Under the pieces are notes generated by a model. The model was not told the origin of the DNA. It ran no database searches and saw only the letters and a program-made list of their open reading frames with translations. Shown in pieces: positions 1 to 64,000 of a stretch of 64,000 nt of DNA. The position numbers and the translations under genes were made by a program. The stretch covers positions 1,054,001-1,118,000 of the forward strand of contig NZ_JRHC01000001.1 in NCBI RefSeq assembly GCF_000949475.1, read 5' to 3'. Positions within the stretch are counted from its first letter, which is position 1. Each line of letters opens with the position of its first letter. This DNA comes from Draconibacterium sediminis. GTDB lineage: Bacteria; Bacteroidota; Bacteroidia; Bacteroidales; Prolixibacteraceae.

Positions 1-11
1 TGTTTTAACTT

Positions 12-647
12 TTACTCCAGAACCAGCTTACGTTTTTGAATGTAGAAATGCCACAGAATATAGGTTGCCACCGAGCGGTTGGGCGAAAAACGTTTCATGT
101 ACTCAACAATTTCCTCTTTTGTGGCTTCGGGTGCAACAAGCTCCAATTCGTAAACTGCTTTAATGGTTGCCAGGTCTCCGGGAGGAAAAATATCAGAATA
201 ATGAAGACTCATCAAAACATACATATCGATGGTCCAGTTACCTATGCCTTTTAGTTTTATCAGAATTTTTCGGATGGCAGCTTCATCCATTTCGTTTAAT
301 TCGTCGAGATTAAGTTTGCCGCTTACAATTTCATTGGCAAGAATCCGGCTGTATTGTATTTTCTGGCGGCTAAAATAACAGGCGCGCAACTCTTCGTCCG
401 CAAGTTTCAACAGGCTTTCAGGTGTTACATTTTTTATTTTATCCTCTAATTTATTGTATGCTGCTTTTGCTGATGCGAGCGAAACCTGCTGTTCCAAAAT
501 GGTTAGGATGAGTGTGGCAAAATCCGGTTTGCGATACCACAGCGGAGGGTAATCGAATTCCCTGATTACGTTCTCCAGCTTTGGTTCTACACCGGTGCAC
601 CAGTCGCAAAGTTCTTTAAAATGGCTTTCGTTTTTTATTTTGGTCAT
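12..647 (-). CDS. DNA-3-methyladenine glycosylase II-like (AlkA/HhH-GPD family)
   Basis: Base-excision repair glycosylase of the HhH-GPD superfamily, expected to remove alkylated purines in the cytoplasm. The 211-aa protein has the family's QQVS segment (about residues 53-56), a helix-hairpin-helix with the sequence LKGIG (132-136), and an Asp (about 158, in PPGDL) placed like the catalytic Asp of AlkA. It lacks the extra N-terminal domain of E. coli AlkA, so it resembles the shorter AlkA-type enzymes. The ATG at 647 is the first start in a frame that is colinear with the family. It stands alone, its 3' end is close to the window edge, and a 415-bp gene-free stretch lies upstream. The exact substrate range cannot be told from sequence. 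Confidence 0.85.
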   Translation of the reverse strand: MTKIKNESHFKELCDWCTGVEPKLENVIREFDYPPLWYRKPDFATLILTILEQQVSLASAKAAYNKLEDKIKNVTPESLLKLADEELRACYFSRQKIQYSRILANEIVSGKLNLDELNEMDEAAIRKILIKLKGIGNWTIDMYVLMSLHYSDIFPPGDLATIKAVYELELVAPEATKEEIVEYMKRFSPNRSVATYILWHFYIQKRKLVLE

Positions 648-739
648 GTTTTAAATTTGCTTATAACGAAGAACTGTTTTTTGAAGAATATGTTTAGTGG
701 AAACGACTATTTATAGGAATTGCTGACAATGTTAAATGT

Positions 740-905
740 TGGAATTTACCCTCTCTCCTGTCTCTCCCTTTATAAAGGGAAAGACGATTATCCTCTAAAA
801 ACAACGACGTATATGGATTAGATGAAGTTTATTTTTACGAACCACTATCCAATCGTCCTTCCTTGCTGGCAGGGAAGGATAAGAGGATGGGTATAAATAC
901 TATTC
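740..905. repeat. Intergenic palindrome-rich stretch, probable dispersed repeat remnant
   Basis: This part of the 415-bp gap between the AlkA-like gene and the PHP gene contains short perfect hairpins, for example CCCTTTATAAAGGG near 771 and CCTTCCTTGCTGGCAGGGAAGG near 869, with the words GATTATCCTCT and AAGAGGATGGG around them. A segment TTTTTACGA near 832 also recurs near 63715 next to another hairpin-rich stretch. It looks like a non-coding dispersed element. No open frame worth calling is present on either strand. Confidence 0.35.
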
Positions 906-922
906 GCGATATTTTTGAGATT

Positions 923-954
923 AAAAAAAGAGGAACTCCAGGTGTTCCTCTTTT
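923..954 (-). terminator. Rho-independent terminator after the PHP gene
   Basis: Perfect 11-bp stem (AAAAGAGGAAC paired with GTTCCTCTTTT) with a 7-nt loop. On the minus strand it is followed by a run of seven T. It lies about 110 bp downstream of the stop codon of the PHP-domain gene. Confidence 0.75.
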
Positions 955-1063
955 ATATAATACCGAATTAAATAAATAAAATCTTCTCTCGCAGATTGTT
1001 TTCTGCTTTCTTTTAAAAAAACGGAGATAGCGTATTTTTAGTGCTACTGTTTAAGTATTGATT

Positions 1064-2146
1064 TTATAATTCCAATTTAAGTTTCAGGTTTTTAGTTCCT
1101 TTTACATGCAGGTTTTTCACTTCAACCCAATTATTAAAACCATTAGGAATATTTACCATTGTTTCTCCGTTGGCAGGAATGGTAAACAGATCTTCTTCCG
1201 ACGATAAAACAAATGGAACATCTGATTTATTTGCGATGATGTAGGTTTTGCCTTTTTCATATTCACGGTAAAATTCAATTTTTACCGAAGCCTCAAAAAT
1301 GGCTTTCAGATATTCTTCTTTTCCGGTCAGAATATTGCCAAAATAAGCCACGGTGCGGTTGGCAAACAAGGCTTCGCGAATCGATTCCTGCGTGCGTTCT
1401 TTTGCCAATACCAATGTCATCGGACGGTGGTAATCTTTCAGGTTATACATTTCTGAGTTTATTCCGTGAATATCAGATGCAGCATGTGGTGCAATGTTTT
1501 TGTCCATGCACCAGTCCAGAGCAATTGGGTACCATTCTTTCTCATTAAAAACTTCAATGGCATGAAGCATTCCGTTTTCAAAAAGTTCGGTGTGTTCGTC
1601 CCACCACAAGCAGGTGTCGGGTTGCTGAGCTTTCCACCCCGGGTGGTTCCAAATAAAATACGCCCCTTGCTTTTTAGCTTCGGCAAAAGCATCGCGCCAG
1701 TTTTCCACGTCAAGTGCCTGAGTGTCGTTTAAAAATAAAGCATTAAAATGCCCCGGAGCCATGCTTCGTGTAATCTCACCGGCTTTTATAAGAATGATAT
1801 TTTTTTGTTGAGCACGTGGCAAAGCAATCTCATACGATGAATTGTCGTCTCCGGCAACATCCTTTTTTGAGGGATGGCGTTCAATATGATCGGTAATGGC
1901 AATCACATCAAGCCCTTCGTTGTACGCTTCGTCAACCCGAATTGTAGGCCACACACTTCCATCGGAAAAAACGGTGTGCATATGAAAATCGCATTTTAAG
2001 GTTTGGTAGCCCAAAATATCAGGGATGTTTATTGTTTTGCGTGAATTCTTGTTCAGGAGTTCGGGCATTTGAATGTTATTTACATTTTGTGCAAAAAGAG
2101 AAATACCCATTAGTAGAAAAATTGCTGTGAAAATTTTTGTTTTCAT
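1064..2146 (-). CDS. Secreted PHP-domain phosphoesterase-like protein
   Basis: Metal-dependent hydrolase of the PHP (polymerase and histidinol phosphatase) family. The 360-aa product starts with a signal peptide (cleavage probably after LFAQ, residue 20). It shows the PHP motifs: HMHTVFSDGS (H55, H57, D62) and ITDH (D86, H87), followed by GEIT and a later NHPG motif. The C-terminal 80 residues look like a small beta domain. It is the last gene of a leftward series with SusD (94 bp upstream), SusC and a metallophosphoesterase, so it may act in the periplasm on an imported phosphoester. A phosphatase or phosphodiesterase role is inferred from the family. Members of this secreted group have little experimental work, so the substrate is open. 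Confidence 0.8.
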   Translation of the reverse strand: MKTKIFTAIFLLMGISLFAQNVNNIQMPELLNKNSRKTINIPDILGYQTLKCDFHMHTVFSDGSVWPTIRVDEAYNEGLDVIAITDHIERHPSKKDVAGDDNSSYEIALPRAQQKNIILIKAGEITRSMAPGHFNALFLNDTQALDVENWRDAFAEAKKQGAYFIWNHPGWKAQQPDTCLWWDEHTELFENGMLHAIEVFNEKEWYPIALDWCMDKNIAPHAASDIHGINSEMYNLKDYHRPMTLVLAKERTQESIREALFANRTVAYFGNILTGKEEYLKAIFEASVKIEFYREYEKGKTYIIANKSDVPFVLSSEEDLFTIPANGETMVNIPNGFNNWVEVKNLHVKGTKNLKLKLEL

Positions 2147-2240
2147 TGGATAAAAAAATTGTGGTTTAAATAAGTTTATAAAAGGCCTGCATAAATATAC
2201 ACAGACCTTTAGTTTTATTTCTATGAAAAAAGAGTGAATA

Positions 2241-3719
2241 TTATTTTAACCACCAGCTTGTTTCTCTGATTTTATCTTTGCCTTCGCCAAACTGAGTAGT
2301 AATGGCAGCACTTACATGTTCGCTGTTTTGCTGGTATTCGCTGGTTGGGTACATCCATCGCAAAGGAGGAGTATTGGTTCCATCAATCCGAAATTCAGGA
2401 TACCCGGTGCGTAAGTGGTCGAAGTACATTCGCCATCCGCCTTGCAGAAACGAAGGAATATATTTCTGAAGCATGATTCGCTTTAATTGCTCTTCGTTTG
2501 ATGAAGCATTGGAAAAATCGACCAACTGGACCTGCAAATATTCGTTTGCTGCATCGGCATTTACATACTCTGCAAAATCGGTAGCATGGGCATTATAAAA
2601 CTCAAACGATGCTTTTACCGCATTTTCGTAGTGATCCTTGGCCGAGGTACTGATCCACCCACGAACGGCGGCTTCTGCCAAAATAAGTTGCAGTTCAGTA
2701 TATCCCAAAAATACATGCGGTTCAGTGGTTGGGTCGGTGGTGTATCTCAGGTTTACCTTCGATACTTTTCCTGCGGCTGCTTTCAGGTTTACCTCGTTAT
2801 ACGGAGCAATCGGATCTCCACCTTCGTAGGCCGAAAAATCGTTGATGGCCAAACCGGCTTCTTTCGCATTACGTGTTTGTCCGCAGAAAATAAATAATCG
2901 CGGGTCGCTCAAGTCCTGGAGGCGCTTCACATAAGTTGAGTCCATATAACGGGCCGAACCATAGCTACTGCTGTTGTATTCAGTATAACGACTTCCCAAT
3001 TCGTCGATAAAAATGAGCTGACCATTGTCGTCGTTCGATTCAAGAATCGGCGAGTTGTTGTAAATGCCGGCAAAGGTGCTTTTTACATTCAAATCAGAAT
3101 CCGATTCTTTCTTTGAAAGCGTGATAAGCACTTTTAAACGAAACGAGTTGATACATTTGCGCCACTGGCTTGTGCTTCCGTTATAAATAATATCGCCGGC
3201 AATAATGCTGTTGTTGTTGGCTAAAAGGGCATCAGCATCTTCAAGCTCCTGTAGTATTCCTTTGAAAATATCTTTTTGCGTATCGTAAGCCGGGGCATAA
3301 ATTTCGTCGGTTTCTCCTTGTAAGGCATCGGAGTAGGGGATGTCGCCAAAAGTTAGGGTGAGATTATAAAAATAATAGGCGCGGAAAAATTTGCCCAGAG
3401 CTGTATAAGCGGTGTTTCCAATGCGTTCGGCTTCTTCCATCATTTTTGTAATATTCCGAAGCTTCGCATAATCGCCAAAACCTGCACGATTCCAGTTGTA
3501 ATACTGGTTGGCATTTTCGCCATCGGTTTGTACCACCATTCGCGAGGCAAACATTGGGCTCACTCCTTCAACCTGGAAAGCATTCCATTCAATATCGGTA
3601 AGTAAAAGTTGCGGGTGTGTTTCGGGTACATTGTTCGGGTTCAGGTTTAACTCCTCTAAATCGCTGCATGAGCTGAATCCCCAAACAAAAAGTATTGCTG
3701 ATAAAATATATTTTTTCAT
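2241..3719 (-). CDS. SusD/RagB-like nutrient-binding lipoprotein
   Basis: Outer-membrane, surface-exposed substrate-binding partner of the SusC transporter encoded just upstream (28-bp gap). The 492-aa protein begins with a lipoprotein signal (FSSC, acylated Cys18), then the typical SusD start with DLEELNLNPNNVP. It has the N-terminal TPR-like helices (for example TALGKFFRAYYFYNLTLTFG) and the C-terminal WRMYFDHLRTG region of the SusD-like 2 subgroup. That subgroup is often found with non-glycan as well as glycan cargo, so the ligand cannot be assumed to be a sugar. The neighbouring phosphoesterases suggest a phosphorylated substrate. Confidence 0.93.
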   Translation of the reverse strand: MKKYILSAILFVWGFSSCSDLEELNLNPNNVPETHPQLLLTDIEWNAFQVEGVSPMFASRMVVQTDGENANQYYNWNRAGFGDYAKLRNITKMMEEAERIGNTAYTALGKFFRAYYFYNLTLTFGDIPYSDALQGETDEIYAPAYDTQKDIFKGILQELEDADALLANNNSIIAGDIIYNGSTSQWRKCINSFRLKVLITLSKKESDSDLNVKSTFAGIYNNSPILESNDDNGQLIFIDELGSRYTEYNSSSYGSARYMDSTYVKRLQDLSDPRLFIFCGQTRNAKEAGLAINDFSAYEGGDPIAPYNEVNLKAAAGKVSKVNLRYTTDPTTEPHVFLGYTELQLILAEAAVRGWISTSAKDHYENAVKASFEFYNAHATDFAEYVNADAANEYLQVQLVDFSNASSNEEQLKRIMLQKYIPSFLQGGWRMYFDHLRTGYPEFRIDGTNTPPLRWMYPTSEYQQNSEHVSAAITTQFGEGKDKIRETSWWLK

Positions 3720-3747
3720 CGTCGTAAAATTTAATTATTCGTGTTTT

Positions 3748-6700
3748 TTAGAATGTTACAGTTAATCCCAAACCAACATAACGCGTTGAAGGATCCTGCA
3801 GGTTGTTGTCATCTCCGTAATCAGGATCAATGATGTCGGCCTTTTTCCACATTGCCAGGTTGTAGCCGTAGGCAGTGGCTTCAACTTTTTTGAATGCGTT
3901 TATATTCACCAGGGTAGTGAGGTCGTAACTGAATGCCACTTTTCGAAGCTTTACATAACTACGATCGAAAATATTGGCAAACGTCTCATTTTCGTCTTGC
4001 GATACTTTTGCGCGATACGGATAGTTTTGCGACCATGTTTGCCAGCTTACCGCTGTTTCGTTGGTTTGGTACTCGCGTGTGTCGGAGATTACGTTTCCTT
4101 CAGTGTCGGTGGTTAGTTCGCCACTAATAACGTTCACCGCATCGGGAACATAAACAGGATGCCCGGCAGCATATTCAGCATCGCGGTATTCAACCGAGTT
4201 CGGGTGTTTGCCTCCCCACCACATTTTTTCAACTGATAATGATCGTATAACACCGCCAAGCGAACCATCTATGTCAACATCCAACGAAAGATTTTTGTAT
4301 TTGAAATGGTTTTGCAAGCCAAACATCCAGTTCGGAGCGGTATGACCAAAAAGTTGCGGATTTGGATCTTTCGATGGCAGACCGGTTTCTGCCGAAACGA
4401 TAAGCTGGCCATCGGCAGTTTTCATCCAACCCGTGGCATAGTAGTTATCAATGCGCTCATTCAACGAATAGTTCCCGTATTTTTCTTCGCCACCATAAAT
4501 TTGTGTAAGCTTTTTAACGCTGGTTGTCCAGTTTAACCCAAGGTCCCAGCGGAAATTGCTTTTACGCACCGGGTTGGCATTTAGCATCACCTCAAAACCA
4601 TTGGTTGTGTATTGGTTTCCGTTTACTTTTCTTGAGTCGAAACCACTGGCTTCCGAAATATCCAGGTTAATAATCTGGTTTTCGTCTACAATGTTGTAGT
4701 ACGTCAAATCAAAACTTAAGCGGTTTTTCAAAAAAACAGACGACAAGCCCAATTCAAACGAAGTTGACTTTTCCGGTTTGATATTCGGATTTACAATCGT
4801 TCCCGGATAACTTACTTTTGAATTTCCATTGTACATTCCGCTGTTGCTGTAGTACGACGAGATCTGGTAAGGACTCAAATCACTTGATACCACAGCCCAT
4901 GATCCGTATAATTTTAAATAATCAACGGCTTCCGGAAGATCAATAAGGTTCGATAAGAGGGTACTTAAAGAAACTGAAGGATAGAAGTACGAATTGTTTG
5001 ACGCTGGCAAGGTTGAAGACCAGTCGTTTCGTGCAGTAACAGTAAGGAAGAAGGCATCCAGCATATCCATTGATAAAGTACCGAAAACGCTTCGTATTTC
5101 GCGTTCCTGGTAGTAGGTTGATGCTTTTACATTGCCCAGCGAGTTGTTTAAACTGTACACCCACGGAACCACTAAACCATCGGTAGCATTGTATTCCTGC
5201 TGGTATTTTTTGTAGAACATTGAGGCGCCGGCGTTGGCACTTAAGCCAAACTTATCGGAGAAATCTTTTTTATACGACAGCAAAATATCATTATCGATAT
5301 TTACCTGATCCGTATTCCATGTTTTGTAATCCCCTTCGCGCGGATCGCCATAGTTCAGGTACGACTTTGGGCTTTCACGGTCTTCGAAAGTATGTTTTAA
5401 CACTGCAGAACTCCTTCCTTGCAGGCTGAGGTCTTCGGTAATGTCCCATTTCATTTTAACCTGCCCGTTACTGGTGTTGCGGTCGTGTTTCTGGTTCAGC
5501 TCGTGAGCAGCAAAATACACGTTGTTATACCAGGCGTAGTTATAGTTGGCCTGGCGGTAGCCTTCCTGTCCGGGGATATACATGTGTTCTTTCAGTTCCT
5601 GTCCATTCACATCGTCGCCCATCCATATTAAAATGGTGTACATGTGGTTTTTGGGGCCGTAACCGTAACGCGGGTAATTGGGCGAATAAACTTTGTTGAA
5701 CGATAATTTGGCATCGAGTGTAAGGTTTGAAGTAAGGTTGTACAAACCGTTAAATGTTAGTCCGCCGGTTTTCAGGTTCGAGTTGGGTACCCTGCCTTTT
5801 TCTGATTGGTAAAAGCCTGAAAAGCGTGTTGATGCTTTTTCATTTTTCGAAGCGATGGAGAAATTCGTGGTTGAAACCACGCCCGTGCGCATAAAATCCT
5901 TCAGGTTGTTGTGGTATTCCCACGGAATTGGAACCCGTGAGTAGCGCGATTTATCGTCATATTGTGTTCCCGAAACATCGCCCCACCACGGTATAGTTTC
6001 GCCGGTTACATTGTCGTAAATCGGGCTGTTCCACTGCGGAATTTCAAGGTTGTCGGAGAATTTTGGCCCCCAGATCATATCTCCGTCCGAGATACCACCG
6101 TCTTGTCCGTCCCAAAATTCATACTGGCCATTCGATCCGTTTCCGTATTCGGTTTGTGTTTCCGGGAAAACGGTATAACCTGCCGAAATCATGGTACTGT
6201 TTGAAATGGTAATGTCAAGACCTTTTTTAGCGGCTTTTTTGGTAGTAATTAGAATTGCACCATTTCTTCCGCGCGATCCGTAAAGCGACGAAGCAGTGGG
6301 CCCTTTCAATACCACAATGTTTTCAATGTCGGCGGATGAAACATCAAAAAAGTCGGTTTCAACCGGAACTTCATCAATTACGATGAGGGGCGCTTTTCCG
6401 CGAAGTTGAAAATCGGGGCTTTGAAAAATACCGGTTTTGGTATCAACTGTTAAACCTGCCACCTGGCCGCTTAACATGTTACCCATGTTGGGTGCATTAA
6501 CACTGGTTATGGTTTCCGATTTTACTTCCTGTGTAGAATAACCAAGCGCTTTTTTCTCCTGGCTGATACCCAGAGCGGTAACAATAACTTCGTCAATTTC
6601 CTGAAGATTTTCTTCTAAAACCACATTAACTCGGGTGTTGCCATCAAGCGGTATTTCTTTTGCTGTATAGCCAATAAACGAAAACACGAGTGTTGCGTTC

Positions 6701-6891
6701 TCGCTCACCTCAATTCGGTAGTTTCCATCAGAGTCGGAAACTGTTCCGTTCGATGTTCCTTCTTCCATAATACTTACTCCGGGTAAGGAAAGTCCGTTGG
6801 TTTCCGTAATTTTTCCCGTGATTTCTTTTTTCTGAGCAAAAAGGACTATGCCCATCAGCAGAAATCCAATAGTTACAATAAAGTGTTTCAT
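3748..6891 (-). CDS. SusC/RagA-family TonB-linked outer-membrane transporter
   Basis: 1047-aa TonB-dependent beta-barrel that imports the substrate captured by the SusD partner. It has a signal peptide (ending LFAQ, about residue 19), a carboxypeptidase-regulatory-like domain (about 22-100, with GKITETNGLSLPGVSI and YRIEV), and a TonB-box-like stretch (EIDEVIVTALG). A plug domain follows with the hallmark SLYGSRGRNGAILITTKK, and then the barrel, which ends in VGLGLTVTF with the terminal aromatic residue. Length and order match SusC. It forms an obvious operon with SusD. There is no anti-sigma or hybrid two-component regulator beside it, so its control is not visible here. Confidence 0.95.
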   Translation of the reverse strand: MKHFIVTIGFLLMGIVLFAQKKEITGKITETNGLSLPGVSIMEEGTSNGTVSDSDGNYRIEVSENATLVFSFIGYTAKEIPLDGNTRVNVVLEENLQEIDEVIVTALGISQEKKALGYSTQEVKSETITSVNAPNMGNMLSGQVAGLTVDTKTGIFQSPDFQLRGKAPLIVIDEVPVETDFFDVSSADIENIVVLKGPTASSLYGSRGRNGAILITTKKAAKKGLDITISNSTMISAGYTVFPETQTEYGNGSNGQYEFWDGQDGGISDGDMIWGPKFSDNLEIPQWNSPIYDNVTGETIPWWGDVSGTQYDDKSRYSRVPIPWEYHNNLKDFMRTGVVSTTNFSIASKNEKASTRFSGFYQSEKGRVPNSNLKTGGLTFNGLYNLTSNLTLDAKLSFNKVYSPNYPRYGYGPKNHMYTILIWMGDDVNGQELKEHMYIPGQEGYRQANYNYAWYNNVYFAAHELNQKHDRNTSNGQVKMKWDITEDLSLQGRSSAVLKHTFEDRESPKSYLNYGDPREGDYKTWNTDQVNIDNDILLSYKKDFSDKFGLSANAGASMFYKKYQQEYNATDGLVVPWVYSLNNSLGNVKASTYYQEREIRSVFGTLSMDMLDAFFLTVTARNDWSSTLPASNNSYFYPSVSLSTLLSNLIDLPEAVDYLKLYGSWAVVSSDLSPYQISSYYSNSGMYNGNSKVSYPGTIVNPNIKPEKSTSFELGLSSVFLKNRLSFDLTYYNIVDENQIINLDISEASGFDSRKVNGNQYTTNGFEVMLNANPVRKSNFRWDLGLNWTTSVKKLTQIYGGEEKYGNYSLNERIDNYYATGWMKTADGQLIVSAETGLPSKDPNPQLFGHTAPNWMFGLQNHFKYKNLSLDVDIDGSLGGVIRSLSVEKMWWGGKHPNSVEYRDAEYAAGHPVYVPDAVNVISGELTTDTEGNVISDTREYQTNETAVSWQTWSQNYPYRAKVSQDENETFANIFDRSYVKLRKVAFSYDLTTLVNINAFKKVEATAYGYNLAMWKKADIIDPDYGDDNNLQDPSTRYVGLGLTVTF

Positions 6892-7087
6892 AAATACATA
6901 GATTTTTGTGTAAATTCTTAACTTGATTTCTATTAAATTTTAATCATAGTAATCCCATTTTGACCTATATGCGTAAGTCAATCCTTATGAAATGCAGTGT
7001 TTATTGTAGCTGAAAAATGGCTCCTCAGAAACTTAGGAGCGTTGGATGATTATCGGGTGTTCATTCTATTTCTTTATTTAGTTGGAT

Positions 7088-8023
7088 TTAGAATTTGTAT
7101 TCTTTTAAATTGGTAATAATATCTCCGTTGGCATAAAAGTCGATTATTGCGTAAGCCGGGCCAAATTCCTGGTAATTGCCGTCCCACCATCCGCCACATG
7201 CGGCACCGTTACAATGGTATTGCACGCCAAGATATTCTGTTTTGTCGGCCAGATGAATGTGTCCGCTTAATGCAGCTTTTACATTTTTGTGTTTATAAAA
7301 AAGGTCTTTTATTTTTTTTGAATCGGTGTGCATCCAGGCACCGGGTACCTGCCAGTTTCCGTCTTTTAAATTGTCGCCATCGTAAAAAACCGAGGCCGAT
7401 AAAATTGGAATATGAGAAACAATACAAACGGGTGTTGATGATGCTGTGTTTTCCAACTCGCTTGCTAACCACATAAATTGTTCATCATCGAGCCGGGCAG
7501 TGTAACTTCCTTCGTTTACCGAAGCCGGACTATCGAGAATAATAAACTTCCATCCTTTGTGTTCGAATGAATAGTACCGGTTTTTTAATTCCAGCATTTT
7601 TAATGCCCATGCTTTCCCGTAAAGCGGATCGTTCTGAATGGGCTGTTCTTTTAATCCCCAACCCCAAACATCGTGGTTGCCAATGCAGTTGTACAACGGA
7701 TATTGTAACTCATTTTTATAATAGCGAGTCCAGGCATTCCATTGCTGTTCCACCTCTTCTTTCGAATGTTTAAGGGCATCCATAATATTATCACCGGTAT
7801 TGAGAACAAAATCGGGTTTGTCTTCCAACTGGTGAATCTCTTTTAATAGCTGTTTTATTCCGCGAGCTACTTTTTCCGATTCAAAAATGTGCATGTCGGT
7901 TAAATGAACGATGCGGAATAAGCGATTTTTAGGCGCATCGGGGGCCGCGTTTGTTGTAAAGGATAATGTTGATACGGCGAGCGCTGATGTTCCAAGGGCT
8001 CCAAGAAAATTTCGTCGTTTCAT
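7088..8023 (-). CDS. Exported calcineurin-like metallophosphoesterase
   Basis: Phosphoesterase of the calcineurin-like family, 311 aa. The N-terminus (MKRRNFLGALGTSALAVS) resembles a Tat-type signal, although a second arginine pair is not followed by a strict SRRxFLK box. The metal-binding blocks are all present in order: LTDMH (D43, H45), NTGDN, GNHD and GHIH. Loss of phosphate from a phosphomonoester or diester in the periplasm is the expected chemistry. It lies between a TonB receptor and SusC on the same strand, and with the PHP gene at the far end it gives this locus two different phosphoesterases. The specific substrate is not predictable. Confidence 0.88.
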   Translation of the reverse strand: MKRRNFLGALGTSALAVSTLSFTTNAAPDAPKNRLFRIVHLTDMHIFESEKVARGIKQLLKEIHQLEDKPDFVLNTGDNIMDALKHSKEEVEQQWNAWTRYYKNELQYPLYNCIGNHDVWGWGLKEQPIQNDPLYGKAWALKMLELKNRYYSFEHKGWKFIILDSPASVNEGSYTARLDDEQFMWLASELENTASSTPVCIVSHIPILSASVFYDGDNLKDGNWQVPGAWMHTDSKKIKDLFYKHKNVKAALSGHIHLADKTEYLGVQYHCNGAACGGWWDGNYQEFGPAYAIIDFYANGDIITNLKEYKF

Positions 8024-8176
8024 TACGTTAATTTTAGTTCCCGCAAGTTGTCGACTAATTGTAAATAATATGTTTTCTAAGCTTTATTTATTCTGCATAA
8101 AAAGAATAATAACGTTAATATTATGTTATGCGAATCTTCTTTTCCTGTGCATTTGCTCCAAAAAAGGCGCTGGAAT

Positions 8177-10579
8177 TTAAAATTTAAATAATGCTGAAAT
8201 AACAAAGTTCAGGCCGGGGGATACAACTCCCGAAGAATAAGGACGATAGCGTTTGTTAAAAATGTTTTCTATTCCGCCACTTAGTGTCAGGTTCGAATTT
8301 AGCTGGTAGTTCGATTTTAGGTTGGCAGTCCACCACGCCGGAGAATACGGATTACCGTTTTCATCGGGAACATATAGATGAGGTTTACTTTGTTCGTCGG
8401 TGGCAAGATCCTCGAAATGAAGTTTGCCATTGTAGTTTACGTATAAATCGAGGTATAATTTTGGCCCTTCGAAAATAATGTGCGACGAACCAAATACCGG
8501 TGGAACATGCCGGATTGGCAAACCTTCCGAATCTTCTCCTTTTGTAATTGTAATATCATGCCGGGTGCGCCATTGGTTATTAAAAAGGTAATCTACGTTC
8601 ATCGTTGTTCCGTATATGGTTGCCGACTCGGCATTCACCAATGCTTCCACGCGGCTCATTTCTCCGTCGTATAAAATGGAGTCTTGTTCCAATCCATCGA
8701 AAGCCCGTCGAACCATGGCATCTTTCAACCAGGTGTAAAACCCGGTGAGTTCAACCTTAACTTTATTCTGGTACGAACGAATAAGGCTTAACTCCAAATT
8801 GCGCGCATATTCCGGTTTCAGGTCGGGATTGGGAACCACAACTGTGCCTGGTTCCGAATCGAAAACCTTGGCAACATCATCGATATTTGGCGAGCGAAAA
8901 CCGGTGGAGCCATGGATATTAATTTGCCAATCGGTGGTGGGGTGCCAAACCAGTCCCAGATTGCCGTTAAATGCCGAATTGTTCATGTTAAAACCATCGA
9001 ACGGAAACTGATAATAATCGGTATCAAATTCGCCTTCCAAATGCGTGTAGGTAAAGCGCGAACCCATTTGGAAAATAATTTTCGGGCTGATGGAATATTT
9101 AAAGGAGTAATAAGCTGCCAGGCTCGAATAGTTAGAATCATCGGGATATCGGGGAGCAATGTTTTCCTGCTCTCCCGAAATCAGATCTTCGGAATATCCG
9201 TTTGACCCAACCTTGTTAAAGTAGCTTTCCAAACCATAAAACAGTTCGCTTTTTATATCGATATTTTTTCCAAAATCGAGGTTAATCGAATATACATTTA
9301 CATTTTCGGTACGGTTACGCAGTACTTCTTTATTCCGTTTACGGTCGTGGCGGCTTTCGGTGTAATCCTGGTAACCAAGCAACAGGTTGGCTTTGTCGAA
9401 GAGCATCATTTCTTTTTCCACTTGCAGTCGGCCTGATACAAGTGTCCATTCCTGAGGACCGTAATACCACTCGGCGTATTTTAATGCGTCGCCACTGTAC
9501 TCAATTAATCTGTCGTATCGCGGAATATCGCCGGTTTGCGAGTGTTGGGCGCTTAGCAAAATGTCGATGGCTTCATTGGGCCTGAAACGTAGTTTCCCCA
9601 ACAGGTTGAACTGATTGTAGCCAGTATATATTTGTTCCCGGTTGTTGCTGTTTTGCACTATCTGATCTTCTCCGGAATACGCAGTATTTTCAACATATTC
9701 AGGGCGTAGATATTCGTCGGGGCCGGAAGTTCCCATCAGTAAATCATCAAAATCAGTAAAGGTGGCACTAATTACTGATGCCCACTTTTTGCCCCCGATA
9801 TTGTACGAGAGATGTCCGGTTTTCTCAAAATTGGCACTTGAGTAGCGGGCGTATACTTTTCCAAAATTTTCGAAATCATCGTTGGTAGAAAGTTTGGGCG
9901 ACAGCATGTTAAAACTCATTACGCCACCCAGTGCATCGCTTCCGTAAATTACCGAACCCGGCCCAAAAATAACCTCGGTATTTTGCAGGCTTTGTGCATC
10001 AACCGAAATTACATTTTGCAGGTTTCCGCTACGATAAATGGCGTTGTTCATCCTGATGCCATCAACCATAATCAGTACCCGGTTGGCAGCAAAACCACGT
10101 ATCATCGGGCTGCCGCCACCCATTTGGCTTTTTTGGATAAATATTCCACTTTCGGTACCCAGCATGTCGGCCGTGGTTTGCGGATTGTAATGCATTATTT
10201 CTTCGGGCTGTATCGATTTTATGGTATGCGGAATTTCTGTTTTCGATTGTTTCCAACGGTTAACCGAAATAACCACTTCATCAAGCCGCACCGGACTTTC
10301 AATCAACAGCACTGTTCGGCTTTGGTTTTCAATTTTTTGGCGGGTGCTTACGTAAGGTATATATGATGAATGTTTAAAGAGGATTTTTTCATCCGCCAGG
10401 AAACCGTCGAGTTTTGCTCTGCCTTCGTTATCTGTTTGTGTAAGAAAGTTATCTGAAATAAGCATGGCATGTTCAATTGGATTACCTGTTTTGGCATTTA
10501 TAACCCGAACATACGACTGGCTGAAAGCCGCGAATACAGAAAACAGAAGTGTAATAAAAGTAAGATTGAATTTCTTCAC
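8177..10579 (-). CDS. TonB-dependent outer-membrane receptor
   Basis: 800-aa TonB-dependent receptor of the siderophore/vitamin type rather than the SusC type. A signal peptide (ending AAFS, about residue 20) is followed by a short carboxypeptidase-regulatory-like domain (SYVRVINAKTGNPIEHAMLI), a TonB-box-like VRLDEVVISVNRWKQ and a plug with PMIRGFAANRVLIMVDGIRMN and VIYGSDALGGVM. The barrel ends in FVISALFKF. The start codon is GTG at 10579, because the frame has no ATG before the signal peptide and a strong promoter ends only about 16 bp upstream. It precedes the metallophosphoesterase by about 150 bp on the same strand. The ligand is unknown; haem, cobalamin or chelated metal are possible. 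Confidence 0.9.
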   Translation of the reverse strand: MKKFNLTFITLLFSVFAAFSQSYVRVINAKTGNPIEHAMLISDNFLTQTDNEGRAKLDGFLADEKILFKHSSYIPYVSTRQKIENQSRTVLLIESPVRLDEVVISVNRWKQSKTEIPHTIKSIQPEEIMHYNPQTTADMLGTESGIFIQKSQMGGGSPMIRGFAANRVLIMVDGIRMNNAIYRSGNLQNVISVDAQSLQNTEVIFGPGSVIYGSDALGGVMSFNMLSPKLSTNDDFENFGKVYARYSSANFEKTGHLSYNIGGKKWASVISATFTDFDDLLMGTSGPDEYLRPEYVENTAYSGEDQIVQNSNNREQIYTGYNQFNLLGKLRFRPNEAIDILLSAQHSQTGDIPRYDRLIEYSGDALKYAEWYYGPQEWTLVSGRLQVEKEMMLFDKANLLLGYQDYTESRHDRKRNKEVLRNRTENVNVYSINLDFGKNIDIKSELFYGLESYFNKVGSNGYSEDLISGEQENIAPRYPDDSNYSSLAAYYSFKYSISPKIIFQMGSRFTYTHLEGEFDTDYYQFPFDGFNMNNSAFNGNLGLVWHPTTDWQINIHGSTGFRSPNIDDVAKVFDSEPGTVVVPNPDLKPEYARNLELSLIRSYQNKVKVELTGFYTWLKDAMVRRAFDGLEQDSILYDGEMSRVEALVNAESATIYGTTMNVDYLFNNQWRTRHDITITKGEDSEGLPIRHVPPVFGSSHIIFEGPKLYLDLYVNYNGKLHFEDLATDEQSKPHLYVPDENGNPYSPAWWTANLKSNYQLNSNLTLSGGIENIFNKRYRPYSSGVVSPGLNFVISALFKF

Positions 10580-10595
10580 CGAAAATAGTTTTGTG

Positions 10596-10626
10596 CAAAT
10601 GTATTAATCGGGCGCATTACAGCAAA
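10596..10626 (-). promoter_or_regulatory. Bacteroidota-type promoter of the TonB receptor gene
   Basis: On the minus strand TTTG (10626-10623) is separated by 19 nt from TACATTTG (10603-10596), matching the -33/-7 consensus TTTG-N19-21-TAnnTTTG. The -7 element ends only 16 bp before the GTG start, so the leader would be about ten bases long. Confidence 0.7.
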
Positions 10627-10694
10627 AATTGTGCCCCGATGTCCTGATTTCTGAATTATAAATTGAAGCGAACTGTACGACAGATAATTTCTAC

Positions 10695-10726
10695 AAAAAA
10701 ATCCGGCCTGAAAAACCAGACCGGAT
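10695..10726 (-). terminator. Terminator of gdhA
   Basis: Minus-strand hairpin with ATCCGG/CCGGAT ends, a stem of about ten pairs with one bulge and a five-base loop, followed by TTTTTTT. It begins about 30 bp after the gdhA stop codon. Confidence 0.8.
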
Positions 10727-10753
10727 AGAATATAAATAATTATTGGTTAGTAA

Positions 10754-12124
<1,371 letters not shown>

Positions 12125-12300
12125 TTATATATGTTGAAGTTACAAAAAATGATAGAGTTATCTGGTTGCTTTTCAGCATATTAATTAACACTAAAAATAT
12201 TATTCTGTAATATTTGACAGGCAATTGGTTGTAAACTCAAACATTTTCAGTTGATTTATTTTGAATGTGTAAAATCACCTGATACATCCAACAAAAATTT

Positions 12301-12308
12301 TATCTTTG
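12301..12308 (+). promoter_or_regulatory. Probable -7 promoter element of leuS
   Basis: TATCTTTG followed by CGCC matches the Bacteroidota TAnnTTTG -7 element. It lies 34 bp before the leuS ATG. I could not find a clear TTTG at the expected -33 distance, so only this half is supported. Confidence 0.5.
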
Positions 12309-12342
12309 CGCCTTTAAAATCAGAATCTTATTAAGTAAGAAA

Positions 12343-14994
12343 ATGGAATATAAATTCGCAGAAATAGAGCCGAAATGGCAAAAGTACTGGGAGGAAAACA
12401 AAACGTTTAAAACCAACGACGATTACTCAAAACCAAAATATTACATACTCGATATGTTCCCTTATCCGTCGGGAGCAGGGCTGCATGTTGGTCACCCTGA
12501 GGGGTATACCGCAACCGATATTTTAAGCCGTTACAAACGTATGAAGGGCTTTAATGTGTTGCATCCAATGGGCTACGATGCTTTTGGTTTGCCCGCCGAA
12601 CAGTACGCCATGCAAACGGGTACACACCCGGCCATTACCACTCAGAAAAACTGCGATAATTTCCGTCGCCAGATTAAGGCTATTGGTTTGAGCTACGACT
12701 GGGACCGCGAAATTAATACCACCGATCCAAAATATTTTAAATGGACACAGTGGATCTTCAAAAAATTATACGACACTTATTTTGATGAAGAGCAGCAAAA
12801 AGGCCGTCCAATTTCGGAATTGGTAATTCCTGAAGCAGTAAAAGCAGAAGGTGAAGAGGCTGTAAAAGCTTACATCGGCGAAAAACGCCTGGCCTACTAC
12901 GACAACGCACAGGTTTGGTGGTGTAACTCGTGTAAAACAGTGTGTGCCAACGAAGAGGTGCTTACGGATGGTTCGCACGAAAAGTGTGGCAACACCGTTA
13001 TTCGCAAAAACCTGAAACAATGGTTGCTTCGCATTCCACATTACGGAGAAAGATTGTTAAACGGACTTGAGAACCTGGATTGGCCTGAAGGAGTAAAAGA
13101 CATGCAACGCAACTGGATTGGAAAATCAACCGGTGCTGAAGTGGATTTTGCCATCGATGGTTTGGATAAAAATCTACGTGTTTACACTACCCGCCCTGAT
13201 ACTTTGTTTGGTGCAACTTACATGGTAATTGCTCCTGAGCACGAGTTAGTAGATGAAATTGTAACGGAAGACAAAAAAGATGCGGTAGAAGCATACATAA
13301 AAGCTGCGGCTTTAAAATCGGATTTGGATCGTACGGATCTGGCAAAAGAGAAAACCGGAGTATTTACCGGTCGTTATGCTGTTAATCCGGTGAACAAACA
13401 GTTGATCCCGATTTGGGTAGCCGACTACGTATTGATGGGCTACGGAACTGGAGCAATTATGGCAGTTCCGGCACACGATACACGCGACTTTGAGTTCGCC
13501 AAAGAGTTCGATATTCACATCAACTGTATTCTTGATCCAAAAGATGCAGAGAACCGCGAAGAGATTTTAGCCGGTGATGCCTGCTGGACAGAGGACGGTG
13601 CATACATCAACTCATCGAGCGAGGAAACCGGTTTGGATATCAACGGATTAAACAAAGCTGCCGGAATTCAAAAAGTAGTTGAATGGCTGGAAGGAAAAGG
13701 AATTGGAAAAGCAACCACAAACTTTAAGTTGCGCGACTGGTTGTTTAGCCGCCAGCGATACTGGGGCGAGCCTTTCCCTGTTATTCACTGGGAAGATGGC
13801 GAAGTTACTTTGGTGGAGGATGAAAATCTGCCTTTGGAATTGCCAAATCTGGAAGAATACACACCAAGTGAAAGCGGAGAGTCGCCATTGGCAAATGCTG
13901 AAGACTGGCTGATGGTTACCGATAAAAACGGACGTAAAGGTCGCCGCGAAACCAACACTATGCCACAGTGGGCAGGATCGTGCTGGTACTACTTACGCTA
14001 CATCGATCCGAATAACGAGGACAGTATTTTCGATGTGAAAAAAGAACAGTACTGGATGCCTGTTGACTTGTATGTTGGTGGTGCCGAGCATGCGGTTCTG
14101 CACTTATTGTACTCGCGTTTCTGGCACAAAGTGTTGTTTGATTTGGGCGTTGTTTCAACCGACGAACCTTTCCAAAAACTGTTTAACCAGGGAATGATTC
14201 TGGCTTTTGCTTACGAAACTGCAACCGGAGCAAAAGTAGCTTCTGATTTGGTAGAGGAAAAAGACGGTAAATATTTCCACACAGAAACAGGTGAGGAGCT
14301 GAGACAAATTGTAGCAAAAATGTCGAAGTCGCTGAAGAATGTGGTGAATCCTGACGACGTGATCGCACATTACGGTGCCGACTCGCTGCGTTTGTACGAA
14401 ATGTTTATGGGGCCGCTCGACGAGCGTAAACCCTGGGCAGAAAACGGCGTTAAAGGGGTTTTCAACTTCCTTGCACGTGTTTATCGTTTCTTTGCCGATC
14501 CGGCGAAAATTGTTGACGGAGAAGAAGATAAAGAGGTGGCAAAATTGCTGCATCAGACCATACAAAAAGTAGAGCACGATATTGAGAACCTGAAGTTCAA
14601 TACCGGAATTTCGGCATTGATGGTATTCAATAACATGGCTATTAAAAAGGGAAAAGTTACCAAACAAACTGCTGAAACATTCGCCAAAATACTGGCACCT
14701 TATGCACCACACATGGCCGAAGAGTTGTGGTCGATGTACGGAAATGCTAAAACACTGGCTTACGAAGCATGGCCGCAAGTTGATCAGAGTTTACTTACTG
14801 AAGATTCGCACGAATACCCGGTATCGTTTAACGGAAAAATGCGTTTTAAAATTGAGTTGCCTTTGGATATGCCAAAAGACGAGATTGAAAAAACAGTGCT
14901 TGCCGATGAACGCGCTGCCAAATGGATGGAAGGGAAAACCGTTCGGAAATTCATTTTTGTGCCGAAAAAAATCATCAATATTGCTGTAGGATAA
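12343..14994 (+). CDS. leuS: Leucyl-tRNA synthetase
   Basis: Class I aminoacyl-tRNA synthetase charging tRNA-Leu. The 883-aa protein carries the HIGH-type motif HVGH (48-51) after MFPYPSGAG and the KMSKS motif (about 659-663) before LKNVV. It has a full CP1 editing domain ([19 protein letters not shown] and [19 protein letters not shown]). A Cys-rich insertion (CNSCKTVC and a later KCGN) probably binds zinc. The C-terminal domain ends [11 protein letters not shown] as in other bacterial LeuRS. It is a single-gene unit with a promoter upstream and a terminator directly downstream. Confidence 0.98.
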
Positions 14995-15013
14995 TACTTC
15001 AATAGATAATATC

Positions 15014-15047
15014 AAAAAAAGGGATGGCAAACTGCTATCCCTTTTTT
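15014..15047. terminator. Bidirectional terminator between leuS and the DsrE-like gene
   Basis: GGGATGGC and GCTATCCC form a stem around a five-base loop, flanked by A7 on the left and T6 on the right, so it can serve both converging genes. Confidence 0.75.
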
Positions 15048-15067
15048 CATGAAAAAAGTTGTGGAAT

Positions 15068-15436
15068 TTAGAAGCTCAACAGAGCGGCTCCTTCTTTTAT
15101 CCTTTCATGAATGGCAACTGAACCAACGATCTTCACGCCATCAACCAGATCTTCTTCGCTGTAACCGCGCACTTTTGCGCATGGCGGGCATACACTAACG
15201 TTACAACCTGCATTGAATACGTTCTGGATCATTTCTTTGATCGTTGGATCTTCAGGATTTGGGCGTGCTTTTTCGGCCGCACCTTTACGCACCCAGTCGA
15301 TTGCTGAGCTTACCAGAAAGATTGAAACTTCCAGTCCGTTGTTAATACCTCCGTTAGCAATACTCCATGCTACCGATGAACGCTCGTCGTCGTGACCTCT
15401 CGAAATAACTACTACTAATTTTTGTTTAGTTTCCAT
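15068..15436 (-). CDS. DsrE-family sulfur-relay-like protein
   Basis: Small (122 aa) cytoplasmic alpha/beta protein of the DsrE/DsrF fold. The N-terminus KLVVVISRGHDDERSSVAWSIANG is typical of the group annotated as peroxiredoxin-like or DsrE-like. Cysteines occur in CNVSVCPPCAKVRGY, where persulfide-carrying Cys would be expected. It sits about 35 bp downstream of a cysteine dioxygenase-like gene on the same strand, which supports a role in sulfur handling. The exact partner is unknown. Confidence 0.75.
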   Translation of the reverse strand: METKQKLVVVISRGHDDERSSVAWSIANGGINNGLEVSIFLVSSAIDWVRKGAAEKARPNPEDPTIKEMIQNVFNAGCNVSVCPPCAKVRGYSEEDLVDGVKIVGSVAIHERIKEGAALLSF

Positions 15437-15470
15437 GATGTGAAATTTTAATGGTGAATAAATTGTATGA

Positions 15471-16136
15471 TTAAAAAATATTTTCGTTGTATGATTTTAT
15501 TGTTCCGGGCGTGTACACATGTAGGCTGACTGCAGAGCTGCCAAATGGATTTCCAACTGCGTGATAGCCCATCCGATCGTCGATGTAGGCCATGCTGCCG
15601 GCACGGTAACCATTTGAACAAAGGATGGTTTGTTTTTCGTCGGCTGAGTAACGCAGTTCCTCCAGTTTGCCATGTAGCAATTTGAACACACATCCTCCGG
15701 CCGGATGACCATGAATGTCGCTAACTTTTCCGGGTTTCCAGTGAATCAGCACTACTTTCATCCAGCGATTATTAACCAAAACGTGGCGAGTTTCCCTGTT
15801 TTTCAGAAAGCGTTTCAGTTCTTCTTTATCGAATGTCATATCTTGCTGCATTACCGGAATAAACTGAAGTGCTGTATAGGGTGCCTGCTGCCCGCGAAAA
15901 GTGTTGAACAATTCGCGACAAACTTTTCTGAGGTTCGGAATATTGCCTGCACTCATTCCAAAAGAAGCTTCCGGAGTTAAAAGTGTATTCCCGCCAATTT
16001 CCGCCTGGTAAGCGGTGCTTCCAACATTGTTATAAGTTTCATGGCTGCTGTTTGATGTTCCTTTGATGAAGAAGAAAGGAGAGAATCCGTTGTGTTGTCC
16101 GGACCTGTTTTCTGAAGTGTAAATCAAGTTTTTCAT
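15471..16136 (-). CDS. Cysteine dioxygenase type I-like cupin
   Basis: Predicted thiol dioxygenase that oxidises cysteine (or a related thiol) to a sulfinate using O2 and a His-bound iron. The 221-aa protein has the cupin metal motif HGHPAGGC followed by VFKLLHGKLEE, equivalent to the HDH...C segment of mammalian CDO. A later His lies in MGYHAVGN and a Tyr in LHVY, so the three His ligands and the Cys/Tyr pair of the Cys-Tyr cofactor all seem to be present. I start at the ATG at 16136; a TTG 24 bp further upstream keeps the frame open but adds nothing recognisable. It lies downstream of an AraC-type regulator gene that may control it. Confidence 0.8.
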   Translation of the reverse strand: MKNLIYTSENRSGQHNGFSPFFFIKGTSNSSHETYNNVGSTAYQAEIGGNTLLTPEASFGMSAGNIPNLRKVCRELFNTFRGQQAPYTALQFIPVMQQDMTFDKEELKRFLKNRETRHVLVNNRWMKVVLIHWKPGKVSDIHGHPAGGCVFKLLHGKLEELRYSADEKQTILCSNGYRAGSMAYIDDRMGYHAVGNPFGSSAVSLHVYTPGTIKSYNENIF

Positions 16137-16238
16137 CGTTCTCTGTTTTTGTTGGTACAAAGTTGAGAACTATCCGGGCGCCATACTTTGCTAAAAAGTC
16201 CGAAGTGTTGACGATTTGGCTCAATACGCAAAAATGGG

Positions 16239-17099
16239 TCAAAAAACCAGTGATTTTTTGTAATCGGAAGGACTTTTTCCTGTGATCTTTTTAAATACAC
16301 GACTAAAATGTGAGACGTCTTCGAAACCTGATTCATAAGCAGCCTGGGTAACACTTTGAGAAGAATTTGCAAGAATGGCGGCTGCGTGTTCAACTCTTCT
16401 GCGTATAATCCATTTTCCGGGCGAATCCTGGAATATTTGCTGGAATTCTCTTTTAAATGAAGAAAGGCTTCGGTGCGAAAGTTCAGCAAAATCTTCCAGT
16501 TTAAGGTTGAAACAGAAATTCTGCTCCATAATTCGCTTTAACGAAGGTTTGTCAGACTGTGTAAGGCTTGTGAAGTAATTCGTTAACGTTGGGTCGGAGT
16601 TGATCAGTGTGATCAGTAGCTCCTTTAATTTAAGCACCAGAATCTGATCGGGTGGCCGGTTTATGCCACGAAAGTAAGTGAGCATGGAATGAAAATATCC
16701 TTCCAGATAATCAGAGGTATTTACTTTCCGCGCAGTAAAATTATTTGGTTCGTGATTTATTTTGAGTACTTGTTTTCCCTGAATTTCCTCCATCGTTTCG
16801 CGTATCAGTTCATCGGAGATAAAAAAGCCAAGCATACAATACTCATCGTCAAAATACTGATGAATAACTTCGGCACCTTTCTTTAAATAAAGAGTTTGCC
16901 CGGGAGTTAATGTCCACTCGCCGTTGATGGTTTTGTAGGTTTTTTTGCCGCTTAGTACATACACAATGTAATCGTTGCGGGAAAAAATTCCGATTTGTTC
17001 GGCATCAATCGGACAAGTGTATTCCAGGCAAACCGTTTCCCGAAATTCAAACCGGTTGAAATTAAGATTCTCTTTTACGATTTTGTAGAAATTAAGCAT
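16239..17099 (-). CDS. AraC-family transcriptional regulator
   Basis: 286-aa one-component regulator. The N-terminal half (about 1-165) is a cupin-like sensing domain with a typical IVYVLSGKKTYKTINGEWTL strand pattern. The C-terminal 100 residues carry two helix-turn-helix units, one at LEDFAELSHRSLSSFKREF and the AraC signature GFEDVSHFSRVFKKITGKSPSDYKK. It lies 102 bp upstream of the cysteine dioxygenase-like and DsrE-like genes on the same strand, so it may govern them. The effector is unknown; a sulfur compound would fit the context but this is inference only. Confidence 0.88.
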   Translation of the reverse strand: MLNFYKIVKENLNFNRFEFRETVCLEYTCPIDAEQIGIFSRNDYIVYVLSGKKTYKTINGEWTLTPGQTLYLKKGAEVIHQYFDDEYCMLGFFISDELIRETMEEIQGKQVLKINHEPNNFTARKVNTSDYLEGYFHSMLTYFRGINRPPDQILVLKLKELLITLINSDPTLTNYFTSLTQSDKPSLKRIMEQNFCFNLKLEDFAELSHRSLSSFKREFQQIFQDSPGKWIIRRRVEHAAAILANSSQSVTQAAYESGFEDVSHFSRVFKKITGKSPSDYKKSLVF

Positions 17100-17126
17100 C
17101 TTTTGAATGTTAACGATTTATTACAA

Positions 17127-17148
17127 TTTAAGATATAATTGTCTTAAA
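17127..17148. promoter_or_regulatory. Inverted repeat upstream of the AraC-type regulator
   Basis: Seven-base arms TTTAAGA and TCTTAAA separated by eight bases, 28 bp upstream of the regulator start. The position fits an operator for self-control, but AT-rich palindromes arise easily by chance. The rest of the 277-bp gap up to the YitT-like gene shows nothing else clear. Confidence 0.25.
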
Positions 17149-17376
17149 ATCAAGAAGTCGGAATGGCGTGGTTGTAAAAACGGACTAAAATGCCTTTAAA
17201 TTCAGGTGGTTTAAAAAATATATTGGAAGTACCTCTCTGTGATGTAGGAGAAACTGTTTAACAGAAGATGTTTGTGAACTTAACGTTATATCGCAAATCC
17301 CTGACAATCATCACTATTTTTTCAGTAAAGGCTTTGTTCATTTGCGCGATTTTTTAATACACATTAAATACTAAAA

Positions 17377-18255
17377 ATGGTTAAGGAGATATTGTCGGAT
17401 AACACACGGCTGGGACGCATGATTCAGGATTATGCAATAATTACTTTCGGGCTGCTGTTGTTTGCAGCAGGCTGGGTATTGTTTCTAATTCCTGCCGAGA
17501 TAACCGGCGGAGGAATAAGTGGTGTTGCAGCGGTTATTTATTTTGCCACAAAAATTCCGGTAAGTATAACATATCTGATTATTAATGCGTTTCTGGTGCT
17601 GGTAGCCATAAAAATTCTGGGAGCTAATTTTGGTGTGAAAACCATTTACAGTATCCTGGTTTTGACCGGATTCTTTGCCCTGTTTCAGAATATTTTGAAA
17701 GAACCATTGGTTAACGACACATTTCTTTCGGCAATTTTAGGCGGAATGGCCGGCGGAGTTGGCCTCGGTGTTGTTTTTTCGAGAGGTGGAAGCACCGGCG
17801 GGACTGATATTTTTGCCATGATTATAAACAAATACCGCAATATTAGTCCGGGGCGTATAATTTTATTGTGCGACGTTATTATCATTGCTTCGTCGTATAT
17901 GGTTTTCCGTTCGCCCGAAAAACTGGTTTACGGTTATGTTTCCATGTGGGTGGTTTCTTATTCGCTCGATTCGTTTTTAAGTGGAGCCAACCGCTCGGCC
18001 CAAATGTTTATTATCTCTAAAGAGTACGAGCAAATTGCAGAATACATTAACAACGAGGCCATTCGTGGGGTAACTATACTAAATGGAACGGGCTGGTATA
18101 CCAAAAAAGATACGAAAGTAATTATGTCGGTTGTTCGAAAAAAAGAGACCAGCGCCATTTTTCGTAAAATCAAACAGATCGATCCGGATGCTTTTATCTC
18201 AATGGGAAGTGTTATGGGCGTTTACGGGCAGGGTTTCGATAAGTTGAAATTGTAA
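17377..18255 (+). CDS. YitT-family membrane protein (DUF161/DUF2179)
   Basis: 292-aa integral membrane protein. The N-terminal two thirds have five or six hydrophobic helices with the family features GGGISGVAAVIYF and LGVVFSRGGSTGGTDIFAMI. The last 80 residues form the soluble DUF2179 domain (RGVTILNGTGWYTKKD and IKQIDPDAFISMGSVMGVYGQGF). No member has a well-established transport substrate as far as I know. It is a single gene with a probable promoter in the last 40 bp of the upstream gap (TTCATTTG, one base off the consensus). Confidence 0.9.
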   Translation: MVKEILSDNTRLGRMIQDYAIITFGLLLFAAGWVLFLIPAEITGGGISGVAAVIYFATKIPVSITYLIINAFLVLVAIKILGANFGVKTIYSILVLTGFFALFQNILKEPLVNDTFLSAILGGMAGGVGLGVVFSRGGSTGGTDIFAMIINKYRNISPGRIILLCDVIIIASSYMVFRSPEKLVYGYVSMWVVSYSLDSFLSGANRSAQMFIISKEYEQIAEYINNEAIRGVTILNGTGWYTKKDTKVIMSVVRKKETSAIFRKIKQIDPDAFISMGSVMGVYGQGFDKLKL

Positions 18256-18323
18256 GCTGTTCTTTCTGCGATCATTTAATTTTTGTCTAATAATTCAATT
18301 TTTTAAATAAATACATACTAATC

Positions 18324-18352
18324 TTGTTATCTATACAGTTTTCTTATTTTTG
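18324..18352 (+). promoter_or_regulatory. Promoter of the M23 peptidase gene
   Basis: TTG at 18324-18326 is 18 nt from TATTTTTG at 18345-18352, a good match to the Bacteroidota promoter. The -7 element ends 19 bp before the ATG at 18372. Confidence 0.55.
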
Positions 18353-18371
18353 CGTTTAATAAAATTTGAAG

Positions 18372-19649
18372 ATGAGGAAGTTGAGATCGATTTTAGTGGG
18401 GATGGGACTCGTTGTTGGACTGAGTCAATTGTTTTCGTGTGCACCTAAAAAGGCCCAAAATGAAGAGGCACCGGTGTTGGATACCGTTGTTGAAGTAAAA
18501 ATGCCGGAGTTAAAATACGGACTTCCGGTTGATTCGTTTACGATTGAAATGGGCAAGGTGAAAAACAATCAGTACCTCAGTCAGATTTTGAATGCACGTG
18601 GTGTGGGAATGGGAACCATCGATAAAATTGCCCGAAAATCAAGAGATGTTTTCGATGTCCGAAAAATTAAAAGCGGCGAGAACTTTTGTATTCTTTCGAC
18701 CCTCGATTCAGTTCCGGTGGCCAAATATTTTGTTTATGAAAACTCACCTGTTGAATATACAGTTTTCGAGTTAACCGATACATTAGGAATTTATAAGGGT
18801 GAAAAGGAAGTGAAAACCCGCCAACGAACTGCGCATGGAGTGGTTGAGACTTCGTTGTGGAATGCCATGGTGGATAACGGGCAAGACCCGATGCTGGCAC
18901 TCGAACTTTCCGATATTTTTGCCTGGACCATCGATTTCTTTGCTATCCAGAAAGGCGATCGTTTTAGGGTGATTTACGATGAACAGTTTGTTGATTCCGT
19001 TTCCATTGGCATTGGCGAAATTTATGCAGTTCAGTTTGATCACTATGGTGAAGATAACTATGCATTTATCTTCAATCAGGACGACCGTTGGGATTATTTC
19101 GATGAGCAGGGTAAAAGTCTGAGAAAAGCTTTCTTAAAGGCACCGCTGAAATTCTCGCGAATCAGTTCCCGCTTTTCGAACAATCGTATGCATCCGGTTT
19201 TACGTATCCGTCGTCCGCATCATGGAGTGGATTATGCGGCACCCAAAGGAACTCCGGTAATGAGTATTGGTGATGGAACAGTTGTTGCCAAAGCCTATCA
19301 GAAAAGTGGGGGCGGTAATTATTTGAAAATAAAGCACAATTCTGTTTATACCACTACCTATATGCATCTTTCAGGGTATGGAAAGGGGATTCATACCGGC
19401 GCACGCGTAAAGCAAGGACAGGTTATTGGTTATGTCGGTTCAACCGGATTGGCATCAGGTCCGCACCTCGATTTCAGGGTGGCAAAAAACGGAAGTTTGG
19501 TCGATCCGCTTAAGGTAAAAGCACCACCCGTTGAGCCGGTGAAAGAAGAAAATATGACACGATACAATGCCGTTAAGGATTCGTTGATGCAGGAATTGCA
19601 AAAAATTCAATGGGATGATCTGGATCAAATTCTTGCTAATTCTAATTAG
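18372..19649 (+). CDS. M23-family peptidoglycan endopeptidase, lipoprotein
   Basis: Zinc metallopeptidase of the LytM/M23 family expected to cut peptide cross-links in peptidoglycan. I use the ATG at 18372 (425 aa) instead of a TTG six bases upstream. A lipoprotein signal ends at FSC (Cys23). The middle part (about 60-260) has OapA/LysM-like features. The catalytic domain contains HPVLRIRRPHHGVDYAAPKG (first zinc ligands H and D, about 275-290), a central MHLSGYGKG His and GPHLDF (about 363-367). All zinc ligands are present, so it should be active rather than an EnvC-like activator. Confidence 0.9.
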   Translation: MRKLRSILVGMGLVVGLSQLFSCAPKKAQNEEAPVLDTVVEVKMPELKYGLPVDSFTIEMGKVKNNQYLSQILNARGVGMGTIDKIARKSRDVFDVRKIKSGENFCILSTLDSVPVAKYFVYENSPVEYTVFELTDTLGIYKGEKEVKTRQRTAHGVVETSLWNAMVDNGQDPMLALELSDIFAWTIDFFAIQKGDRFRVIYDEQFVDSVSIGIGEIYAVQFDHYGEDNYAFIFNQDDRWDYFDEQGKSLRKAFLKAPLKFSRISSRFSNNRMHPVLRIRRPHHGVDYAAPKGTPVMSIGDGTVVAKAYQKSGGGNYLKIKHNSVYTTTYMHLSGYGKGIHTGARVKQGQVIGYVGSTGLASGPHLDFRVAKNGSLVDPLKVKAPPVEPVKEENMTRYNAVKDSLMQELQKIQWDDLDQILANSN

Positions 19650-19979
19650 TGATAGAATTATTTTGAATCCGTTGAGTTGATTAAGGCCCCGGCATTATAG
19701 TCACAACTTTATCCTGTAAATTCATATTATAGCTCCCGGGTTTAAAATTTAAACGCTGTTTAAATTGGCTGGTGTATAAACTTCAATTTATTTCTCAATT
19801 TGCAAGCTAAGCAGTTCATGTGCGTGAAAAATATGCACCATAGTTTGTAATAAATTGCGCTTAAAATGTAACCTTCTAATTTCGAGACAGTTTAAAATAC
19901 TATTCTTCCTGTTCTGAACGTATATCATTTTAGAAATTAGTTCTAGCTTTAAGTTACCAACCTAAATTGAAGTGGATAA
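19650..19979. other. Gene-free 330-bp upstream region of the redox operon
   Basis: AT-rich and without a plausible open frame. It holds small inverted repeats such as TTTAAAATTTAAA and TCTAATTTCG against a nearby TAGAAATTAG. It must contain the promoter of the downstream redox operon, but I could not find a convincing TAnnTTTG element, so regulation is unresolved. Confidence 0.4.
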
Positions 19980-20849
19980 ATGGGACGGCATTGGCATTCG
20001 TTGTATTTACTATTGTTAGTATCAATTACAATTTTTGTATTTGTCTTTTTAGTTGTTTACGGAGCTGATTATTATTTGGCAGATATCGGTGAACGGCATT
20101 TTCATGAGCAAGATGCTTTATTGAGACCAACCGGTTTAATCGGGCACGGACTCGGAATTATAGGAGCTACGTTAATGGTAGTTGGCGTTTTGGGTTATAT
20201 GGCGCGTAAACGATTCCGGTTTCTGTCGCGGCTGGGCGTGTTAAAATACTGGCTCGAATTCCACATTTTTTTATGCACACTGGGGCCGATTATGGTTCTG
20301 TTTCACACCTCATTTAAATTCGGAGGTATTGTTGCCGTAAGTTTTTGGAGTATGGTTGCAGTAGTAATCAGTGGCGTGATTGGCCGTGTTATCTATTTGC
20401 AAATACCGCGCACTATTGAAGGACGTGAAATGAGTCTAATTGAGCTGAATAAAATGGAAACCGAACTTTGGGCACAGTTCAGCGAGGGGAATGAAGCACT
20501 TTCAGCTGGTCTGCAGAAAGTAAACGCAGCATTAAAAACACAATCGTACCGCGAGGATGGTAACTACGTGAAACGCCTGGCAAATCGGTTCCAATTTGAG
20601 CGCACGTTAATTGCCGACTTGAGAAAAGAACTGAAAGAGAAAGGCTTTAAGGGAAAAAATTACCGGAAGGCAATAAAAATATTGAAATTGAAGATTATTA
20701 TGAACCGAAGAATTGCGTGGCTTTCAACCATGCAACAATTAATGCGTTACTGGCACGTGGCACACCTTCCGTTTGCCTTAATTATGCTGGTGATTATGCT
20801 GGTTCATATTGTTGTGGCTTTGCTGTTTGGTTACACCTGGATTTTTTAA
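19980..20849 (+). CDS. Di-haem b-type membrane cytochrome-like protein
   Basis: 289-aa inner-membrane protein with about five transmembrane helices (8-28, 52-74, 91-112, 115-138, 262-284) and a charged cytoplasmic loop between the fourth and fifth. Two helices each carry His residues 14 apart, H95/H109 and H262/H276, the spacing used by b-type cytochromes to hold two haems between a pair of helices. H56 and H259 are also near the membrane faces. It is the first gene of a rightward operon and ends 3 bp before the Fe-S/FAD oxidoreductase. I infer that it passes electrons between quinol or the cytoplasmic oxidoreductase and the periplasmic multihaem cytochromes. I do not recognise a named family. 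Confidence 0.7.
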   Translation: MGRHWHSLYLLLLVSITIFVFVFLVVYGADYYLADIGERHFHEQDALLRPTGLIGHGLGIIGATLMVVGVLGYMARKRFRFLSRLGVLKYWLEFHIFLCTLGPIMVLFHTSFKFGGIVAVSFWSMVAVVISGVIGRVIYLQIPRTIEGREMSLIELNKMETELWAQFSEGNEALSAGLQKVNAALKTQSYREDGNYVKRLANRFQFERTLIADLRKELKEKGFKGKNYRKAIKILKLKIIMNRRIAWLSTMQQLMRYWHVAHLPFALIMLVIMLVHIVVALLFGYTWIF

Positions 20850-20852
20850 ACT

Positions 20853-22187
20853 ATGGAAAACTTGCTTGAACAACTATTGATTTACGGTGCGGTAGTACTA
20901 TTTCTTCTTGGGGTGGTTTTCATCTATATCCGAAAATTGCGGCGTGAATCGAAAATTGTTGAAGAGAAGATACAAAGGGCAAAAGAAGATGGATTGCATG
21001 AGCCTGTTTCCTTACATCCGGTGGTTGATGTAAATTCATGCATCCAGAGTGGAGCCTGTATTCGGGCTTGTCCCGAACATGATATTCTTGGCATTCGGAA
21101 TGGAAAAGCAACCGTTATAAATGCCAGCCAATGTGTGGGTCACGGGGCGTGTTTTCATGCCTGTCCAACACAGGCCATTTCACTTTTTATCGGAACCGAA
21201 AAGCGGGGTGTTGATCTGCCACATGTTAATCAAACATTTGAAACCAACGTAAAAGGAATGTTCATTGCCGGCGAAATGGGCGGAATGGGATTGATCCGAA
21301 ATGCGGTGGAGCAGGGACGACAGGCTGTTCAAAACCTGGCAAAAGGAATAAAAAAAGAAAGCGATGCGCAATACGATTTGATTGTAATTGGCGCAGGTCC
21401 GGCAGGAATTTCAGCTACACTTGAAGCGAAGCGGTTGAAGTTGAAAACAATTACCCTCGAACAGGATACGCTGGGCGGAACTGTTTATAATTTCCCAAGG
21501 GCGAAAATTGTAATGACCTCGCCAATGGATTTGCCGTTATATGGTAAGGTAAAACTTTACGAAACCAGCAAACCCGAGTTGCTGGATTTGTGGAACGAAG
21601 TTTTGTCGAAGAACGAGATTAAAATCAATGAAAAACAAAAGGTTAATAAGATATATAAAACCGAACAGGGATTTTGTGTGGAATGTAACAACGGCGAACT
21701 GTATACCTCGCAGCGCGTTTTGCTGGCTATTGGCCGGCGGGGTACACCACGAAAGTTAAATGTTCCCGGTGAAGATTTGCCAAAAGTTGCGTACCGATTA
21801 CTCGAGCCTGAGCTTATTTCGGGGAACAAAATATTGGTAGTTGGCGGTGGCGATTCGGCAATTGAATCAGCCCTGTTGCTGGCTGCCGGAAATGAAGTTA
21901 CCCTTTCGTACCGGAAAGAAACTTTTTCGCGCCTAAAACCAAAAAACAGAAAAAAACTTGACGCAGCCATTGAATCAAAGCTTTTGGATGTGATATTGAA
22001 CTCAAACGTAAGTGCGATTGAAGAAGAGTGTGTGCGCTTGAAAATTGCAGATCAGCAAGAGGAGTTGGTAATTGAAAATAACCTGTTATACATTTTTGCA
22101 GGAGGGGAACTGCCCGCCGAGTTTTTACGAAACGCAGGCATTGAAATAACTACAAAATTTGGCGAAGCAATATTGAAACACGCTTAG
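20853..22187 (+). CDS. Membrane-anchored ferredoxin-FAD/NAD(P) oxidoreductase, rearranged domain order
   Basis: 444-aa flavoprotein that probably moves electrons between NAD(P)H, FAD and iron-sulfur clusters. A single helix (8-26) anchors it. A dicluster ferredoxin domain follows (63-105), but each CxxCxxCxxxCP motif lacks its second Cys: ligands would be C63/S66/C69/C73 and C94/H97/C100/C104. Next comes GMFIAGEMGGMGLIRNAVEQG, which resembles the end of thioredoxin reductase-like proteins, and only then the FAD motif DLIVIGAGPAG and the NAD(P) motif KILVVGGGDSAIE. The protein ends soon after LLYIFAGGELPAEFL. This suggests a circular permutation. No CxxC redox disulfide is seen. It is coupled to the b-type protein (3-bp gap) and to the cytochrome gene (4-bp gap). 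Confidence 0.75.
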   Translation: MENLLEQLLIYGAVVLFLLGVVFIYIRKLRRESKIVEEKIQRAKEDGLHEPVSLHPVVDVNSCIQSGACIRACPEHDILGIRNGKATVINASQCVGHGACFHACPTQAISLFIGTEKRGVDLPHVNQTFETNVKGMFIAGEMGGMGLIRNAVEQGRQAVQNLAKGIKKESDAQYDLIVIGAGPAGISATLEAKRLKLKTITLEQDTLGGTVYNFPRAKIVMTSPMDLPLYGKVKLYETSKPELLDLWNEVLSKNEIKINEKQKVNKIYKTEQGFCVECNNGELYTSQRVLLAIGRRGTPRKLNVPGEDLPKVAYRLLEPELISGNKILVVGGGDSAIESALLLAAGNEVTLSYRKETFSRLKPKNRKKLDAAIESKLLDVILNSNVSAIEEECVRLKIADQQEELVIENNLLYIFAGGELPAEFLRNAGIEITTKFGEAILKHA

Positions 22188-22191
22188 AAAC

Positions 22192-23787
22192 TTGAAAAAC
22201 GCAGGTAACCATATCGGATTTCTTTTGGCAGTATTTTTTATTGCGGTAAAATCTTTTGCCCAGTTATCGCCGGGAGAATTGTCTGATGTACATGCCCATT
22301 TGGAAGGTATAACAAACTGTACAAAGTGCCATGTTTTGGGTGAGAAGGAAACCTCGGCAAAATGTTTGGCTTGTCATACCGAAATAAAAAAGCTGGTGGA
22401 TCAGAAGAAAGGTTATCATGCATCGGCGGAAGTTACAGGGCAACGATGTGCAGCATGTCATGGCGAACATTATGGTCGCGATTTTGAGGTGGTTCGGATG
22501 AATCAAGATAATTTCAATCACAACCTAACGGGTTTTAAACTGGAAGCCAAACATGCTGAAATAACCTGTATCGATTGTCATAAGGCCGCGTTAATTAAAA
22601 ACAAAATTTCGCAGAAAAAATCGGCCGGTACCTTCCTTGGGATGGGCACCGAATGTATCGATTGCCATACCGATGTTCACCAGAATACTTTGTCGCAGAA
22701 TTGTACGGCTTGTCACAACCAGGAGGCTTTTGTTCCGGCTACCGGATTTGATCACGCAGCAACTAAATTCCCATTGGTTGGTAAACACAAGGAAGTTGAT
22801 TGTTCCAAATGTCATGAGAAGACGACGTTGAATGGCAACCCATTTCAACAGTTTGCCGATGTACAATTTGCCAGCTGCACCAGTTGCCACGAGGATGTGC
22901 ACAACAATAAATTTGGTAACGACTGTCGTAAATGTCATGATGAATTTTCTTTCACGCAGGTAAAAAACATTGGCGCTTTTAACCACAACAACACCGACTA
23001 TCCATTGCGGGGCAAACATGTTTCGGTAGATTGTAAAGAATGTCACACCTCGGGAAATCATACAAAAGCAGTACCGCATACTAATTGTACCGATTGCCAC
23101 AGCGATTTTCATAAAGGTCAGTTGGCAAAAAACGGGGTTTCACCCGATTGTAATTCCTGTCATTCTGTTGATGGATTTTCGCCTTCTTCTTTTGGCCTTG
23201 AGCGGCACAACAACACCGAATTTGCATTAAACGGCGCACACATGGCAACACCGTGTTTCGAGTGCCATAAAAAAGGTGAAGAATGGAATTTTAAGTTCGA
23301 AGAAATCAATTGCACTGCTTGTCACAAAAATATTCACGAGGATAAAATCAGCAGTAAATTTATGCCTGATTCCGATTGTCGTGCGTGTCATAACGAAACG
23401 ATCTGGAGCCAGATCAACTTTGATCATAACAAAACGAATTTTAAGCTCGAAGGAAAACATACAACGGCATCGTGCCGCGATTGCCACTTTAACGAAACTG
23501 CCGAAGTTTCCAGGCAAAAGTTTGCAGGACTCGCGGCTGACTGTGCGAACTGCCATGATGATATTCATTTTGGGCAGTTTGAGGAATCTGGGAAAAATGA
23601 TTGCGAGCGGTGCCACACGTTTAAAAACTGGTTGCCCGAAAAATTCAATCATGAAAATTCACGGTTTAAAATCGATGGAAAACATGAGGGGCTGGAGTGT
23701 ATTGCCTGCCATAAACCCACCGATAATTTAATCCGGAATTACATCGTTTATAAATTTGAAGATATAACATGCGCAAGTTGTCATTAA
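22192..23787 (+). CDS. Periplasmic or outer-surface multihaem cytochrome c, 20 CXXCH motifs
   Basis: 531-aa c-type cytochrome with a signal peptide (cleavage probably after SFAQ, residue 24) and, by my count, 20 CXXCH haem-binding motifs, from CTKCH near residue 43 to CASCH as the last five residues. Modules of about 60 residues repeat, each with a pattern like FNHNNTDYPLRGKH...CKECH in which the upstream His can be a distal haem ligand. The start codon is TTG at 22192, since no ATG precedes the signal peptide. The final CASCH codons overlap the start of the next cytochrome gene. It should form a long haem wire together with its neighbour. Confidence 0.92.
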   Translation: MKNAGNHIGFLLAVFFIAVKSFAQLSPGELSDVHAHLEGITNCTKCHVLGEKETSAKCLACHTEIKKLVDQKKGYHASAEVTGQRCAACHGEHYGRDFEVVRMNQDNFNHNLTGFKLEAKHAEITCIDCHKAALIKNKISQKKSAGTFLGMGTECIDCHTDVHQNTLSQNCTACHNQEAFVPATGFDHAATKFPLVGKHKEVDCSKCHEKTTLNGNPFQQFADVQFASCTSCHEDVHNNKFGNDCRKCHDEFSFTQVKNIGAFNHNNTDYPLRGKHVSVDCKECHTSGNHTKAVPHTNCTDCHSDFHKGQLAKNGVSPDCNSCHSVDGFSPSSFGLERHNNTEFALNGAHMATPCFECHKKGEEWNFKFEEINCTACHKNIHEDKISSKFMPDSDCRACHNETIWSQINFDHNKTNFKLEGKHTTASCRDCHFNETAEVSRQKFAGLAADCANCHDDIHFGQFEESGKNDCERCHTFKNWLPEKFNHENSRFKIDGKHEGLECIACHKPTDNLIRNYIVYKFEDITCASCH

Positions 23788-24800
23788 TAATTGTAGTGTT
23801 GTTTTTGGTCTTTCAACTGAGGGCACAGGAAAATCCCCATGGCGAGGACCTGTCAATTGATTGCCTCGACTGCCACACAACCGAAGGCTGGATTTTCTCG
23901 AAAGCAACGGCACGTTTCTCGCATGATTCAACTGATTTTACGCTTGACGGGCAGCATGCTTTTACCGATTGCAGAGCGTGCCACACAACACTGGTTTTTA
24001 ACGATGCAAAATCGAATTGTATGGATTGTCACAACGACATGCACAACAACACGGTTGGCCTCGATTGCAGGCGCTGTCACGATTCGCGCTCGTGGCTGGT
24101 AAGTAACATTACCGAAATTCATCAAACAAGCCGTTTTCCGCTGATGGGAGCTCACAACACCGCCGATTGTTCGGACTGTCATACCAGCGCTTCATTGTTG
24201 GAATTTCAGCCTCTGGGAGTGGAATGTATCGATTGTCATAGCCAGGATTATTACGCAACCACTGAGCCCAATCATGTTGAGTCCGGTTTCTCGACCGACT
24301 GTTTTGAATGTCACCGGATTGATGCATTCTTGTGGTCGGCACAAGGTATTAATCACGATTTTTTCCCCTTAACAAAAGGACATGCTGTTAGCAGTTGTAC
24401 CGAATGTCATACCTCGGGAGTTTTTGAACCGATTTCAACCGATTGTTTTAGTTGCCATGAAACTGATTTTGTTTCGGCAACAAATCCATCGCACCAAAAC
24501 AGCGGTTTTTCAACGCAATGTTCCGACTGTCATACAACCGACCCGGGATGGAGTCCGGCACAGTTTACTGTTCATGATGACTACTATTTCCCTATTTATT
24601 CGGGCAGGCACCGTGGCGAATGGAACAATTGTTTTGATTGCCACACGCAGCAGAATAGCTACTCACTGTTTAGCTGTACCGATTGTCACGAACACAATCA
24701 AACCGAAACGGACAGTCGCCATAGAGATGTAAATGATTACGTATATACGCCAACAAGTTGTTTCGATTGTCACCCAAGAGGTAATGCAGAAGATGATTAA
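23769..24800 (+). CDS. Multihaem cytochrome c, 13 CXXCH motifs
   Basis: 343-aa exported cytochrome with a signal peptide (ending LRAQ, residue 19) and 13 CXXCH motifs by my count, the first CLDCH near residue 32 and the last CFDCH near 331. The modules resemble those of the upstream 20-motif protein (for example FTLDGQHAFTDCRACH), so the two are likely products of duplication. The gene overlaps the upstream one by 19 bp and the downstream beta-barrel gene by 8 bp, which implies coupled translation. Role: relay within an envelope-spanning electron path, inferred from content and context. Confidence 0.92.
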   Translation: MRKLSLIIVVLFLVFQLRAQENPHGEDLSIDCLDCHTTEGWIFSKATARFSHDSTDFTLDGQHAFTDCRACHTTLVFNDAKSNCMDCHNDMHNNTVGLDCRRCHDSRSWLVSNITEIHQTSRFPLMGAHNTADCSDCHTSASLLEFQPLGVECIDCHSQDYYATTEPNHVESGFSTDCFECHRIDAFLWSAQGINHDFFPLTKGHAVSSCTECHTSGVFEPISTDCFSCHETDFVSATNPSHQNSGFSTQCSDCHTTDPGWSPAQFTVHDDYYFPIYSGRHRGEWNNCFDCHTQQNSYSLFSCTDCHEHNQTETDSRHRDVNDYVYTPTSCFDCHPRGNAEDD

Positions 24801-26409
24801 GATACGAAAACCAAATATCAGATTATTCGGATTGTTTCTTTTGTTTTGGGGAACAATGGCCGTGAATGCGCAAGAATCCGGGGAACTTCTCAATGGGAAA
24901 GTATCGTACGTTACCGGAGAAAATATTTATGTGCGATTTGCCTCCACCAATCAGATTGAAAATGGTGATACCTTGTTTATCCGGGATAAAAACGGCCTGA
25001 CGCCGGCCTTACTTGTCGATAATAAATCTTCCATTTCATGTTTATGCTCTGTTTTGGGAGAACATACGTTTAAGGTCGACGATATTGTTTTTGGCAGAAC
25101 AAATAAGCCGGTTCGTGAAGTTGTGCAACAGCAACAGGATTTGCCTGAAAAGGATGTGAATGAACGGGTATTAATTTCTCAGGAACCGACAAAAGAACCG
25201 ACGAGAACACAGGATATAAACGGTAGATTGTCCCTGTCTTCTTACTCCAATATTTCTGATGAAGCGGATAATATTCATCGCTTCCGTTATACTTTATCAG
25301 CAAAAGCTTCGCATTTGTCAGGATCAAAAATTTCTGCTGAAACGTATGTGTCTTTCACGCATAAACTAAATCAGTGGGAGGTGGTGCAGGAGAATCTGAA
25401 CAATGCCTTGAAAGTATACAGTTTGGCGCTGAAATATGATATCAACGAGTCGGCCACTTTTTGGGCCGGGCGAAAGATAAATCCGCGCATTGCAAATGTT
25501 GGAGCCATTGACGGGGTACAGTTCGAATATAAATTTAAAAATATGTTTGCTGGAATTGTAGGCGGTACACGGCCCGATCACCAGGATTACGGCTACAATT
25601 TTGATTTGTTTGAATACGGCGCTTACGTAGGGCAAAGCAAAAAAACGTCCAATGGTTTTGTGCAGTCGTCGCTGGCTTTTTTTGAGCAACGAAATTCGGG
25701 GAATATCGACCGCCGGTTTGTTTACATGCAGCACACCAATTCGGCCATTAAAAATTTGACCTTGTTTTCTTCGATGGAACTCGATTTGTATAAGGTGGAA
25801 AATGAAAAGCCCACAAACACCGTGAGTTTAACCGGCCTGTATTTTTCAGCACGTTATCGTTTTTCAAAACGACTTTCGGTTTTTGGTTCGTACGACAATC
25901 GGAAGAATGTAATTTACTACGAAACCTTCCGGAATTATGCCGACGAGATTTTGCAACAGGCAAGCCGGCAAGGAGTACGCGCCAGGATTAACTACCGACC
26001 TGTAAATGGCTTTATTGTTGGTGCCAGCGCCGGAACACGATTCCGCGACGAAGGTCCGCGACCAACAAAAACATTAAATGGTTTTGCAACCTGGACAAAA
26101 GTTCCGGCCCTGAATGCTTCGTTGAGTATTACCGCCAATTTGATGCAAACCAGCTATCTCGACGGGCAGGTTTATGGTGCACGTTTATCAAAAGATCTTG
26201 TTTCAGGAAAATTATATACAATGCTACATTATCGTTGGGTAGATTTTCAATATGTAAATACTTTAACTAATTTGCAGCAGCACATTGGCGAGCTTGATTT
26301 GTCGTGGCAATTCAGCAAAAAACTGTATTTGTCGGCCAATTACGAGGCAACATTTCAGGATCAACAGTTGTTTAACAGGTTGTACCTTAACTTGAGAATT
26401 AAATTTTAA
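24793..26409 (+). CDS. Outer-membrane beta-barrel protein of the cytochrome operon
   Basis: I take the ATG at 24793 (538 aa), which overlaps the stop of the cytochrome gene in ATGATTAA and begins a clear signal peptide (MIKIRKPNIRLFGLFLLF, cleaved after VNAQ). In-frame ATGs upstream at 24733 and 24784 would only add residues in front of it. Residues about 25-105 form a small soluble domain (GKVSYVTGENIYVRF). From about 150 to the end, alternating hydrophobic strands finish in LYLNLRIKF, typical of an outer-membrane barrel of roughly 16-18 strands. In known porin-cytochrome systems a barrel of this kind encloses a multihaem protein. No sequence family was recognised, so this role is an inference from context. 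Confidence 0.7.
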   Translation: MIKIRKPNIRLFGLFLLFWGTMAVNAQESGELLNGKVSYVTGENIYVRFASTNQIENGDTLFIRDKNGLTPALLVDNKSSISCLCSVLGEHTFKVDDIVFGRTNKPVREVVQQQQDLPEKDVNERVLISQEPTKEPTRTQDINGRLSLSSYSNISDEADNIHRFRYTLSAKASHLSGSKISAETYVSFTHKLNQWEVVQENLNNALKVYSLALKYDINESATFWAGRKINPRIANVGAIDGVQFEYKFKNMFAGIVGGTRPDHQDYGYNFDLFEYGAYVGQSKKTSNGFVQSSLAFFEQRNSGNIDRRFVYMQHTNSAIKNLTLFSSMELDLYKVENEKPTNTVSLTGLYFSARYRFSKRLSVFGSYDNRKNVIYYETFRNYADEILQQASRQGVRARINYRPVNGFIVGASAGTRFRDEGPRPTKTLNGFATWTKVPALNASLSITANLMQTSYLDGQVYGARLSKDLVSGKLYTMLHYRWVDFQYVNTLTNLQQHIGELDLSWQFSKKLYLSANYEATFQDQQLFNRLYLNLRIKF

Positions 26410-26422
26410 AACAATAAAAAGA

Positions 26423-27166
26423 ATGATGAGGATGAAGATGACTAAGATTTTGATGATACTGGCCGTTGCCGGTATGTTTTTATCGTGTGTACGAAATAAA
26501 AATGGCGCTTCGGCTCCGGCTCAGAGTGAGAGTGCATTCAATATGATTAAGGTTTCAGAAGTGATTCAGGGAGGAAGTTACACCTACATTAGCGCAACTG
26601 AAAATGGTATTGCAAAGTGGATCGCAGTAGCGAAACAAGAGGTGAGTCCGGGCGAAGTTTTATATTACTACGATGCCTTGCCAATGGAAAATTTCCACAG
26701 TAAAGAGATCGATAGAACCTTTGATGTAATTTACTTTGTGAATAAAATAACCAAAACTCCCGGAACTGAGCAGCCTGCCATGGGTAGTGCTATGCCTCGG
26801 TCGCATCAGGGGAAAGTGGCTGTTAGCGATGCAGAAGTTGAAATCGAGAAAGAAGAAGGAGACTTGAGTATTGCCGATGTTTTTGCCAACAAAGCCGATT
26901 ATAGCAACAAAGAATTTGAAATTAAAGGGGCTGTGGTAAAAGTAAACGAGCAGGTGATGGGTAAAAACTGGGTGCACATTCAGGACGGTACCGGCACCGG
27001 TAGTAATTTCGATCTGACAATTACAACACAAGCCGATGTAAAAGTTGGCGACGTGGTTACTTTTAAAGGAAAATTGACGCTGGAAAAAGATTTTGGCGCG
27101 GGCTATTTCTACGATGTAATTATGGAAGACGGAACCCTTGTACAAAAGGAGGGAACCCAGATTTAA
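26423..27166 (+). CDS. OB-fold lipoprotein of the cytochrome operon
   Basis: 247-aa lipoprotein (signal ends FLSC, near residue 22; several ATG starts are possible, the first used here). The C-terminal half (about 150-240) looks like an OB-fold of the kind often found beside multihaem cytochromes: NKEFEIKGAVVKVNEQVMG, WVHIQDGTG, VGDVVTFKGKL and YFYDVIMEDG. The middle is acidic and low in complexity. It is the last gene of the operon, 13 bp after the barrel gene. A role in assembly or as a periplasmic or surface accessory of the cytochrome complex is a guess. Confidence 0.7.
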   Translation: MMRMKMTKILMILAVAGMFLSCVRNKNGASAPAQSESAFNMIKVSEVIQGGSYTYISATENGIAKWIAVAKQEVSPGEVLYYYDALPMENFHSKEIDRTFDVIYFVNKITKTPGTEQPAMGSAMPRSHQGKVAVSDAEVEIEKEEGDLSIADVFANKADYSNKEFEIKGAVVKVNEQVMGKNWVHIQDGTGTGSNFDLTITTQADVKVGDVVTFKGKLTLEKDFGAGYFYDVIMEDGTLVQKEGTQI

Positions 27167-27188
27167 TTTTTATCGATATATCCTTTTA

Positions 27189-27448
27189 AAACCTGATTTC
27201 GAGTTTAAAATATTCTCACAGAAAGTCATAATTATGTCAGATTTAGATTTAAAAATCTGTAGTAATAGCGGGTTATTTCACAGAATTTTAAATCTAAAGA
27301 TGGCGTGAGAAGGACTTTTGCTTTGCTCTTTTTTTCATAAACTTCTCCCAATTTTCTTATATTATCCCGATAGTACTACGAAAACCGGAAAAAGTTTCTG
27401 ATTAAAATAGCTAAAGCTGTGTGTTATTTTAAACTCGAAATCAGGTTT
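27189..27448. repeat. 260-bp segment bounded by 24-bp perfect inverted repeats
   Basis: The sequence at 27189-27212 is the exact reverse complement of 27425-27448. Inside, 27242-27260 and 27280-27298 form a second inverted repeat (18 of 19 matching) with a 19-nt loop. The right arm lies over the last codons of the squalene-cyclase-like gene and covers two bases of its stop codon (27424-27426). I see no target-site duplication. It could be a small non-autonomous mobile element, or a base-pairing structure between the 3' ends of the two converging transcripts. Confidence 0.6.
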
Positions 27449-29220
27449 ATGGCTTCGAGATAAGCTGTTAAAGGATATAATTTTTCATCGTACCACAACG
27501 ATGCAAAATACAATCCGATTGGGGCTTTTTTAAGCCCATTTTTTTTGTAATAATCGTCGAGCCACGCTAACCCTCTTTCAATCTCAGTTTCCGATTTTGT
27601 TTCCTTCAAAGCTGCTACGGCAAGCGCTGTTTCTTCAATCGTACCTTCAATTCCAAAATCACCTCCCCAGCTGCCATCTTCATTCTGAACTTTCCGCAGG
27701 AAGTCGGTTCCTTTTGCAATCATTTTCTGAATTCTTTCAGTAAGAACCGGCTCATCTTTCAACAACAAATTTGCTTTCTGAAAATAGGTGAGTACCCGCG
27801 CAGTTCCGTACACCGGGTTTTCATGATTCTGGGCGTGCTGGTTACCAAACCAAAGTGGTAACCACGAACCGTTTTCTTTTTGGTGTTTGCCCAGATAATC
27901 GACAGCCTTTTTTATTGCTGTAGAATACAGTTTTTTCTGTTTTGAATTCAGTTCTGATTTGTATACATCCAACAGTTTGGAAAGCGCTAAAACGCAGTGC
28001 CCGGTTAAATCGGCACAACTCTGGTCGAAAGGTAATTTTCCCCAGCCCCGCGAAAATGTAGGAAAGCCGCCATCATTATTTTGAAGTTTTAGCAACCATT
28101 CGCCACCACCCAGAATTTCCTCCCTTATTGTATGGTGAGGCGCCAGTTCTAAAAGTGCCAGAATCGCTCCGGGTGTATCGTCGCAGTCGGGTACCGATCC
28201 CGTGTAATTTGTCCAGCCCCAACCGCCCGGCGAAGTGCCGTTAAACGGATGTACTGTTTTATTTTGCACCGAAAGCAAATGACTGATAATGCTCTTTTGT
28301 TGGGTTTCCGAAAGCACTTTGTTTTTTCTATCACCCAAAGCTTTTACACTAAGTGTGGTCACCCATGTTGACAGGTCGATGTCAATGGGCCAGCTACCAT
28401 CTTCGCGTTGTATACGTTTTAAAAAAGCAATTCCTTTGTCTACAACAATCGAATCTCTTAATCCTGCATTTATTAGGCTTAAGGCAACAAATGCGGTGAG
28501 TGGAATAGCTTCCAGGAAGCCGCCGCTTTCCGGTAGCGATCGTTCCAGTATTTTAAGGGCTTTCTTCTCCGCTTTTGCCCTGATGGTTCGTGTAAATCCA
28601 TTCGATTTTTTCTTGCGGAAAACCACAATCCCAACAGCAATCAATGCCGGAATTGCATAACTTACCACACTCAGATTCAATATACGATAAAAACGTCGTG
28701 GCAGCAAAGCCAGCTCGAAAGGCAGCTGCGGAATGTGTTTAAATCCGTCGTCGCCGGGAACGCCACAAAGTGCGCACAATGTTAAAATTGGTACCGAGAA
28801 CGTATAGTCTTTTTGGTAGTGATCAAGAATAACTTTTGCCACCTGGTCGGAGCGAACATCAACATTTTGTGTAAGCAGGTAGCCTGCCAGTTTTTGCTGT
28901 GTTGACTTTACTTCCAAATTGGTTTCTGCATATAAATTCAACGCCGCATAAGAAAGTAAAGAAGTTGAAATATTTGCCGGACTTTCGGGTGTGTCGCCAT
29001 AACCACCGTCAGTATTCTGATTTAAAGAAAGCCATTTCAGGCCTTTTGTAATTTCGTGCTGATGAAGATTGGCATCGTGGAAATGAAGCGCTGCAACAGC
29101 AACAGCTACCCCCAGCGCACTCGACGATAATTCTCCGGACCAAAAGCCATCATCGTTAAGCTCATCAAGCAAAATATCGCTCAGTTCCTTAAACCGTATT
29201 TCCAACTCTTCTTTTTTCAC
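27424..29220 (-). CDS. Squalene-hopene cyclase-like class II terpene cyclase
   Basis: 598-aa alpha/alpha-toroid protein of the squalene-hopene/oxidosqualene cyclase family, usually about 630-720 aa. The protonating motif DxDDT is intact as DCDDT (345-349). Several QW-type repeats are visible: QNTDGGYG (about 68-75), QREDGSWP (271-278), QNNDGGFP (380-387), QKENGSW (447-453), QNEDGSWGG (512-520). A hydrophobic stretch VVSYAIPALIAVGIVV (185-200) and GGFLEAIPLTAF also follow the family. It would cyclise a polyprenyl substrate at the membrane. The substrate is uncertain because no squalene synthase is in the operon. It is the last gene of a leftward five-gene operon, 168 bp after the small toroid gene. 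Confidence 0.8.
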   Translation of the reverse strand: MKKEELEIRFKELSDILLDELNDDGFWSGELSSSALGVAVAVAALHFHDANLHQHEITKGLKWLSLNQNTDGGYGDTPESPANISTSLLSYAALNLYAETNLEVKSTQQKLAGYLLTQNVDVRSDQVAKVILDHYQKDYTFSVPILTLCALCGVPGDDGFKHIPQLPFELALLPRRFYRILNLSVVSYAIPALIAVGIVVFRKKKSNGFTRTIRAKAEKKALKILERSLPESGGFLEAIPLTAFVALSLINAGLRDSIVVDKGIAFLKRIQREDGSWPIDIDLSTWVTTLSVKALGDRKNKVLSETQQKSIISHLLSVQNKTVHPFNGTSPGGWGWTNYTGSVPDCDDTPGAILALLELAPHHTIREEILGGGEWLLKLQNNDGGFPTFSRGWGKLPFDQSCADLTGHCVLALSKLLDVYKSELNSKQKKLYSTAIKKAVDYLGKHQKENGSWLPLWFGNQHAQNHENPVYGTARVLTYFQKANLLLKDEPVLTERIQKMIAKGTDFLRKVQNEDGSWGGDFGIEGTIEETALAVAALKETKSETEIERGLAWLDDYYKKNGLKKAPIGLYFASLWYDEKLYPLTAYLEAINLISSLK

Positions 29221-29388
29221 TTTTTAGATTTTAAACACAAAGACGCAAAGACACTAAGAATTTCTTCTCGCAAAGGCGCGAAGGCGCAAAGTTTTTGCTT
29301 ATTGTTATTTGCCAATTGCCTATTCCTTCTTAAATCAAAAATCGTTAATCTAAATTCTTCATTCAACTTTAATCCTTCTTCCTTCCAA
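29221..29388. repeat. Spacer with CGCAAAG-type low-complexity dispersed repeat
   Basis: Between the two toroid genes, positions about 29230-29295 carry repeated words ACACAAAGACGCAAAGACAC and CGCAAAGGCGCGAAGGCGC. Sequences of this type occur as scattered intergenic repeats in many bacteria (established as a general observation, not checked here). The stretch separates the cyclase gene from the otherwise tightly packed operon and may have been inserted. Confidence 0.45.
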
Positions 29389-30222
29389 TTAATCCTTAAC
29401 AAGGCTTCCCAATGCCAACAGCCCATAAAACGTATATTCCAAATCGCGGGTTTCATCGCCATCGCCGGAAAGAAAGGCTCCTGAAAGATAATTCATTTGA
29501 ATAAAATCAAGACAATCTGGAGTGATCAGCCGCAAATCATAATTGGTTTCTGCCAAAGAGAAAAGTGCTACCCCGGTTGATAAAGTATCGCTGAATGGTG
29601 TGGTTTCAAAAGCCCTGAATCCAGCTTCTTCCCGGTGAAACTCCAATAAAAGTTGTTGGTATTTCTTGTAGGCTAACCCCAGATCAAAGCGGGCAAAACA
29701 AAGTGCCGCGACCAAACTACAGGGTGAGTTTTCTTTCACTTTATAAAAGGGTAGCCAGACACGTGCCATCAGGTTAAAAAGAAAGCGGTTTTTTGCAGTG
29801 GCATCAATGGTTAAGGCCAGCAGAAAAAAGCGGTAAGAAATATCCATGAAGTTGTGACCCGAAAATACTTTCCTGAGCAACGAGAACACTGATTCGTTTT
29901 TTTGTTGCGGAAGTAACTCCGTTTTCATCAGGTTTAGCGCCAGATCTTCGACTGTACTTGATGTCTCAGGTTGTCTTGATATGTATGTTCTTAATTGCTC
30001 AATTTCTTTGTTTTGTCCGGTGGCTAAACTTAGCCAGCAGCCGAAAAGCGAGTAGTAAGGATCGGGATTTCCGGCACGATCGCAAAAGCCACCCGAAGCT
30101 TGTTGCTGACTTTTTATAAAATCAGTGATTTCCTGTTGTATTTCAGGCGATAAAGTTTCAAATCCTAAAGAAAGTCGCCGAACCAGTTTTTTATAGATCG
30201 CGATCTTCTTTGGGTTACTCAT
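29389..30222 (-). CDS. Small prenyltransferase/cyclase-repeat toroid protein
   Basis: 277-aa protein with sequence features of the alpha/alpha-toroid fold shared by protein prenyltransferase beta subunits and terpene cyclases: QQQASGGFCDRAGNPDPYYSLFGCWLSLA (spread over about 38-67) and LEYTFYGLLALGSL near the C-terminus. It has no DxDD motif and is too short to be a complete cyclase. It overlaps the polyprenyl synthase gene by 8 bp (ATGAGTAA) and precedes the full cyclase gene. It may be a partner or second half for the cyclase, or a chaperone-like substrate holder. I do not recognise a specific family. Confidence 0.65.
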   Translation of the reverse strand: MSNPKKIAIYKKLVRRLSLGFETLSPEIQQEITDFIKSQQQASGGFCDRAGNPDPYYSLFGCWLSLATGQNKEIEQLRTYISRQPETSSTVEDLALNLMKTELLPQQKNESVFSLLRKVFSGHNFMDISYRFFLLALTIDATAKNRFLFNLMARVWLPFYKVKENSPCSLVAALCFARFDLGLAYKKYQQLLLEFHREEAGFRAFETTPFSDTLSTGVALFSLAETNYDLRLITPDCLDFIQMNYLSGAFLSGDGDETRDLEYTFYGLLALGSLVKD

Positions 30223-31798
30223 TGGTGGTTTCTGATTTGAAGATTTTTCCCATCACGCCATAAAGACTTAGGCGAAGTTTGGAATTATCAAGTTTATCCA
30301 GTTCTGCGTAACAGTTATCGATGTATTGCTGCAAGTATTCTTTTGCAGCTTCCAGCAATCCGGTTTCATCAATTAGCTTTCTGAATTCACCAACTTGCCC
30401 GAATAAATTCGCTGGCGTCTCTTTTTCCTGATCGGCGAAATGTTTATTCAGCAAGGCCAGCAGGAAGGGATAATCGCCGGTTTTTTCGGCAGCGTGTTGT
30501 TCCGTATATTCATTCAGGTCGTCGCGAATTTGGTAAGCAATTCCCATATAATCGGCAAATTGCTCCAGAATTTCCTGCTCCTGTTTGTTTGCTCCTCCAA
30601 CAATTGCTCCCAGCAGCAAGGCCACTTTTATGGCTTCACCGGTTTTGTTTTTAAAAACCTCGATCATTTCAACGGGCAGCAATTGGATTTTGCCGTCGTT
30701 GAAAAGAATGTCGACGCCTTGTCCGCGTGTTAATTGTATGTGCGAGTGGGCAATAAAACGCAGGCAGTTTCTCATGGTTTCATTCGGAACATCCAGATTG
30801 CTTAACAACTCGTAGCCTTTGCCAATCAGAAAATCACCTGCATTGATGGCCTGCGCAACACCATATTTTTCATGCGCCGTAAGGGTGTTGTAACGCTGGT
30901 TGGCATTGTCCTCAATATCGTCGTGAATTAGCGACGCCTTATGGAAACACTCAATAATAAGCGTTAAGGGCTGCAGAAGCTCATCCGCATCGTTAGTTGA
31001 GTAGGCCTGGAAACTTAAAGCCGCAAGCAACGGTCGTATCCGTTGCCCGTCTACAAGCAGATATTCCTGTGCAATTTGTTCAGTTTTATCGCGCCCCTGA
31101 ATGTATTTTTCGATGTTTTCTTTTGTAAATAAAGCTTCGATTCGGTTCTTTAACAACGACACCGAAATGGGTTGGCGCGCTTCATCCGGCTCATACGAAC
31201 GCATTTCATCCAGAATCCATTTTATATCTGCACGCGTCTCTTCACAACCATCAAAAAGCAGCGGAATGCCAATTACCGGTACGGCAGCATTTGATACCGG
31301 CTCAAACGAACGTTGCAAAACCGGCATACAACTCACGCCGATTACAGCATCTATTGATCCTTCTTCAACCAAACCAACCGCAACCGTGGTTCCTTCGGCT
31401 ACCAGATTGGCATATCCTTTTGATTCGGCTTCAATCAGCAGATCATCGATGGGGCAGGCCTTACATCCTGCACAATTCAGTCCCAGTTCGTCGAACAGGC
31501 CCTCGCATTTATTGTTGTCGTTCAGGCATTGTGGGAGCAGCAAAAGCCGGCGGTTCATAGGCGTGGCTTTTACCGTTTTTCGCCACGATTCGTTACCTAG
31601 CAATACCATTGCAAAAGGAATAAATTCAGCAGAAATTTCCTGTTCGCGCACCAAATCAGCGGCCAGTTCTTCCAGTTTTTGGATGTTTACAGGAGGACGC
31701 AGCTCCAACATCCCGACCATAGCTGCAGCAGCCTTACGCATTTTATTGCGCACGAACGATTCCTCAGGAACTTTTAATATGCCATTTGTCTCCTTCAT
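30215..31798 (-). CDS. DUF116-polyprenyl synthase fusion protein
   Basis: The ATG at 31798, one base after the stop of the radical SAM gene, gives 527 aa; the frame stays open 90 bp further upstream inside that gene but this adds nothing meaningful. Residues about 1-200 are a DUF116-like domain with LLLLPQCL and cysteines C91, C98, C109, C112 and C115, which could bind an iron-sulfur cluster. Residues about 225-520 are a trans-isoprenyl diphosphate synthase with the first Asp-rich motif DDIED (293-297) and the second DDLNE (426-430). The small residue A288 five positions before the first motif suggests a product longer than C15, by the family rule. Joining these two domains in one chain is unusual. 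Confidence 0.85.
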   Translation of the reverse strand: MKETNGILKVPEESFVRNKMRKAAAAMVGMLELRPPVNIQKLEELAADLVREQEISAEFIPFAMVLLGNESWRKTVKATPMNRRLLLLPQCLNDNNKCEGLFDELGLNCAGCKACPIDDLLIEAESKGYANLVAEGTTVAVGLVEEGSIDAVIGVSCMPVLQRSFEPVSNAAVPVIGIPLLFDGCEETRADIKWILDEMRSYEPDEARQPISVSLLKNRIEALFTKENIEKYIQGRDKTEQIAQEYLLVDGQRIRPLLAALSFQAYSTNDADELLQPLTLIIECFHKASLIHDDIEDNANQRYNTLTAHEKYGVAQAINAGDFLIGKGYELLSNLDVPNETMRNCLRFIAHSHIQLTRGQGVDILFNDGKIQLLPVEMIEVFKNKTGEAIKVALLLGAIVGGANKQEQEILEQFADYMGIAYQIRDDLNEYTEQHAAEKTGDYPFLLALLNKHFADQEKETPANLFGQVGEFRKLIDETGLLEAAKEYLQQYIDNCYAELDKLDNSKLRLSLYGVMGKIFKSETTNE

Positions 31799-31799
31799 A

Positions 31800-32972
31800 T
31801 TAACCGTAGGCGCCAAAGCCAAAAAATGCCCGTTTTTTTGCAAAGCGATACACCCAGCTCTTTTCGCGAACGGGTTTGGCCGAACCATGACTGGAAACTT
31901 TTTCCATTTTGCTCAAACGTTCAGCTTCGTTCTCTCTGCCCGATGTATCTTTTGCGGCGTGTTGTTTTGTATAATTAACCAACCACTGCGGGTCGTCCAT
32001 AACGATGCAACCCGTTGTCAATTTTGGTATTTCTGTTTTAAATCCTGCAAGGAAAGGTGAATTGCGGTAAATGCTTTCCAGGTCGCCATCGGCCACATTG
32101 TTGGTGGCGAATTGAATGACCGGGCAAGGTTCGATGTCGCCCGAAGCGTTAATGTGGTGACTGAGTCCGGATGCCGCGGGGCACAATCCTTTTCCATTCT
32201 CATCCCAGTACGCATCGATAATGGCAATGTTGTATTTCTGTCGTGCATCTACAATAAACAGGCGAAGTTGCTCAATCTGTTCTGCCGAAAGACAGAGGTC
32301 GACTGTAGCGTCTTGTCCCACGGGACGATAAATGTAGTACCACAAATAAAGCACTCCGCGGTCGATCAGCGACCGGATAAATTCATCGGAAAATGCAAGG
32401 TCGATGTTCGATTTGCAAACACTCATTGCCACTCCCGTAATTAATCCTGCATCGGTTGAATGATCTATGGCAGCCTGCGCTTTTTGGTAAACGTTTTTTC
32501 CTCCACGGCGCACATCGGCAATTTCTGTGTCGCCCTCAAAACTGATTAGCGGTGAAACGTTGGCCAGTTTGCGTAAACGTTCGGCAATATCTTTTGTGAG
32601 CAAAGTCCCGTTGGTAAACAGCTGAAAATAGCAGTCGGAATGTTTTTCGAAAACATCAAAAAGCGGTTTGTACATAAGTGGCTCGCCACCCAGTATTCCG
32701 AAAAAGTACGATCCTTTTGCTTTCGATTGCGTGATTATCGAATCCAGCATTTCGGGCGACATGCGCGCATTTTGTTTTTTATGCGTTACCCAGCAGCCCT
32801 GGCAATTCAGGTTGCAATCGTCGGTAACCGAGATAAAATGAAATGCCGGGAAAAAATCGCCGTTTTTTATTCGTTTCTGAAAACGCTGAATGCCACGGGC
32901 ACCTTTTATGCCCATGTTATATGCAAACTTATACAGGCATTTTTTATCTGTTTTCAGGATTTGTTTAAGCAT
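31800..32972 (-). CDS. Radical SAM enzyme of the isoprenoid-like operon
   Basis: 390-aa radical SAM protein. The cluster motif CNLNCQGC gives C53, C57 and C60, followed by GGEP and a TNG/SFEG core pattern. Further Cys in GLCPAASG, EPCPVIQF and TTGCIVMDD suggest a SPASM- or twitch-like auxiliary cluster region. The C-terminal 40 residues are basic. The start overlaps the iron-sulfur protein gene by 8 bp (ATGCTTAA) and its stop is one base from the DUF116 fusion, so the three are translationally coupled. It may act on an isoprenoid, as HpnH does in hopanoid synthesis, but this comparison is by context only. Confidence 0.85.
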   Translation of the reverse strand: MLKQILKTDKKCLYKFAYNMGIKGARGIQRFQKRIKNGDFFPAFHFISVTDDCNLNCQGCWVTHKKQNARMSPEMLDSIITQSKAKGSYFFGILGGEPLMYKPLFDVFEKHSDCYFQLFTNGTLLTKDIAERLRKLANVSPLISFEGDTEIADVRRGGKNVYQKAQAAIDHSTDAGLITGVAMSVCKSNIDLAFSDEFIRSLIDRGVLYLWYYIYRPVGQDATVDLCLSAEQIEQLRLFIVDARQKYNIAIIDAYWDENGKGLCPAASGLSHHINASGDIEPCPVIQFATNNVADGDLESIYRNSPFLAGFKTEIPKLTTGCIVMDDPQWLVNYTKQHAAKDTSGRENEAERLSKMEKVSSHGSAKPVREKSWVYRFAKKRAFFGFGAYG

Positions 32973-33747
32973 CTTTTTTTGGGTTCTTTAAACTGTTCTT
33001 TAATTCTTCCAGGGCTCTTTTTTTCTCTTCTTCGGCCTGTTGAAAAGCGCCTTGTTTGAAAATGTTTCTCCGGGCATTGTTGCGTTCGTTCAGCATAACA
33101 AACAAATTTCCTTTTTGATCGTTTCCCTGTGCTTTTTTATCCTCGCCGGGTTCTGCTCCTGATAAGGCCGAATTTTCGGGTAATCGCGGGAATATAATCG
33201 CCGATGCCGGGCAGGTTCGTCCGCAGGCCGGACAATTGTTTTTGCACGACAACGGATTGACAACCTTGAGGCTTTTTTTATTGTACGTATAAACTCCAAA
33301 AACACAGAACCGGGCACACTGTCCGCAAAGGGTACAACGCTCTTTGTCGATAATCGGATACCACGCCGGAACTTTTAGCCCGGTCTTTTTTATTTCGTAT
33401 TTGCTGTTTTCCTGCTTTTCTTCAATCCGGGCAGCTAAATCGGAGGTAATTTCTTTAGTGTCGGTCTCCCTGAAATTAAACACCTCGTAATTGCTGAGCT
33501 GAACCCCGTTCTGCTCAAACATATTTTTAATGGCCCGCGGGTAACAGGCAGCAATCAGTGTTTTGTCGTAATCGTTATCCAATTGGTGCAGGAAGTCCTT
33601 TTCATTCAGCGAAAAAGCACACAGGTCGTGCAGCTCATAAATATCAACTCCAAGCGGTTTGAAAGCTTCTGAAAGCTCTTCCTTCTTATCGTCGGAAATG
33701 ATGCCAGCACCACAATTGCAAAAAATCAGGCAAGTTTTGTTTGTCAT
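32965..33747 (-). CDS. Two-cluster ferredoxin-type protein with Cys-rich N-terminal domain
   Basis: 260-aa protein, first gene of the operon. The N-terminal domain (1-90) carries CNCGAGI, DLCAF and AACYPRA, as in the electron-transfer domain of HdrA-like proteins. Residues about 130-180 hold two cluster-binding motifs, CTLCGQCARFC and CKNNCPACGRTCP. The last 80 residues are charged and predicted helical or coiled. It probably supplies electrons to the radical SAM enzyme and perhaps to the DUF116 domain encoded next in the operon. No TM segment is seen. Confidence 0.8.
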   Translation of the reverse strand: MTNKTCLIFCNCGAGIISDDKKEELSEAFKPLGVDIYELHDLCAFSLNEKDFLHQLDNDYDKTLIAACYPRAIKNMFEQNGVQLSNYEVFNFRETDTKEITSDLAARIEEKQENSKYEIKKTGLKVPAWYPIIDKERCTLCGQCARFCVFGVYTYNKKSLKVVNPLSCKNNCPACGRTCPASAIIFPRLPENSALSGAEPGEDKKAQGNDQKGNLFVMLNERNNARRNIFKQGAFQQAEEEKKRALEELKNSLKNPKKDA

Positions 33748-33999
33748 TTTTCTGGTAATGAAAAGCTAAATAAACAAAATTCTGCTCAACTTAAAAATGC
33801 TTGCCCGCCTTTAACAATCAATTAAGACGGATAGGCTTTTAACTGCGATGAATCTTGTTGTTTTGCAGATGAGTTGAGCCCATTGGCAGAGGAAATAATA
33901 CGCACATTGAATTAATGACACAAAAGACGAGGAATGGCCTGTTTTTGTAATAATTATTCCGAAATTTATACCTGTACATTAAACAGACAATTTTATATT
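33748..33999. other. Divergent intergenic region, isoprenoid-like operon versus fucosidase
   Basis: About 250 bp separating two outward-facing transcription units, so it should contain both promoters. I found no TAnnTTTG element that stands out. The plus-strand frame of the fucosidase remains open back to 33934, but the ATG at 34000 with its lipoprotein signal is clearly the start. Confidence 0.35.
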
Positions 34000-35763
34000 A
34001 TGAACCGCTTATTGCTTATTGCCCTGTTTGCCCTGCTTTTTGTTTCGTGCGATTCGAAAAAGGAGGAGAAAGCCAAAAAGAATGTTGAACTATCGGCTCA
34101 CGATCAGAAAATGGAGTGGTGGCGCGAAGCCCGCTTCGGAATGTTTATTCACTGGGGTTTATATGCCGATCCGGCAGGTGAATGGAAAGGCGAACGTATA
34201 AATGGGATTAGCGAATGGATAATGGCCCGTGCCGAAATTCCGGTGAAAGAATACGAGAAACTGGCAGAAAACTTTAATCCCGATAAATTTGATGCCGAAG
34301 CATGGGTGAAACTGGCAAAATATGCCGGAATGAAATACATAGTGATCACTTCGAAACACCATGATGGTTTCGCGATGTTTCATTCAAAAGCCAGCAAATA
34401 CAATATTGTTGATGCTACTCCTTTTGACCGCGATCCGTTAAAAGAACTGGCTGAAGTTTGTAAAAGAGAAGGTATACGTTTGGGTTTTTACTACTCGCAG
34501 GCACAAGACTGGCACGAGCCAGGCGGAACGTACTGGAACATTGAAGAAGGTAAACCACACTGGGACCCGGATTTAGAACGCGAACCACTGATGAATTACA
34601 TAAACGGAAAGGCGGTGCCGCAGGTAAAAGAAATTCTGGAAAACTACGGAGGGCTGGATATTTTGTGGTGGGATACGCCACGCGGAATGACAGAAGAAGC
34701 GGCTAACGCTTTAAAAGCAGTTACCGATGATTACCCTAACCTGATAACGAATAACCGCCTGTATCGTCCATGGCCGGGCGATTTTCAAACACCCGAGCAG
34801 CATGTGCCGCCAACGGGGCTGGATTACGATTGGGAGGTGTGTATGACCATGAACACCAGCTGGGGCTACAAATGGTACGACGAAAACTGGAAATCGACCG
34901 AAGAGTTGATAAAAATGCTGGTTGATATTGCCAGTAAAGGTGGTAATCTGTTGCTGAACGTGGGGCCAACTGCAACAGGTGAATTCCCCAAAGCCAGTGT
35001 TGAGCGGCTAAAAGAAATGGGCCACTGGATGCAACAAAACGGCAAATCAATATACGGTACAAGTGCCAGTCCGTTTTATAAATTGCCCTGGGGCCGCTGC
35101 ACGACAAAAAAAGAGGGCGGCGTAACCAATCTTTACCTGCATGTTTTCGACTGGCCAAAAGATGGCTTATTAAAAGTGCCGGGTCTGGAAGCAAATGTAC
35201 GCGATGTTTACCTGTTGTCGAACCCGAAACAGCATTTTGCCTGGAAATTTGAAGAGGGTGATTTACATGTTCATGCGCCGTCGGTAATATTTAATGAGAT
35301 AAATACCGTGGTTGTTGTGAAAATACGTGGCGAAATGACGGTAACAAGTAATAAACCACACTTAAAAGAAGGTAGCGTGTTGTTACCTGCCGATTTTGCC
35401 GACATTTATAATCCCGGTTATGGCGAACATGCCGTACTAAAAGGCAGTAGTTCAAACTCAATAATTGCCAACTGGGTGGATGCCCGCACTCGCTTAGAGT
35501 GGATTTTTGATGCTGAACCGGGCAAATACCGGGTTGAAGCTTTGGTGTGGAGTGCCGAAAGAGGAGGAGTGTCAGTTACGTTAGGCGATCAGAAAATAGA
35601 AACTGAAATCCGCGATACAGGAGAAGATTATGAACTGCTAAAGCTGGGCGAAATTGAAATAATGGAAAGCGGTGAGCAATCAATTTCATTGCTGCCTGCC
35701 ACCGGAAATACAAGCGATAAACAATTGATGTATCTGGAGTTGATAAAACTACAGCAACAATAA
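34000..35763 (+). CDS. Alpha-L-fucosidase, GH29, lipoprotein
   Basis: 587-aa glycoside hydrolase removing terminal alpha-L-fucose with retention. A lipoprotein signal ends at FVSC (Cys17). GH29 hallmarks follow in order: ARFGMFIHWGLYADPAGEW (44-62), SKHHDGFAMF (118-127), LGFYYSQAQDWH (161-172), and GGLDILWWDTPRG, whose Asp (about 225) is the probable nucleophile. A C-terminal beta region (after about 370) ends in a part that may be a carbohydrate-binding or accessory domain. The adjacent, convergently oriented sulfatase suggests joint action on sulfated fucose-containing glycans such as fucoidan or host mucin, though no SusCD pair for them is in this window. Confidence 0.93.
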   Translation: MNRLLLIALFALLFVSCDSKKEEKAKKNVELSAHDQKMEWWREARFGMFIHWGLYADPAGEWKGERINGISEWIMARAEIPVKEYEKLAENFNPDKFDAEAWVKLAKYAGMKYIVITSKHHDGFAMFHSKASKYNIVDATPFDRDPLKELAEVCKREGIRLGFYYSQAQDWHEPGGTYWNIEEGKPHWDPDLEREPLMNYINGKAVPQVKEILENYGGLDILWWDTPRGMTEEAANALKAVTDDYPNLITNNRLYRPWPGDFQTPEQHVPPTGLDYDWEVCMTMNTSWGYKWYDENWKSTEELIKMLVDIASKGGNLLLNVGPTATGEFPKASVERLKEMGHWMQQNGKSIYGTSASPFYKLPWGRCTTKKEGGVTNLYLHVFDWPKDGLLKVPGLEANVRDVYLLSNPKQHFAWKFEEGDLHVHAPSVIFNEINTVVVVKIRGEMTVTSNKPHLKEGSVLLPADFADIYNPGYGEHAVLKGSSSNSIIANWVDARTRLEWIFDAEPGKYRVEALVWSAERGGVSVTLGDQKIETEIRDTGEDYELLKLGEIEIMESGEQSISLLPATGNTSDKQLMYLELIKLQQQ

Positions 35764-35821
35764 ATCAGACGAGGACACAACCTATTCGAACTTACATCTG
35801 TTTCCTCAGCATTCAAATTTG

Positions 35822-37240
35822 TTAATCTTTGGGGGCGTAATCCGGATTAGAAACAGGAAACTTCGCATTTGTTGATTTTAGTTTCTCATCAAGAAGGGAT
35901 TTAAGTTCCTGTGTTTTCTCTGGAAATAGTGTTGACACGTTTTTCGTTTCGCCCGGGTCTTCGGCCAGGTTAAAAAGTTCAGTTTTATTGTTTTCGTAGT
36001 GAACAACCAGTTTCCATTCTCCTTTACGCAATGCCGATCCGGGTTTCCATGCACTGCCATGGTAGTGCGGGTAATGCCAGAATAATTCGTCGCGTGTCAA
36101 ATGTTTGTTCTCCGTTAATACCGGCAGCAGGTTTTCTCCATCGTTACCGTCGTGTTTTGTTCCTGCTATGTTCAGAATGGTCGTAAAATAGTCCATGCTG
36201 ATAACCGGGCTGTCTTCCGTTCTGCCCGGGTTGGTGAGTTCAGGGCCAGAGATAATCAGTGGTACACGTATACCTCCCTCGTAACACCACCCTTTTCCTG
36301 CACGAAGCGGACCATTATTTGTTGGAGCATTTTTTCCTCTCAGTGTAGAAAGCCCGCCATTGTCGCTGGTGAAAATTACCCAGGTATTTTTATCCAACCC
36401 CAGTTCTTCAAGTGTATTCAGAATCCGACCAACATTCTCGTCCATGGCTGCCACCATCGATGCATAAGCTGCATTTTCCTGTACTAAGTGGGTCCATCCG
36501 TCGCCCTCCGCTTTTATCGGAACCTCATTAAGGCCCAGTTGCTCACGTTTTGTTTGATAGTGGTTGATGTAATCTTTAGCTGCCTGAATTGGAGTATGAA
36601 CCGTGTAAAATGAGAGGTAAAGGAAAAATGGATTACGCTTGTTGTTTTTAATGAAGTTTATACTTTCACTGGTCAGCCGGTTCGTAAGGTATTCTCCTTC
36701 CGGGCCATCTTCCAGCTTTGGATTTTTATAAGGTGAATAATAGCCTCCCGGAGGGCTCCCTTTATCATGACCGCCAAAGTTGATGTCAAATCCCTGGTCT
36801 TCCGGAAAAAATCCTTCATCTCCTAAATGCCATTTTCCAACAAAACAGGTTTTATAGCCCGTCTCCTTTAGTTTTTCGGCAATGGTAATTTCTTCCAGAG
36901 CCAGTTCTGTACCATCCTGAGGACCGAGTAAAGGTTTCATCTTTGGATCCAGGCCCGGAATCCAGTCGGTAATATTTACCCGGTTGGGATGTTTGCCTGT
37001 AAGTATTGCCGCACGAGTAGGGCTGCAAACCGGATTTGCTGCGTAGGCATTGGTGAAGCGTACTCCATGTTCTGCGAGTTTATCGATATTGGGCGTGTCG
37101 TAAAAACTTTCAGGGTAATTACAGGTTACATCTGCCCAGCCAAGGTCATCAACCAAAATAAAAACAAAATTAGGATGGTTATTTCTTGCACAGGAGACGA
37201 GAAGCAAGGCAAAAAACGAAAGGATAATTAGTTTACGCAT
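35822..37240 (-). CDS. Sulfatase, formylglycine-dependent, lipoprotein
   Basis: 472-aa S1-type arylsulfatase-like enzyme. A lipoprotein signal ends at LVSC (Cys17). The metal-binding VDDLGW (D31, D32) is followed by the maturation motif CSPTR with Cys72, which must be converted to formylglycine, then TGKHPNR, KWHLG and TSDNGG with further metal ligands. All catalytic elements are there. It releases sulfate from a sulfated glycan; the position specificity is not evident. It converges with the GH29 fucosidase gene (58 bp between stops), compatible with cooperative degradation of a sulfated fucan. Confidence 0.93.
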   Translation of the reverse strand: MRKLIILSFFALLLVSCARNNHPNFVFILVDDLGWADVTCNYPESFYDTPNIDKLAEHGVRFTNAYAANPVCSPTRAAILTGKHPNRVNITDWIPGLDPKMKPLLGPQDGTELALEEITIAEKLKETGYKTCFVGKWHLGDEGFFPEDQGFDINFGGHDKGSPPGGYYSPYKNPKLEDGPEGEYLTNRLTSESINFIKNNKRNPFFLYLSFYTVHTPIQAAKDYINHYQTKREQLGLNEVPIKAEGDGWTHLVQENAAYASMVAAMDENVGRILNTLEELGLDKNTWVIFTSDNGGLSTLRGKNAPTNNGPLRAGKGWCYEGGIRVPLIISGPELTNPGRTEDSPVISMDYFTTILNIAGTKHDGNDGENLLPVLTENKHLTRDELFWHYPHYHGSAWKPGSALRKGEWKLVVHYENNKTELFNLAEDPGETKNVSTLFPEKTQELKSLLDEKLKSTNAKFPVSNPDYAPKD

Positions 37241-37263
37241 GGTTCTTTGTTTGGAATAAAGTT

Positions 37264-37301
37264 ATAAAAAAAGCGGGCTTTGCATTCAACAAAGTCCGCT
37301 T
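37264..37301 (-). terminator. Terminator of the M20 dipeptidase gene
   Basis: Twelve-pair stem AAGCGGACTTTG against CAAAGCCCGCTT on the minus strand (one G-U pair), followed by TTTTTTTAT. It starts 26 bp after the stop codon. Confidence 0.85.
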
Positions 37302-37326
37302 CTGCATTTATCTGCCTGCGTATAAT

Positions 37327-38697
37327 TTATTTACTCATTTCCGCAAAATATTTATAGAAGAGCGGAATGGTTTTTATGCCTTTGTAAAACTGTTCCAGCG
37401 GGTAGTTTTCGTTGGGTGAATGAATTGCATCCGATTCAAGGCCGAAGCCCATCAACACCGTTTTAATTCCAAGCACTTTCTCGAAAGTTGAGATAATCGG
37501 GATACTTCCACCTGAACGAACAGGCACCGGGCGATTGCCAAAAGTATCGGTGTAGGCTTTTTCGGCAGCCTGGTAGGCCGGAATATCAATCGGGCAAACA
37601 TAAGCGGGGCCACCGTGTAGGTAGGTAACCTCAACCTTTACTGATTTTGGGGCAATACTTTCAAAGTGGTCTTTAAAAAGTACGGCTATTTTTTCGTGAT
37701 CCTGGTCGGGCACCAAACGCGATGAGATTTTTGCAAAAGCTTTTGATGGCAATACGGTTTTTGCACCTTCTCCGGTGTAACCACCCCAAATGCCGCATAC
37801 ATCAAACGACGGACGAATGCCGGTGTGCTCACTCGTTGAAAAACCTTTTTCTCCTTTCAGCTCATCAACACCAAGTGCTTTTTTATACTTTTCCTCGTTA
37901 AACGGAGCTTTGCCCAGCAAGGCACGTTCTTCGGCCGATACTTCCTGTACGGTGTCGTAAAAACCGGGGATGGTAACCTTCCCATCTGCGTCAACCATCT
38001 GGTCGATCATCGAACAAAGTACATTGATCGGGTTGGCAACTGCGCCGCCAAAAATACCCGAGTGCAGGTCGCGGTTTGGGCCGGTAACTTCTACCTGCCA
38101 GTACGACAGTCCGCGCAATCCGGTGGTAATTGATGGAATATCGGCTCCCAGCATCGAAGTGTCGGAAACCAAAATGATATCGGCTTTTAGCATTTCCTTG
38201 TTCTGCTCGCACCATTTTCCCAGGTTAGGCGATCCTATTTCCTCTTCGCCTTCAATCATAAATTTTACGTTGCAGGGAAGGGTATTGGTTTTTACCATCA
38301 GCTCGAAAGCTTTGGCGTGCATCATTCCCTGACCTTTGTCATCGTCGGCACCGCGGGCATATATTTTTCCGTCGCGCACCTGTGGCTCAAACGGTGGTGT
38401 GTCCCATAAATCGATGGGATCAACCGGCATCACATCCATATGACCGTAAACCAATACGGTTGGCAGTGCCGGATCGATAATCTTTTCGCCATAAGTAACC
38501 GGGTTACCGGCGGTTTCAAAAACTTCGGCTTTATCGGCACCGGCTTCCAAAAGTGTTTTCTTCCAGTACCCGGCGGCTTTATACATATCCGGTTTGTGGG
38601 CAGCAATCGAACTGATCGACGGAATGCGTATCAATCCAAATAATTCCTCCAAAAACCGGTCTTTGTTTTCCTCTACATACTTGTTTATGTACTCCAT
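37327..38697 (-). CDS. M20-family dipeptidase
   Basis: 456-aa zinc peptidase of the M20 family, cytoplasmic (no signal). Metal and catalytic motifs are clear: VYGHMDVMPVDP (His ligand and catalytic Asp), ARGADDDKGQGM (bridging Asp), IEGEEEIGSPN (general base Glu and metal Glu), VSDTSMLG and a C-terminal SPNENYPLEQF containing the last His just before (IHSPNE). The size is typical for the carnosinase/CNDP-like subgroup that cleaves dipeptides. Single gene with its own terminator. Confidence 0.9.
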   Translation of the reverse strand: MEYINKYVEENKDRFLEELFGLIRIPSISSIAAHKPDMYKAAGYWKKTLLEAGADKAEVFETAGNPVTYGEKIIDPALPTVLVYGHMDVMPVDPIDLWDTPPFEPQVRDGKIYARGADDDKGQGMMHAKAFELMVKTNTLPCNVKFMIEGEEEIGSPNLGKWCEQNKEMLKADIILVSDTSMLGADIPSITTGLRGLSYWQVEVTGPNRDLHSGIFGGAVANPINVLCSMIDQMVDADGKVTIPGFYDTVQEVSAEERALLGKAPFNEEKYKKALGVDELKGEKGFSTSEHTGIRPSFDVCGIWGGYTGEGAKTVLPSKAFAKISSRLVPDQDHEKIAVLFKDHFESIAPKSVKVEVTYLHGGPAYVCPIDIPAYQAAEKAYTDTFGNRPVPVRSGGSIPIISTFEKVLGIKTVLMGFGLESDAIHSPNENYPLEQFYKGIKTIPLFYKYFAEMSK

Positions 38698-38786
38698 AAC
38701 ATTTACTTGAATTTCCCTTAATAATTGAGCTTGAAAAATAGTGTTTTACGCAGGATTAAAAAAGAGGTTTTGTCATGAACCGGCAC

Positions 38787-38815
38787 AAAAAAAGGGCGAT
38801 CAAACGATCGCCCTT
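38787..38815 (-). terminator. Terminator of the OmpA/TPR lipoprotein gene
   Basis: Perfect 10-bp stem AAGGGCGATC/GATCGCCCTT with a four-base loop and a following T-run on the minus strand. It stands just beyond the 108-bp repeat that follows the stop codon. Confidence 0.85.
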
Positions 38816-38839
38816 CCAATAAGTTTATCACAACTTAAT

Positions 38840-38947
38840 TATACCGATGTGAAATCAAATTGAGTCTTTAAATTTTCAATCGGCATTAACCATTGTAATT
38901 TCAGTGTTTCGCTAATGGCTCACACTGAAAAACAATTGGTATTAGTC
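38840..38947 (-). repeat. 108-bp stop-codon-linked repeat, copy 1
   Basis: About 85-90 % identical by eye to 45026-45131. On the minus strand it starts with the last Asp codon and stop codon (GACTAA) of the OmpA/TPR gene, goes on with TACCAATT, and contains a hairpin with arms TTCAGTGT and ACACTGAA. It ends with ATCGGTATA. The outer ends are related as an imperfect inverted repeat (ATACCAAT versus ATACCGAT). Confidence 0.75.
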
Positions 38948-40702
38948 AACAATAGCTTTAAATTTAGCATTGTCGAAATATTTTGCGAATTCCATATCTG
39001 TTTTGGCCACTTCTTTCAAACCGGCATTCATGTCAACAGCAGCTTTCAGGCTTTCGAACAATAACGATTCTTTAGCAGTGCGTGCACCAATTACAGCTTT
39101 GAAATATTCAGTCATATAACAACCTTCAATTGTACAAGCCTCAAGATCTTTAACCGCACCGTTGTTGTTACCGGCCAGTAATTTTGCCAATCCCGAGTTT
39201 ACATCGGCAAAACGGTTGAAATACTGAACCGCTCTGTCGTATTCGGCTTTTTTAACGCTAACAATTCCCATGTTGTAGTTAACAGCGTCGCCGGCACCTG
39301 CAGCAGCACCAAATAAAGCTTCAGCAGCGTCAACATCGCCTTCGGTTAAAGTAACCGCACCAACGTTGTTTTTAACGATAGGCTCGTTGTTAGCCAGTTT
39401 CTCAGCTTTTTCGAATAATGGTTTTGCATCGGCATATTTGTATTGCTGAACCATTACATAACCTGCGTTGTTTGGTCCTCTCCAGTCGTTCGGATAAACT
39501 TCCATAAACGTATTGTAAACCGAAAGTTGTTCGTTAAGATCTTCGAACAAAGTAGCAGCGTAAAGTAACTCTGCCGGATTTAATGAAGAAGGATCAGCTG
39601 TGGCAGCTGCTTTTAATTCTTCGTCGGTTTTACCAATCATATCAACGCTGGTAGTCATTTTTGCACGACGCAACTGAGGAAGAATTTCGTCAGCAACTTC
39701 ATTAAAAGTCTCACTAAGGTTACGGATTTCACGCTCGCGAACTTCTGGGTCGTTGTACATCGAAAGTACACGCAGGATCAGTTCTTTGTCTTTAATGTTC
39801 GATTGCTCCAACAAGGTTTTAAAACCGTCCCAGTCTTCAGGAGTGTATTTTGTTTTCAATTTAACATCAATACCGGCTTCTTTTAATTTTTTAGCCAAAA
39901 ATGCCGAAGATGTTTCTTTACGTTTTGCAGCAAGATCAAGGTTCAGATCGATTGTACCGTCAGGTGATGCATAAGCTGAAACCTCAACATCTTTCAGATC
40001 GATTCTTTCGTCTTCGTTTGCTTTTTTAGTGTAGTCTTCCAGCGCTGTTACTTCACTTTTTGAAGTTTCGTCTCTGCGAATGTTTGAGCGATTGATAAGG
40101 TATTTGATGTCTGCAGTCATTTCGTCTGGAACGATACGCTGGAAAGCATCGATGTTCGGGTCGTATTTCCCGCTGTTGTTGGCTTCGCGCTCAACACCTA
40201 AAATCGCTTTAGGGATCATGATCACTTTTTCGCTGGTAGCAATAATACCATCGGCAACTTTTATTGGTTCGAAATCAACCGATTTTGCACCTTGCGTAGC
40301 TTTGATGTTTACGTAAAGCTCTGATTTAGCCATGGCTTTATCGTAGGCAACAGCATTTTTGTAATTTACACTACCACCGTTGTAGCTAATTACTTTGTTG
40401 TTGGCTTCAACGCTTTCGCCCTGTACCGAAACAGGATCATACGCAGTTTCGCCACCATCGTATTTTAGCACGGGTGTAGCAGTTAATGTAACTTTTTTGT
40501 TGAAGTATTTGGCGGGGAAACGTGTGTCGATTGCAACGGCAACTTCACTGGCATGTGCCTCAAGTACCTCAGGGGTAACTTTGAAGTTGATTTGATCGGC
40601 ATTTTTCTTCATTTTGTTTAGTCCGGAACATCCGGCGAACAATACCGCAATACCAATGAAAAGGGGGATAGGTTTAAAGTTGATTCTTCTCATAACAGAC
40701 AT
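38942..40702 (-). CDS. OmpA-like and TPR-containing outer-membrane lipoprotein
   Basis: 586-aa lipoprotein (signal ends LFAGC, Cys25; an ATG nine bases downstream is an equally good start). The first 200 residues look like repeated beta domains. A region near 240-290, VEVSAYASPDGTIDLNLDLAAKRKE in sequence order, resembles the OmpA peptidoglycan-binding fold. From about 370 to the end there are TPR-like helices (for example YAATLFEDLNEQLSVYNTF and AGYVMVQQYKYADAKPLFEKA). A role in linking the outer membrane to peptidoglycan or scaffolding an envelope machine is likely but not specific. It has a recognisable promoter, the 108-bp repeat and its own terminator. Confidence 0.75.
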   Translation of the reverse strand: MSVMRRINFKPIPLFIGIAVLFAGCSGLNKMKKNADQINFKVTPEVLEAHASEVAVAIDTRFPAKYFNKKVTLTATPVLKYDGGETAYDPVSVQGESVEANNKVISYNGGSVNYKNAVAYDKAMAKSELYVNIKATQGAKSVDFEPIKVADGIIATSEKVIMIPKAILGVEREANNSGKYDPNIDAFQRIVPDEMTADIKYLINRSNIRRDETSKSEVTALEDYTKKANEDERIDLKDVEVSAYASPDGTIDLNLDLAAKRKETSSAFLAKKLKEAGIDVKLKTKYTPEDWDGFKTLLEQSNIKDKELILRVLSMYNDPEVREREIRNLSETFNEVADEILPQLRRAKMTTSVDMIGKTDEELKAAATADPSSLNPAELLYAATLFEDLNEQLSVYNTFMEVYPNDWRGPNNAGYVMVQQYKYADAKPLFEKAEKLANNEPIVKNNVGAVTLTEGDVDAAEALFGAAAGAGDAVNYNMGIVSVKKAEYDRAVQYFNRFADVNSGLAKLLAGNNNGAVKDLEACTIEGCYMTEYFKAVIGARTAKESLLFESLKAAVDMNAGLKEVAKTDMEFAKYFDNAKFKAIVD

Positions 40703-40738
40703 TATTTATACTATAATTAAAATTCACATTCGAGCAGA

Positions 40739-40746
40739 CAAAAGTA
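40739..40746 (-). promoter_or_regulatory. Probable -7 element of the OmpA/TPR gene
   Basis: TACTTTTG on the minus strand matches TAnnTTTG. It lies 36 bp upstream of the ATG at 40702. No TTTG is at the usual -33 distance. Confidence 0.45.
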
Positions 40747-40787
40747 AAAAGCTTTTCAATATTTAAAAGCTGTAGCCCATGTTTTTA

Positions 40788-41417
40788 TCACAATATCAGA
40801 CGGTTTATTCCTAATTTATATTCACTATTAAAAATGGCGGATTTTAACTGCTGATAATGGTCGGGATTTTGTACAAAATCAATGCCGTTAATGTCGATAA
40901 TAAGGATAGGGAAGGTGGAAATTTGTTTAAAAAAGTTAAAGTATCCGTCACCGATTTTCTCCAGATAAACAGGATCCATATTTTGTTCATAATCGCGCCC
41001 GCGCATTTTTATATTTTTCATCAGTCGGTCGACATCCGAATGGAGGTAAACATACAAATCGGGTTTGGGCATCGATTCGAAAATAATGTTGAAGATTTGC
41101 CGGAACAGATGGTATTCATCTCTCTTAAGCGTGGTTTCGGCAAAAATTGCTGTTTTGGCAAAATAGTAGTCGGCCACCATAAACGGGTGAAAAAGATCGA
41201 GGTTGAGCACTTCGTTTTTGATTTGCGTATAGCGGTCGGCCAGAAACGAAAGTTCCAGCGGAAATGAATAACGTTCTTTGTCCTGGTAAAACTTGGGTAA
41301 AAAGGGATTGTCGGCAAATTGTTCCAACACCAGTTTGGCGTTGTAATCTTTGGCAATCATTCGCGAAAGTGTTGATTTGCCAGCCCCGATATTTCCCTCA
41401 ATAACCAGAAATTGCAT
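40788..41417 (-). CDS. Deoxynucleoside kinase
   Basis: 209-aa nucleotide-salvage kinase of the dNK/dGK-dAK family that phosphorylates deoxynucleosides using ATP. The P-loop GNIGAGKST occupies residues 8-16. The family's Glu-Gln segment LVLEQFADNPFL, LSFLADRYTQI, the KRDEYHLFRQIF region and the lid RGRDYEQNMD are all present. The product is cytoplasmic. It is a single gene whose predicted leader starts with a strong hairpin. Confidence 0.9.
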   Translation of the reverse strand: MQFLVIEGNIGAGKSTLSRMIAKDYNAKLVLEQFADNPFLPKFYQDKERYSFPLELSFLADRYTQIKNEVLNLDLFHPFMVADYYFAKTAIFAETTLKRDEYHLFRQIFNIIFESMPKPDLYVYLHSDVDRLMKNIKMRGRDYEQNMDPVYLEKIGDGYFNFFKQISTFPILIIDINGIDFVQNPDHYQQLKSAIFNSEYKLGINRLIL

Positions 41418-41433
41418 TGTTCTTCAACATAAA

Positions 41434-41474
41434 AATTCCCGGTAACAAATCGTGCTACCGGGAATTCAAAAGTA
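41434..41474 (-). promoter_or_regulatory. Promoter -7 element and 5' hairpin of the deoxynucleoside kinase mRNA
   Basis: On the minus strand TACTTTTG (41474-41467) is followed at once by a perfect 11-bp stem (AATTCCCGGTA paired with TACCGGGAATT, 11-nt loop, 41466-41434). Transcription would begin within the first arm, so the 5' end of the mRNA may fold and be stabilised or attenuated. The remaining leader to the ATG is only 16 bp. Confidence 0.45.
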
Positions 41475-41551
41475 GTATTTCTTGATTGAAAATTCCTGTA
41501 CTTGGTAGTTTATTTTTGATATGAAACAGGCTTTGAGGAATGAGTTATAAC

Positions 41552-41695
41552 TAACCCCGTCTTTTAAGGCGGGGACTAAAATAGGTTAGAGAAAAAGGAA
41601 CAAAAGGGAATTTTGTAATTTTTAATTTACAAAATTCCCTTTTATTCCTGCGATCAGGCTGAATCTGTTAGTCCCCACCCTAAAGGATGGGGTTA
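41552..41695. repeat. Palindromic intergenic element (REP- or MITE-like)
   Basis: Outer arms 41552-41579 and 41668-41695 are about 28 bp inverted repeats (TAACCCC...GGGGACTAA) with four mismatches by eye, and each arm can itself fold (CCCCGTCTTTTAAGGCGGGG). In the centre is a perfect 17-bp stem with an 8-nt loop (41602-41643). It lies between the S9 peptidase stop and the kinase leader and may act as the terminator of the former. The shape is that of a small mobile palindromic element. Confidence 0.6.
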
Positions 41696-41725
41696 TTCAT
41701 ATTCGTCACCCGGAGACTTCGAATT

Positions 41726-43849
41726 TTATTCAGTCAGCGACTTAATGCCCATATTCCACAATGTGAAGCCATAAATATCGGCATACTGCTCAATGGTTTT
41801 GCTTACCGGTGTTCCTGCTCCGTGCCCGGCATCCGTTTCAATGCGGATAAGAACCGGGTTGTCACCAGCTTGTTTTGCCTGTAATTCGGCAGCAAATTTA
41901 AAGCTGTGCGCCGGAACTACACGGTCGTCGTGGTCGCCTGTGGTTAGCAGCGTTGCCGGATATTCAACACCCGCTTTTACATTGTGCACCGGAGAATATC
42001 CTTTCAGGTATTCAAACATTTCTTTGCTGTCTTCGGCTGTACCGTAATCGTAGGCCCAACCTGCACCTGCGGTAAAGGTGTGGTAACGTAACATATCCAG
42101 CACGCCAACTGCCGGAAGTGCCACTTTCATTAAATCGGGGCGTTGTGTCATTACGGCGCCAACCAATAATCCTCCGTTCGATCCACCGCGGATAGCCAGG
42201 TAATTACTCGATGTATAATTCTCGGCAATCAGGTATTCGGCAGCGGCAATAAAATCGTCGAAAACATTTTGCTTTTGCATTTTTGTTCCGGCATCGTGCC
42301 ACTTTTTACCGTACTCGCCACCGCCACGCAAATTGGCAACAGCATACACACCACCTTGCTCGAGCCAAACAGCATTGGTAACCGAAAAACTTGGCGTAAG
42401 GCTAACGTTAAAACCACCGTAACCGTAAAGGATCGTTGGATTTTTGCCATTCAATTCAGTGCCCTTTTTATAGGTAATGATCATCGGGATTTTAGTACCG
42501 TCTTTTGATGTATAGAAAACCTGTTTGCTTTCAAAATCGTTCGGATTAAAATCGATAGCCGGTTTGCGGTACAGTTCCGATTCGCCGGTCTCAAAATCGT
42601 ATTGATAGATGCTTCCCGGCGTAATGTAGTTGGTGAAAGTGTAATACATTTCGGTAGCCTTTTTCTTCGCCCCAAAACCACTAACCGAACCCACGCCCGG
42701 CAGTTCCACTTCGCGAATCATATTGCCATCGTAGTCGTACTGAAATACTTTTGATACGGCATCGATCATGTATTCGGCAAAGAAATAACCACATCCGGTT
42801 GACGGGCTAAGTACGTTTTCGGTTTCAGGAATAAAATCCACCCAGTTTTCAGAAGTTGGGTTGCTTACATCGGTAGTAACCACTCGTTGGTTGGGCGCAT
42901 TTAAATTCGTAACCAGGTAAAGTTTGGTGCCCACATTATCGATTACGTAAGTGTCGCTTTCGTCGGTTCCGATTACAGTTATTAATTTGCTGTTTGGTTG
43001 GGTAAGGTCTTTAATAAACAGTTTATTGCCGGAAGTGGAAACGCTGGCTGTAATTACCAGGTAACGATTATCGTCGGTTACGCCACCGCCAACATAACGG
43101 TGTTTTTCTTCGGGTGTTCCTCCAAATACCAGCTCGTCTTCGTTTTGAGTTGTGCCCAGTTTGTGGTAGTACAATTTATGCTGATCGGTTTTTGCCGATA
43201 ATTCGCTGCCTTCCGGTTTGTCGTAGCTCGAGTAGAAAAAACCTTCGTCGCCTTTCCACGAAATACCGCTGAACTTTACGTCAACAAGTGTGTCGCCCAT
43301 TTGCTCTTTCGTGTCGGTATTTATAATAATTACTTTGCGCCAGTCGCTGCCACCTTCCGAAATTGAATAGGCGGCAATTTTACCGTTTTCCGAAAAACTC
43401 AAGGCATCCAACGATGTTGTTCCGTCTTCAGCAAAAGTATTCGGATCGAGAAAAACTTCGGCAGTAGATGCATCTTCTCCGGTTTTAAAACGGTAAACCA
43501 CATATTGGTTTTGTAGTCCGTCGTTTTTGTAGAAATAGGTCCAGTCGCCCTCTTTAAACGGCGCACCCACTTTTTCGTAGTTCCATATCGACGACAGTCT
43601 TTCTTTTAACTCTTCGCGGTACGGAATCTGGTTCAGGTAGCTGTAAGTTACTTTGTTTTCTGCCTTTACCCATTCGGCAGTTTCTTCCGAGTGGTCGTCT
43701 TCAAGCCAACGATACGGGTCGGCCACTTCAACACCAAAGTAGGTGTCTTTTACGTCTCCTTTTTTTGTCACAGGATAATCCAATTTTTGTTGTTCATTAC
43801 AGGCAAACAGAACAAGTGCTGCCAGTACAAATAAAACAGTGTTCTTCAT
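41726..43849 (-). CDS. Prolyl oligopeptidase-family serine peptidase (S9A), lipoprotein
   Basis: 707-aa peptidase that cuts short peptides after proline. A lipoprotein signal ends at LFAC (about Cys17). Residues 25-420 form the seven-bladed propeller (start [28 protein letters not shown]). The alpha/beta-hydrolase domain carries the Ser in RGGSNGGLL (about 558), the Asp in GDHDDRVVP (about 640) and the His in DAGHGAG (about 676). All three catalytic residues and the typical length agree. Cell location is periplasm or outer membrane. Single gene. Confidence 0.95.
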
Positions 43850-44048
43850 CTCATTTCAATTTAAAACATTTAAAGGTATTCGATGGAACTCGCTTACAAA
43901 TTTTTCTCCCTGTATGGAGCTATTTATATGCTCGTTTCATTGTGCAGTTATTTTTCGCTAAATAAATATTTCTTGATTACAATTTCCTTGATATCAGTCA
44001 TGAGTGTGTGGGGAAAGTAACAGCAGATCACCATTTTCGAGACTAAGC

Positions 44049-44531
44049 CTACATTAGCCGCTTCTCTTTTCTCAGCTTTTTGTCTTTTAAATGCCCCCAA
44101 ATGTAGGTTGGTAACAGCCCGATGGAAAAACCAATAAGGAACAGTTCGAGTTTTATATCGGCATTTAGTTGCATTAGCAGGTAGCCCAAAACGGAGCCGC
44201 CAATAATTCCAAAAAATGAAATGAGGTAGGTAAAATAGTAGGGCGCGTAAAAACCGTGCTCCTTTTGCATGTGTTTTGAGAGGCGGGTGATCAGCCGGTC
44301 GTACTCGCGGCGTGGTTTGCCAACGTGATTTACGGCCTGGGCAATGTTGTTTACCGCTTCTGTAATATTAATTTGTTCTTTTTTGCATTCCGGACAGGAA
44401 TTCGAAAATTCATCAACTCTTGAGATATTACGTTTAAACTCGTCGATACGGAAAAAGCGCAGGTCTTTATCGTTGCCGCCTTGTAATTGTTCGTCAATTT
44501 TATTGTGAAGTTGTTCTGACCAGTTGCCCAT
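44049..44531 (-). CDS. Hypothetical protein with CxxC and two membrane helices
   Basis: 160 aa. A hydrophilic N-terminal half includes CPECKKEQ (CxxC near residues 45-48), followed by YYFTYLISFFGIIGGSVLGYLL and LELFLIGFSIGLLPTYIWG, two probable transmembrane helices, and a basic C-terminus. I do not recognise a family. The CxxC alone is not enough to call a redox or zinc function. It is preceded (on its strand) by a gene-free region full of tandem repeats. Confidence 0.65.
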   Translation of the reverse strand: MGNWSEQLHNKIDEQLQGGNDKDLRFFRIDEFKRNISRVDEFSNSCPECKKEQINITEAVNNIAQAVNHVGKPRREYDRLITRLSKHMQKEHGFYAPYYFTYLISFFGIIGGSVLGYLLMQLNADIKLELFLIGFSIGLLPTYIWGHLKDKKLRKEKRLM

Positions 44532-44596
44532 GTTTCTATAATTTTAGTGGCGAAGTTAAGAAAAGGAAGTTAAAGTTCCGCGTGGGAGCAAGTTCT

Positions 44597-44660
44597 CAGT
44601 CTCAGTATTCAGTCTCAGTATTCAGTCACAGTCTATTAGTCCCTCAATCCTTCAGTTCCT
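44597..44660. repeat. 13-bp tandem repeat
   Basis: CAGTCTCAGTATT occurs twice without change and continues in decaying copies (CAGTCACAGTCTA, TTAGTCCCTCAAT). It directly precedes the 21-bp array. Confidence 0.6.
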
Positions 44661-44701
44661 CAGTCCCTCCGTCTTCCAGTACCATTGATTCCAGTTGCAG
44701 T

Positions 44702-44953
44702 GCTCATCTTACAGGAGATGAAGGCTATCTGCTGTCTGTGAATGGTTTTCTGCTGTCAGCGAAGGATTATCTTTCATCAGATAATGATGATCTGGTAAAA
44801 GATGACGGCTATCTTATGAAAGATACAGTTGATCTTATGGAAGATACGGTTGCTCTTATTGCAGATGAAGACTATCTTATTTCAGCGCATTAGCCGCTGG
44901 CGGGAGCGAACGATTATCGGGTGTCAGCGATATGTCATCTTTTAGTAGTGAAC
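44702..44953. repeat. 21-bp degenerate periodic array B (about 12 units)
   Basis: Twelve consecutive 21-nt units with no slippage from 44702 to 44953. Units share G-n-Y-n-ATCT near the start (for example GATTATCTT, GGCTATCTT, GTTGATCTT) and AGATGA or AGCGA towards the end, while the rest varies. Because 21 is divisible by three, one frame reads as repeated heptapeptides of the type xYLxxxx until a TAG in unit 10. The array lies between the pnp terminator and the 5' end of a leftward gene. Confidence 0.7.
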
Positions 44954-44963
44954 TGTTAATAAC

Positions 44964-44994
44964 AAAAAAACGCCCCACCAAAAGGCGGAGCGTT
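44964..44994 (-). terminator. Terminator of pnp
   Basis: Minus-strand stem AACGCTCCGCC/GGTGGGGCGTT with a TTTT loop, including G-U pairs, followed by seven T. It lies about 130 bp after the pnp stop, beyond the 106-bp repeat. Confidence 0.8.
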
Positions 44995-45025
44995 TTATTA
45001 TTTTGCTTGAAATTTATTCAGCTCT

Positions 45026-45131
45026 TATACCGATGTGAAATCAAATTAAAACTTTAATTTTTCAATCGGCATTAACCATTGTAACTTCAGTGTTTCGCTT
45101 AAGGCTCACACTGAAAAAATTGGTATTAGTC
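45026..45131 (-). repeat. 106-bp stop-codon-linked repeat, copy 2
   Basis: Second copy of the element at 38840-38947. Again its boundary on the minus strand is the final Asp codon plus stop codon (GACTAA) of the gene, here pnp. Differences from copy 1 are a few substitutions and short indels, while the hairpin arms TTCAGTGT/ACACTGAA and the end ATCGGTATA are kept. Confidence 0.75.
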
Positions 45132-47432
45132 GTTATCGCGACGAGGACGGAATTCTCTGCGATCACCACCTCTGCGGTCATCACCTCTGCGATCATCACG
45201 TCTTCTGTCTCCACCTCTGCGATCATCGCGTCGACGATCACCTCCACGGTTATCTCCACGAGGTCCGCGGTTATCTCTTGGCGGGCGCTCTACATAACCT
45301 TCAGGTTTTGGAAGCAACACTTTGCGCGAAAGTTTCAGTTTACCGGTTTTTTCGTCAACACCGATCAGTTTTACTTCAACAATTTCGCCTTCTTTAGCAA
45401 AGTCCTCTGCGTTTTCAACGCGTTCCCAAGCCATTTCAGATACGTGCAACAGACCTTCTTTTCCAGGAATAATTTCGATGAATGCTCCGAAAGAAACTAC
45501 CGATTTAACTTTTCCCTGGTAAATTTCACCCACTTCAGGCAGTGCAGTGATCGCCTTAATTTTAGCTTTTGCAGCTTCAATTGGCTCTAATCCGGCTCCT
45601 GAAATCTGAACCAAACCAGCATCGTCAACTTCTTCGATAACAATAACGGTTTGAGTTTCTTCCTGAATAGCCTGAATAACTTTTCCACCAGGTCCGATTA
45701 CCGCACCGATCATATCCTTAGGAATTTGAACGGTTTCGATACGTGGAACATTTGGTTTAAAGTCTTCGCGAACTTCAGGAATCACTTTCAGCATTTCGCC
45801 CAAAATGTGTAAACGGCCTTCTTTTGCCTGTTGCAATGCTTGCGCAAGCACTTCGTATGGCAGTCCGTCAACTTTAATATCCATTTGAGTAGCGGTAATA
45901 CCATCGGCAGTACCGGTTACTTTAAAGTCCATGTCACCCAGGTGGTCTTCGTCACCTAAAATGTCAGAAAGAACAGCATATTTTTCAGCACCTTTATCGG
46001 TAATCAATCCCATTGCGATACCCGATACCGGCTTTTTGATTTTTAATCCGCAGTCCATCAATCCCATTGTTCCGGCACAAACTGTAGCCATCGATGATGA
46101 TCCGTTTGATTCCAGAATATCAGAAACAATACGAACTACATAAGGCGAATCGGCAGGAAGCATTTTCTTCAGTGCGCGGTGTGCCAGGTTTCCATGACCG
46201 ATCTCGCGACGGCTGGTTCCGCGTGGCGTTTTCGGGTCGCCAACACAGAATGGAGGGAAGTTATAGTGTAAAAGGAATTTCTCTTTTCCCTGAACAGTTA
46301 CCTGGTCGATAATTTTCTCATCCATTTTGGTACCCAAGGTAACCGAAGTTAACGATTGAGTTTCACCACGGGTGAAAATTGATGATCCGTGTGCACCGGG
46401 AAGGTAATCTACCTCACCCCAGATCGGACGGATTTGGTTAGTAGCACGGCCATCCAAACGAATTCCATCGTCAAGGATCATGCGGCGCATAGCTTCTTTT
46501 TCCACATCGTGGTAGTAACGGCGAATGAGTTTTTCGTTGGCCACAAGGTCAATCTCCTCATTTTCGGCGTTAGCCTCAACGTAAGCTGCAACATATTCGT
46601 CAACAACAGCAGCAAAAGACTCCATACGCAGGCTTTTGTTGGTAATTTGTTGTTTCGCAATAGCGTATGCTTTTTCGTAAAGATCGGCTTTTACCTGTGC
46701 ACGCAATTCTTCGTTGTTGTTTTCGTGGCAATATTCACGTTTAACAACTCCCAGTTCTGCAGCCAGTTCTTCCTGAACTTTACAGTGCTTTTTAATTTCT
46801 TCGTGCGCAACCTTAATCGCTTCCAACATTACTTCTTCCGAAACTTCATTCATTTCGCCTTCAACCATCATAATGTTTTCGTACGATGCGCCAACCATAA
46901 TGTCAAGATCGGCTTCTGCTAACATCGCCAGAGATGGGTTGATAACGAATTCGCCATCGATGCGGGCTACGCGAACTTCCGAAATCGGAGTAGTGAAAGG
47001 AACATCTGAAACAGCGATTGCTGCTGATGCTGCCAAACCGGCTAAACAGTCAGGCATTTCATCTTTTCCTGATGAGATCAGTGAGATCATTACCGCGGTT
47101 TCAGCGTGGTAATCTTCCGGGAAAAGTGGACGAAGTGCACGGTCAACTAAACGTGCAACCAAAATTTCTTCATCGCTCGGACGGGCTTCTCTTTTCAGGA
47201 AACCACCCGGGAAACGTCCTGCGGCTGAAAATTTTTCGCGGTAATCAACCGATACCGGCATGAAATCTACATCTTCTTTCGCTTCTTTTGCCGACACAAC
47301 TGTTGCCAGCAACATGGTGTCACCCATTCGAACCACTACCGAACCATCGGCTTGTTTTGCCAATTTGCCGGTTTCAATGGTAATCGTCCTGCCGTCGGCA
47401 AGTTCGATTGTTTTAACTGTAGCGTTTACCAT
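45126..47432 (-). CDS. pnp: Polynucleotide phosphorylase
   Basis: 3'-5' phosphorolytic exoribonuclease of RNA turnover, 768 aa. Two RNase PH-like domains (about 1-220 and 315-540, with [23 protein letters not shown] and the [13 protein letters not shown] metal region) flank an alpha domain. A KH domain ([14 protein letters not shown]) and an S1 domain ([20 protein letters not shown]) follow. The last 50 residues are a tail of Arg, Asp and Gly repeats (RRDDRRGG), unusually basic and likely to bind RNA. It lies 118 bp downstream of rpsO, as in many bacteria, but a terminator separates the two. Confidence 0.97.
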
Positions 47433-47509
47433 AATTTAAATCAATAATTTTTGCGGCCTGTATGCGGCCTTTGTTAATTACAATGGGTGGTGAGGTTTTG
47501 CAATTTACA

Positions 47510-47542
47510 AAAAAGAAAGGCAATACCAATGCATTGCCTTTC
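47510..47542 (-). terminator. Terminator between rpsO and pnp
   Basis: Minus-strand stem GAAAGGCAAT/ATTGCCTTTC with an 8-nt loop, followed by a T-run. It starts within ten bases of the rpsO stop codon. Confidence 0.75.
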
Positions 47543-47550
47543 AATATAAT

Positions 47551-47820
47551 TTACTTACGTAAGTTCAACTCTTTGATAATCGCACGGTAACGTTCGATAT
47601 CTTTTTTGATGAGGTAATCGAGTAAGCTACGACGCTTACCTACTAGTTTAATCAATGCACGACGAGTGCTGTGGTCTTTCTTGTTTTTTTTCAGGTGTTC
47701 AGTTAAGTGGTTAATTCTTAACGAGAACAATGCAATCTGACCTTCTGCACTACCTGTGTCCTGAGCTGATTGGCCATGTTTGGCAAAAAGCTCTTGTTTT
47801 TTTTCTGATGTTAAATACAT
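47551..47820 (-). CDS. rpsO: 30S ribosomal protein S15
   Basis: 89-aa primary 16S rRNA-binding protein of the small subunit. The whole chain follows S15: TGSAEGQIALFSLRINHLTEHLKKNKKDHSTRRAL in order, then LVGKRRSLLDYLIKKD and the ERYRAIIKELNLRK end. It has a strong promoter upstream, with a leader of about 75 bases. Confidence 0.98.
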   Translation of the reverse strand: MYLTSEKKQELFAKHGQSAQDTGSAEGQIALFSLRINHLTEHLKKNKKDHSTRRALIKLVGKRRSLLDYLIKKDIERYRAIIKELNLRK

Positions 47821-47899
47821 TTTTAAAAGAACTATTTGTTATACAATGTTTACGCCGCAACATCGCTTTCAATAGAAACGGCATAAAATTAATTGGCCG

Positions 47900-47931
47900 C
47901 AAAAGTAACTAAAAGATTTCTGATTGACAAA
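47900..47931 (-). promoter_or_regulatory. Promoter of rpsO
   Basis: On the minus strand TTTG (47931-47928), a 20-nt spacer, then TACTTTTG (47907-47900). This is the best match in the window to the Bacteroidota housekeeping promoter. Confidence 0.75.
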
Positions 47932-48232
47932 GGTTTGACATTTTTTACTGATTAATAGTAATTAAGCCGGGTTGAAGAGGCAAATATAGCACGTTTTTCA
48001 CCAGAAGTAAAAAAAGTTAATAACAGGGTTGAGAATTTTCGCAGGGACGATATTCCGCTAATTTAAACCGTGTTGAAGATGCGCTATTCACGTTAAGTTG
48101 TTGATAAGTAGCGAACTAAAAAAGAAACATTCCGGGCTCGATTCCTTAAACTTGTTGTACCCTTATTTTTTATCATTATACATTATTAAATGTGAGGGGT
48201 GGTCGTTGGGCTACCCTTTTTCTTTTTCCGAA
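47932..48232. other. Gene-free stretch upstream of rpsO
   Basis: AT-rich. A GAGGGGTGGT word near 48195 can pair with ACCACCCCT near 48243 as an outer hairpin. No open frame, tRNA or other clear element was seen. Confidence 0.3.
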
Positions 48233-48264
48233 AAAAAAGAAAACCACCCCTTGATTAAGAGGTG
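48233..48264 (-). terminator. Terminator of the TonB-C/TPR protein gene
   Basis: Minus-strand hairpin CACCTCTT/AAGGGGTG, followed by GGTTTTC and eight T. Its AACCACC...GGTG layout resembles the terminators at 51377 and 53931. Confidence 0.6.
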
Positions 48265-48326
48265 CCCCAATACTTAAATCTATGATACCTCCAATGGTCA
48301 GTTCCAATAAACGTAAATGTTAGCAG

Positions 48327-49073
48327 TTATTTTAATCCCAGCAGAGTTTCCAGTTCAGTGGTTCCTTTTTGGTTATTATAGTCTTCAAGTAACGTTAATG
48401 CTTCATCCGATATGCCTGAATGTTGCATTCTTGCCCAATCACCCATAGCTCCTTCTTTATCTCCCAATTCGTATTTGCACAAAGCGCGTCCTAATAAAAG
48501 ACAATCTTCATTTGGGCGATAATTTATTCCATGGTTGAAAAACTTTAATGCTTTTTTTGCATTGTTTTTATTCATTAGTTCTTCTGTGCCTTTTGTCATG
48601 TAATGTTTTGCCAGTGCATCAAAATCTTTCTCACTGTTCAGCGATTCAAATTCTTTCCATTTAAATTCGATTGCAATTTCTTTTTCCATCGACACCGGCT
48701 CACCATTTGCCTCACCTGCTTTCCACATACCACAGGTGGTTAGTAAGATATCGTATATGGCTTCATCAATTTCCGATGCAACACTGTTTAATACTTCAAA
48801 CGATGAAAGTTTGCCATCGGCACTCACTTCAAACCGAACCAACTCTGTTCCCTCTGCTCCAATACTGATTACTTCTTGCGGGTACTGCAGGTTATTGATA
48901 AGGTACTTTTCGAATGATGCAAAATCGTCCTCACCTGAGATTTGAGGATACTGAACTATTCCTGTAAACCTGGGAGGAGTAACTTTAATTTCCTCGAGTT
49001 CTGTTTGAGCCTCCTGAGCAAATAGCGATGACGTGGCCAGCACTATTGCAATAAGAATTGTAATTGTTTTCAT
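48327..49073 (-). CDS. Secreted TonB C-terminal-like/TPR protein
   Basis: 248 aa from the ATG at 49073, which begins a signal peptide (MKTITILIAIVLATSSLFAQ); the frame is open 39 bp further upstream without reason to use it. Residues about 35-145 resemble a TonB C-terminal domain (QYPQEVISIGAEGTELVRFEV in order, then GKLSSFEVLNS). The C-terminal 100 residues have TPR-like helices (KKALKFFNHGINYRPNEDCLLLGRALCKYELGDKEGA). There is no N-terminal TM anchor of true TonB, so it is a soluble periplasmic variant. It is the first of a region of paralogous membrane regulators, which may control it. Confidence 0.7.
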   Translation of the reverse strand: MKTITILIAIVLATSSLFAQEAQTELEEIKVTPPRFTGIVQYPQISGEDDFASFEKYLINNLQYPQEVISIGAEGTELVRFEVSADGKLSSFEVLNSVASEIDEAIYDILLTTCGMWKAGEANGEPVSMEKEIAIEFKWKEFESLNSEKDFDALAKHYMTKGTEELMNKNNAKKALKFFNHGINYRPNEDCLLLGRALCKYELGDKEGAMGDWARMQHSGISDEALTLLEDYNNQKGTTELETLLGLK

Positions 49074-49250
49074 GACTTTAAACTTTAATTTTAAAAAACT
49101 TTGTTGAATCAAAGGTCCGAATTAAAGTCATGTTCAAGGTAGAAGCTATTTGGAGGCTGGTTAAATCTATTTATTACCGCTTGAAATTATTAGTCAGTGA
49201 TTAAAATTATGTCGCATCATTGAAATCAAGATGGATTTGTTGAGAGAAAA

Positions 49251-51287
49251 TCAGTTGAATTCAATATTGTTCTCGAAGATCCAGTTCTTAACTTTTTGGT
49301 GTTCTATTTCATACCTGTCTCTATATCTTTTTTCCAACGATATGAATTGACTCTCGTTTCGAAGTTTATCAAACTGAGGATCGTTTTTCACAATATCATA
49401 AAGCCAAAACGGAATACATACCGGTTGGTCGATAATGAATTGCAGGTATTTGTATGCATTTTCTTTATCGCCTCTGAATGCATAAACCTCGGCAAGGTCT
49501 ATTAATCGGAATTGGTGAAACGGGCGCTTTAAGTCGAGATCCTTTAGTGTGTTTTTAATTTGCAGGTCGAAATAATAATCCGCTTCGTCTTTTTTGCCAA
49601 TTTGCCAGTATGCATATGCTACCCGGTGTACAACACCCAGTCCGTCGATGGCGTTTCGTTGTTCTAAAAAATCAATATACTCATCAAAGTACCGAACTGC
49701 CTCTTCATATTGTCCGGCATCGGAATAGGCTTTACCCAACAATAAAAGCAGGTTCGAATTTTGTGGATTTATGGCATATGCTTTCAAAAAATGCGCTGTA
49801 CCTTTTTTATGATTTCGGTTGGCATTTTCGTAACCTGCTAAATTCATATGCCATAACATCGAATCATTATCAAGCTCGAAAGCTAGTTCTGCATAGTATT
49901 TTGATTCCTCAAAAAATCCTGCCTCGGAAAGATGGAATGAAAGGGTATGAAGCATCACTGGCTCAATTTCTCCACTTAGGGAAACTGCTTTGTAGTAGCT
50001 TTCTATGCACTTTGCCAAATCAATATATCTGTATATTCTACCTTTTAATTCATAAGCATTAAAATAACTACCGTTTATTGCAGTTGCTGCATCCAGCTCT
50101 GTAAGTGCTTTTTGCATTTCGTTCTGATGGTAAAAATACGTTGCCCTTGCCAGGTATGCTTTGTATGAATTGTTATTTATTTCAATAGCTTTATTTGCAA
50201 AATAAAGAGCAGAGTCCAGGAAGTTGTTTTTATGAATATTAAGCCAGTAATTTCTGTTCGTGTGAATAAAAGCAAGTTCTTCGTATGCTTTGTAATATAA
50301 CGAATCAGCATTTAACGCTCTATATAAAAACAGCTCGGCATTTTTGTATAATTCAACATCTCTTTTTATGTCATCTCCATTAAGAATCTTGATTGCCTGC
50401 ACATAGAATTTTTCTGCAGTAAGGCTATAAGGTGGAATGTTCTGAAGACTTTTTTTCTTTTGTTCGTTTAATGTGATATCAAACTCATTGGCAATATCTT
50501 GAACAATTTGTTGAACTACTCTCTGGCTTGTATTTTCCCCGATTGTAGCTTCTCCCGATTTTATAACAACACCGTCGCTGTTCCTTGTAATGTGCCAGGC
50601 GATTTTGGTGCTTCCATTTTCTCCCTGAATCAATGTGCGAATTGTATAGGCATCCACTGTTTTTTCTATTAGCTTTCTTCTATTACCGGATTGGCTTATA
50701 TAATTTTCAAGTATATCCGGGTCATAAACCTTAATGCCCTGAATTGATGATAAACTATTAATTAAGACTTCATTCACCCAAATCGCATAATATTCATATT
50801 CCGAATTCCCTGAAAATTCAGTAGATGATACAATGAATGACCAGCTTTTTGGTCTGGCTGGTACATCTTTTTTTGAAGTGAAAACAATTATAAATATAAT
50901 GAAGAAAGGAAATATAAAAGTTAATACTTTCAATACTTTTAATCGATCTGTATTTCCTTTTTTTTGTTGAATCTTTCTGTATTCACCCGGCGAACATCTG
51001 AAATATTCATGAAAGCATTTATTAAAGTAGGTTGCACTTGCAAAACCAACTTTGTAGGCTATTTCTGCAATCGTGAGGTTCTCGTTGAAAAGTAACTCGC
51101 TTGCTTTTTCGAGTCTCAGTTCACGAATAAACTGACTGATGGTTTTGCTTTCGTTTTGTTTTAGCCAGCGATGAAGCGTTGAATGGCTAATACCCATTTC
51201 CCGGGCAAGTTGTTCAGGGCCAAAATTTTCATTCTCCAGGTTTTCCTGAACGACTAAAGTGAGTTTTTGAATAAAATCATGGTTCAT
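49251..51287 (-). CDS. Membrane-bound AraC-TM-TPR regulator, paralogue 1
   Basis: 678 aa. The cytoplasmic N-terminus (1-105) is an AraC-type double helix-turn-helix (GISHSTLHRWLK and GFASATYFNKCFHEYFRCSPGEYRK). A single TM helix follows (118-137). Beyond it come a domain of about 150 residues and many TPR repeats (about 280-620). With the DNA-binding end inside and TPRs outside, it should sense a periplasmic protein or peptide and pass this to DNA without phosphorylation. Compared with paralogues 2 and 3, the N-terminal 100 residues are strongly conserved and the rest diverges. It has its own conserved upstream region. Confidence 0.85.
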   Translation of the reverse strand: MNHDFIQKLTLVVQENLENENFGPEQLAREMGISHSTLHRWLKQNESKTISQFIRELRLEKASELLFNENLTIAEIAYKVGFASATYFNKCFHEYFRCSPGEYRKIQQKKGNTDRLKVLKVLTFIFPFFIIFIIVFTSKKDVPARPKSWSFIVSSTEFSGNSEYEYYAIWVNEVLINSLSSIQGIKVYDPDILENYISQSGNRRKLIEKTVDAYTIRTLIQGENGSTKIAWHITRNSDGVVIKSGEATIGENTSQRVVQQIVQDIANEFDITLNEQKKKSLQNIPPYSLTAEKFYVQAIKILNGDDIKRDVELYKNAELFLYRALNADSLYYKAYEELAFIHTNRNYWLNIHKNNFLDSALYFANKAIEINNNSYKAYLARATYFYHQNEMQKALTELDAATAINGSYFNAYELKGRIYRYIDLAKCIESYYKAVSLSGEIEPVMLHTLSFHLSEAGFFEESKYYAELAFELDNDSMLWHMNLAGYENANRNHKKGTAHFLKAYAINPQNSNLLLLLGKAYSDAGQYEEAVRYFDEYIDFLEQRNAIDGLGVVHRVAYAYWQIGKKDEADYYFDLQIKNTLKDLDLKRPFHQFRLIDLAEVYAFRGDKENAYKYLQFIIDQPVCIPFWLYDIVKNDPQFDKLRNESQFISLEKRYRDRYEIEHQKVKNWIFENNIEFN

Positions 51288-51356
51288 CTGAATAAAGGCG
51301 TAGCTTAGTTTTTTCCCTATTTCCCGTTACGGTTGAAGCAGATTATTGTTGCATTG
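51288..51356 (-). promoter_or_regulatory. Conserved upstream region of regulator paralogue 1
   Basis: Aligns by eye with 53800-53872 and 56706-56777. Shared words include GTTTTTT near the middle, GAAGC and the 12-mer ATGCAACAATAA (minus strand, 51354-51343). This copy is the most divergent. Confidence 0.5.
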
Positions 51357-51376
51357 GCCATTTTTCATCTCGGCAT

Positions 51377-51406
51377 AAGAAAACCACCTCCACAATCAGA
51401 GGTGGT
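51377..51406 (-). terminator. Terminator-like hairpin ACCACCTC/GAGGTGGT
   Basis: Perfect 8-bp stem with an 8-nt loop, followed on the minus strand by TTTTCTTAT. It lies about 345 bp beyond the stop of regulator paralogue 2 on the same strand. The gap between (51407-51750) shows no gene. Confidence 0.55.
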
Positions 51407-51750
51407 CCAAAACTTAATATTTAAGGAGGTTTGGGTGATTGCCCGGTTTTTAATTAAGGTTAGTTAGACAGGCAATACCCGGCACTTCTTCAATTTTTCT
51501 TTCTTTTCATGTTGTGAGACAGAAAAATATGTTGGCGATAAGGACTAATAACACGATTAAGATTTCATGACCTTAATTTTCAGAAAATGAAGAAATGACA
51601 TTTAGTGAATTCAAAGTTCGGGAATAAAACGATACTTATGTTAGTAATAGAGCATCAGAAGGTAGAATCTATAGCTTTTGAGTTGAACTTATATTGCAAA
51701 AATTGAAATTATATTTCAAAACCACATTTATTGAGAGGTTTGGCCCTTCA
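51407..51750. other. Gene-free stretch between regulator paralogues 1 and 2
   Basis: AT-rich with no plausible open frame on either strand and no strong palindrome. The 3' untranslated region of paralogue 2 probably runs through it to the hairpin at 51383. Confidence 0.3.
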
Positions 51751-53799
51751 TTATTCTAACCGGATATTGTTGTTTTCGAGCCATACTTTCACTCGTTCGT
51801 GTTCAGCGTTGTATTTTGTCTCAACCCTGGCAACTATCTCTTTAAAATCAGGTTCTCCGCTGATTGTTTCAAATAGGGGATCTGTTTTTATTAGGTCTAC
51901 CGTCCAGCGCGGCATTTTATTCAACTCGCTAAATTTTGATAGCCATAAATAAGCATTCTGTTTATCCCCATTGAAGGCATAAATACCAGCAAGATCGTAA
52001 AGTAAAAAATTGGAATAGTACCTGCCTGATTCGATTGCTTCGAGGCAGGAATTCTCCTGCAAATTAAAAAAATAGGCTGCTGAATCTTTCATTTCTTGTT
52101 GGTAATAAATGTATGCTATCCGGTGCATGGCATTAATAGTAAGATCTGCAGGAGTAGTGTTTAAATTCATGTATTTATTTAGATATGAAAATGCCTGCTT
52201 GTTTTGGCCTGCAAAAGAATAATAAATAGCCAGGTGCTGAAGAATTACAGTATTTGAAGAATTAAAGGTGAGCGCTTTTTCCAAAAGTTGAATAGATGTA
52301 GGGATGTCTTCGAGCGTTTCCTGGTTTAGAAGGTACAGAGCCGAATCGAAATCAAGATTTAAAGCTTCATGCCGGTAATGTTCTGCTTTCTCCGGGAATC
52401 CCGTACTCGAGTATGAACTTGCTAAAAGGCGTAAAATGGTAGGTAGCATAACTCCCTTATGACGCGATGCAGCCTGGTGGCAATAAAGTATTGTTTTTGA
52501 GAGGTCTTCAAAATTATACAACTGTGCCATCCCGAAATAGGCCATCCAGTTGTTCGGATTTAGTTGAATGGCTTTGTTGTATTCTGAAAGAGCTTTATCG
52601 TAAAAACCTTTTAAACGATTGTATTCCGCTTTAATAATATAAGCGTCGGAATTATTTTTGTCTATCGAAAGTGCTTTTTCGGCCAGCCAAAGAACCGAGT
52701 CGAGATAGTTCTCGGAGATGTTGGTTTTCCATACATTCTGATTCCATTCCAGAAGTGCCATTCCGGTGTAAATGGGTGCAAAGTTAGGGTCGTATTCAAG
52801 GGCTCTCGAATAGAGTTCCTTTGCGTTCCTCAGTGCCTGCTGGTCTTCGTTTATCCAGTATTTCCATTGCTGTTCGCGTGCACGTTGGTAAAAATCGTTG
52901 GCTATTAAACTTACTGTTGGTATTTTTTCAATTCGTTGTCTTTCGTCGGCAGTTATATTTGCTTCCATTACGTTTGCTATGGACAGAGCAATATCGCCTT
53001 GTGTTGCAAATAGTTGTTTTTGATCGCTATTATATCTTTCCGAAAACAGTATTGCTCCGTCATCGGCATTAATCAGGTTCACAAAAAGTACAATATCTGT
53101 TTCTGTTTCCTGAAAAGTTATTTTTAGCAAAGCACCTACCTTTAATTCTTCACCGATTCCTTCTTCAGGTATTTGGGTGGCCTGATACAGATTTACCGAA
53201 TTCATGTCTACTACGCGCAGGTCTTTAATTTTTGCCAGGTTATTTTGTATGTCTTCGCAGATACCATCGGCCAGGTATTTGTGTTGCGGATCTCCAAGGT
53301 AGTTAACCGGAAGAACGGCAATTGATTTTTCTAGCGGAGATTTATTGGATAGCAGGTTATATTTCTCTATCGCAAACAAAATGATAATGGAAAGTAACAA
53401 TACCGGCGCAACAACAAAAATGTACTTTTTTGAAAATTTTCTTTTCCGGGTTTGTAACGTTTCAGTTTGGATTGGCAGTTCTCTTTTTTTGAATTCGCCC
53501 GGCGAACATCCGAATTGCTCATGAAAGCATCGGTTAAAATAGGTAGCGCTTCCAAAGCCAACCTTATAGGCAACTTCCGAGATGGTGAGGTCTTCGTTCA
53601 AAAGTAATTCGCTGGCTTTTTTTAGTCTGATATCGCGAATAAACTGGCTGATGTTTTTATTCATAGATTGTTTTAGCCAGCGATGAACCGTTGAATGACT
53701 AACTCCTGTTTTATGAACAAGCTGATCCGGCCCAAAATCTTCATCCGCAAGGTTTTCCTGCACAATTAGGGTGAGCTTTTGAATAAAATCATGGTTCAT
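51751..53799 (-). CDS. Membrane-bound AraC-TM-TPR regulator, paralogue 2
   Basis: 682 aa with the same plan as paralogue 1: AraC-type HTH (1-106, with GVSHSTVHRWLK and GFGSATYFNRCFHEQFGCSPGEFKK) and TM (126-144). Then a domain starting EKSIAVLPVNYLGDPQHKYLADG, which is related to the TolB-N/FlgO-like domain found in CadC-like and adenylate cyclase proteins, and TPRs (about 300-600). The IAVLP domain is much clearer here and in paralogue 3 than in paralogue 1. It is a one-component membrane regulator; the signal is unknown. Confidence 0.87.
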   Translation of the reverse strand: MNHDFIQKLTLIVQENLADEDFGPDQLVHKTGVSHSTVHRWLKQSMNKNISQFIRDIRLKKASELLLNEDLTISEVAYKVGFGSATYFNRCFHEQFGCSPGEFKKRELPIQTETLQTRKRKFSKKYIFVVAPVLLLSIIILFAIEKYNLLSNKSPLEKSIAVLPVNYLGDPQHKYLADGICEDIQNNLAKIKDLRVVDMNSVNLYQATQIPEEGIGEELKVGALLKITFQETETDIVLFVNLINADDGAILFSERYNSDQKQLFATQGDIALSIANVMEANITADERQRIEKIPTVSLIANDFYQRAREQQWKYWINEDQQALRNAKELYSRALEYDPNFAPIYTGMALLEWNQNVWKTNISENYLDSVLWLAEKALSIDKNNSDAYIIKAEYNRLKGFYDKALSEYNKAIQLNPNNWMAYFGMAQLYNFEDLSKTILYCHQAASRHKGVMLPTILRLLASSYSSTGFPEKAEHYRHEALNLDFDSALYLLNQETLEDIPTSIQLLEKALTFNSSNTVILQHLAIYYSFAGQNKQAFSYLNKYMNLNTTPADLTINAMHRIAYIYYQQEMKDSAAYFFNLQENSCLEAIESGRYYSNFLLYDLAGIYAFNGDKQNAYLWLSKFSELNKMPRWTVDLIKTDPLFETISGEPDFKEIVARVETKYNAEHERVKVWLENNNIRLE

Positions 53800-53872
53800 T
53801 TATGTTAAGGTATGAATTCGTGGTTTTTTTCCCTACCACAAAATACGTTGGAAGCTGTTTATTGTTGCATTT
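53800..53872 (-). promoter_or_regulatory. Conserved upstream region of regulator paralogue 2
   Basis: Very similar to 56706-56777: TTAAGGTATGAATT, a T-run, ACAAAATACGTTGGAAGCT and ATGCAACAATAA (minus strand, 53870-53859) at the same spacing from the start codon. Probably promoter and operator. Confidence 0.6.
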
Positions 53873-53930
53873 GGGTTGAACAGACAAATGATAGCTGGCT
53901 AATGAGTATGAAAAGCTTAAACGGTTTTGC

Positions 53931-53980
53931 TTCATATAAATAAACCACCTCAGAATTCTAAGGTGGTTTATTTATATGAA
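53931..53980 (-). terminator. 50-bp near-perfect palindrome, terminator of the 185-aa lipoprotein gene
   Basis: Twenty-base arms (TTCATATAAATAAACCACCT and its complement) flank an AGAATTCT centre, with one mismatched pair. It begins 20 bp after the stop codon. It is long for a terminator and its ACCACCT core is like those near 48240 and 51383. Confidence 0.65.
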
Positions 53981-53999
53981 GTAAGTCTTGTAAATTCTG

Positions 54000-54557
54000 T
54001 TATTTTAGAATTAGTGTGATTTCGCCTTCTTCTTTCCAAGTTATGCCTCCGGTTTCAGAAACCATAACTGCCTCTAGAATTTGAGTGGTGCCGGAAACTC
54101 CTTCAAACCGGCCTGTTCCTCCCACAAGGTCGTTGTGTCCCCAAATATCGCCGGTGGCAACATTAATATACATATGGCAAATTACATAGGTTCTGTTCCC
54201 ATTTGTTCTTAGAACATCTGCGCTAACAACATTATGCGCAACAGGTCCGTCTGGTGTGATTGTTACATCGCACGAAACTTTTTCGTAAGTGCTTTCTTCC
54301 TGTACAACCGTGCCTAAGATGTTTTCATGCCCGGTTACCCAGCCTCTGGTACAAAAGGCAATTCCATAATCTTCCGGGGTGCAGGGGAACATGCCTGAAT
54401 CCCAATCTGGTATAACTTCAGCCCAACCTTTAATTTTAAAAGTCTGTGTTTTTTCCAACTTGGCACTTTTTAGACTGTCTTCAGTTTCAATATAATCATC
54501 CTGGCAAGCTGTAGCCACAATGAATATTCCGATCAATAAAAAGATAATACGTTTCAT
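54000..54557 (-). CDS. Hypothetical lipoprotein
   Basis: 185 aa, lipoprotein signal ending ATAC (Cys18). The mature part is beta-rich with Trp- and Gly-rich stretches (KIKGWAEVIPDWDSG, GGTGRFEGVSGTTQILEAV), reminiscent of allene-oxide-cyclase/DUF-like barrels in which a GGTGRF motif is common. Function unknown. It lies between regulator paralogues 2 and 3, 105 bp downstream of paralogue 3 on the same strand without an intervening terminator, so it may be cotranscribed with it or be its target. Confidence 0.7.
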   Translation of the reverse strand: MKRIIFLLIGIFIVATACQDDYIETEDSLKSAKLEKTQTFKIKGWAEVIPDWDSGMFPCTPEDYGIAFCTRGWVTGHENILGTVVQEESTYEKVSCDVTITPDGPVAHNVVSADVLRTNGNRTYVICHMYINVATGDIWGHNDLVGGTGRFEGVSGTTQILEAVMVSETGGITWKEEGEITLILK

Positions 54558-54662
54558 GACAAAATGTTTAAAGTTAGTAGTGGCTACAAATTCTGAAATT
54601 TAAGCTTGCCAGGTATAGCAACTATGTTTGGGAATGTTAGATGTATATGTCAAAAGTTTCGA

Positions 54663-56705
54663 TTATGAGTCAAGCGATAGTGGACTTAATAATTCTTGCT
54701 GGATGGCCCAGCTTTTAAGTTTATCACGTTCTGTTTCTGCCTTGGTTTTTACCCGGTATAAAATTTCCTGAAAACCCGGATCATTGCGAATGGCATTTAG
54801 CAGCGGATCATTTTTCATGTAGAAATAGATAAACCAGAGGTTGGTGTTCTGTTGTTGCACTTTTCTTAGGTTCTCGAAAGCTTTGTCTTTTTCGTTTAAA
54901 ATGGCGTAGGTGGCTGCAAGGTCGTAAAGCGCTTCTTCTGCATTTCCCATTGCAATTAACTTTTGGCTGGCATCAATTTGCCGTTGAAAGTATTTTGTTG
55001 CGTTTAGCGTATCGCCATTTACCAGGTATACATAGCCTATCCGATGATGCTCGTTGTTTAGTTTAAAATTGATATTGTTCGAGATTTGTAAAATTCGTTC
55101 ATTATAAAATGTCGCTTTCTTATACTCTTTCAGTAGAATATAATTGAAAGCCAACAGGCTATTTGTGTTTAAGTTGGTTGAATCGATTGACCGGGCGTTC
55201 AGTGCATACTCGGTGGCTTCAACAAAATGCTCTTTATATTCCTCAATGAGCGCTAATCGCCGGAAATAATACATCGAGTCGTTATCATACGATAGTTTCC
55301 GGTTAATTAGCTCCTGCCCCTCGTCGAATAAGCCGTTCAGAATAAATATAAAAACCAGGTTATCGAGCATTATGGGGTATTCCGGCCCTCTGCGCCGTTT
55401 TGTTGCTTCAAGAATATTCTGCGCCGATTTAATGCTGTTTTTTAATAAAAAGAAATTACCTAAACCATAATAAGCCTGCCAGCTATTTGGATTAAAATGC
55501 AAGGCCTGTTCGTATTGCCCAATGGCCTTATCCGAAAAGCGGGCGCGGTAATAATCGCCCCGCAATGTATAGGCATCTGACAGGGTGTTGTCGAACGACA
55601 AAGCCTTGTTGGCAAGACTTAAAACAGTGTCGAGATAAGTATTCTTAAAAATATCGGACCACGTGGTTTTATCGTAAGCAATCTGGGCCAGTCCAACATA
55701 GGCCTGCGCATAAGTAGAGTCGTTGTTTAGTGCTTTTTGGTAGTAATCTTCAGCCTTGCTTAACGATTCGAGATCGGTGTTGTTTTTCCAGTATTCCATA
55801 TGTGCCGCCCGGCCCAATTGATAAAAATCGATGGCTTCTGAACTGAGGGTAGGTACTTTTTTTATTCGCGCTTTTTCATCAGGTGTTATAAAGGCATTTA
55901 ACTGTTGCGCTATTGCCCGCGAAATATTACTTTCCACATCCAATATATTTTCGAGACCGGAGTTATAAGTGTCCGACCACTCAATTTCTCCGCTTTTTGT
56001 ATTGGTAAGGTGAACAATCAATTTCATTTTGTTATCTTCTGTGTGCAGGTCGCCCTTTAGGAGATAATTTACACCCAGTTTTTTTGCCAGATGGCTGTCA
56101 GTTTCTTTACTGTCAGTATCAATTGCCGGAATTGAAAGTACTACCAGGTTTTCAATCATCGATAGTTTGCTGGTAATTTCAAGCATCATCACATAGGCGA
56201 GGTATTCCTTGTCTTTTCCCGATCCCAAATAGTTAAAGGGTAATACGGCAATCGTTTTTTCGACAGTATTTTTATTGGCAAACAACGAAAAACGATGGTT
56301 GGGAATTAAAAAAAATATGAGGAGTAGCAGAATAAGCAGAAGGGAAATAATTCGATAGTACCGGTTTTCTGTTTTTTTCGACTTGAACTTCTTTTTAAAC
56401 TCTCCGGGAGGCATCCCAAATTCATCGTGAAAACATTTGTTAAAATATGCCGGACTTCCAAAACCAACCTTGTATGAAATTTCGGCAATTGTATGGTCGT
56501 CGGTTAAAAGTAATTCTTTGGCTTTGTTTAAACGAATTGCCCTGATAAACTGGCTGATGGATTTCCCCGAATGTTCTTTAATCCGTCGATGAAGGGTGGA
56601 ATGACTTTTCCCAATGATTTCAGCCAGCTGCTCAGGCCCAAAATGCTCATTTTCCAGGTTGTCCTGCACAATTTGGGTGAGTTTCTGAATAAAATCAAGG
56701 TTCAT
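54663..56705 (-). CDS. Membrane-bound AraC-TM-TPR regulator, paralogue 3
   Basis: 680 aa from the ATG at 56705; the frame is open for 126 bp upstream, but only this start gives the N-terminus MNLDFIQKLTQIVQ shared with the two paralogues and leaves the conserved upstream region intact. HTH (1-106), TM (118-134), IAVLPFNYLG domain (about 145-280) and TPRs (about 300-620). The second DNA-binding helix (GFGSPAYFNKCFHDEFGMPPGEFKK) differs slightly from those of the others, which may give a different target. Confidence 0.87.
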   Translation of the reverse strand: MNLDFIQKLTQIVQDNLENEHFGPEQLAEIIGKSHSTLHRRIKEHSGKSISQFIRAIRLNKAKELLLTDDHTIAEISYKVGFGSPAYFNKCFHDEFGMPPGEFKKKFKSKKTENRYYRIISLLLILLLLIFFLIPNHRFSLFANKNTVEKTIAVLPFNYLGSGKDKEYLAYVMMLEITSKLSMIENLVVLSIPAIDTDSKETDSHLAKKLGVNYLLKGDLHTEDNKMKLIVHLTNTKSGEIEWSDTYNSGLENILDVESNISRAIAQQLNAFITPDEKARIKKVPTLSSEAIDFYQLGRAAHMEYWKNNTDLESLSKAEDYYQKALNNDSTYAQAYVGLAQIAYDKTTWSDIFKNTYLDTVLSLANKALSFDNTLSDAYTLRGDYYRARFSDKAIGQYEQALHFNPNSWQAYYGLGNFFLLKNSIKSAQNILEATKRRRGPEYPIMLDNLVFIFILNGLFDEGQELINRKLSYDNDSMYYFRRLALIEEYKEHFVEATEYALNARSIDSTNLNTNSLLAFNYILLKEYKKATFYNERILQISNNINFKLNNEHHRIGYVYLVNGDTLNATKYFQRQIDASQKLIAMGNAEEALYDLAATYAILNEKDKAFENLRKVQQQNTNLWFIYFYMKNDPLLNAIRNDPGFQEILYRVKTKAETERDKLKSWAIQQELLSPLSLDS

Positions 56706-56777
56706 CTGAATTAAGGTATGAATTAGCGGTTTTTTACATACCTCAAAATACGTTGGAAGCTCATTATTGTTGCATTT
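56706..56777 (-). promoter_or_regulatory. Conserved upstream region of regulator paralogue 3
   Basis: Third copy of the shared region, with TTAAGGTATGAATT, CAAAATACGTTGGAAGCT and ATGCAACAATAA (minus strand, 56775-56764). Confidence 0.6.
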
Positions 56778-56879
56778 GATTCGGATATGGAATTTTTCTC
56801 CGTGGTGATAGATTAAAATTGCACAAAGCATTAAACTTTTTTACCGGGTTTTGGTCTTACCAAACGTAACAGGCTCGTA

Positions 56880-57311
56880 ATGAAACTAAAATCGATTTTC
56901 CCGAAATTTATTGAGTGGCTGATATCGCCCGCGGTGTTTGGCAGCAAAAAAAAGCTTATTCCCGGCAAGTGGCATTTGTTTGAATATTACGTAGATGAGG
57001 GAGAGGAGCTGTTACATATTGATGAAGCTGAGTTGAAGAAGAAGAAAATAATGTACGTTTTTTCTTTTCTCGAAAATCATGAATTTATTGTGGACGGAAA
57101 TGCGCCGGTAAAATTGCTGGAGGGATCAACCGAAGGAAAGTGGAGCGTCGCCCGAAACTTTATCACATTAATTAATCCGAAAGAGTTCAGGAACAATATT
57201 GAGTTTCAGTTTGCTTTTGAAAAAGGCAATTTGAAATTGCTAAAAAAAGATGCCATGGGCAAGATCGAGTTTTTTGGCTTCTTTCATGCGCCAAAACAAA
57301 ATCCTAAGTAA
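56880..57311 (+). CDS. Small lipocalin-like hypothetical protein
   Basis: 143 aa. No signal peptide is clear. IPGKWHLFEYYVDEGEELL near residue 30, FSFLENHEFIVDG and GKWSVARNFITLIN suggest a small beta-barrel of the lipocalin-like DUF type found in Bacteroidota. Its stop overlaps the 3' end of kynU on the other strand by 8 bp. Function unknown. Confidence 0.6.
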   Translation: MKLKSIFPKFIEWLISPAVFGSKKKLIPGKWHLFEYYVDEGEELLHIDEAELKKKKIMYVFSFLENHEFIVDGNAPVKLLEGSTEGKWSVARNFITLINPKEFRNNIEFQFAFEKGNLKLLKKDAMGKIEFFGFFHAPKQNPK

Positions 57312-58584
57312 CTTCTGATTTTTGCGTTGAAAATTGCTCGTACTCTTTGTTTTTTATAATCTCCTTAAGGCGTTGAGCCGTGAGCCGCACTTCGTTAAAA
57401 GTTGTGTAAAGCGGCGTAAATCCAAAACGAATATTGTTTGGAGCACGAAAATCGGGAATGATTCGAATCCTTGATGTTTTTGGATGAATTAAAGCCTGGC
57501 AAATGCGGTAAGCTTCGTCGTGTTTTAATGAAACGTGCGATCCCCGTTTTTCTGGCTTCGCCGGAGAACCTACTTCAAAACCATAATTACGTAATTCTGT
57601 TTCAGCCAGGGAAAGAAAGAACTCGGAAAGCCGGATGCTTTTTTGATGAATGGTTGCCATCCCGGCTTCGTTGATCATATCAATGCCGGGTTCTATGGCC
57701 ATAAGATTTAATACCGGAGGTGTTCCTGTCAGGAATTTTCGAATACCCTTTGCAGGGCGGTAGTTTAAATCGAACTCAAAAGGTAGAGCCTCGCCAAACC
57801 AACCCTGAATGGGAGATGATAATTTTTCCTGTAAATCTTTCCGAACGTAAAGAAAAGCAGGTGAACCCGGACCGCCGTTGAGGTATTTGTAGGTGCAGCC
57901 AACCGCCATATCTGCATTGCATTTATTCAGCTCAATTTCAACAGCACCAGCAGCATGACTAAGATCCCAAAGAACAAGTGCTCCCATTTTTTGCACGTAC
58001 CTGGTTATTTCTTCCAGCTGGTACATAAAAGCACTTTTAAATGCCACCAACGACAGCACCACCAGGGCCGTGTTTTTTGTGATTATCGATTTTAGCTCTT
58101 CCGTGTCAATTGTAATGCCGTCAGCTGTTTGCGCCAGTTCGAGTTTATATTCCGGGCCAAATTCCTTTAAAAGTCCCTGTAAAATGTACAGGTCGGTAGG
58201 GAAATTGAGTGTGTCGCTTACAATTTTAGTTTTTCCTTTCTGCAGTTTCAGCGTGGCATGTGCCAGTTTGTAGAGGTTAACCGATGTACTGTCTGAAACA
58301 ATTACTTCTCCTTCCGAAGCACCAATAATTGGAGCGATTTTATCGCCAAGCTGAGCGGGTTTTTGGTACCAATACCGGTTCCAGCTTTCGATTAGTTCCG
58401 TTCCCCATTGTTTTTCCACCACTTCAGAAAGCAACGCTTTGGTTTTAATTGGAAGGCGGCCAAGCGAATTTCCATCGAGGTAAATGGTATTCTCCGATTT
58501 GATGTAAAACCGGCTTCGGAATTTATTTAATGGATCGTCTCTGTCAAGTTGTTTGGCTAAAACAAGGTTCTGGTCAGTTGTCAT
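57304..58584 (-). CDS. kynU: Kynureninase
   Basis: 426-aa PLP enzyme splitting kynurenine (or 3-hydroxykynurenine) to anthranilate (or 3-hydroxyanthranilate) and alanine. Family blocks: TIYLDGNSLGRLP near 33-45, VSDSTSVNLYKL, WDLSHAAGAVEIEL, and the PLP-lysine segment VGCTYKYLNGGPGSPAF (Lys about 233). Its ATG follows the stop of the SGNH hydrolase gene with no space. No other kynurenine pathway gene is seen, so the source of substrate is unclear. Confidence 0.93.
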   Translation of the reverse strand: MTTDQNLVLAKQLDRDDPLNKFRSRFYIKSENTIYLDGNSLGRLPIKTKALLSEVVEKQWGTELIESWNRYWYQKPAQLGDKIAPIIGASEGEVIVSDSTSVNLYKLAHATLKLQKGKTKIVSDTLNFPTDLYILQGLLKEFGPEYKLELAQTADGITIDTEELKSIITKNTALVVLSLVAFKSAFMYQLEEITRYVQKMGALVLWDLSHAAGAVEIELNKCNADMAVGCTYKYLNGGPGSPAFLYVRKDLQEKLSSPIQGWFGEALPFEFDLNYRPAKGIRKFLTGTPPVLNLMAIEPGIDMINEAGMATIHQKSIRLSEFFLSLAETELRNYGFEVGSPAKPEKRGSHVSLKHDEAYRICQALIHPKTSRIRIIPDFRAPNNIRFGFTPLYTTFNEVRLTAQRLKEIIKNKEYEQFSTQKSEVT

Positions 58585-59319
58585 TTATTTTTGGCTTTCG
58601 AGTATTTTTTTTGCTTCAGGAAGAATTTTTTCTACCCAGCGCCGGTACATTTCTCCCGAAGGGTGCAATCCATCGGAAGCCACAAGCGTTTCATTGTTAA
58701 GTGCTTCGCGCGATATGGCAGTTATCTCCACGTAACGCGCATTGGCCTGCTGTGTTTCCTGAAAATTTATAGCGTTGTATTCATCAATTTCTTTGGCAAT
58801 CTGTTCCGGGTTGCGGCTTTTCCCAAAAGGAGTAACTCCATAATCGGGGATTGAAATTACAATTACGTTTTGAGCCTTGTTACCCGCATATTTTATTGCG
58901 GTTTGCAGGTTGTTCCTGAATTCTCCCCGGTATTCGTCGGCGCTTCTTCCCCTGTACTGGTTGTTTACGCCAATTAACAAGGTCACTAAATTGTAGGAGT
59001 TTTTTAGATTCTCATTTTCAATGGCAGCGGCCAATTCATCGGTGGTCCAGCCGGTGCGTGCCACAATTTTTGCAGCTTGCATTTCAAAACCTTCAGCTTT
59101 TAATTGTTCAACCAGTTGAACCGGGAAACGTTGGTTTTCGGCCACGCTTTCGCCAATGGTGTACGAATCGCCTAAAGCAAGGTAATAAAAGGTAGAATCC
59201 TTATCCGCATTTTCGACAGGATCACCTGGTTCCGGTTGTTCATTCATAATTACGGGGTCTTCTTTGTCGGTGCAGGCCAGTCCTGCAAACATCAATATTA
59301 AAAAAACTATCCGGCTCAT
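58585..59319 (-). CDS. SGNH/GDSL hydrolase, lipoprotein
   Basis: 244-aa esterase-type hydrolase. The signal ends at LAC (about Cys16). Block I LALGDSYTIGES holds the nucleophile Ser (about 52), the Asn of block III is in LLIGVNNQYRG, and block V DGLHPSG holds the Asp/His pair (about 216-219). Gly of block II is likely in ARTGWTTDEL. It would deacylate a lipid or glycan in the envelope. It lies directly upstream of kynU (adjacent codons), although a biochemical link is not obvious. Confidence 0.88.
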   Translation of the reverse strand: MSRIVFLILMFAGLACTDKEDPVIMNEQPEPGDPVENADKDSTFYYLALGDSYTIGESVAENQRFPVQLVEQLKAEGFEMQAAKIVARTGWTTDELAAAIENENLKNSYNLVTLLIGVNNQYRGRSADEYRGEFRNNLQTAIKYAGNKAQNVIVISIPDYGVTPFGKSRNPEQIAKEIDEYNAINFQETQQANARYVEITAISREALNNETLVASDGLHPSGEMYRRWVEKILPEAKKILESQK

Positions 59320-59389
59320 TTTTCTCTTTTATTCTTTTAACAACTCAGCTTTGTTCCGGGTTTGAAAAAAGCATTCAGTATTTTAGAAG

Positions 59390-60619
59390 CTAATTTCCAA
59401 CCCCGTTTTTATAAATGTCTAATGCTGCCGGGAATGGTTGCAAAGCACGCTCAAAAATTCCAAGCGAATAGGCAATGGTCAATCCGTAATTCGTAATTGC
59501 AACTCCTGCTTGTTTGGCTTTCATAATTCGGCTTAACATTTCGCGGCGGTTCCACATGCAGGCTCCGCAATGTATGATAAGTTTATAATCGGAAATATTA
59601 GGCGGGAAATCGTGCCCGCGTGTACTTTCAATTTCCAGTTTGCCGCCGACATACTGGGTGAGCCAGCGCGGAATTTTTACGGTGCCAATATCTTCGCCAA
59701 TGGGGTGGTGCGAGCAGGCTTCGGCAATTAAAACCTTATCGCCGGTTTTTAGCTTGTCGATGGCCATGGCTCCGCGAACCATTTCGTTTAGATCGCCCTG
59801 GTGGCGTGCAAACAAAATGGAAAACGAGGTTAGTGGTATTTCCGGAGGCGTGTCGGCAGCCACTTTTAAAAAGGCTTGCGAATCGGTAACAACCATTTTT
59901 GGCGGCTTGTTAAACCGTGACAATGCTTCGCGCAATTCGCGTTCTTTTACCACCATACAAAATGCATCGCTGTCCAATAAATCGCGGATGCTTTGCACCT
60001 GAGGTAAAATCAGTCTGCCTTTTGGTGCTTCTTTATCGATGGGAACTACCAAAACCGCTGCTTCTCCGGCACCAACTAGGTCGCCTAAAATACTGGGGCG
60101 ATTTATAAAATCAGCAGGAGCTGAATTCAGCAATAACTGTCGTAACTCGAGTAATCCTGTTTTTTCGATTACTGAAGTCTGCACCAGCTTTATTTTTTGG
60201 CCATCAAGAGCACCGATAATTTCAAAGTTTTCTTCGTACAGATCGCACTTGTTAAACACCACCACAAACGGAATCTCGCGCTCGTTAAACTCTCCGATAA
60301 GCGATTCTTCGTATTCCCCCCAATCGTTAAAATTCGAAACAATTACACCCAAATCTGTTCGGTCGAATACGGCAAGTGTTTTGGCAATTCGTTTTTCGCC
60401 AAGTGCTCCAACATCGTCGATTCCGGCTGTGTCGATAAAAAGTAACGGCCCCAAAGGAAGTAGCTCCATTGGCTTTTCAACCGGGTCGGTGGTAGTTCCG
60501 GCAACATCCGAAACAATAGAAACATCTTGCTGTGTTAAAGCATTTAACAGGCTGGATTTGCCGGCATTTCTGCGGCCAAAAATTCCAATATGTAAACGAA
60601 ATGATTTTGGTGCTCTCAT
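59390..60619 (-). CDS. hydF: [FeFe]-hydrogenase maturation GTPase HydF
   Basis: 409 aa from the ATG at 60619; a TTG further upstream (60655) is also in frame. The N-terminal GTPase has the P-loop GRRNAGKSS (15-23), DVAGTTTDPV (switch I), DTAGIDD and NKCD. The C-terminal region carries the HydF metal ligands, EACSHHP and IIHCGACMWNRREM. HydF is the scaffold on which the H-cluster subsite is put together before transfer to HydA. No hydE, hydG or hydA lies in this window, so their presence elsewhere is only expected. Confidence 0.93.
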   Translation of the reverse strand: MRAPKSFRLHIGIFGRRNAGKSSLLNALTQQDVSIVSDVAGTTTDPVEKPMELLPLGPLLFIDTAGIDDVGALGEKRIAKTLAVFDRTDLGVIVSNFNDWGEYEESLIGEFNEREIPFVVVFNKCDLYEENFEIIGALDGQKIKLVQTSVIEKTGLLELRQLLLNSAPADFINRPSILGDLVGAGEAAVLVVPIDKEAPKGRLILPQVQSIRDLLDSDAFCMVVKERELREALSRFNKPPKMVVTDSQAFLKVAADTPPEIPLTSFSILFARHQGDLNEMVRGAMAIDKLKTGDKVLIAEACSHHPIGEDIGTVKIPRWLTQYVGGKLEIESTRGHDFPPNISDYKLIIHCGACMWNRREMLSRIMKAKQAGVAITNYGLTIAYSLGIFERALQPFPAALDIYKNGVGN

Positions 60620-60755
60620 GTTTTCTGTTTTGCGCGACTGAAAGTACAAATTCAATCCAATTCACACAATTATTGGAATAAAAAATAGATTCTGCCGTTG
60701 TGTAAAAGTTCGTTGCTGCGAGAAAGCAGGCTCCCGGCAATGCCAAAAGGGCTTC

Positions 60756-60941
60756 TTCTCATTAAAAAAGGTGCTTCTCCCACCTCTGCAGGCAGTTCTC
60801 CCACGTTTTTTTCCGGTTCTCCCATAAAAAAAGATGTTCTCCCACGGTTTTTGGTGTTTCTCCCAGGCTTATGAACAGTTCTCCCATGCCTGGATGTCGT
60901 TCTCCCTTACATTTGTCTTGTTCTCCCGTGGGAGAGTTTAC
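60756..60941. repeat. 21-bp periodic array A with TTCTCCCA core (9 units)
   Basis: The core TTCTCCCA (first unit TTCTCATT, last two TTCTCCCT and TTCTCCCG) starts at 60756, 60775, 60796, 60817, 60837, 60858, 60879, 60900 and 60921, giving spacings of 19, 21, 21, 20, 21, 21, 21 and 21. The 12-13 bases after each core differ between units. The last unit contains CTCCCGTGGGAG, and CCCTTACATTT (60905) pairs with AAATGTAAGGG (60942), so the array ends in a stem-loop. It fills the region upstream of hydF. Confidence 0.8.
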
Positions 60942-61002
60942 AAAATGTAAGGGAGGATTGGTTTTTTCGTGTGAAAATTTACTTTTTGTTTGCGATGAGG
61001 CA

Positions 61003-61029
61003 TAAAAAAAGGGTGCCGAAGCACCCTTT
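61003..61029 (-). terminator. Terminator of the 104-aa Cys/Lys-rich protein gene
   Basis: Minus-strand 9-bp stem AAAGGGTGC/GCACCCTTT with a UUCG tetraloop, followed by TTTTTTTAT, 23 bp after the stop codon. Confidence 0.9.
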
Positions 61030-61052
61030 AATTGATTTATTTGAAGTTGATT

Positions 61053-61367
61053 TTACTTCGATCCTCCACAACAACTTTTTTTCTCAGTGGTGGCTTTTTT
61101 GTCTCCACAGGTTTTACCCGATGCTTCACAACTTTTCTTTTGTGCGTCGGTGCAACCTGTTGCCTTCTTGTCAGATGTTTTAGTCGCTGTAGCTTTCTTT
61201 TCTGTTTTCTTCTTTTTTTCTTCCTCTTCTTTGTTGATTACAACCGAATTATCGTCGGCAACAACAGTAACTTCCGATTTTTTTGTTGTATTAACCTTTG
61301 CATTTGTACTTGCCATGGCAACACTAAAAGCAGCAATAAGAGTGATTACAATTAGAATTCTTTTCAT
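61053..61367 (-). CDS. Small exported Lys/Cys-rich protein
   Basis: 104 aa with a signal peptide (MKRILIVITLIAAFSVAMAS). The mature chain is full of Lys, Glu and Thr (KEEEEKKKKTEKK) and has five Cys in its C-terminal third (C72, C80, C87, C99, C100), ending KKSCCGGSK. The composition suggests a metal- or thiol-binding periplasmic protein. It stands 208 bp from the divergent histidine kinase gene. A second protein of the same type is at the end of the window on the other side of the two-component genes. Confidence 0.7.
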   Translation of the reverse strand: MKRILIVITLIAAFSVAMASTNAKVNTTKKSEVTVVADDNSVVINKEEEEKKKKTEKKATATKTSDKKATGCTDAQKKSCEASGKTCGDKKATTEKKSCCGGSK

Positions 61368-61398
61368 GATTTTTTAGTTTTTTTTTGTGATCGTGATA

Positions 61399-61406
61399 CA
61401 AATATA
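61399..61406 (-). promoter_or_regulatory. Probable -7 element of the Lys/Cys-rich protein gene
   Basis: TATATTTG on the minus strand, 32 bp upstream of the ATG, matches TAnnTTTG. The -33 half is not clear. Confidence 0.45.
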
Positions 61407-61575
61407 TTGTTTACTGATTAAAGTATGCGTTAATGCGAGGTTAAAGTAATTAACGGCCGGACTGATTGTTGATTTAATGGTTATTTTTGATTTTTATAAA
61501 CGCCATAAAACAATTGGTTATCAATATGGTTATGGTAGTAAATAGTTCATCGACGAGGATAAGGGAAATTTATAC

Positions 61576-62841
61576 GTGAAAACAGTATTCAGAAAATATA
61601 CATTTCTGTTAGCATTGCTCATTATTCTGGCACTGCTGGCAACACAAATAAAATGGATTGTTTATTCCATTCGCTTTCAGGACAAAGTATTTGAGAAAAG
61701 TGTGGAGTTAGCTTTAAGCGAAACTATGACAAATCTTACTGCCGATAAACCATTGTGTAACAAGGTTAAAGCTTGTGTTGATTGTGACTCCGTTCGCCTG
61801 AAAACACAACTGACATCATCAGGTGTTTGGCAAAAAATTCACGACGCTATTCAAGACGAATTAAAATCATACGACATCGATCTGGATTTCGAAATGTACG
61901 TTCTTGAAGATGGTTCGGAGGAGCTAAAAGTAATCGAGGCCGAATACGATAAAGGATTGTATTACTCGCGTTGTATGGGCGGAATACTTGGGCAGACCGG
62001 GTATCAATTGGTGGTGGAATTTCCGTCGCGAACCCGTTTTTTCTTTGCCACGGCAGGTTACATGTTCCTTGGGTCGGTAATTCTGATCTTCCTGCTTATC
62101 CTTTCGCTCCTTTATCTTTTGCGCATTTATAACCGCGAAATTCGTATTGCCAAACATACCAAAGAGTTGCTGAATAATGTGAGTCATGAGTTTAAAACGC
62201 CTTTGTCGTCAATTGCTCTGGCATCGAATATGATTCGTAAAAAACGCTATGGTGAGGATGAGCAAAAATTAAGCAGTTACGCAGATCTGATAAGCAAAGA
62301 GAACCGTAAACTTCAAAACCTGGTAGAAAGTTTATTGCGCCTGGAAGCTGTGGAGCGAAACGAATTTGATTACAACAAAGAAGAAACATCGATAGAGGAT
62401 GTGGTAAAAGAAGCTGCATCAACCTGCGAAATGTTGCTGAATGAAAGGTACGGACGAATTACATACGATTTTGAAGCAGGGAACACTCCGGTTTTTATAG
62501 ATCGGTTGCACTTTATAAACGTGTTCGTTAACCTGCTTTCGAATGCTATAAAATACTCCAAGCGCAATCCTGACATTGCTATTTCTACCCATATTGAAAA
62601 CGATAAGCTGGTAATCCTGGTAAAAGATAACGGAATTGGTATCCCATTTAAATTTCAAAAGTATATTTTTGATAAGTATTACAGGGTGCCAACGGGCGAT
62701 GTGCACAACGCCAAAGGTTTTGGAATTGGGCTGGCCTACGTTAAACAAATTGTAGAAGCGCATAACGGAACCGTTGCTGTTGAAAGTACAAGCGATGAAG
62801 GGACTGTTTTTAGGATTCAACTGCCACTAGAAAAATCGTAA
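61576..62841 (+). CDS. Sensor histidine kinase
   Basis: 421 aa, GTG start at 61576. TM1 (about 9-31) and TM2 (158-183) bracket a periplasmic sensor of about 125 residues containing C61, C67, C70 and C133 (the first three in CNKVKACVDC). The dimerisation domain has the phospho-acceptor His204 in NVSHEFKTPLSSI. The ATPase domain has N (FVNLLSNAIKY), G1 (VKDNGIGIP), F (FDKYYRVP) and G2 (GFGIGLAYVKQIV) boxes. It is followed 2 bp later by its response regulator gene. A -7-like TATTTTTG is at 61482. Periplasmic cysteines suggest redox or metal sensing (inference). Confidence 0.93.
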   Translation: MKTVFRKYTFLLALLIILALLATQIKWIVYSIRFQDKVFEKSVELALSETMTNLTADKPLCNKVKACVDCDSVRLKTQLTSSGVWQKIHDAIQDELKSYDIDLDFEMYVLEDGSEELKVIEAEYDKGLYYSRCMGGILGQTGYQLVVEFPSRTRFFFATAGYMFLGSVILIFLLILSLLYLLRIYNREIRIAKHTKELLNNVSHEFKTPLSSIALASNMIRKKRYGEDEQKLSSYADLISKENRKLQNLVESLLRLEAVERNEFDYNKEETSIEDVVKEAASTCEMLLNERYGRITYDFEAGNTPVFIDRLHFINVFVNLLSNAIKYSKRNPDIAISTHIENDKLVILVKDNGIGIPFKFQKYIFDKYYRVPTGDVHNAKGFGIGLAYVKQIVEAHNGTVAVESTSDEGTVFRIQLPLEKS

Positions 62842-62843
62842 AG

Positions 62844-63536
62844 ATGGACGAAAAAAACTTAAACATTATTTTAGTTGAGGACGACCTTAACCTTGGATTT
62901 TTGTTAGAGGATTTTTTGAAAAGCCGCGGAGTTGGCGTTACGCTGTACCGCGACGGAGAAGAAGGGCTGGAGGGCTTCAAAAAAAACGGAGATTTCAACT
63001 TTTGCATTTTTGATGTGATGCTCCCGAAAATGGATGGATTTACACTTGCCAAAAAGGTGAAAGCTGTTCAACCTGAAATTCCCGTAGTTTTTCTTACGGC
63101 GCGCGCCATGAAAGAAGATAAAATGAAAGGCTACAATATTGGCGCCGACGATTACATCACTAAACCTTTTGATGAGGATGAGTTGTGGTGTAAAATTGTG
63201 GCCATCAGTAAACGCAGCGATTTTATCCAGGAAGAAAGCGAAACCGTTTACCAGGTGGGTGCTTATGAGTTCGATTATGAAAACCTTTCGCTCAGTTTGG
63301 ATGGAAATATAAAACGCCTTACAACACGCGAGGCCGAAGTGTTGCGTATGCTTTGTAAGGAGAAAAAGAATGTAGTGCGCCGCGAGCAGATTCTTACTGC
63401 CATTTGGGGCGAAAATGATTATTTTGCCGGACGAAGCCTTGATGTATTTATCTCGAAACTTAGAAAGTATTTCTCCGGAGATCCTTCAATTTCTATCGAG
63501 AATGTGGTGAAAGTGGGTTACATTTTACATTGCTAG
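62844..63536 (+). CDS. OmpR/PhoB-family response regulator
   Basis: 230 aa. The receiver domain (5-125) has the acidic pair in VEDDL, the phospho-acceptor Asp57 in CIFDVMLPKMDG, the Thr in LTAR and the Lys in YITKPFDEDE. The C-terminal winged-helix domain (about 140-230) has LTTREAEVLRMLCKEKKNVVRREQIL and GRSLDVFISKLRKYF. It is translated just after the kinase (2-bp gap) and should be phosphorylated by it. Targets are probably the flanking Lys/Cys-rich genes, by context. Confidence 0.94.
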   Translation: MDEKNLNIILVEDDLNLGFLLEDFLKSRGVGVTLYRDGEEGLEGFKKNGDFNFCIFDVMLPKMDGFTLAKKVKAVQPEIPVVFLTARAMKEDKMKGYNIGADDYITKPFDEDELWCKIVAISKRSDFIQEESETVYQVGAYEFDYENLSLSLDGNIKRLTTREAEVLRMLCKEKKNVVRREQILTAIWGENDYFAGRSLDVFISKLRKYFSGDPSISIENVVKVGYILHC

Positions 63537-63579
63537 AAAAACTCGTTCGAGATTATTGGAAGTTACCAATAGGCATGGC

Positions 63580-63725
63580 CGATTTTTTTTCATTCCCTTT
63601 TGTTCCCCTTCAATGGGGAATTCGTATTAGACTACTGCAATAGCTTATCGCAAATCCTCCTTGTGAAGGAGGTGGCTGCCGAAGGAAGCCGAGGATGATT
63701 TTACGGGGACCTGTTTTTACGAGCC
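63580..63725. repeat. Hairpin-rich intergenic repeat
   Basis: Contains TTCCCCATTGAAGGGGAA-type and CCTCCTTGTGAAGGAGG hairpins followed by GCTGCCGAAGGAAGCCGAGG and, at its end, TTTTTACGA, which also occurs near 832. Sequences like these are frequent dispersed intergenic repeats in Bacteroidota genomes (general knowledge, not checked). No gene is present. Confidence 0.4.
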
Positions 63726-63734
63726 AGACTTTCA

Positions 63735-63771
63735 TAAAAAAAAAGTCGCTCATTAATTAATGAACGACTTT
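63735..63771 (-). terminator. Terminator of the partial Lys/Cys-rich gene
   Basis: AAAGTCG/CGACTTT stem extended by an AT-rich palindrome TCATTAATTAATGA with one mismatched pair, followed by nine T on the minus strand. Confidence 0.8.
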
Positions 63772-63791
63772 CGTTTATGAATGGTAATCAA

Positions 63792-64000
63792 CTATGATTT
63801 ACCTGATTTTTCGCCACCACAAGTTTTGCTGCAGTCGCTTTTCTTTTCTGCTGATTTTTCGCCACCGCATCCGTCAGCTTTTGCTTTGGCTTTTGCCTCA
63901 CCTCCTGAACAACCTTCGCCTTTAGCTTCAGATTTTGCGGCTTTTTTGGCATCTTCTTTCTTCTCTTTTTCTACTTTATCAGCGTTGTCTACAACCTGAA
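63792..64000 (-). CDS. Small Lys/Cys-rich protein, 5' part beyond the window
   Basis: Partial. The minus-strand frame ending with TAG at 63794-63792 stays open to the window edge and gives 68 residues: a Lys/Glu/Ala-rich segment (DKVEKEKKDAKKAAKSEAK) followed by GCSGGE, DGCGGEKSAEKKSDCSKTCGGEKSGKS, where Cys-Gly-Gly-Glu-Lys-Ser repeats twice. It has four or more Cys and resembles the 104-aa protein encoded at 61053-61367 in composition and in its Cys-rich end. The start and any signal peptide are not visible. Confidence 0.6.
   Translation of the reverse strand, partial: QVVDNADKVEKEKKEDAKKAAKSEAKGEGCSGGEAKAKAKADGCGGEKSAEKKSDCSKTCGGEKSGKS

Follow-up and report, generated by a model that had tools for sequence, protein, structure and literature searches.

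A five-gene bacterial operon proposed to make a cyclic polyprenoid independently of squalene

The fusion of a DUF116 domain to a polyprenyl synthase was already noted in 2015 for Psta_0175 of Pirellula staleyi. The excerpted account of this protein proposes an electron-transfer role for DUF116 and mentions neither cyclase, radical SAM, iron-sulfur, or toroid partners nor a terpenoid product (PMC5898192). In a terpene cluster of Leptospirillum, IspH and a squalene-hopene cyclase are listed along with a radical SAM enzyme (PMC12654047), and in planctomycete isolates, clusters that combine polyprenyl synthetases with terpene cyclases have been interpreted as carotenoid or hopanoid genes (PMC8303584). 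In their excerpted text, neither these two papers nor PMC8692599 describes the five-gene set reported here. Fungal non-squalene triterpene synthases resemble our proposal in that triterpenes are formed from hexaprenyl diphosphate by a dedicated synthase; they differ in being class I chimeric enzymes, and the excerpt mentions no radical SAM or iron-sulfur genes (PMC9177416). Thus, the fusion is known from print, while a description of the five-gene operon was not found in the excerpted literature searched on the gene set.

We analyzed a 64,000-nucleotide stretch of Draconibacterium sediminis DNA (the window), in which an earlier note had placed five genes at 27424-33747. All five were confirmed in place, and their Pfam domains agreed with the description. 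They are adjacent on the minus strand, in the following order from 33747 to 27424:

32965..33747, minus strand: FES, an iron-sulfur protein (Pfam Fer4-type domains, HdrA-N-like stretch, cysteine alignment)
31800..32972, minus strand: RSAM, a radical SAM enzyme (Pfam Radical_SAM, cysteine alignment)
30215..31798, minus strand: D116PPS, a DUF116-polyprenyl diphosphate synthase fusion (Pfam, alignment, AlphaFold2, Foldseek)
29389..30222, minus strand: TOR, a 277-aa single alpha/alpha-toroid protein (sub-cut-off Pfam match, profile, AlphaFold2, Foldseek)
27424..29220, minus strand: SHC, a class II (DxDD) terpene-cyclase-like protein (Pfam, alignment)

Because the homologues of the fusion begin at 31798, its gene most likely starts there and not at 31888. 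The corrected start lies one base past the RSAM stop, while the former one gave an 89-base overlap. The first four genes had been described as overlapping or nearly touching; FES/RSAM and fusion/TOR overlap by 8 bases each, and the overlap between RSAM and the fusion disappears. TOR and SHC are separated by a gap of 168 bases. Neither Rfam models nor a tRNA scan gave a match in the window, and promoter and terminator counts for the region were close to those of shuffled sequence (12 versus 11.5 and 9 versus 8.3, respectively), so that transcript boundaries could not be placed.

The same gene set, for which a search in other genomes had been suggested, was present across several bacterial phyla. 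In a genome-wide scan, 62 of 80 loci carried the complete set, as scored with profiles built from these very 80 loci, and 61 of the 62 had identical order and strand. The order is thus not due to chance, and its recurrence supports the view that the five genes form one functional unit. According to their record titles, the loci belong to Bacteroidota, Planctomycetota, Acidobacteria, Verrucomicrobiota, and others, and are mostly MAGs. Contig ends were judged to cut 12 of the 18 incomplete loci. Parts were absent despite a continuing contig in L071 (FES), L109 (RSAM), L106 and L107 (SHC), and L110 and L115 (both RSAM and SHC). We further used 140 genomes from the family of the window (Prolixibacteraceae) and 18 planctomycete loci, hand-chosen out of 68 positive genomes. 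In the family, cyclase and fusion occurred together in 87 genomes, the cyclase alone in 1, the fusion alone in 3, and neither in 49 (Fisher p ~7e-33, uncorrected for shared ancestry). One fusion-bearing genome, G094, gave no PF13243 match and is listed as 98% complete.

The DUF116 part of D116PPS (~31651-31208; PF01976, 100.9 bits versus a cut-off of 25) contains seven conserved cysteines, C109xxC112xxC115 together with C91, C98, C157, and C185, all present in 79 of 79 sequences. The synthase part (~31081-30215; PF00348, 145.6 bits versus a cut-off of 27) carries both aspartate-rich motifs, DDIED at 30922-30908 and DDLNE at 30523-30509, which bears out its earlier assignment as a polyprenyl synthase. 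DDxxD was found in all 79 aligned and all 18 planctomycete synthases. The second motif reads DDxx(E/D); as 14 of the 18 planctomycete copies have NDxxD, with asparagine for the first aspartate, their activity may differ. Upstream of DDxxD, alanine at -5 and serine at -4 were present in 79/79 aligned and 18/18 planctomycete synthases, and phenylalanine at -8 in 79/80 and 18/18, respectively. The short-chain-type synthase of the same genome has phenylalanine at -5, and the long-chain-type one has alanine at -5 and leucine at -8. If the chain-length rule for the residues preceding DDxxD, which comes from site-directed work on other synthases, holds here, the predicted product is ~C25-C30, intermediate in length between GGPP and the menaquinone chain. 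The best Foldseek matches of the AlphaFold2 model (pLDDT 88) were GGPP synthases; the 50 matches listed were polyprenyl-synthase entries and included no relative of the DUF116 fold.

Counting PF00348 matches in the family genomes (E <= 1e-15, tallied by eye), we found exactly three in 79 of the 90 genomes with the fusion and two in 45 of the 50 others. The synthase of D116PPS is therefore an extra, dedicated third polyprenyl synthase beside the usual two. That it serves as the quinone-chain enzyme is unlikely, since fusion-less genomes mostly keep two matches.

SHC scored above cut-off with both SQHop_cyclase_N (PF13249, 81.0 bits) and SQHop_cyclase_C (PF13243, 117.2 bits) and contains VPDCDDT at ~28194-28174. 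The intact DCDDT motif reported earlier was upheld by the alignment, in which D345, D347, D348, and T349 were invariant in 68 of 68 sequences; among planctomycete cyclases, the three aspartates were kept in 15 of 15 and the threonine in 14 of 15. SHC thus has the features that mark class II terpene cyclases (SQHop N and C domains and DxDD), and it is best read from its sequence as a class II terpene-cyclase-like protein and a candidate protonation-initiated cyclase. Its nearest solved relative is squalene-hopene cyclase; with the Alicyclobacillus enzyme (PDB 1gsz/2sqc), it shares both Pfam domains and DxDDT and aligns along most of its length. Unlike squalene-hopene cyclase, SHC is far below the cut-off of the equivalog model TIGR01507 (101.9 versus 431.1 bits), as are two of its orthologues (100.2 and 141.2 bits). 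It also occurs in genomes without a match to PF00494 (squalene/phytoene synthase) and is set apart by its neighbors FES, RSAM, D116PPS, and TOR in the loci examined. Drimenyl diphosphate synthases and tetraprenyl-beta-curcumene cyclase likewise use DxDD chemistry, acting on regular prenyl chains and needing no squalene, and these diphosphate-using class II enzymes are not known to have radical SAM, DUF116, or iron-sulfur partners. The drimenyl enzymes (PDB 7xq4, AsDMS 9m7f) aligned with SHC mainly near DxDD.

The likeness to squalene-hopene cyclase suggests ordinary hopanoid/squalene cyclization, in which SHC would use squalene from elsewhere and the other four genes would tailor the product. 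In line with this, PF00494 was commoner in family genomes with the fusion (67/90) than in those without it (19/50), and of the 23 genomes that carry the more distant loci, 13 had it; squalene feeding therefore has to be allowed for in those genomes. The planctomycete clusters with polyprenyl synthetase and terpene cyclase, read as carotenoid- or hopanoid-forming in the excerpt of PMC8303584, point in the same direction. However, 23 of the 90 fusion-bearing family genomes gave no PF00494 match; 17 of these are listed as at least 91% complete, and two, G070 and G036, are single contigs listed at 100% completeness. The D. sediminis genome itself has one PF00494 gene, which lies inside a carotenoid-type cluster next to idi, a CrtZ-like gene, and lycopene-cyclase-like halves; the best model for its product was HpnD (119.5 versus a cut-off of 278.6), followed by CrtB (86.0 versus 550). 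The earlier note saw no squalene synthase or known hopanoid gene, and the carotenoid-type surroundings of this gene and the genomes without a PF00494 match likewise give no sign of a hopanoid-type squalene supply. The presence of a third polyprenyl synthase in the operon also argues against the use of outside squalene. On these grounds, and with the TIGR01507 cut-off missed, we rejected an ordinary hopanoid operon as the main reading and consider it unlikely. The earlier note was to be refuted by ordinary hopanoid synthesis drawing on squalene genes elsewhere; this case is contradicted in the 23 genomes without a PF00494 match and may still apply to the other 67.

The two-[4Fe-4S] ferredoxin-like part of FES lies at ~33336-33211. 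Fer4 scored 21.4 versus a cut-off of 21.1 (Pfam) with the remaining Fer4 models below cut-off, and C138, C141, C144, C148, C168, C172, C175, and C179 were invariant among 70 aligned sequences. The N-terminal stretch (~33744-33463) aligned weakly with the HdrA N terminus (NF041778, residues 2-95), while full HdrA models matched partial stretches only (24.9 to 41.7 bits, cut-offs 1100 to 1400). RSAM (PF04055, 60.8 versus 29.5 bits) has the motif C53xxxC57xxC60 at ~32816-32793, invariant in 71 of 71 sequences, and three extra invariant cysteines, C264, C283, and C322 (~32183-32007; n = 71), spaced as Cx13Gx4C and then C322. These were compared with the SPASM/twitch auxiliary-cluster pattern; no SPASM model was above cut-off among the matches listed. 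Among its best 25 of 65 NCBIfam families, RSAM reached no cut-off, and the HpnH (adenosylhopane synthase) model was not one of the 25.

The physical joining of DUF116 to the synthase would also suit a scheme in which DUF116 and RSAM replace squalene synthase by coupling two prenyl chains head to head before SHC cyclizes the resulting squalene-like hydrocarbon. The nearest solved relative of SHC indeed works on a hydrocarbon, PF00494 is missing from 23/90 genomes, and decayed DUF116 cysteines occur in the only one of 18 planctomycete genomes for which the searches recovered no RSAM and no TOR. In contrast, the residues at -5, -4, and -8 of the synthase indicate a chain longer than C20, so that head-to-head coupling would yield more than C40, and to our knowledge, no radical SAM enzyme couples prenyl chains in this way. 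We therefore regard such coupling as improbable.

TOR matched the Pfam Prenyltrans model below cut-off (22.7 versus 26.5 bits), and its orthologue in L105 scored 49.7 bits. Like Rab geranylgeranyltransferase (RabGGTase) beta (1dce, 6o60), TOR has a toroid fold; its AlphaFold2 model (pLDDT 93) gave RabGGTase beta as the best Foldseek matches, although only at E 4e-3 and with no match at 1e-3 or better. The comparison with the RabGGTase beta profile reached E 6e-11, and the two proteins share a GGF.DR.G..D..[YF]..LFG-like stretch. They differ at the invariant Tyr57 of TOR, which aligns with the zinc-site histidine of RabGGTase beta; due to this replacement, TOR was rejected as an active zinc prenyltransferase. 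The residues conserved in TOR are D54, Y56, Y57, F60, D212, D256, D260, E262, and Y263. We also rejected the idea that TOR arose by duplication of one half of the cyclase: the two profiles aligned over 70 columns with a probability of only 37%.

The match to RabGGTase beta could mean that SHC and TOR are prenyltransferase-type toroids rather than cyclases and that the operon serves to form or modify a redox cofactor, a quinone-like compound, or a prenylated protein. FES and DUF116 suggest electron transfer, the role proposed for DUF116 in the excerpt of PMC5898192. Moreover, GcvH-like genes (with the lipoyl-lysine position retained) and CobW-like genes accompany the set in other phyla. We give this reading a low probability: it is opposed by the invariance of DxDDT (68/68) and of DxDD in planctomycetes (15/15), as well as by the tyrosine of TOR at the position of the zinc-site histidine.

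We propose instead, with moderate confidence, that the operon encodes a squalene-independent route whose product is a cyclic polyprenoid of regular (head-to-tail) build and probably a membrane lipid. The proposal builds on the computed gene set, its conservation, the intact motifs, the co-occurrence, and the occurrence in PF00494-less genomes. D116PPS would make an all-trans polyprenyl diphosphate of ~C25-C30, which TOR, as a prenyltransferase-beta-type toroid without the zinc-site histidine, may hold or present. Membrane-associated SHC would protonate the chain via its DxDDT acid and fold part of it directly into fused rings. FES would feed low-potential electrons to the iron-sulfur center of DUF116 and to RSAM, which together may alter the allylic head or the skeleton, candidate reactions being reductive loss of the diphosphate (an IspH-like idea), formation of an additional C-C bond, or linkage to a polar group. 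We infer the order of these steps, as well as the chain length, membrane location, and electron path. If the proposal is true, textbooks miss an entire class of cyclic lipids, which many bacteria may make, and DUF116, a domain of unknown function, gains its first biosynthetic setting. The gene set for finding such lipids is now defined, and as some single-contig genomes carry it without a PF00494 match, lipid extraction can put the question directly to the test.

Oils and source-rock extracts are rich in tricyclic terpanes (C19 to C54), known in petroleum geochemistry as "orphan" biomarkers. According to excerpts of three papers, the proposed parent of the C19-C30 members is tricyclohexaprenol, a regular C30 isoprenoid of prokaryote membranes, algae such as Tasmanites are also proposed as a source, and the precise sources are called unknown (PMC10319793, PMC10464518, PMC9247107). 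It is a long shot that the operon makes partly cyclized, tri- or tetracyclic regular polyprenoids of ~C25-C30, tricyclohexaprenol-like sterol surrogates that arise when a class II cyclase acts directly on a regular polyprenyl chain and an iron-sulfur/radical SAM system reworks the allylic head. In that event, Draconibacterium-type Bacteroidota and many Planctomycetota would be a living source of the orphan tricyclic terpanes.

The squalene-independent route is supported by the catalytic motifs, which are invariant or nearly so across phyla, and by the loss of parts in the planctomycete locus L144 (genome G641). This locus has the sole planctomycete fusion with decayed DUF116 cysteines (4/7 lost), and its genome is the only one of the 18 in which both RSAM and TOR were not found. 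No cyclase was present within the 18 kb of L144, L134, or L139, and RSAM was not found in G661; such missing parts, like those of the incomplete loci on continuing contigs, weigh against the proposal. In Planctomycetota, the order of the operon is often disrupted, with parts re-ordered or scattered. The cyclase lies at most 18 kb from the fusion in 15 of the 18 loci, RSAM and TOR orthologues were found in 16 and 17 of the 18 genomes, respectively, and all DUF116 cysteines are kept in 17 of the 18 copies.

The earlier note had placed a five-gene isoprenoid-like operon at 33747-27424, and this was confirmed: the genes are consecutive on the minus strand of the window, which comes from a genome of 6.0 Mb.

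The five genes in order, from 33747 down to 27424
Minus strand, 260 aa: iron-sulfur protein (FES)
Minus strand, 390 aa: radical SAM enzyme (RSAM)
Minus strand, 557 aa for the whole open frame, or 527 aa if it begins at 31798, where homologues start: DUF116-polyprenyl synthase fusion (D116PPS)
Minus strand, 277 aa: small alpha/alpha-toroid protein (TOR)
Minus strand, 598 aa, GTG start: squalene-hopene-cyclase-like protein (SHC)

FES and RSAM overlap by 8 bases, as do D116PPS and TOR, and 168 bases lie between TOR and SHC. No NCBIfam cut-off was reached by SHC or D116PPS, nor by RSAM among the best 25 of 65 families or by FES among the best 25 of 43. The closest named locus among the matches listed was that of Draconibacterium mangrovi, with 97% identity over the fusion protein.

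A search for the same gene set in other genomes, which the earlier note had proposed, found it. Scanning a species-genome collection with a 13-sequence fusion alignment yielded 268 relatives, of which we examined the best 80 loci, a choice favouring near relatives. By matches to five protein profiles built from the same 80 loci that they then scored, all five genes were present in 62 of these 80, and order and strand were identical in 61 of the 62. The sole exception was L100, where the TOR call falls inside a longer frame. Median intergenic gaps were 1, 5, 1, and 12.5 bases in gene order. Among the 18 incomplete loci, 12 were judged to be truncated where the contig stops; in L071, L106, L107, L109, L110, and L115, an open frame for at least one part was not found despite the contig continuing. 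The majority of the 80 were titled Bacteroidetes-type, and 15 (L100 and L102-L115) were titled Planctomycetota, Brocadiia, Acidobacteria, Terriglobia, Verrucomicrobiota, Kiritimatiellia, Hydrogenedentota, or plain bacterium; the loci are mostly MAGs, and individual labels may be wrong. With just three or four candidates scored per genome, an even draw of 395 genomes from the window's phylum contained the fusion (E ≤ 1e-70) in the window's genome only, and 68 of 294 Planctomycetota genomes, scored likewise, gave a match, partial ones included (in G796 and G830, for instance, the match is confined to the synthase part). The distribution of the fusion is patchy but wide. In the complete genome of Draconibacterium orientale (L038, 11577-14546), TOR and SHC are each split into two frames, reflecting either decay or sequencing error.

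From the 68 positive Planctomycetota genomes we picked 18 loci, in which the set was re-ordered yet kept. SHC lay inside 18 kb in 15 of them and was not found within 18 kb in L134, L139, and L144; gene orders included FES-SHC-D116PPS and RSAM-SHC-D116PPS-TOR. Orthologues of RSAM (E ≤ 1e-30) occurred in 16 of the 18 genomes (absent from G661 and G641) and TOR (E ≤ 1e-10) in 17 (absent from G641), often distant from the fusion. In G641, the fusion (L144, 7622-9472) has four of seven DUF116 cysteines replaced and its synthase motifs intact, the only such case among the 18. Neither RSAM nor TOR was found in this genome; although a single case, it ties the Fe-S function of DUF116 to these two proteins.

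Counted by eye, PF00348 polyprenyl synthase matches (E ≤ 1e-15) numbered three in 79, two in 9, and four in 2 of the 90 fusion-bearing Prolixibacteraceae genomes, and two in 45, three in 1, and one in 4 of the 50 fusion-less ones. The fusion synthase thus appears to be a dedicated enzyme. Of the other two synthases of the window's genome, one is of the short-chain type, with Phe five residues before the DDxxD motif (-5), and one of the long-chain type, with Ala at -5 and Leu at -8. The fusion has Ala at -5 and Ser at -4 in all aligned sequences and, by pattern, Phe at -8 in 79 of 80; the same pattern was present in 18/18 planctomycete fusions, 14 of which have NDxxD as the second aspartate motif. 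Mutagenesis of prenyl synthases has shown that a small residue at -5 lengthens the chain and a bulky one at -8 caps it. From these residues and rules, a product of C25 to C30 is predicted. The AlphaFold2 model of the fusion is confident (pLDDT 88), and its nearest solved relatives are GGPP synthases.

Among 140 family genomes, D116PPS (E ≤ 1e-60) was present in 90, the cyclase (PF13243) in 88, and both in 87; G008 has the cyclase without the fusion, and G023, G094, and G098 the fusion without the cyclase. A squalene/phytoene synthase match (PF00494) occurred in 86/140 and was commoner with the fusion (67/90) than without it (19/50), and many carriers may contain squalene. The match was absent from 23 of the 90 carriers, 17 of them listed at ≥91% completeness; two, G070 and G036, are one-contig genomes with a listed completeness of 100%. 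Thus, squalene is not a condition for possessing the operon. At more distant loci, in 23 genomes of unstated completeness, PF00494 was found in 13 and not in 10. The single PF00494 protein of the window's genome falls under every cut-off, scoring best for HpnD (119.5 of 278.6), then CrtB (86.0 of 550) and HpnC (85.5 of 250.45), and lies in the following cluster.

Carotenoid-type cluster in the window's genome, genes mostly named by eye
Contig 15, L180, 2308-7934: phytoene-synthase-like (PF00494), isopentenyl diphosphate isomerase, CrtZ-like, two lycopene-cyclase-like, acyltransferase-like, and glycosyltransferase-like genes

Given its neighbours, an isomerase gene (over cut-off) along with one CrtZ-like and two lycopene-cyclase-like genes, these last three named by sequence reading, we took the PF00494 gene as a carotenoid gene. 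The earlier note had a prenyl chain folded by the cyclase and altered by radical chemistry, perhaps into an undescribed membrane terpenoid; this is supported in part, and both the spread of the gene set and its presence in genomes without squalene synthase make it stronger. Several genera, whether or not they carry the operon, also have another, more divergent type of PF00494 protein, of about 310-340 aa and scoring about 50-75 bits (G021, G009, G012, and other family genomes).

In SHC, VPDxDDT and E529-E530-T531 are invariant across 68 aligned sequences, and the C-terminal GLYFxxLWYxExxYP is invariant or almost so. Against solved structures, its profile matched Alicyclobacillus squalene-hopene cyclase best (E 8e-34); drimenyl diphosphate synthases and lanosterol synthase came next. 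Residues 185-197 are hydrophobic and conserved, which suggests membrane attachment. TOR is modelled as a single toroid (AlphaFold2 pLDDT 93), and its profile search reached RabGGTase beta (E 6e-11) via several weak repeats; Foldseek gave RabGGTase/GGTase3 beta as best (E 4.4e-3), with no match below 1e-3. The His of DPFHTLFG in RabGGTase beta is Tyr in the D-x-YYSLFG of TOR, which we read as a putative non-zinc isoprenoid-binding toroid.

The operon combines familiar enzyme families, and no description of the five-gene set was found in the open-licence literature covered. One hypothesis links it to tricyclic terpanes, described in excerpts as "orphan biomarkers" of unknown source (PMC9247107), with tricyclohexaprenol, a regular C30 isoprenoid of prokaryote membranes, as proposed parent (PMC10319793); algal sources have likewise been proposed, and the series ranges up to C54 (PMC10464518). 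A C25-C30 chain would not account for these largest members.

RSAM keeps C53, C57, C60, and three more cysteines in 71/71 sequences. Nine of the 11 RSAM sequences aligned from other phyla are 44-47% identical to the window's RSAM (the remaining two 53% and 37%), which is near the figure for SHC (38-45%) and higher than those for the fusion and TOR. In FES, eight ferredoxin cysteines are invariant, and the N terminus has an HdrA-like stretch. Several Acidobacteria, Planctomycetota, and Verrucomicrobiota loci have paired adjacent FES-profile frames, as if the HdrA-like domain were a separate gene, and beside these lie a GcvH-like protein (lipoyl-lysine position kept) and a CobW-like GTPase.

GcvH-like and CobW-like genes near the operon
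L105 5588-7337, L110 601-2179, L128 13501-14049, L171 7576-8937 (Acidobacteria, Verrucomicrobiota, Planctomycetota): GcvH-like protein and CobW-like GTPase, adjacent to FES or RSAM
L054 6763-7866 (Prolixibacteraceae, Bacteroidota): CobW-like gene only, just upstream of FES, from clustering of neighbours

Such a setting suggests a low-potential or dithiol electron feed, and DUF116 could, at a guess, remove diphosphate reductively in the manner of IspH. The DUF116-synthase fusion is noted in Pirellula staleyi, with electron transfer as the suggested DUF116 role, in an excerpt of PMC5898192. Beside the operon, on the opposite strand (23769-27166, plus), lie three genes that possibly form an electron conduit. 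One encodes a multihaem cytochrome c, which passes the Cytochrome_C7 cut-off and has a weak MtrC-like match; another encodes a 558-aa protein without Pfam or NCBIfam match, by eye resembling an outer-membrane barrel; and the third encodes a lipoprotein-like protein of 247 aa. Upstream (33934-37240) are an alpha-L-fucosidase gene (plus) and a sulfatase gene (minus), neighbours also found in polysaccharide-degrading regions of marine Bacteroidota.
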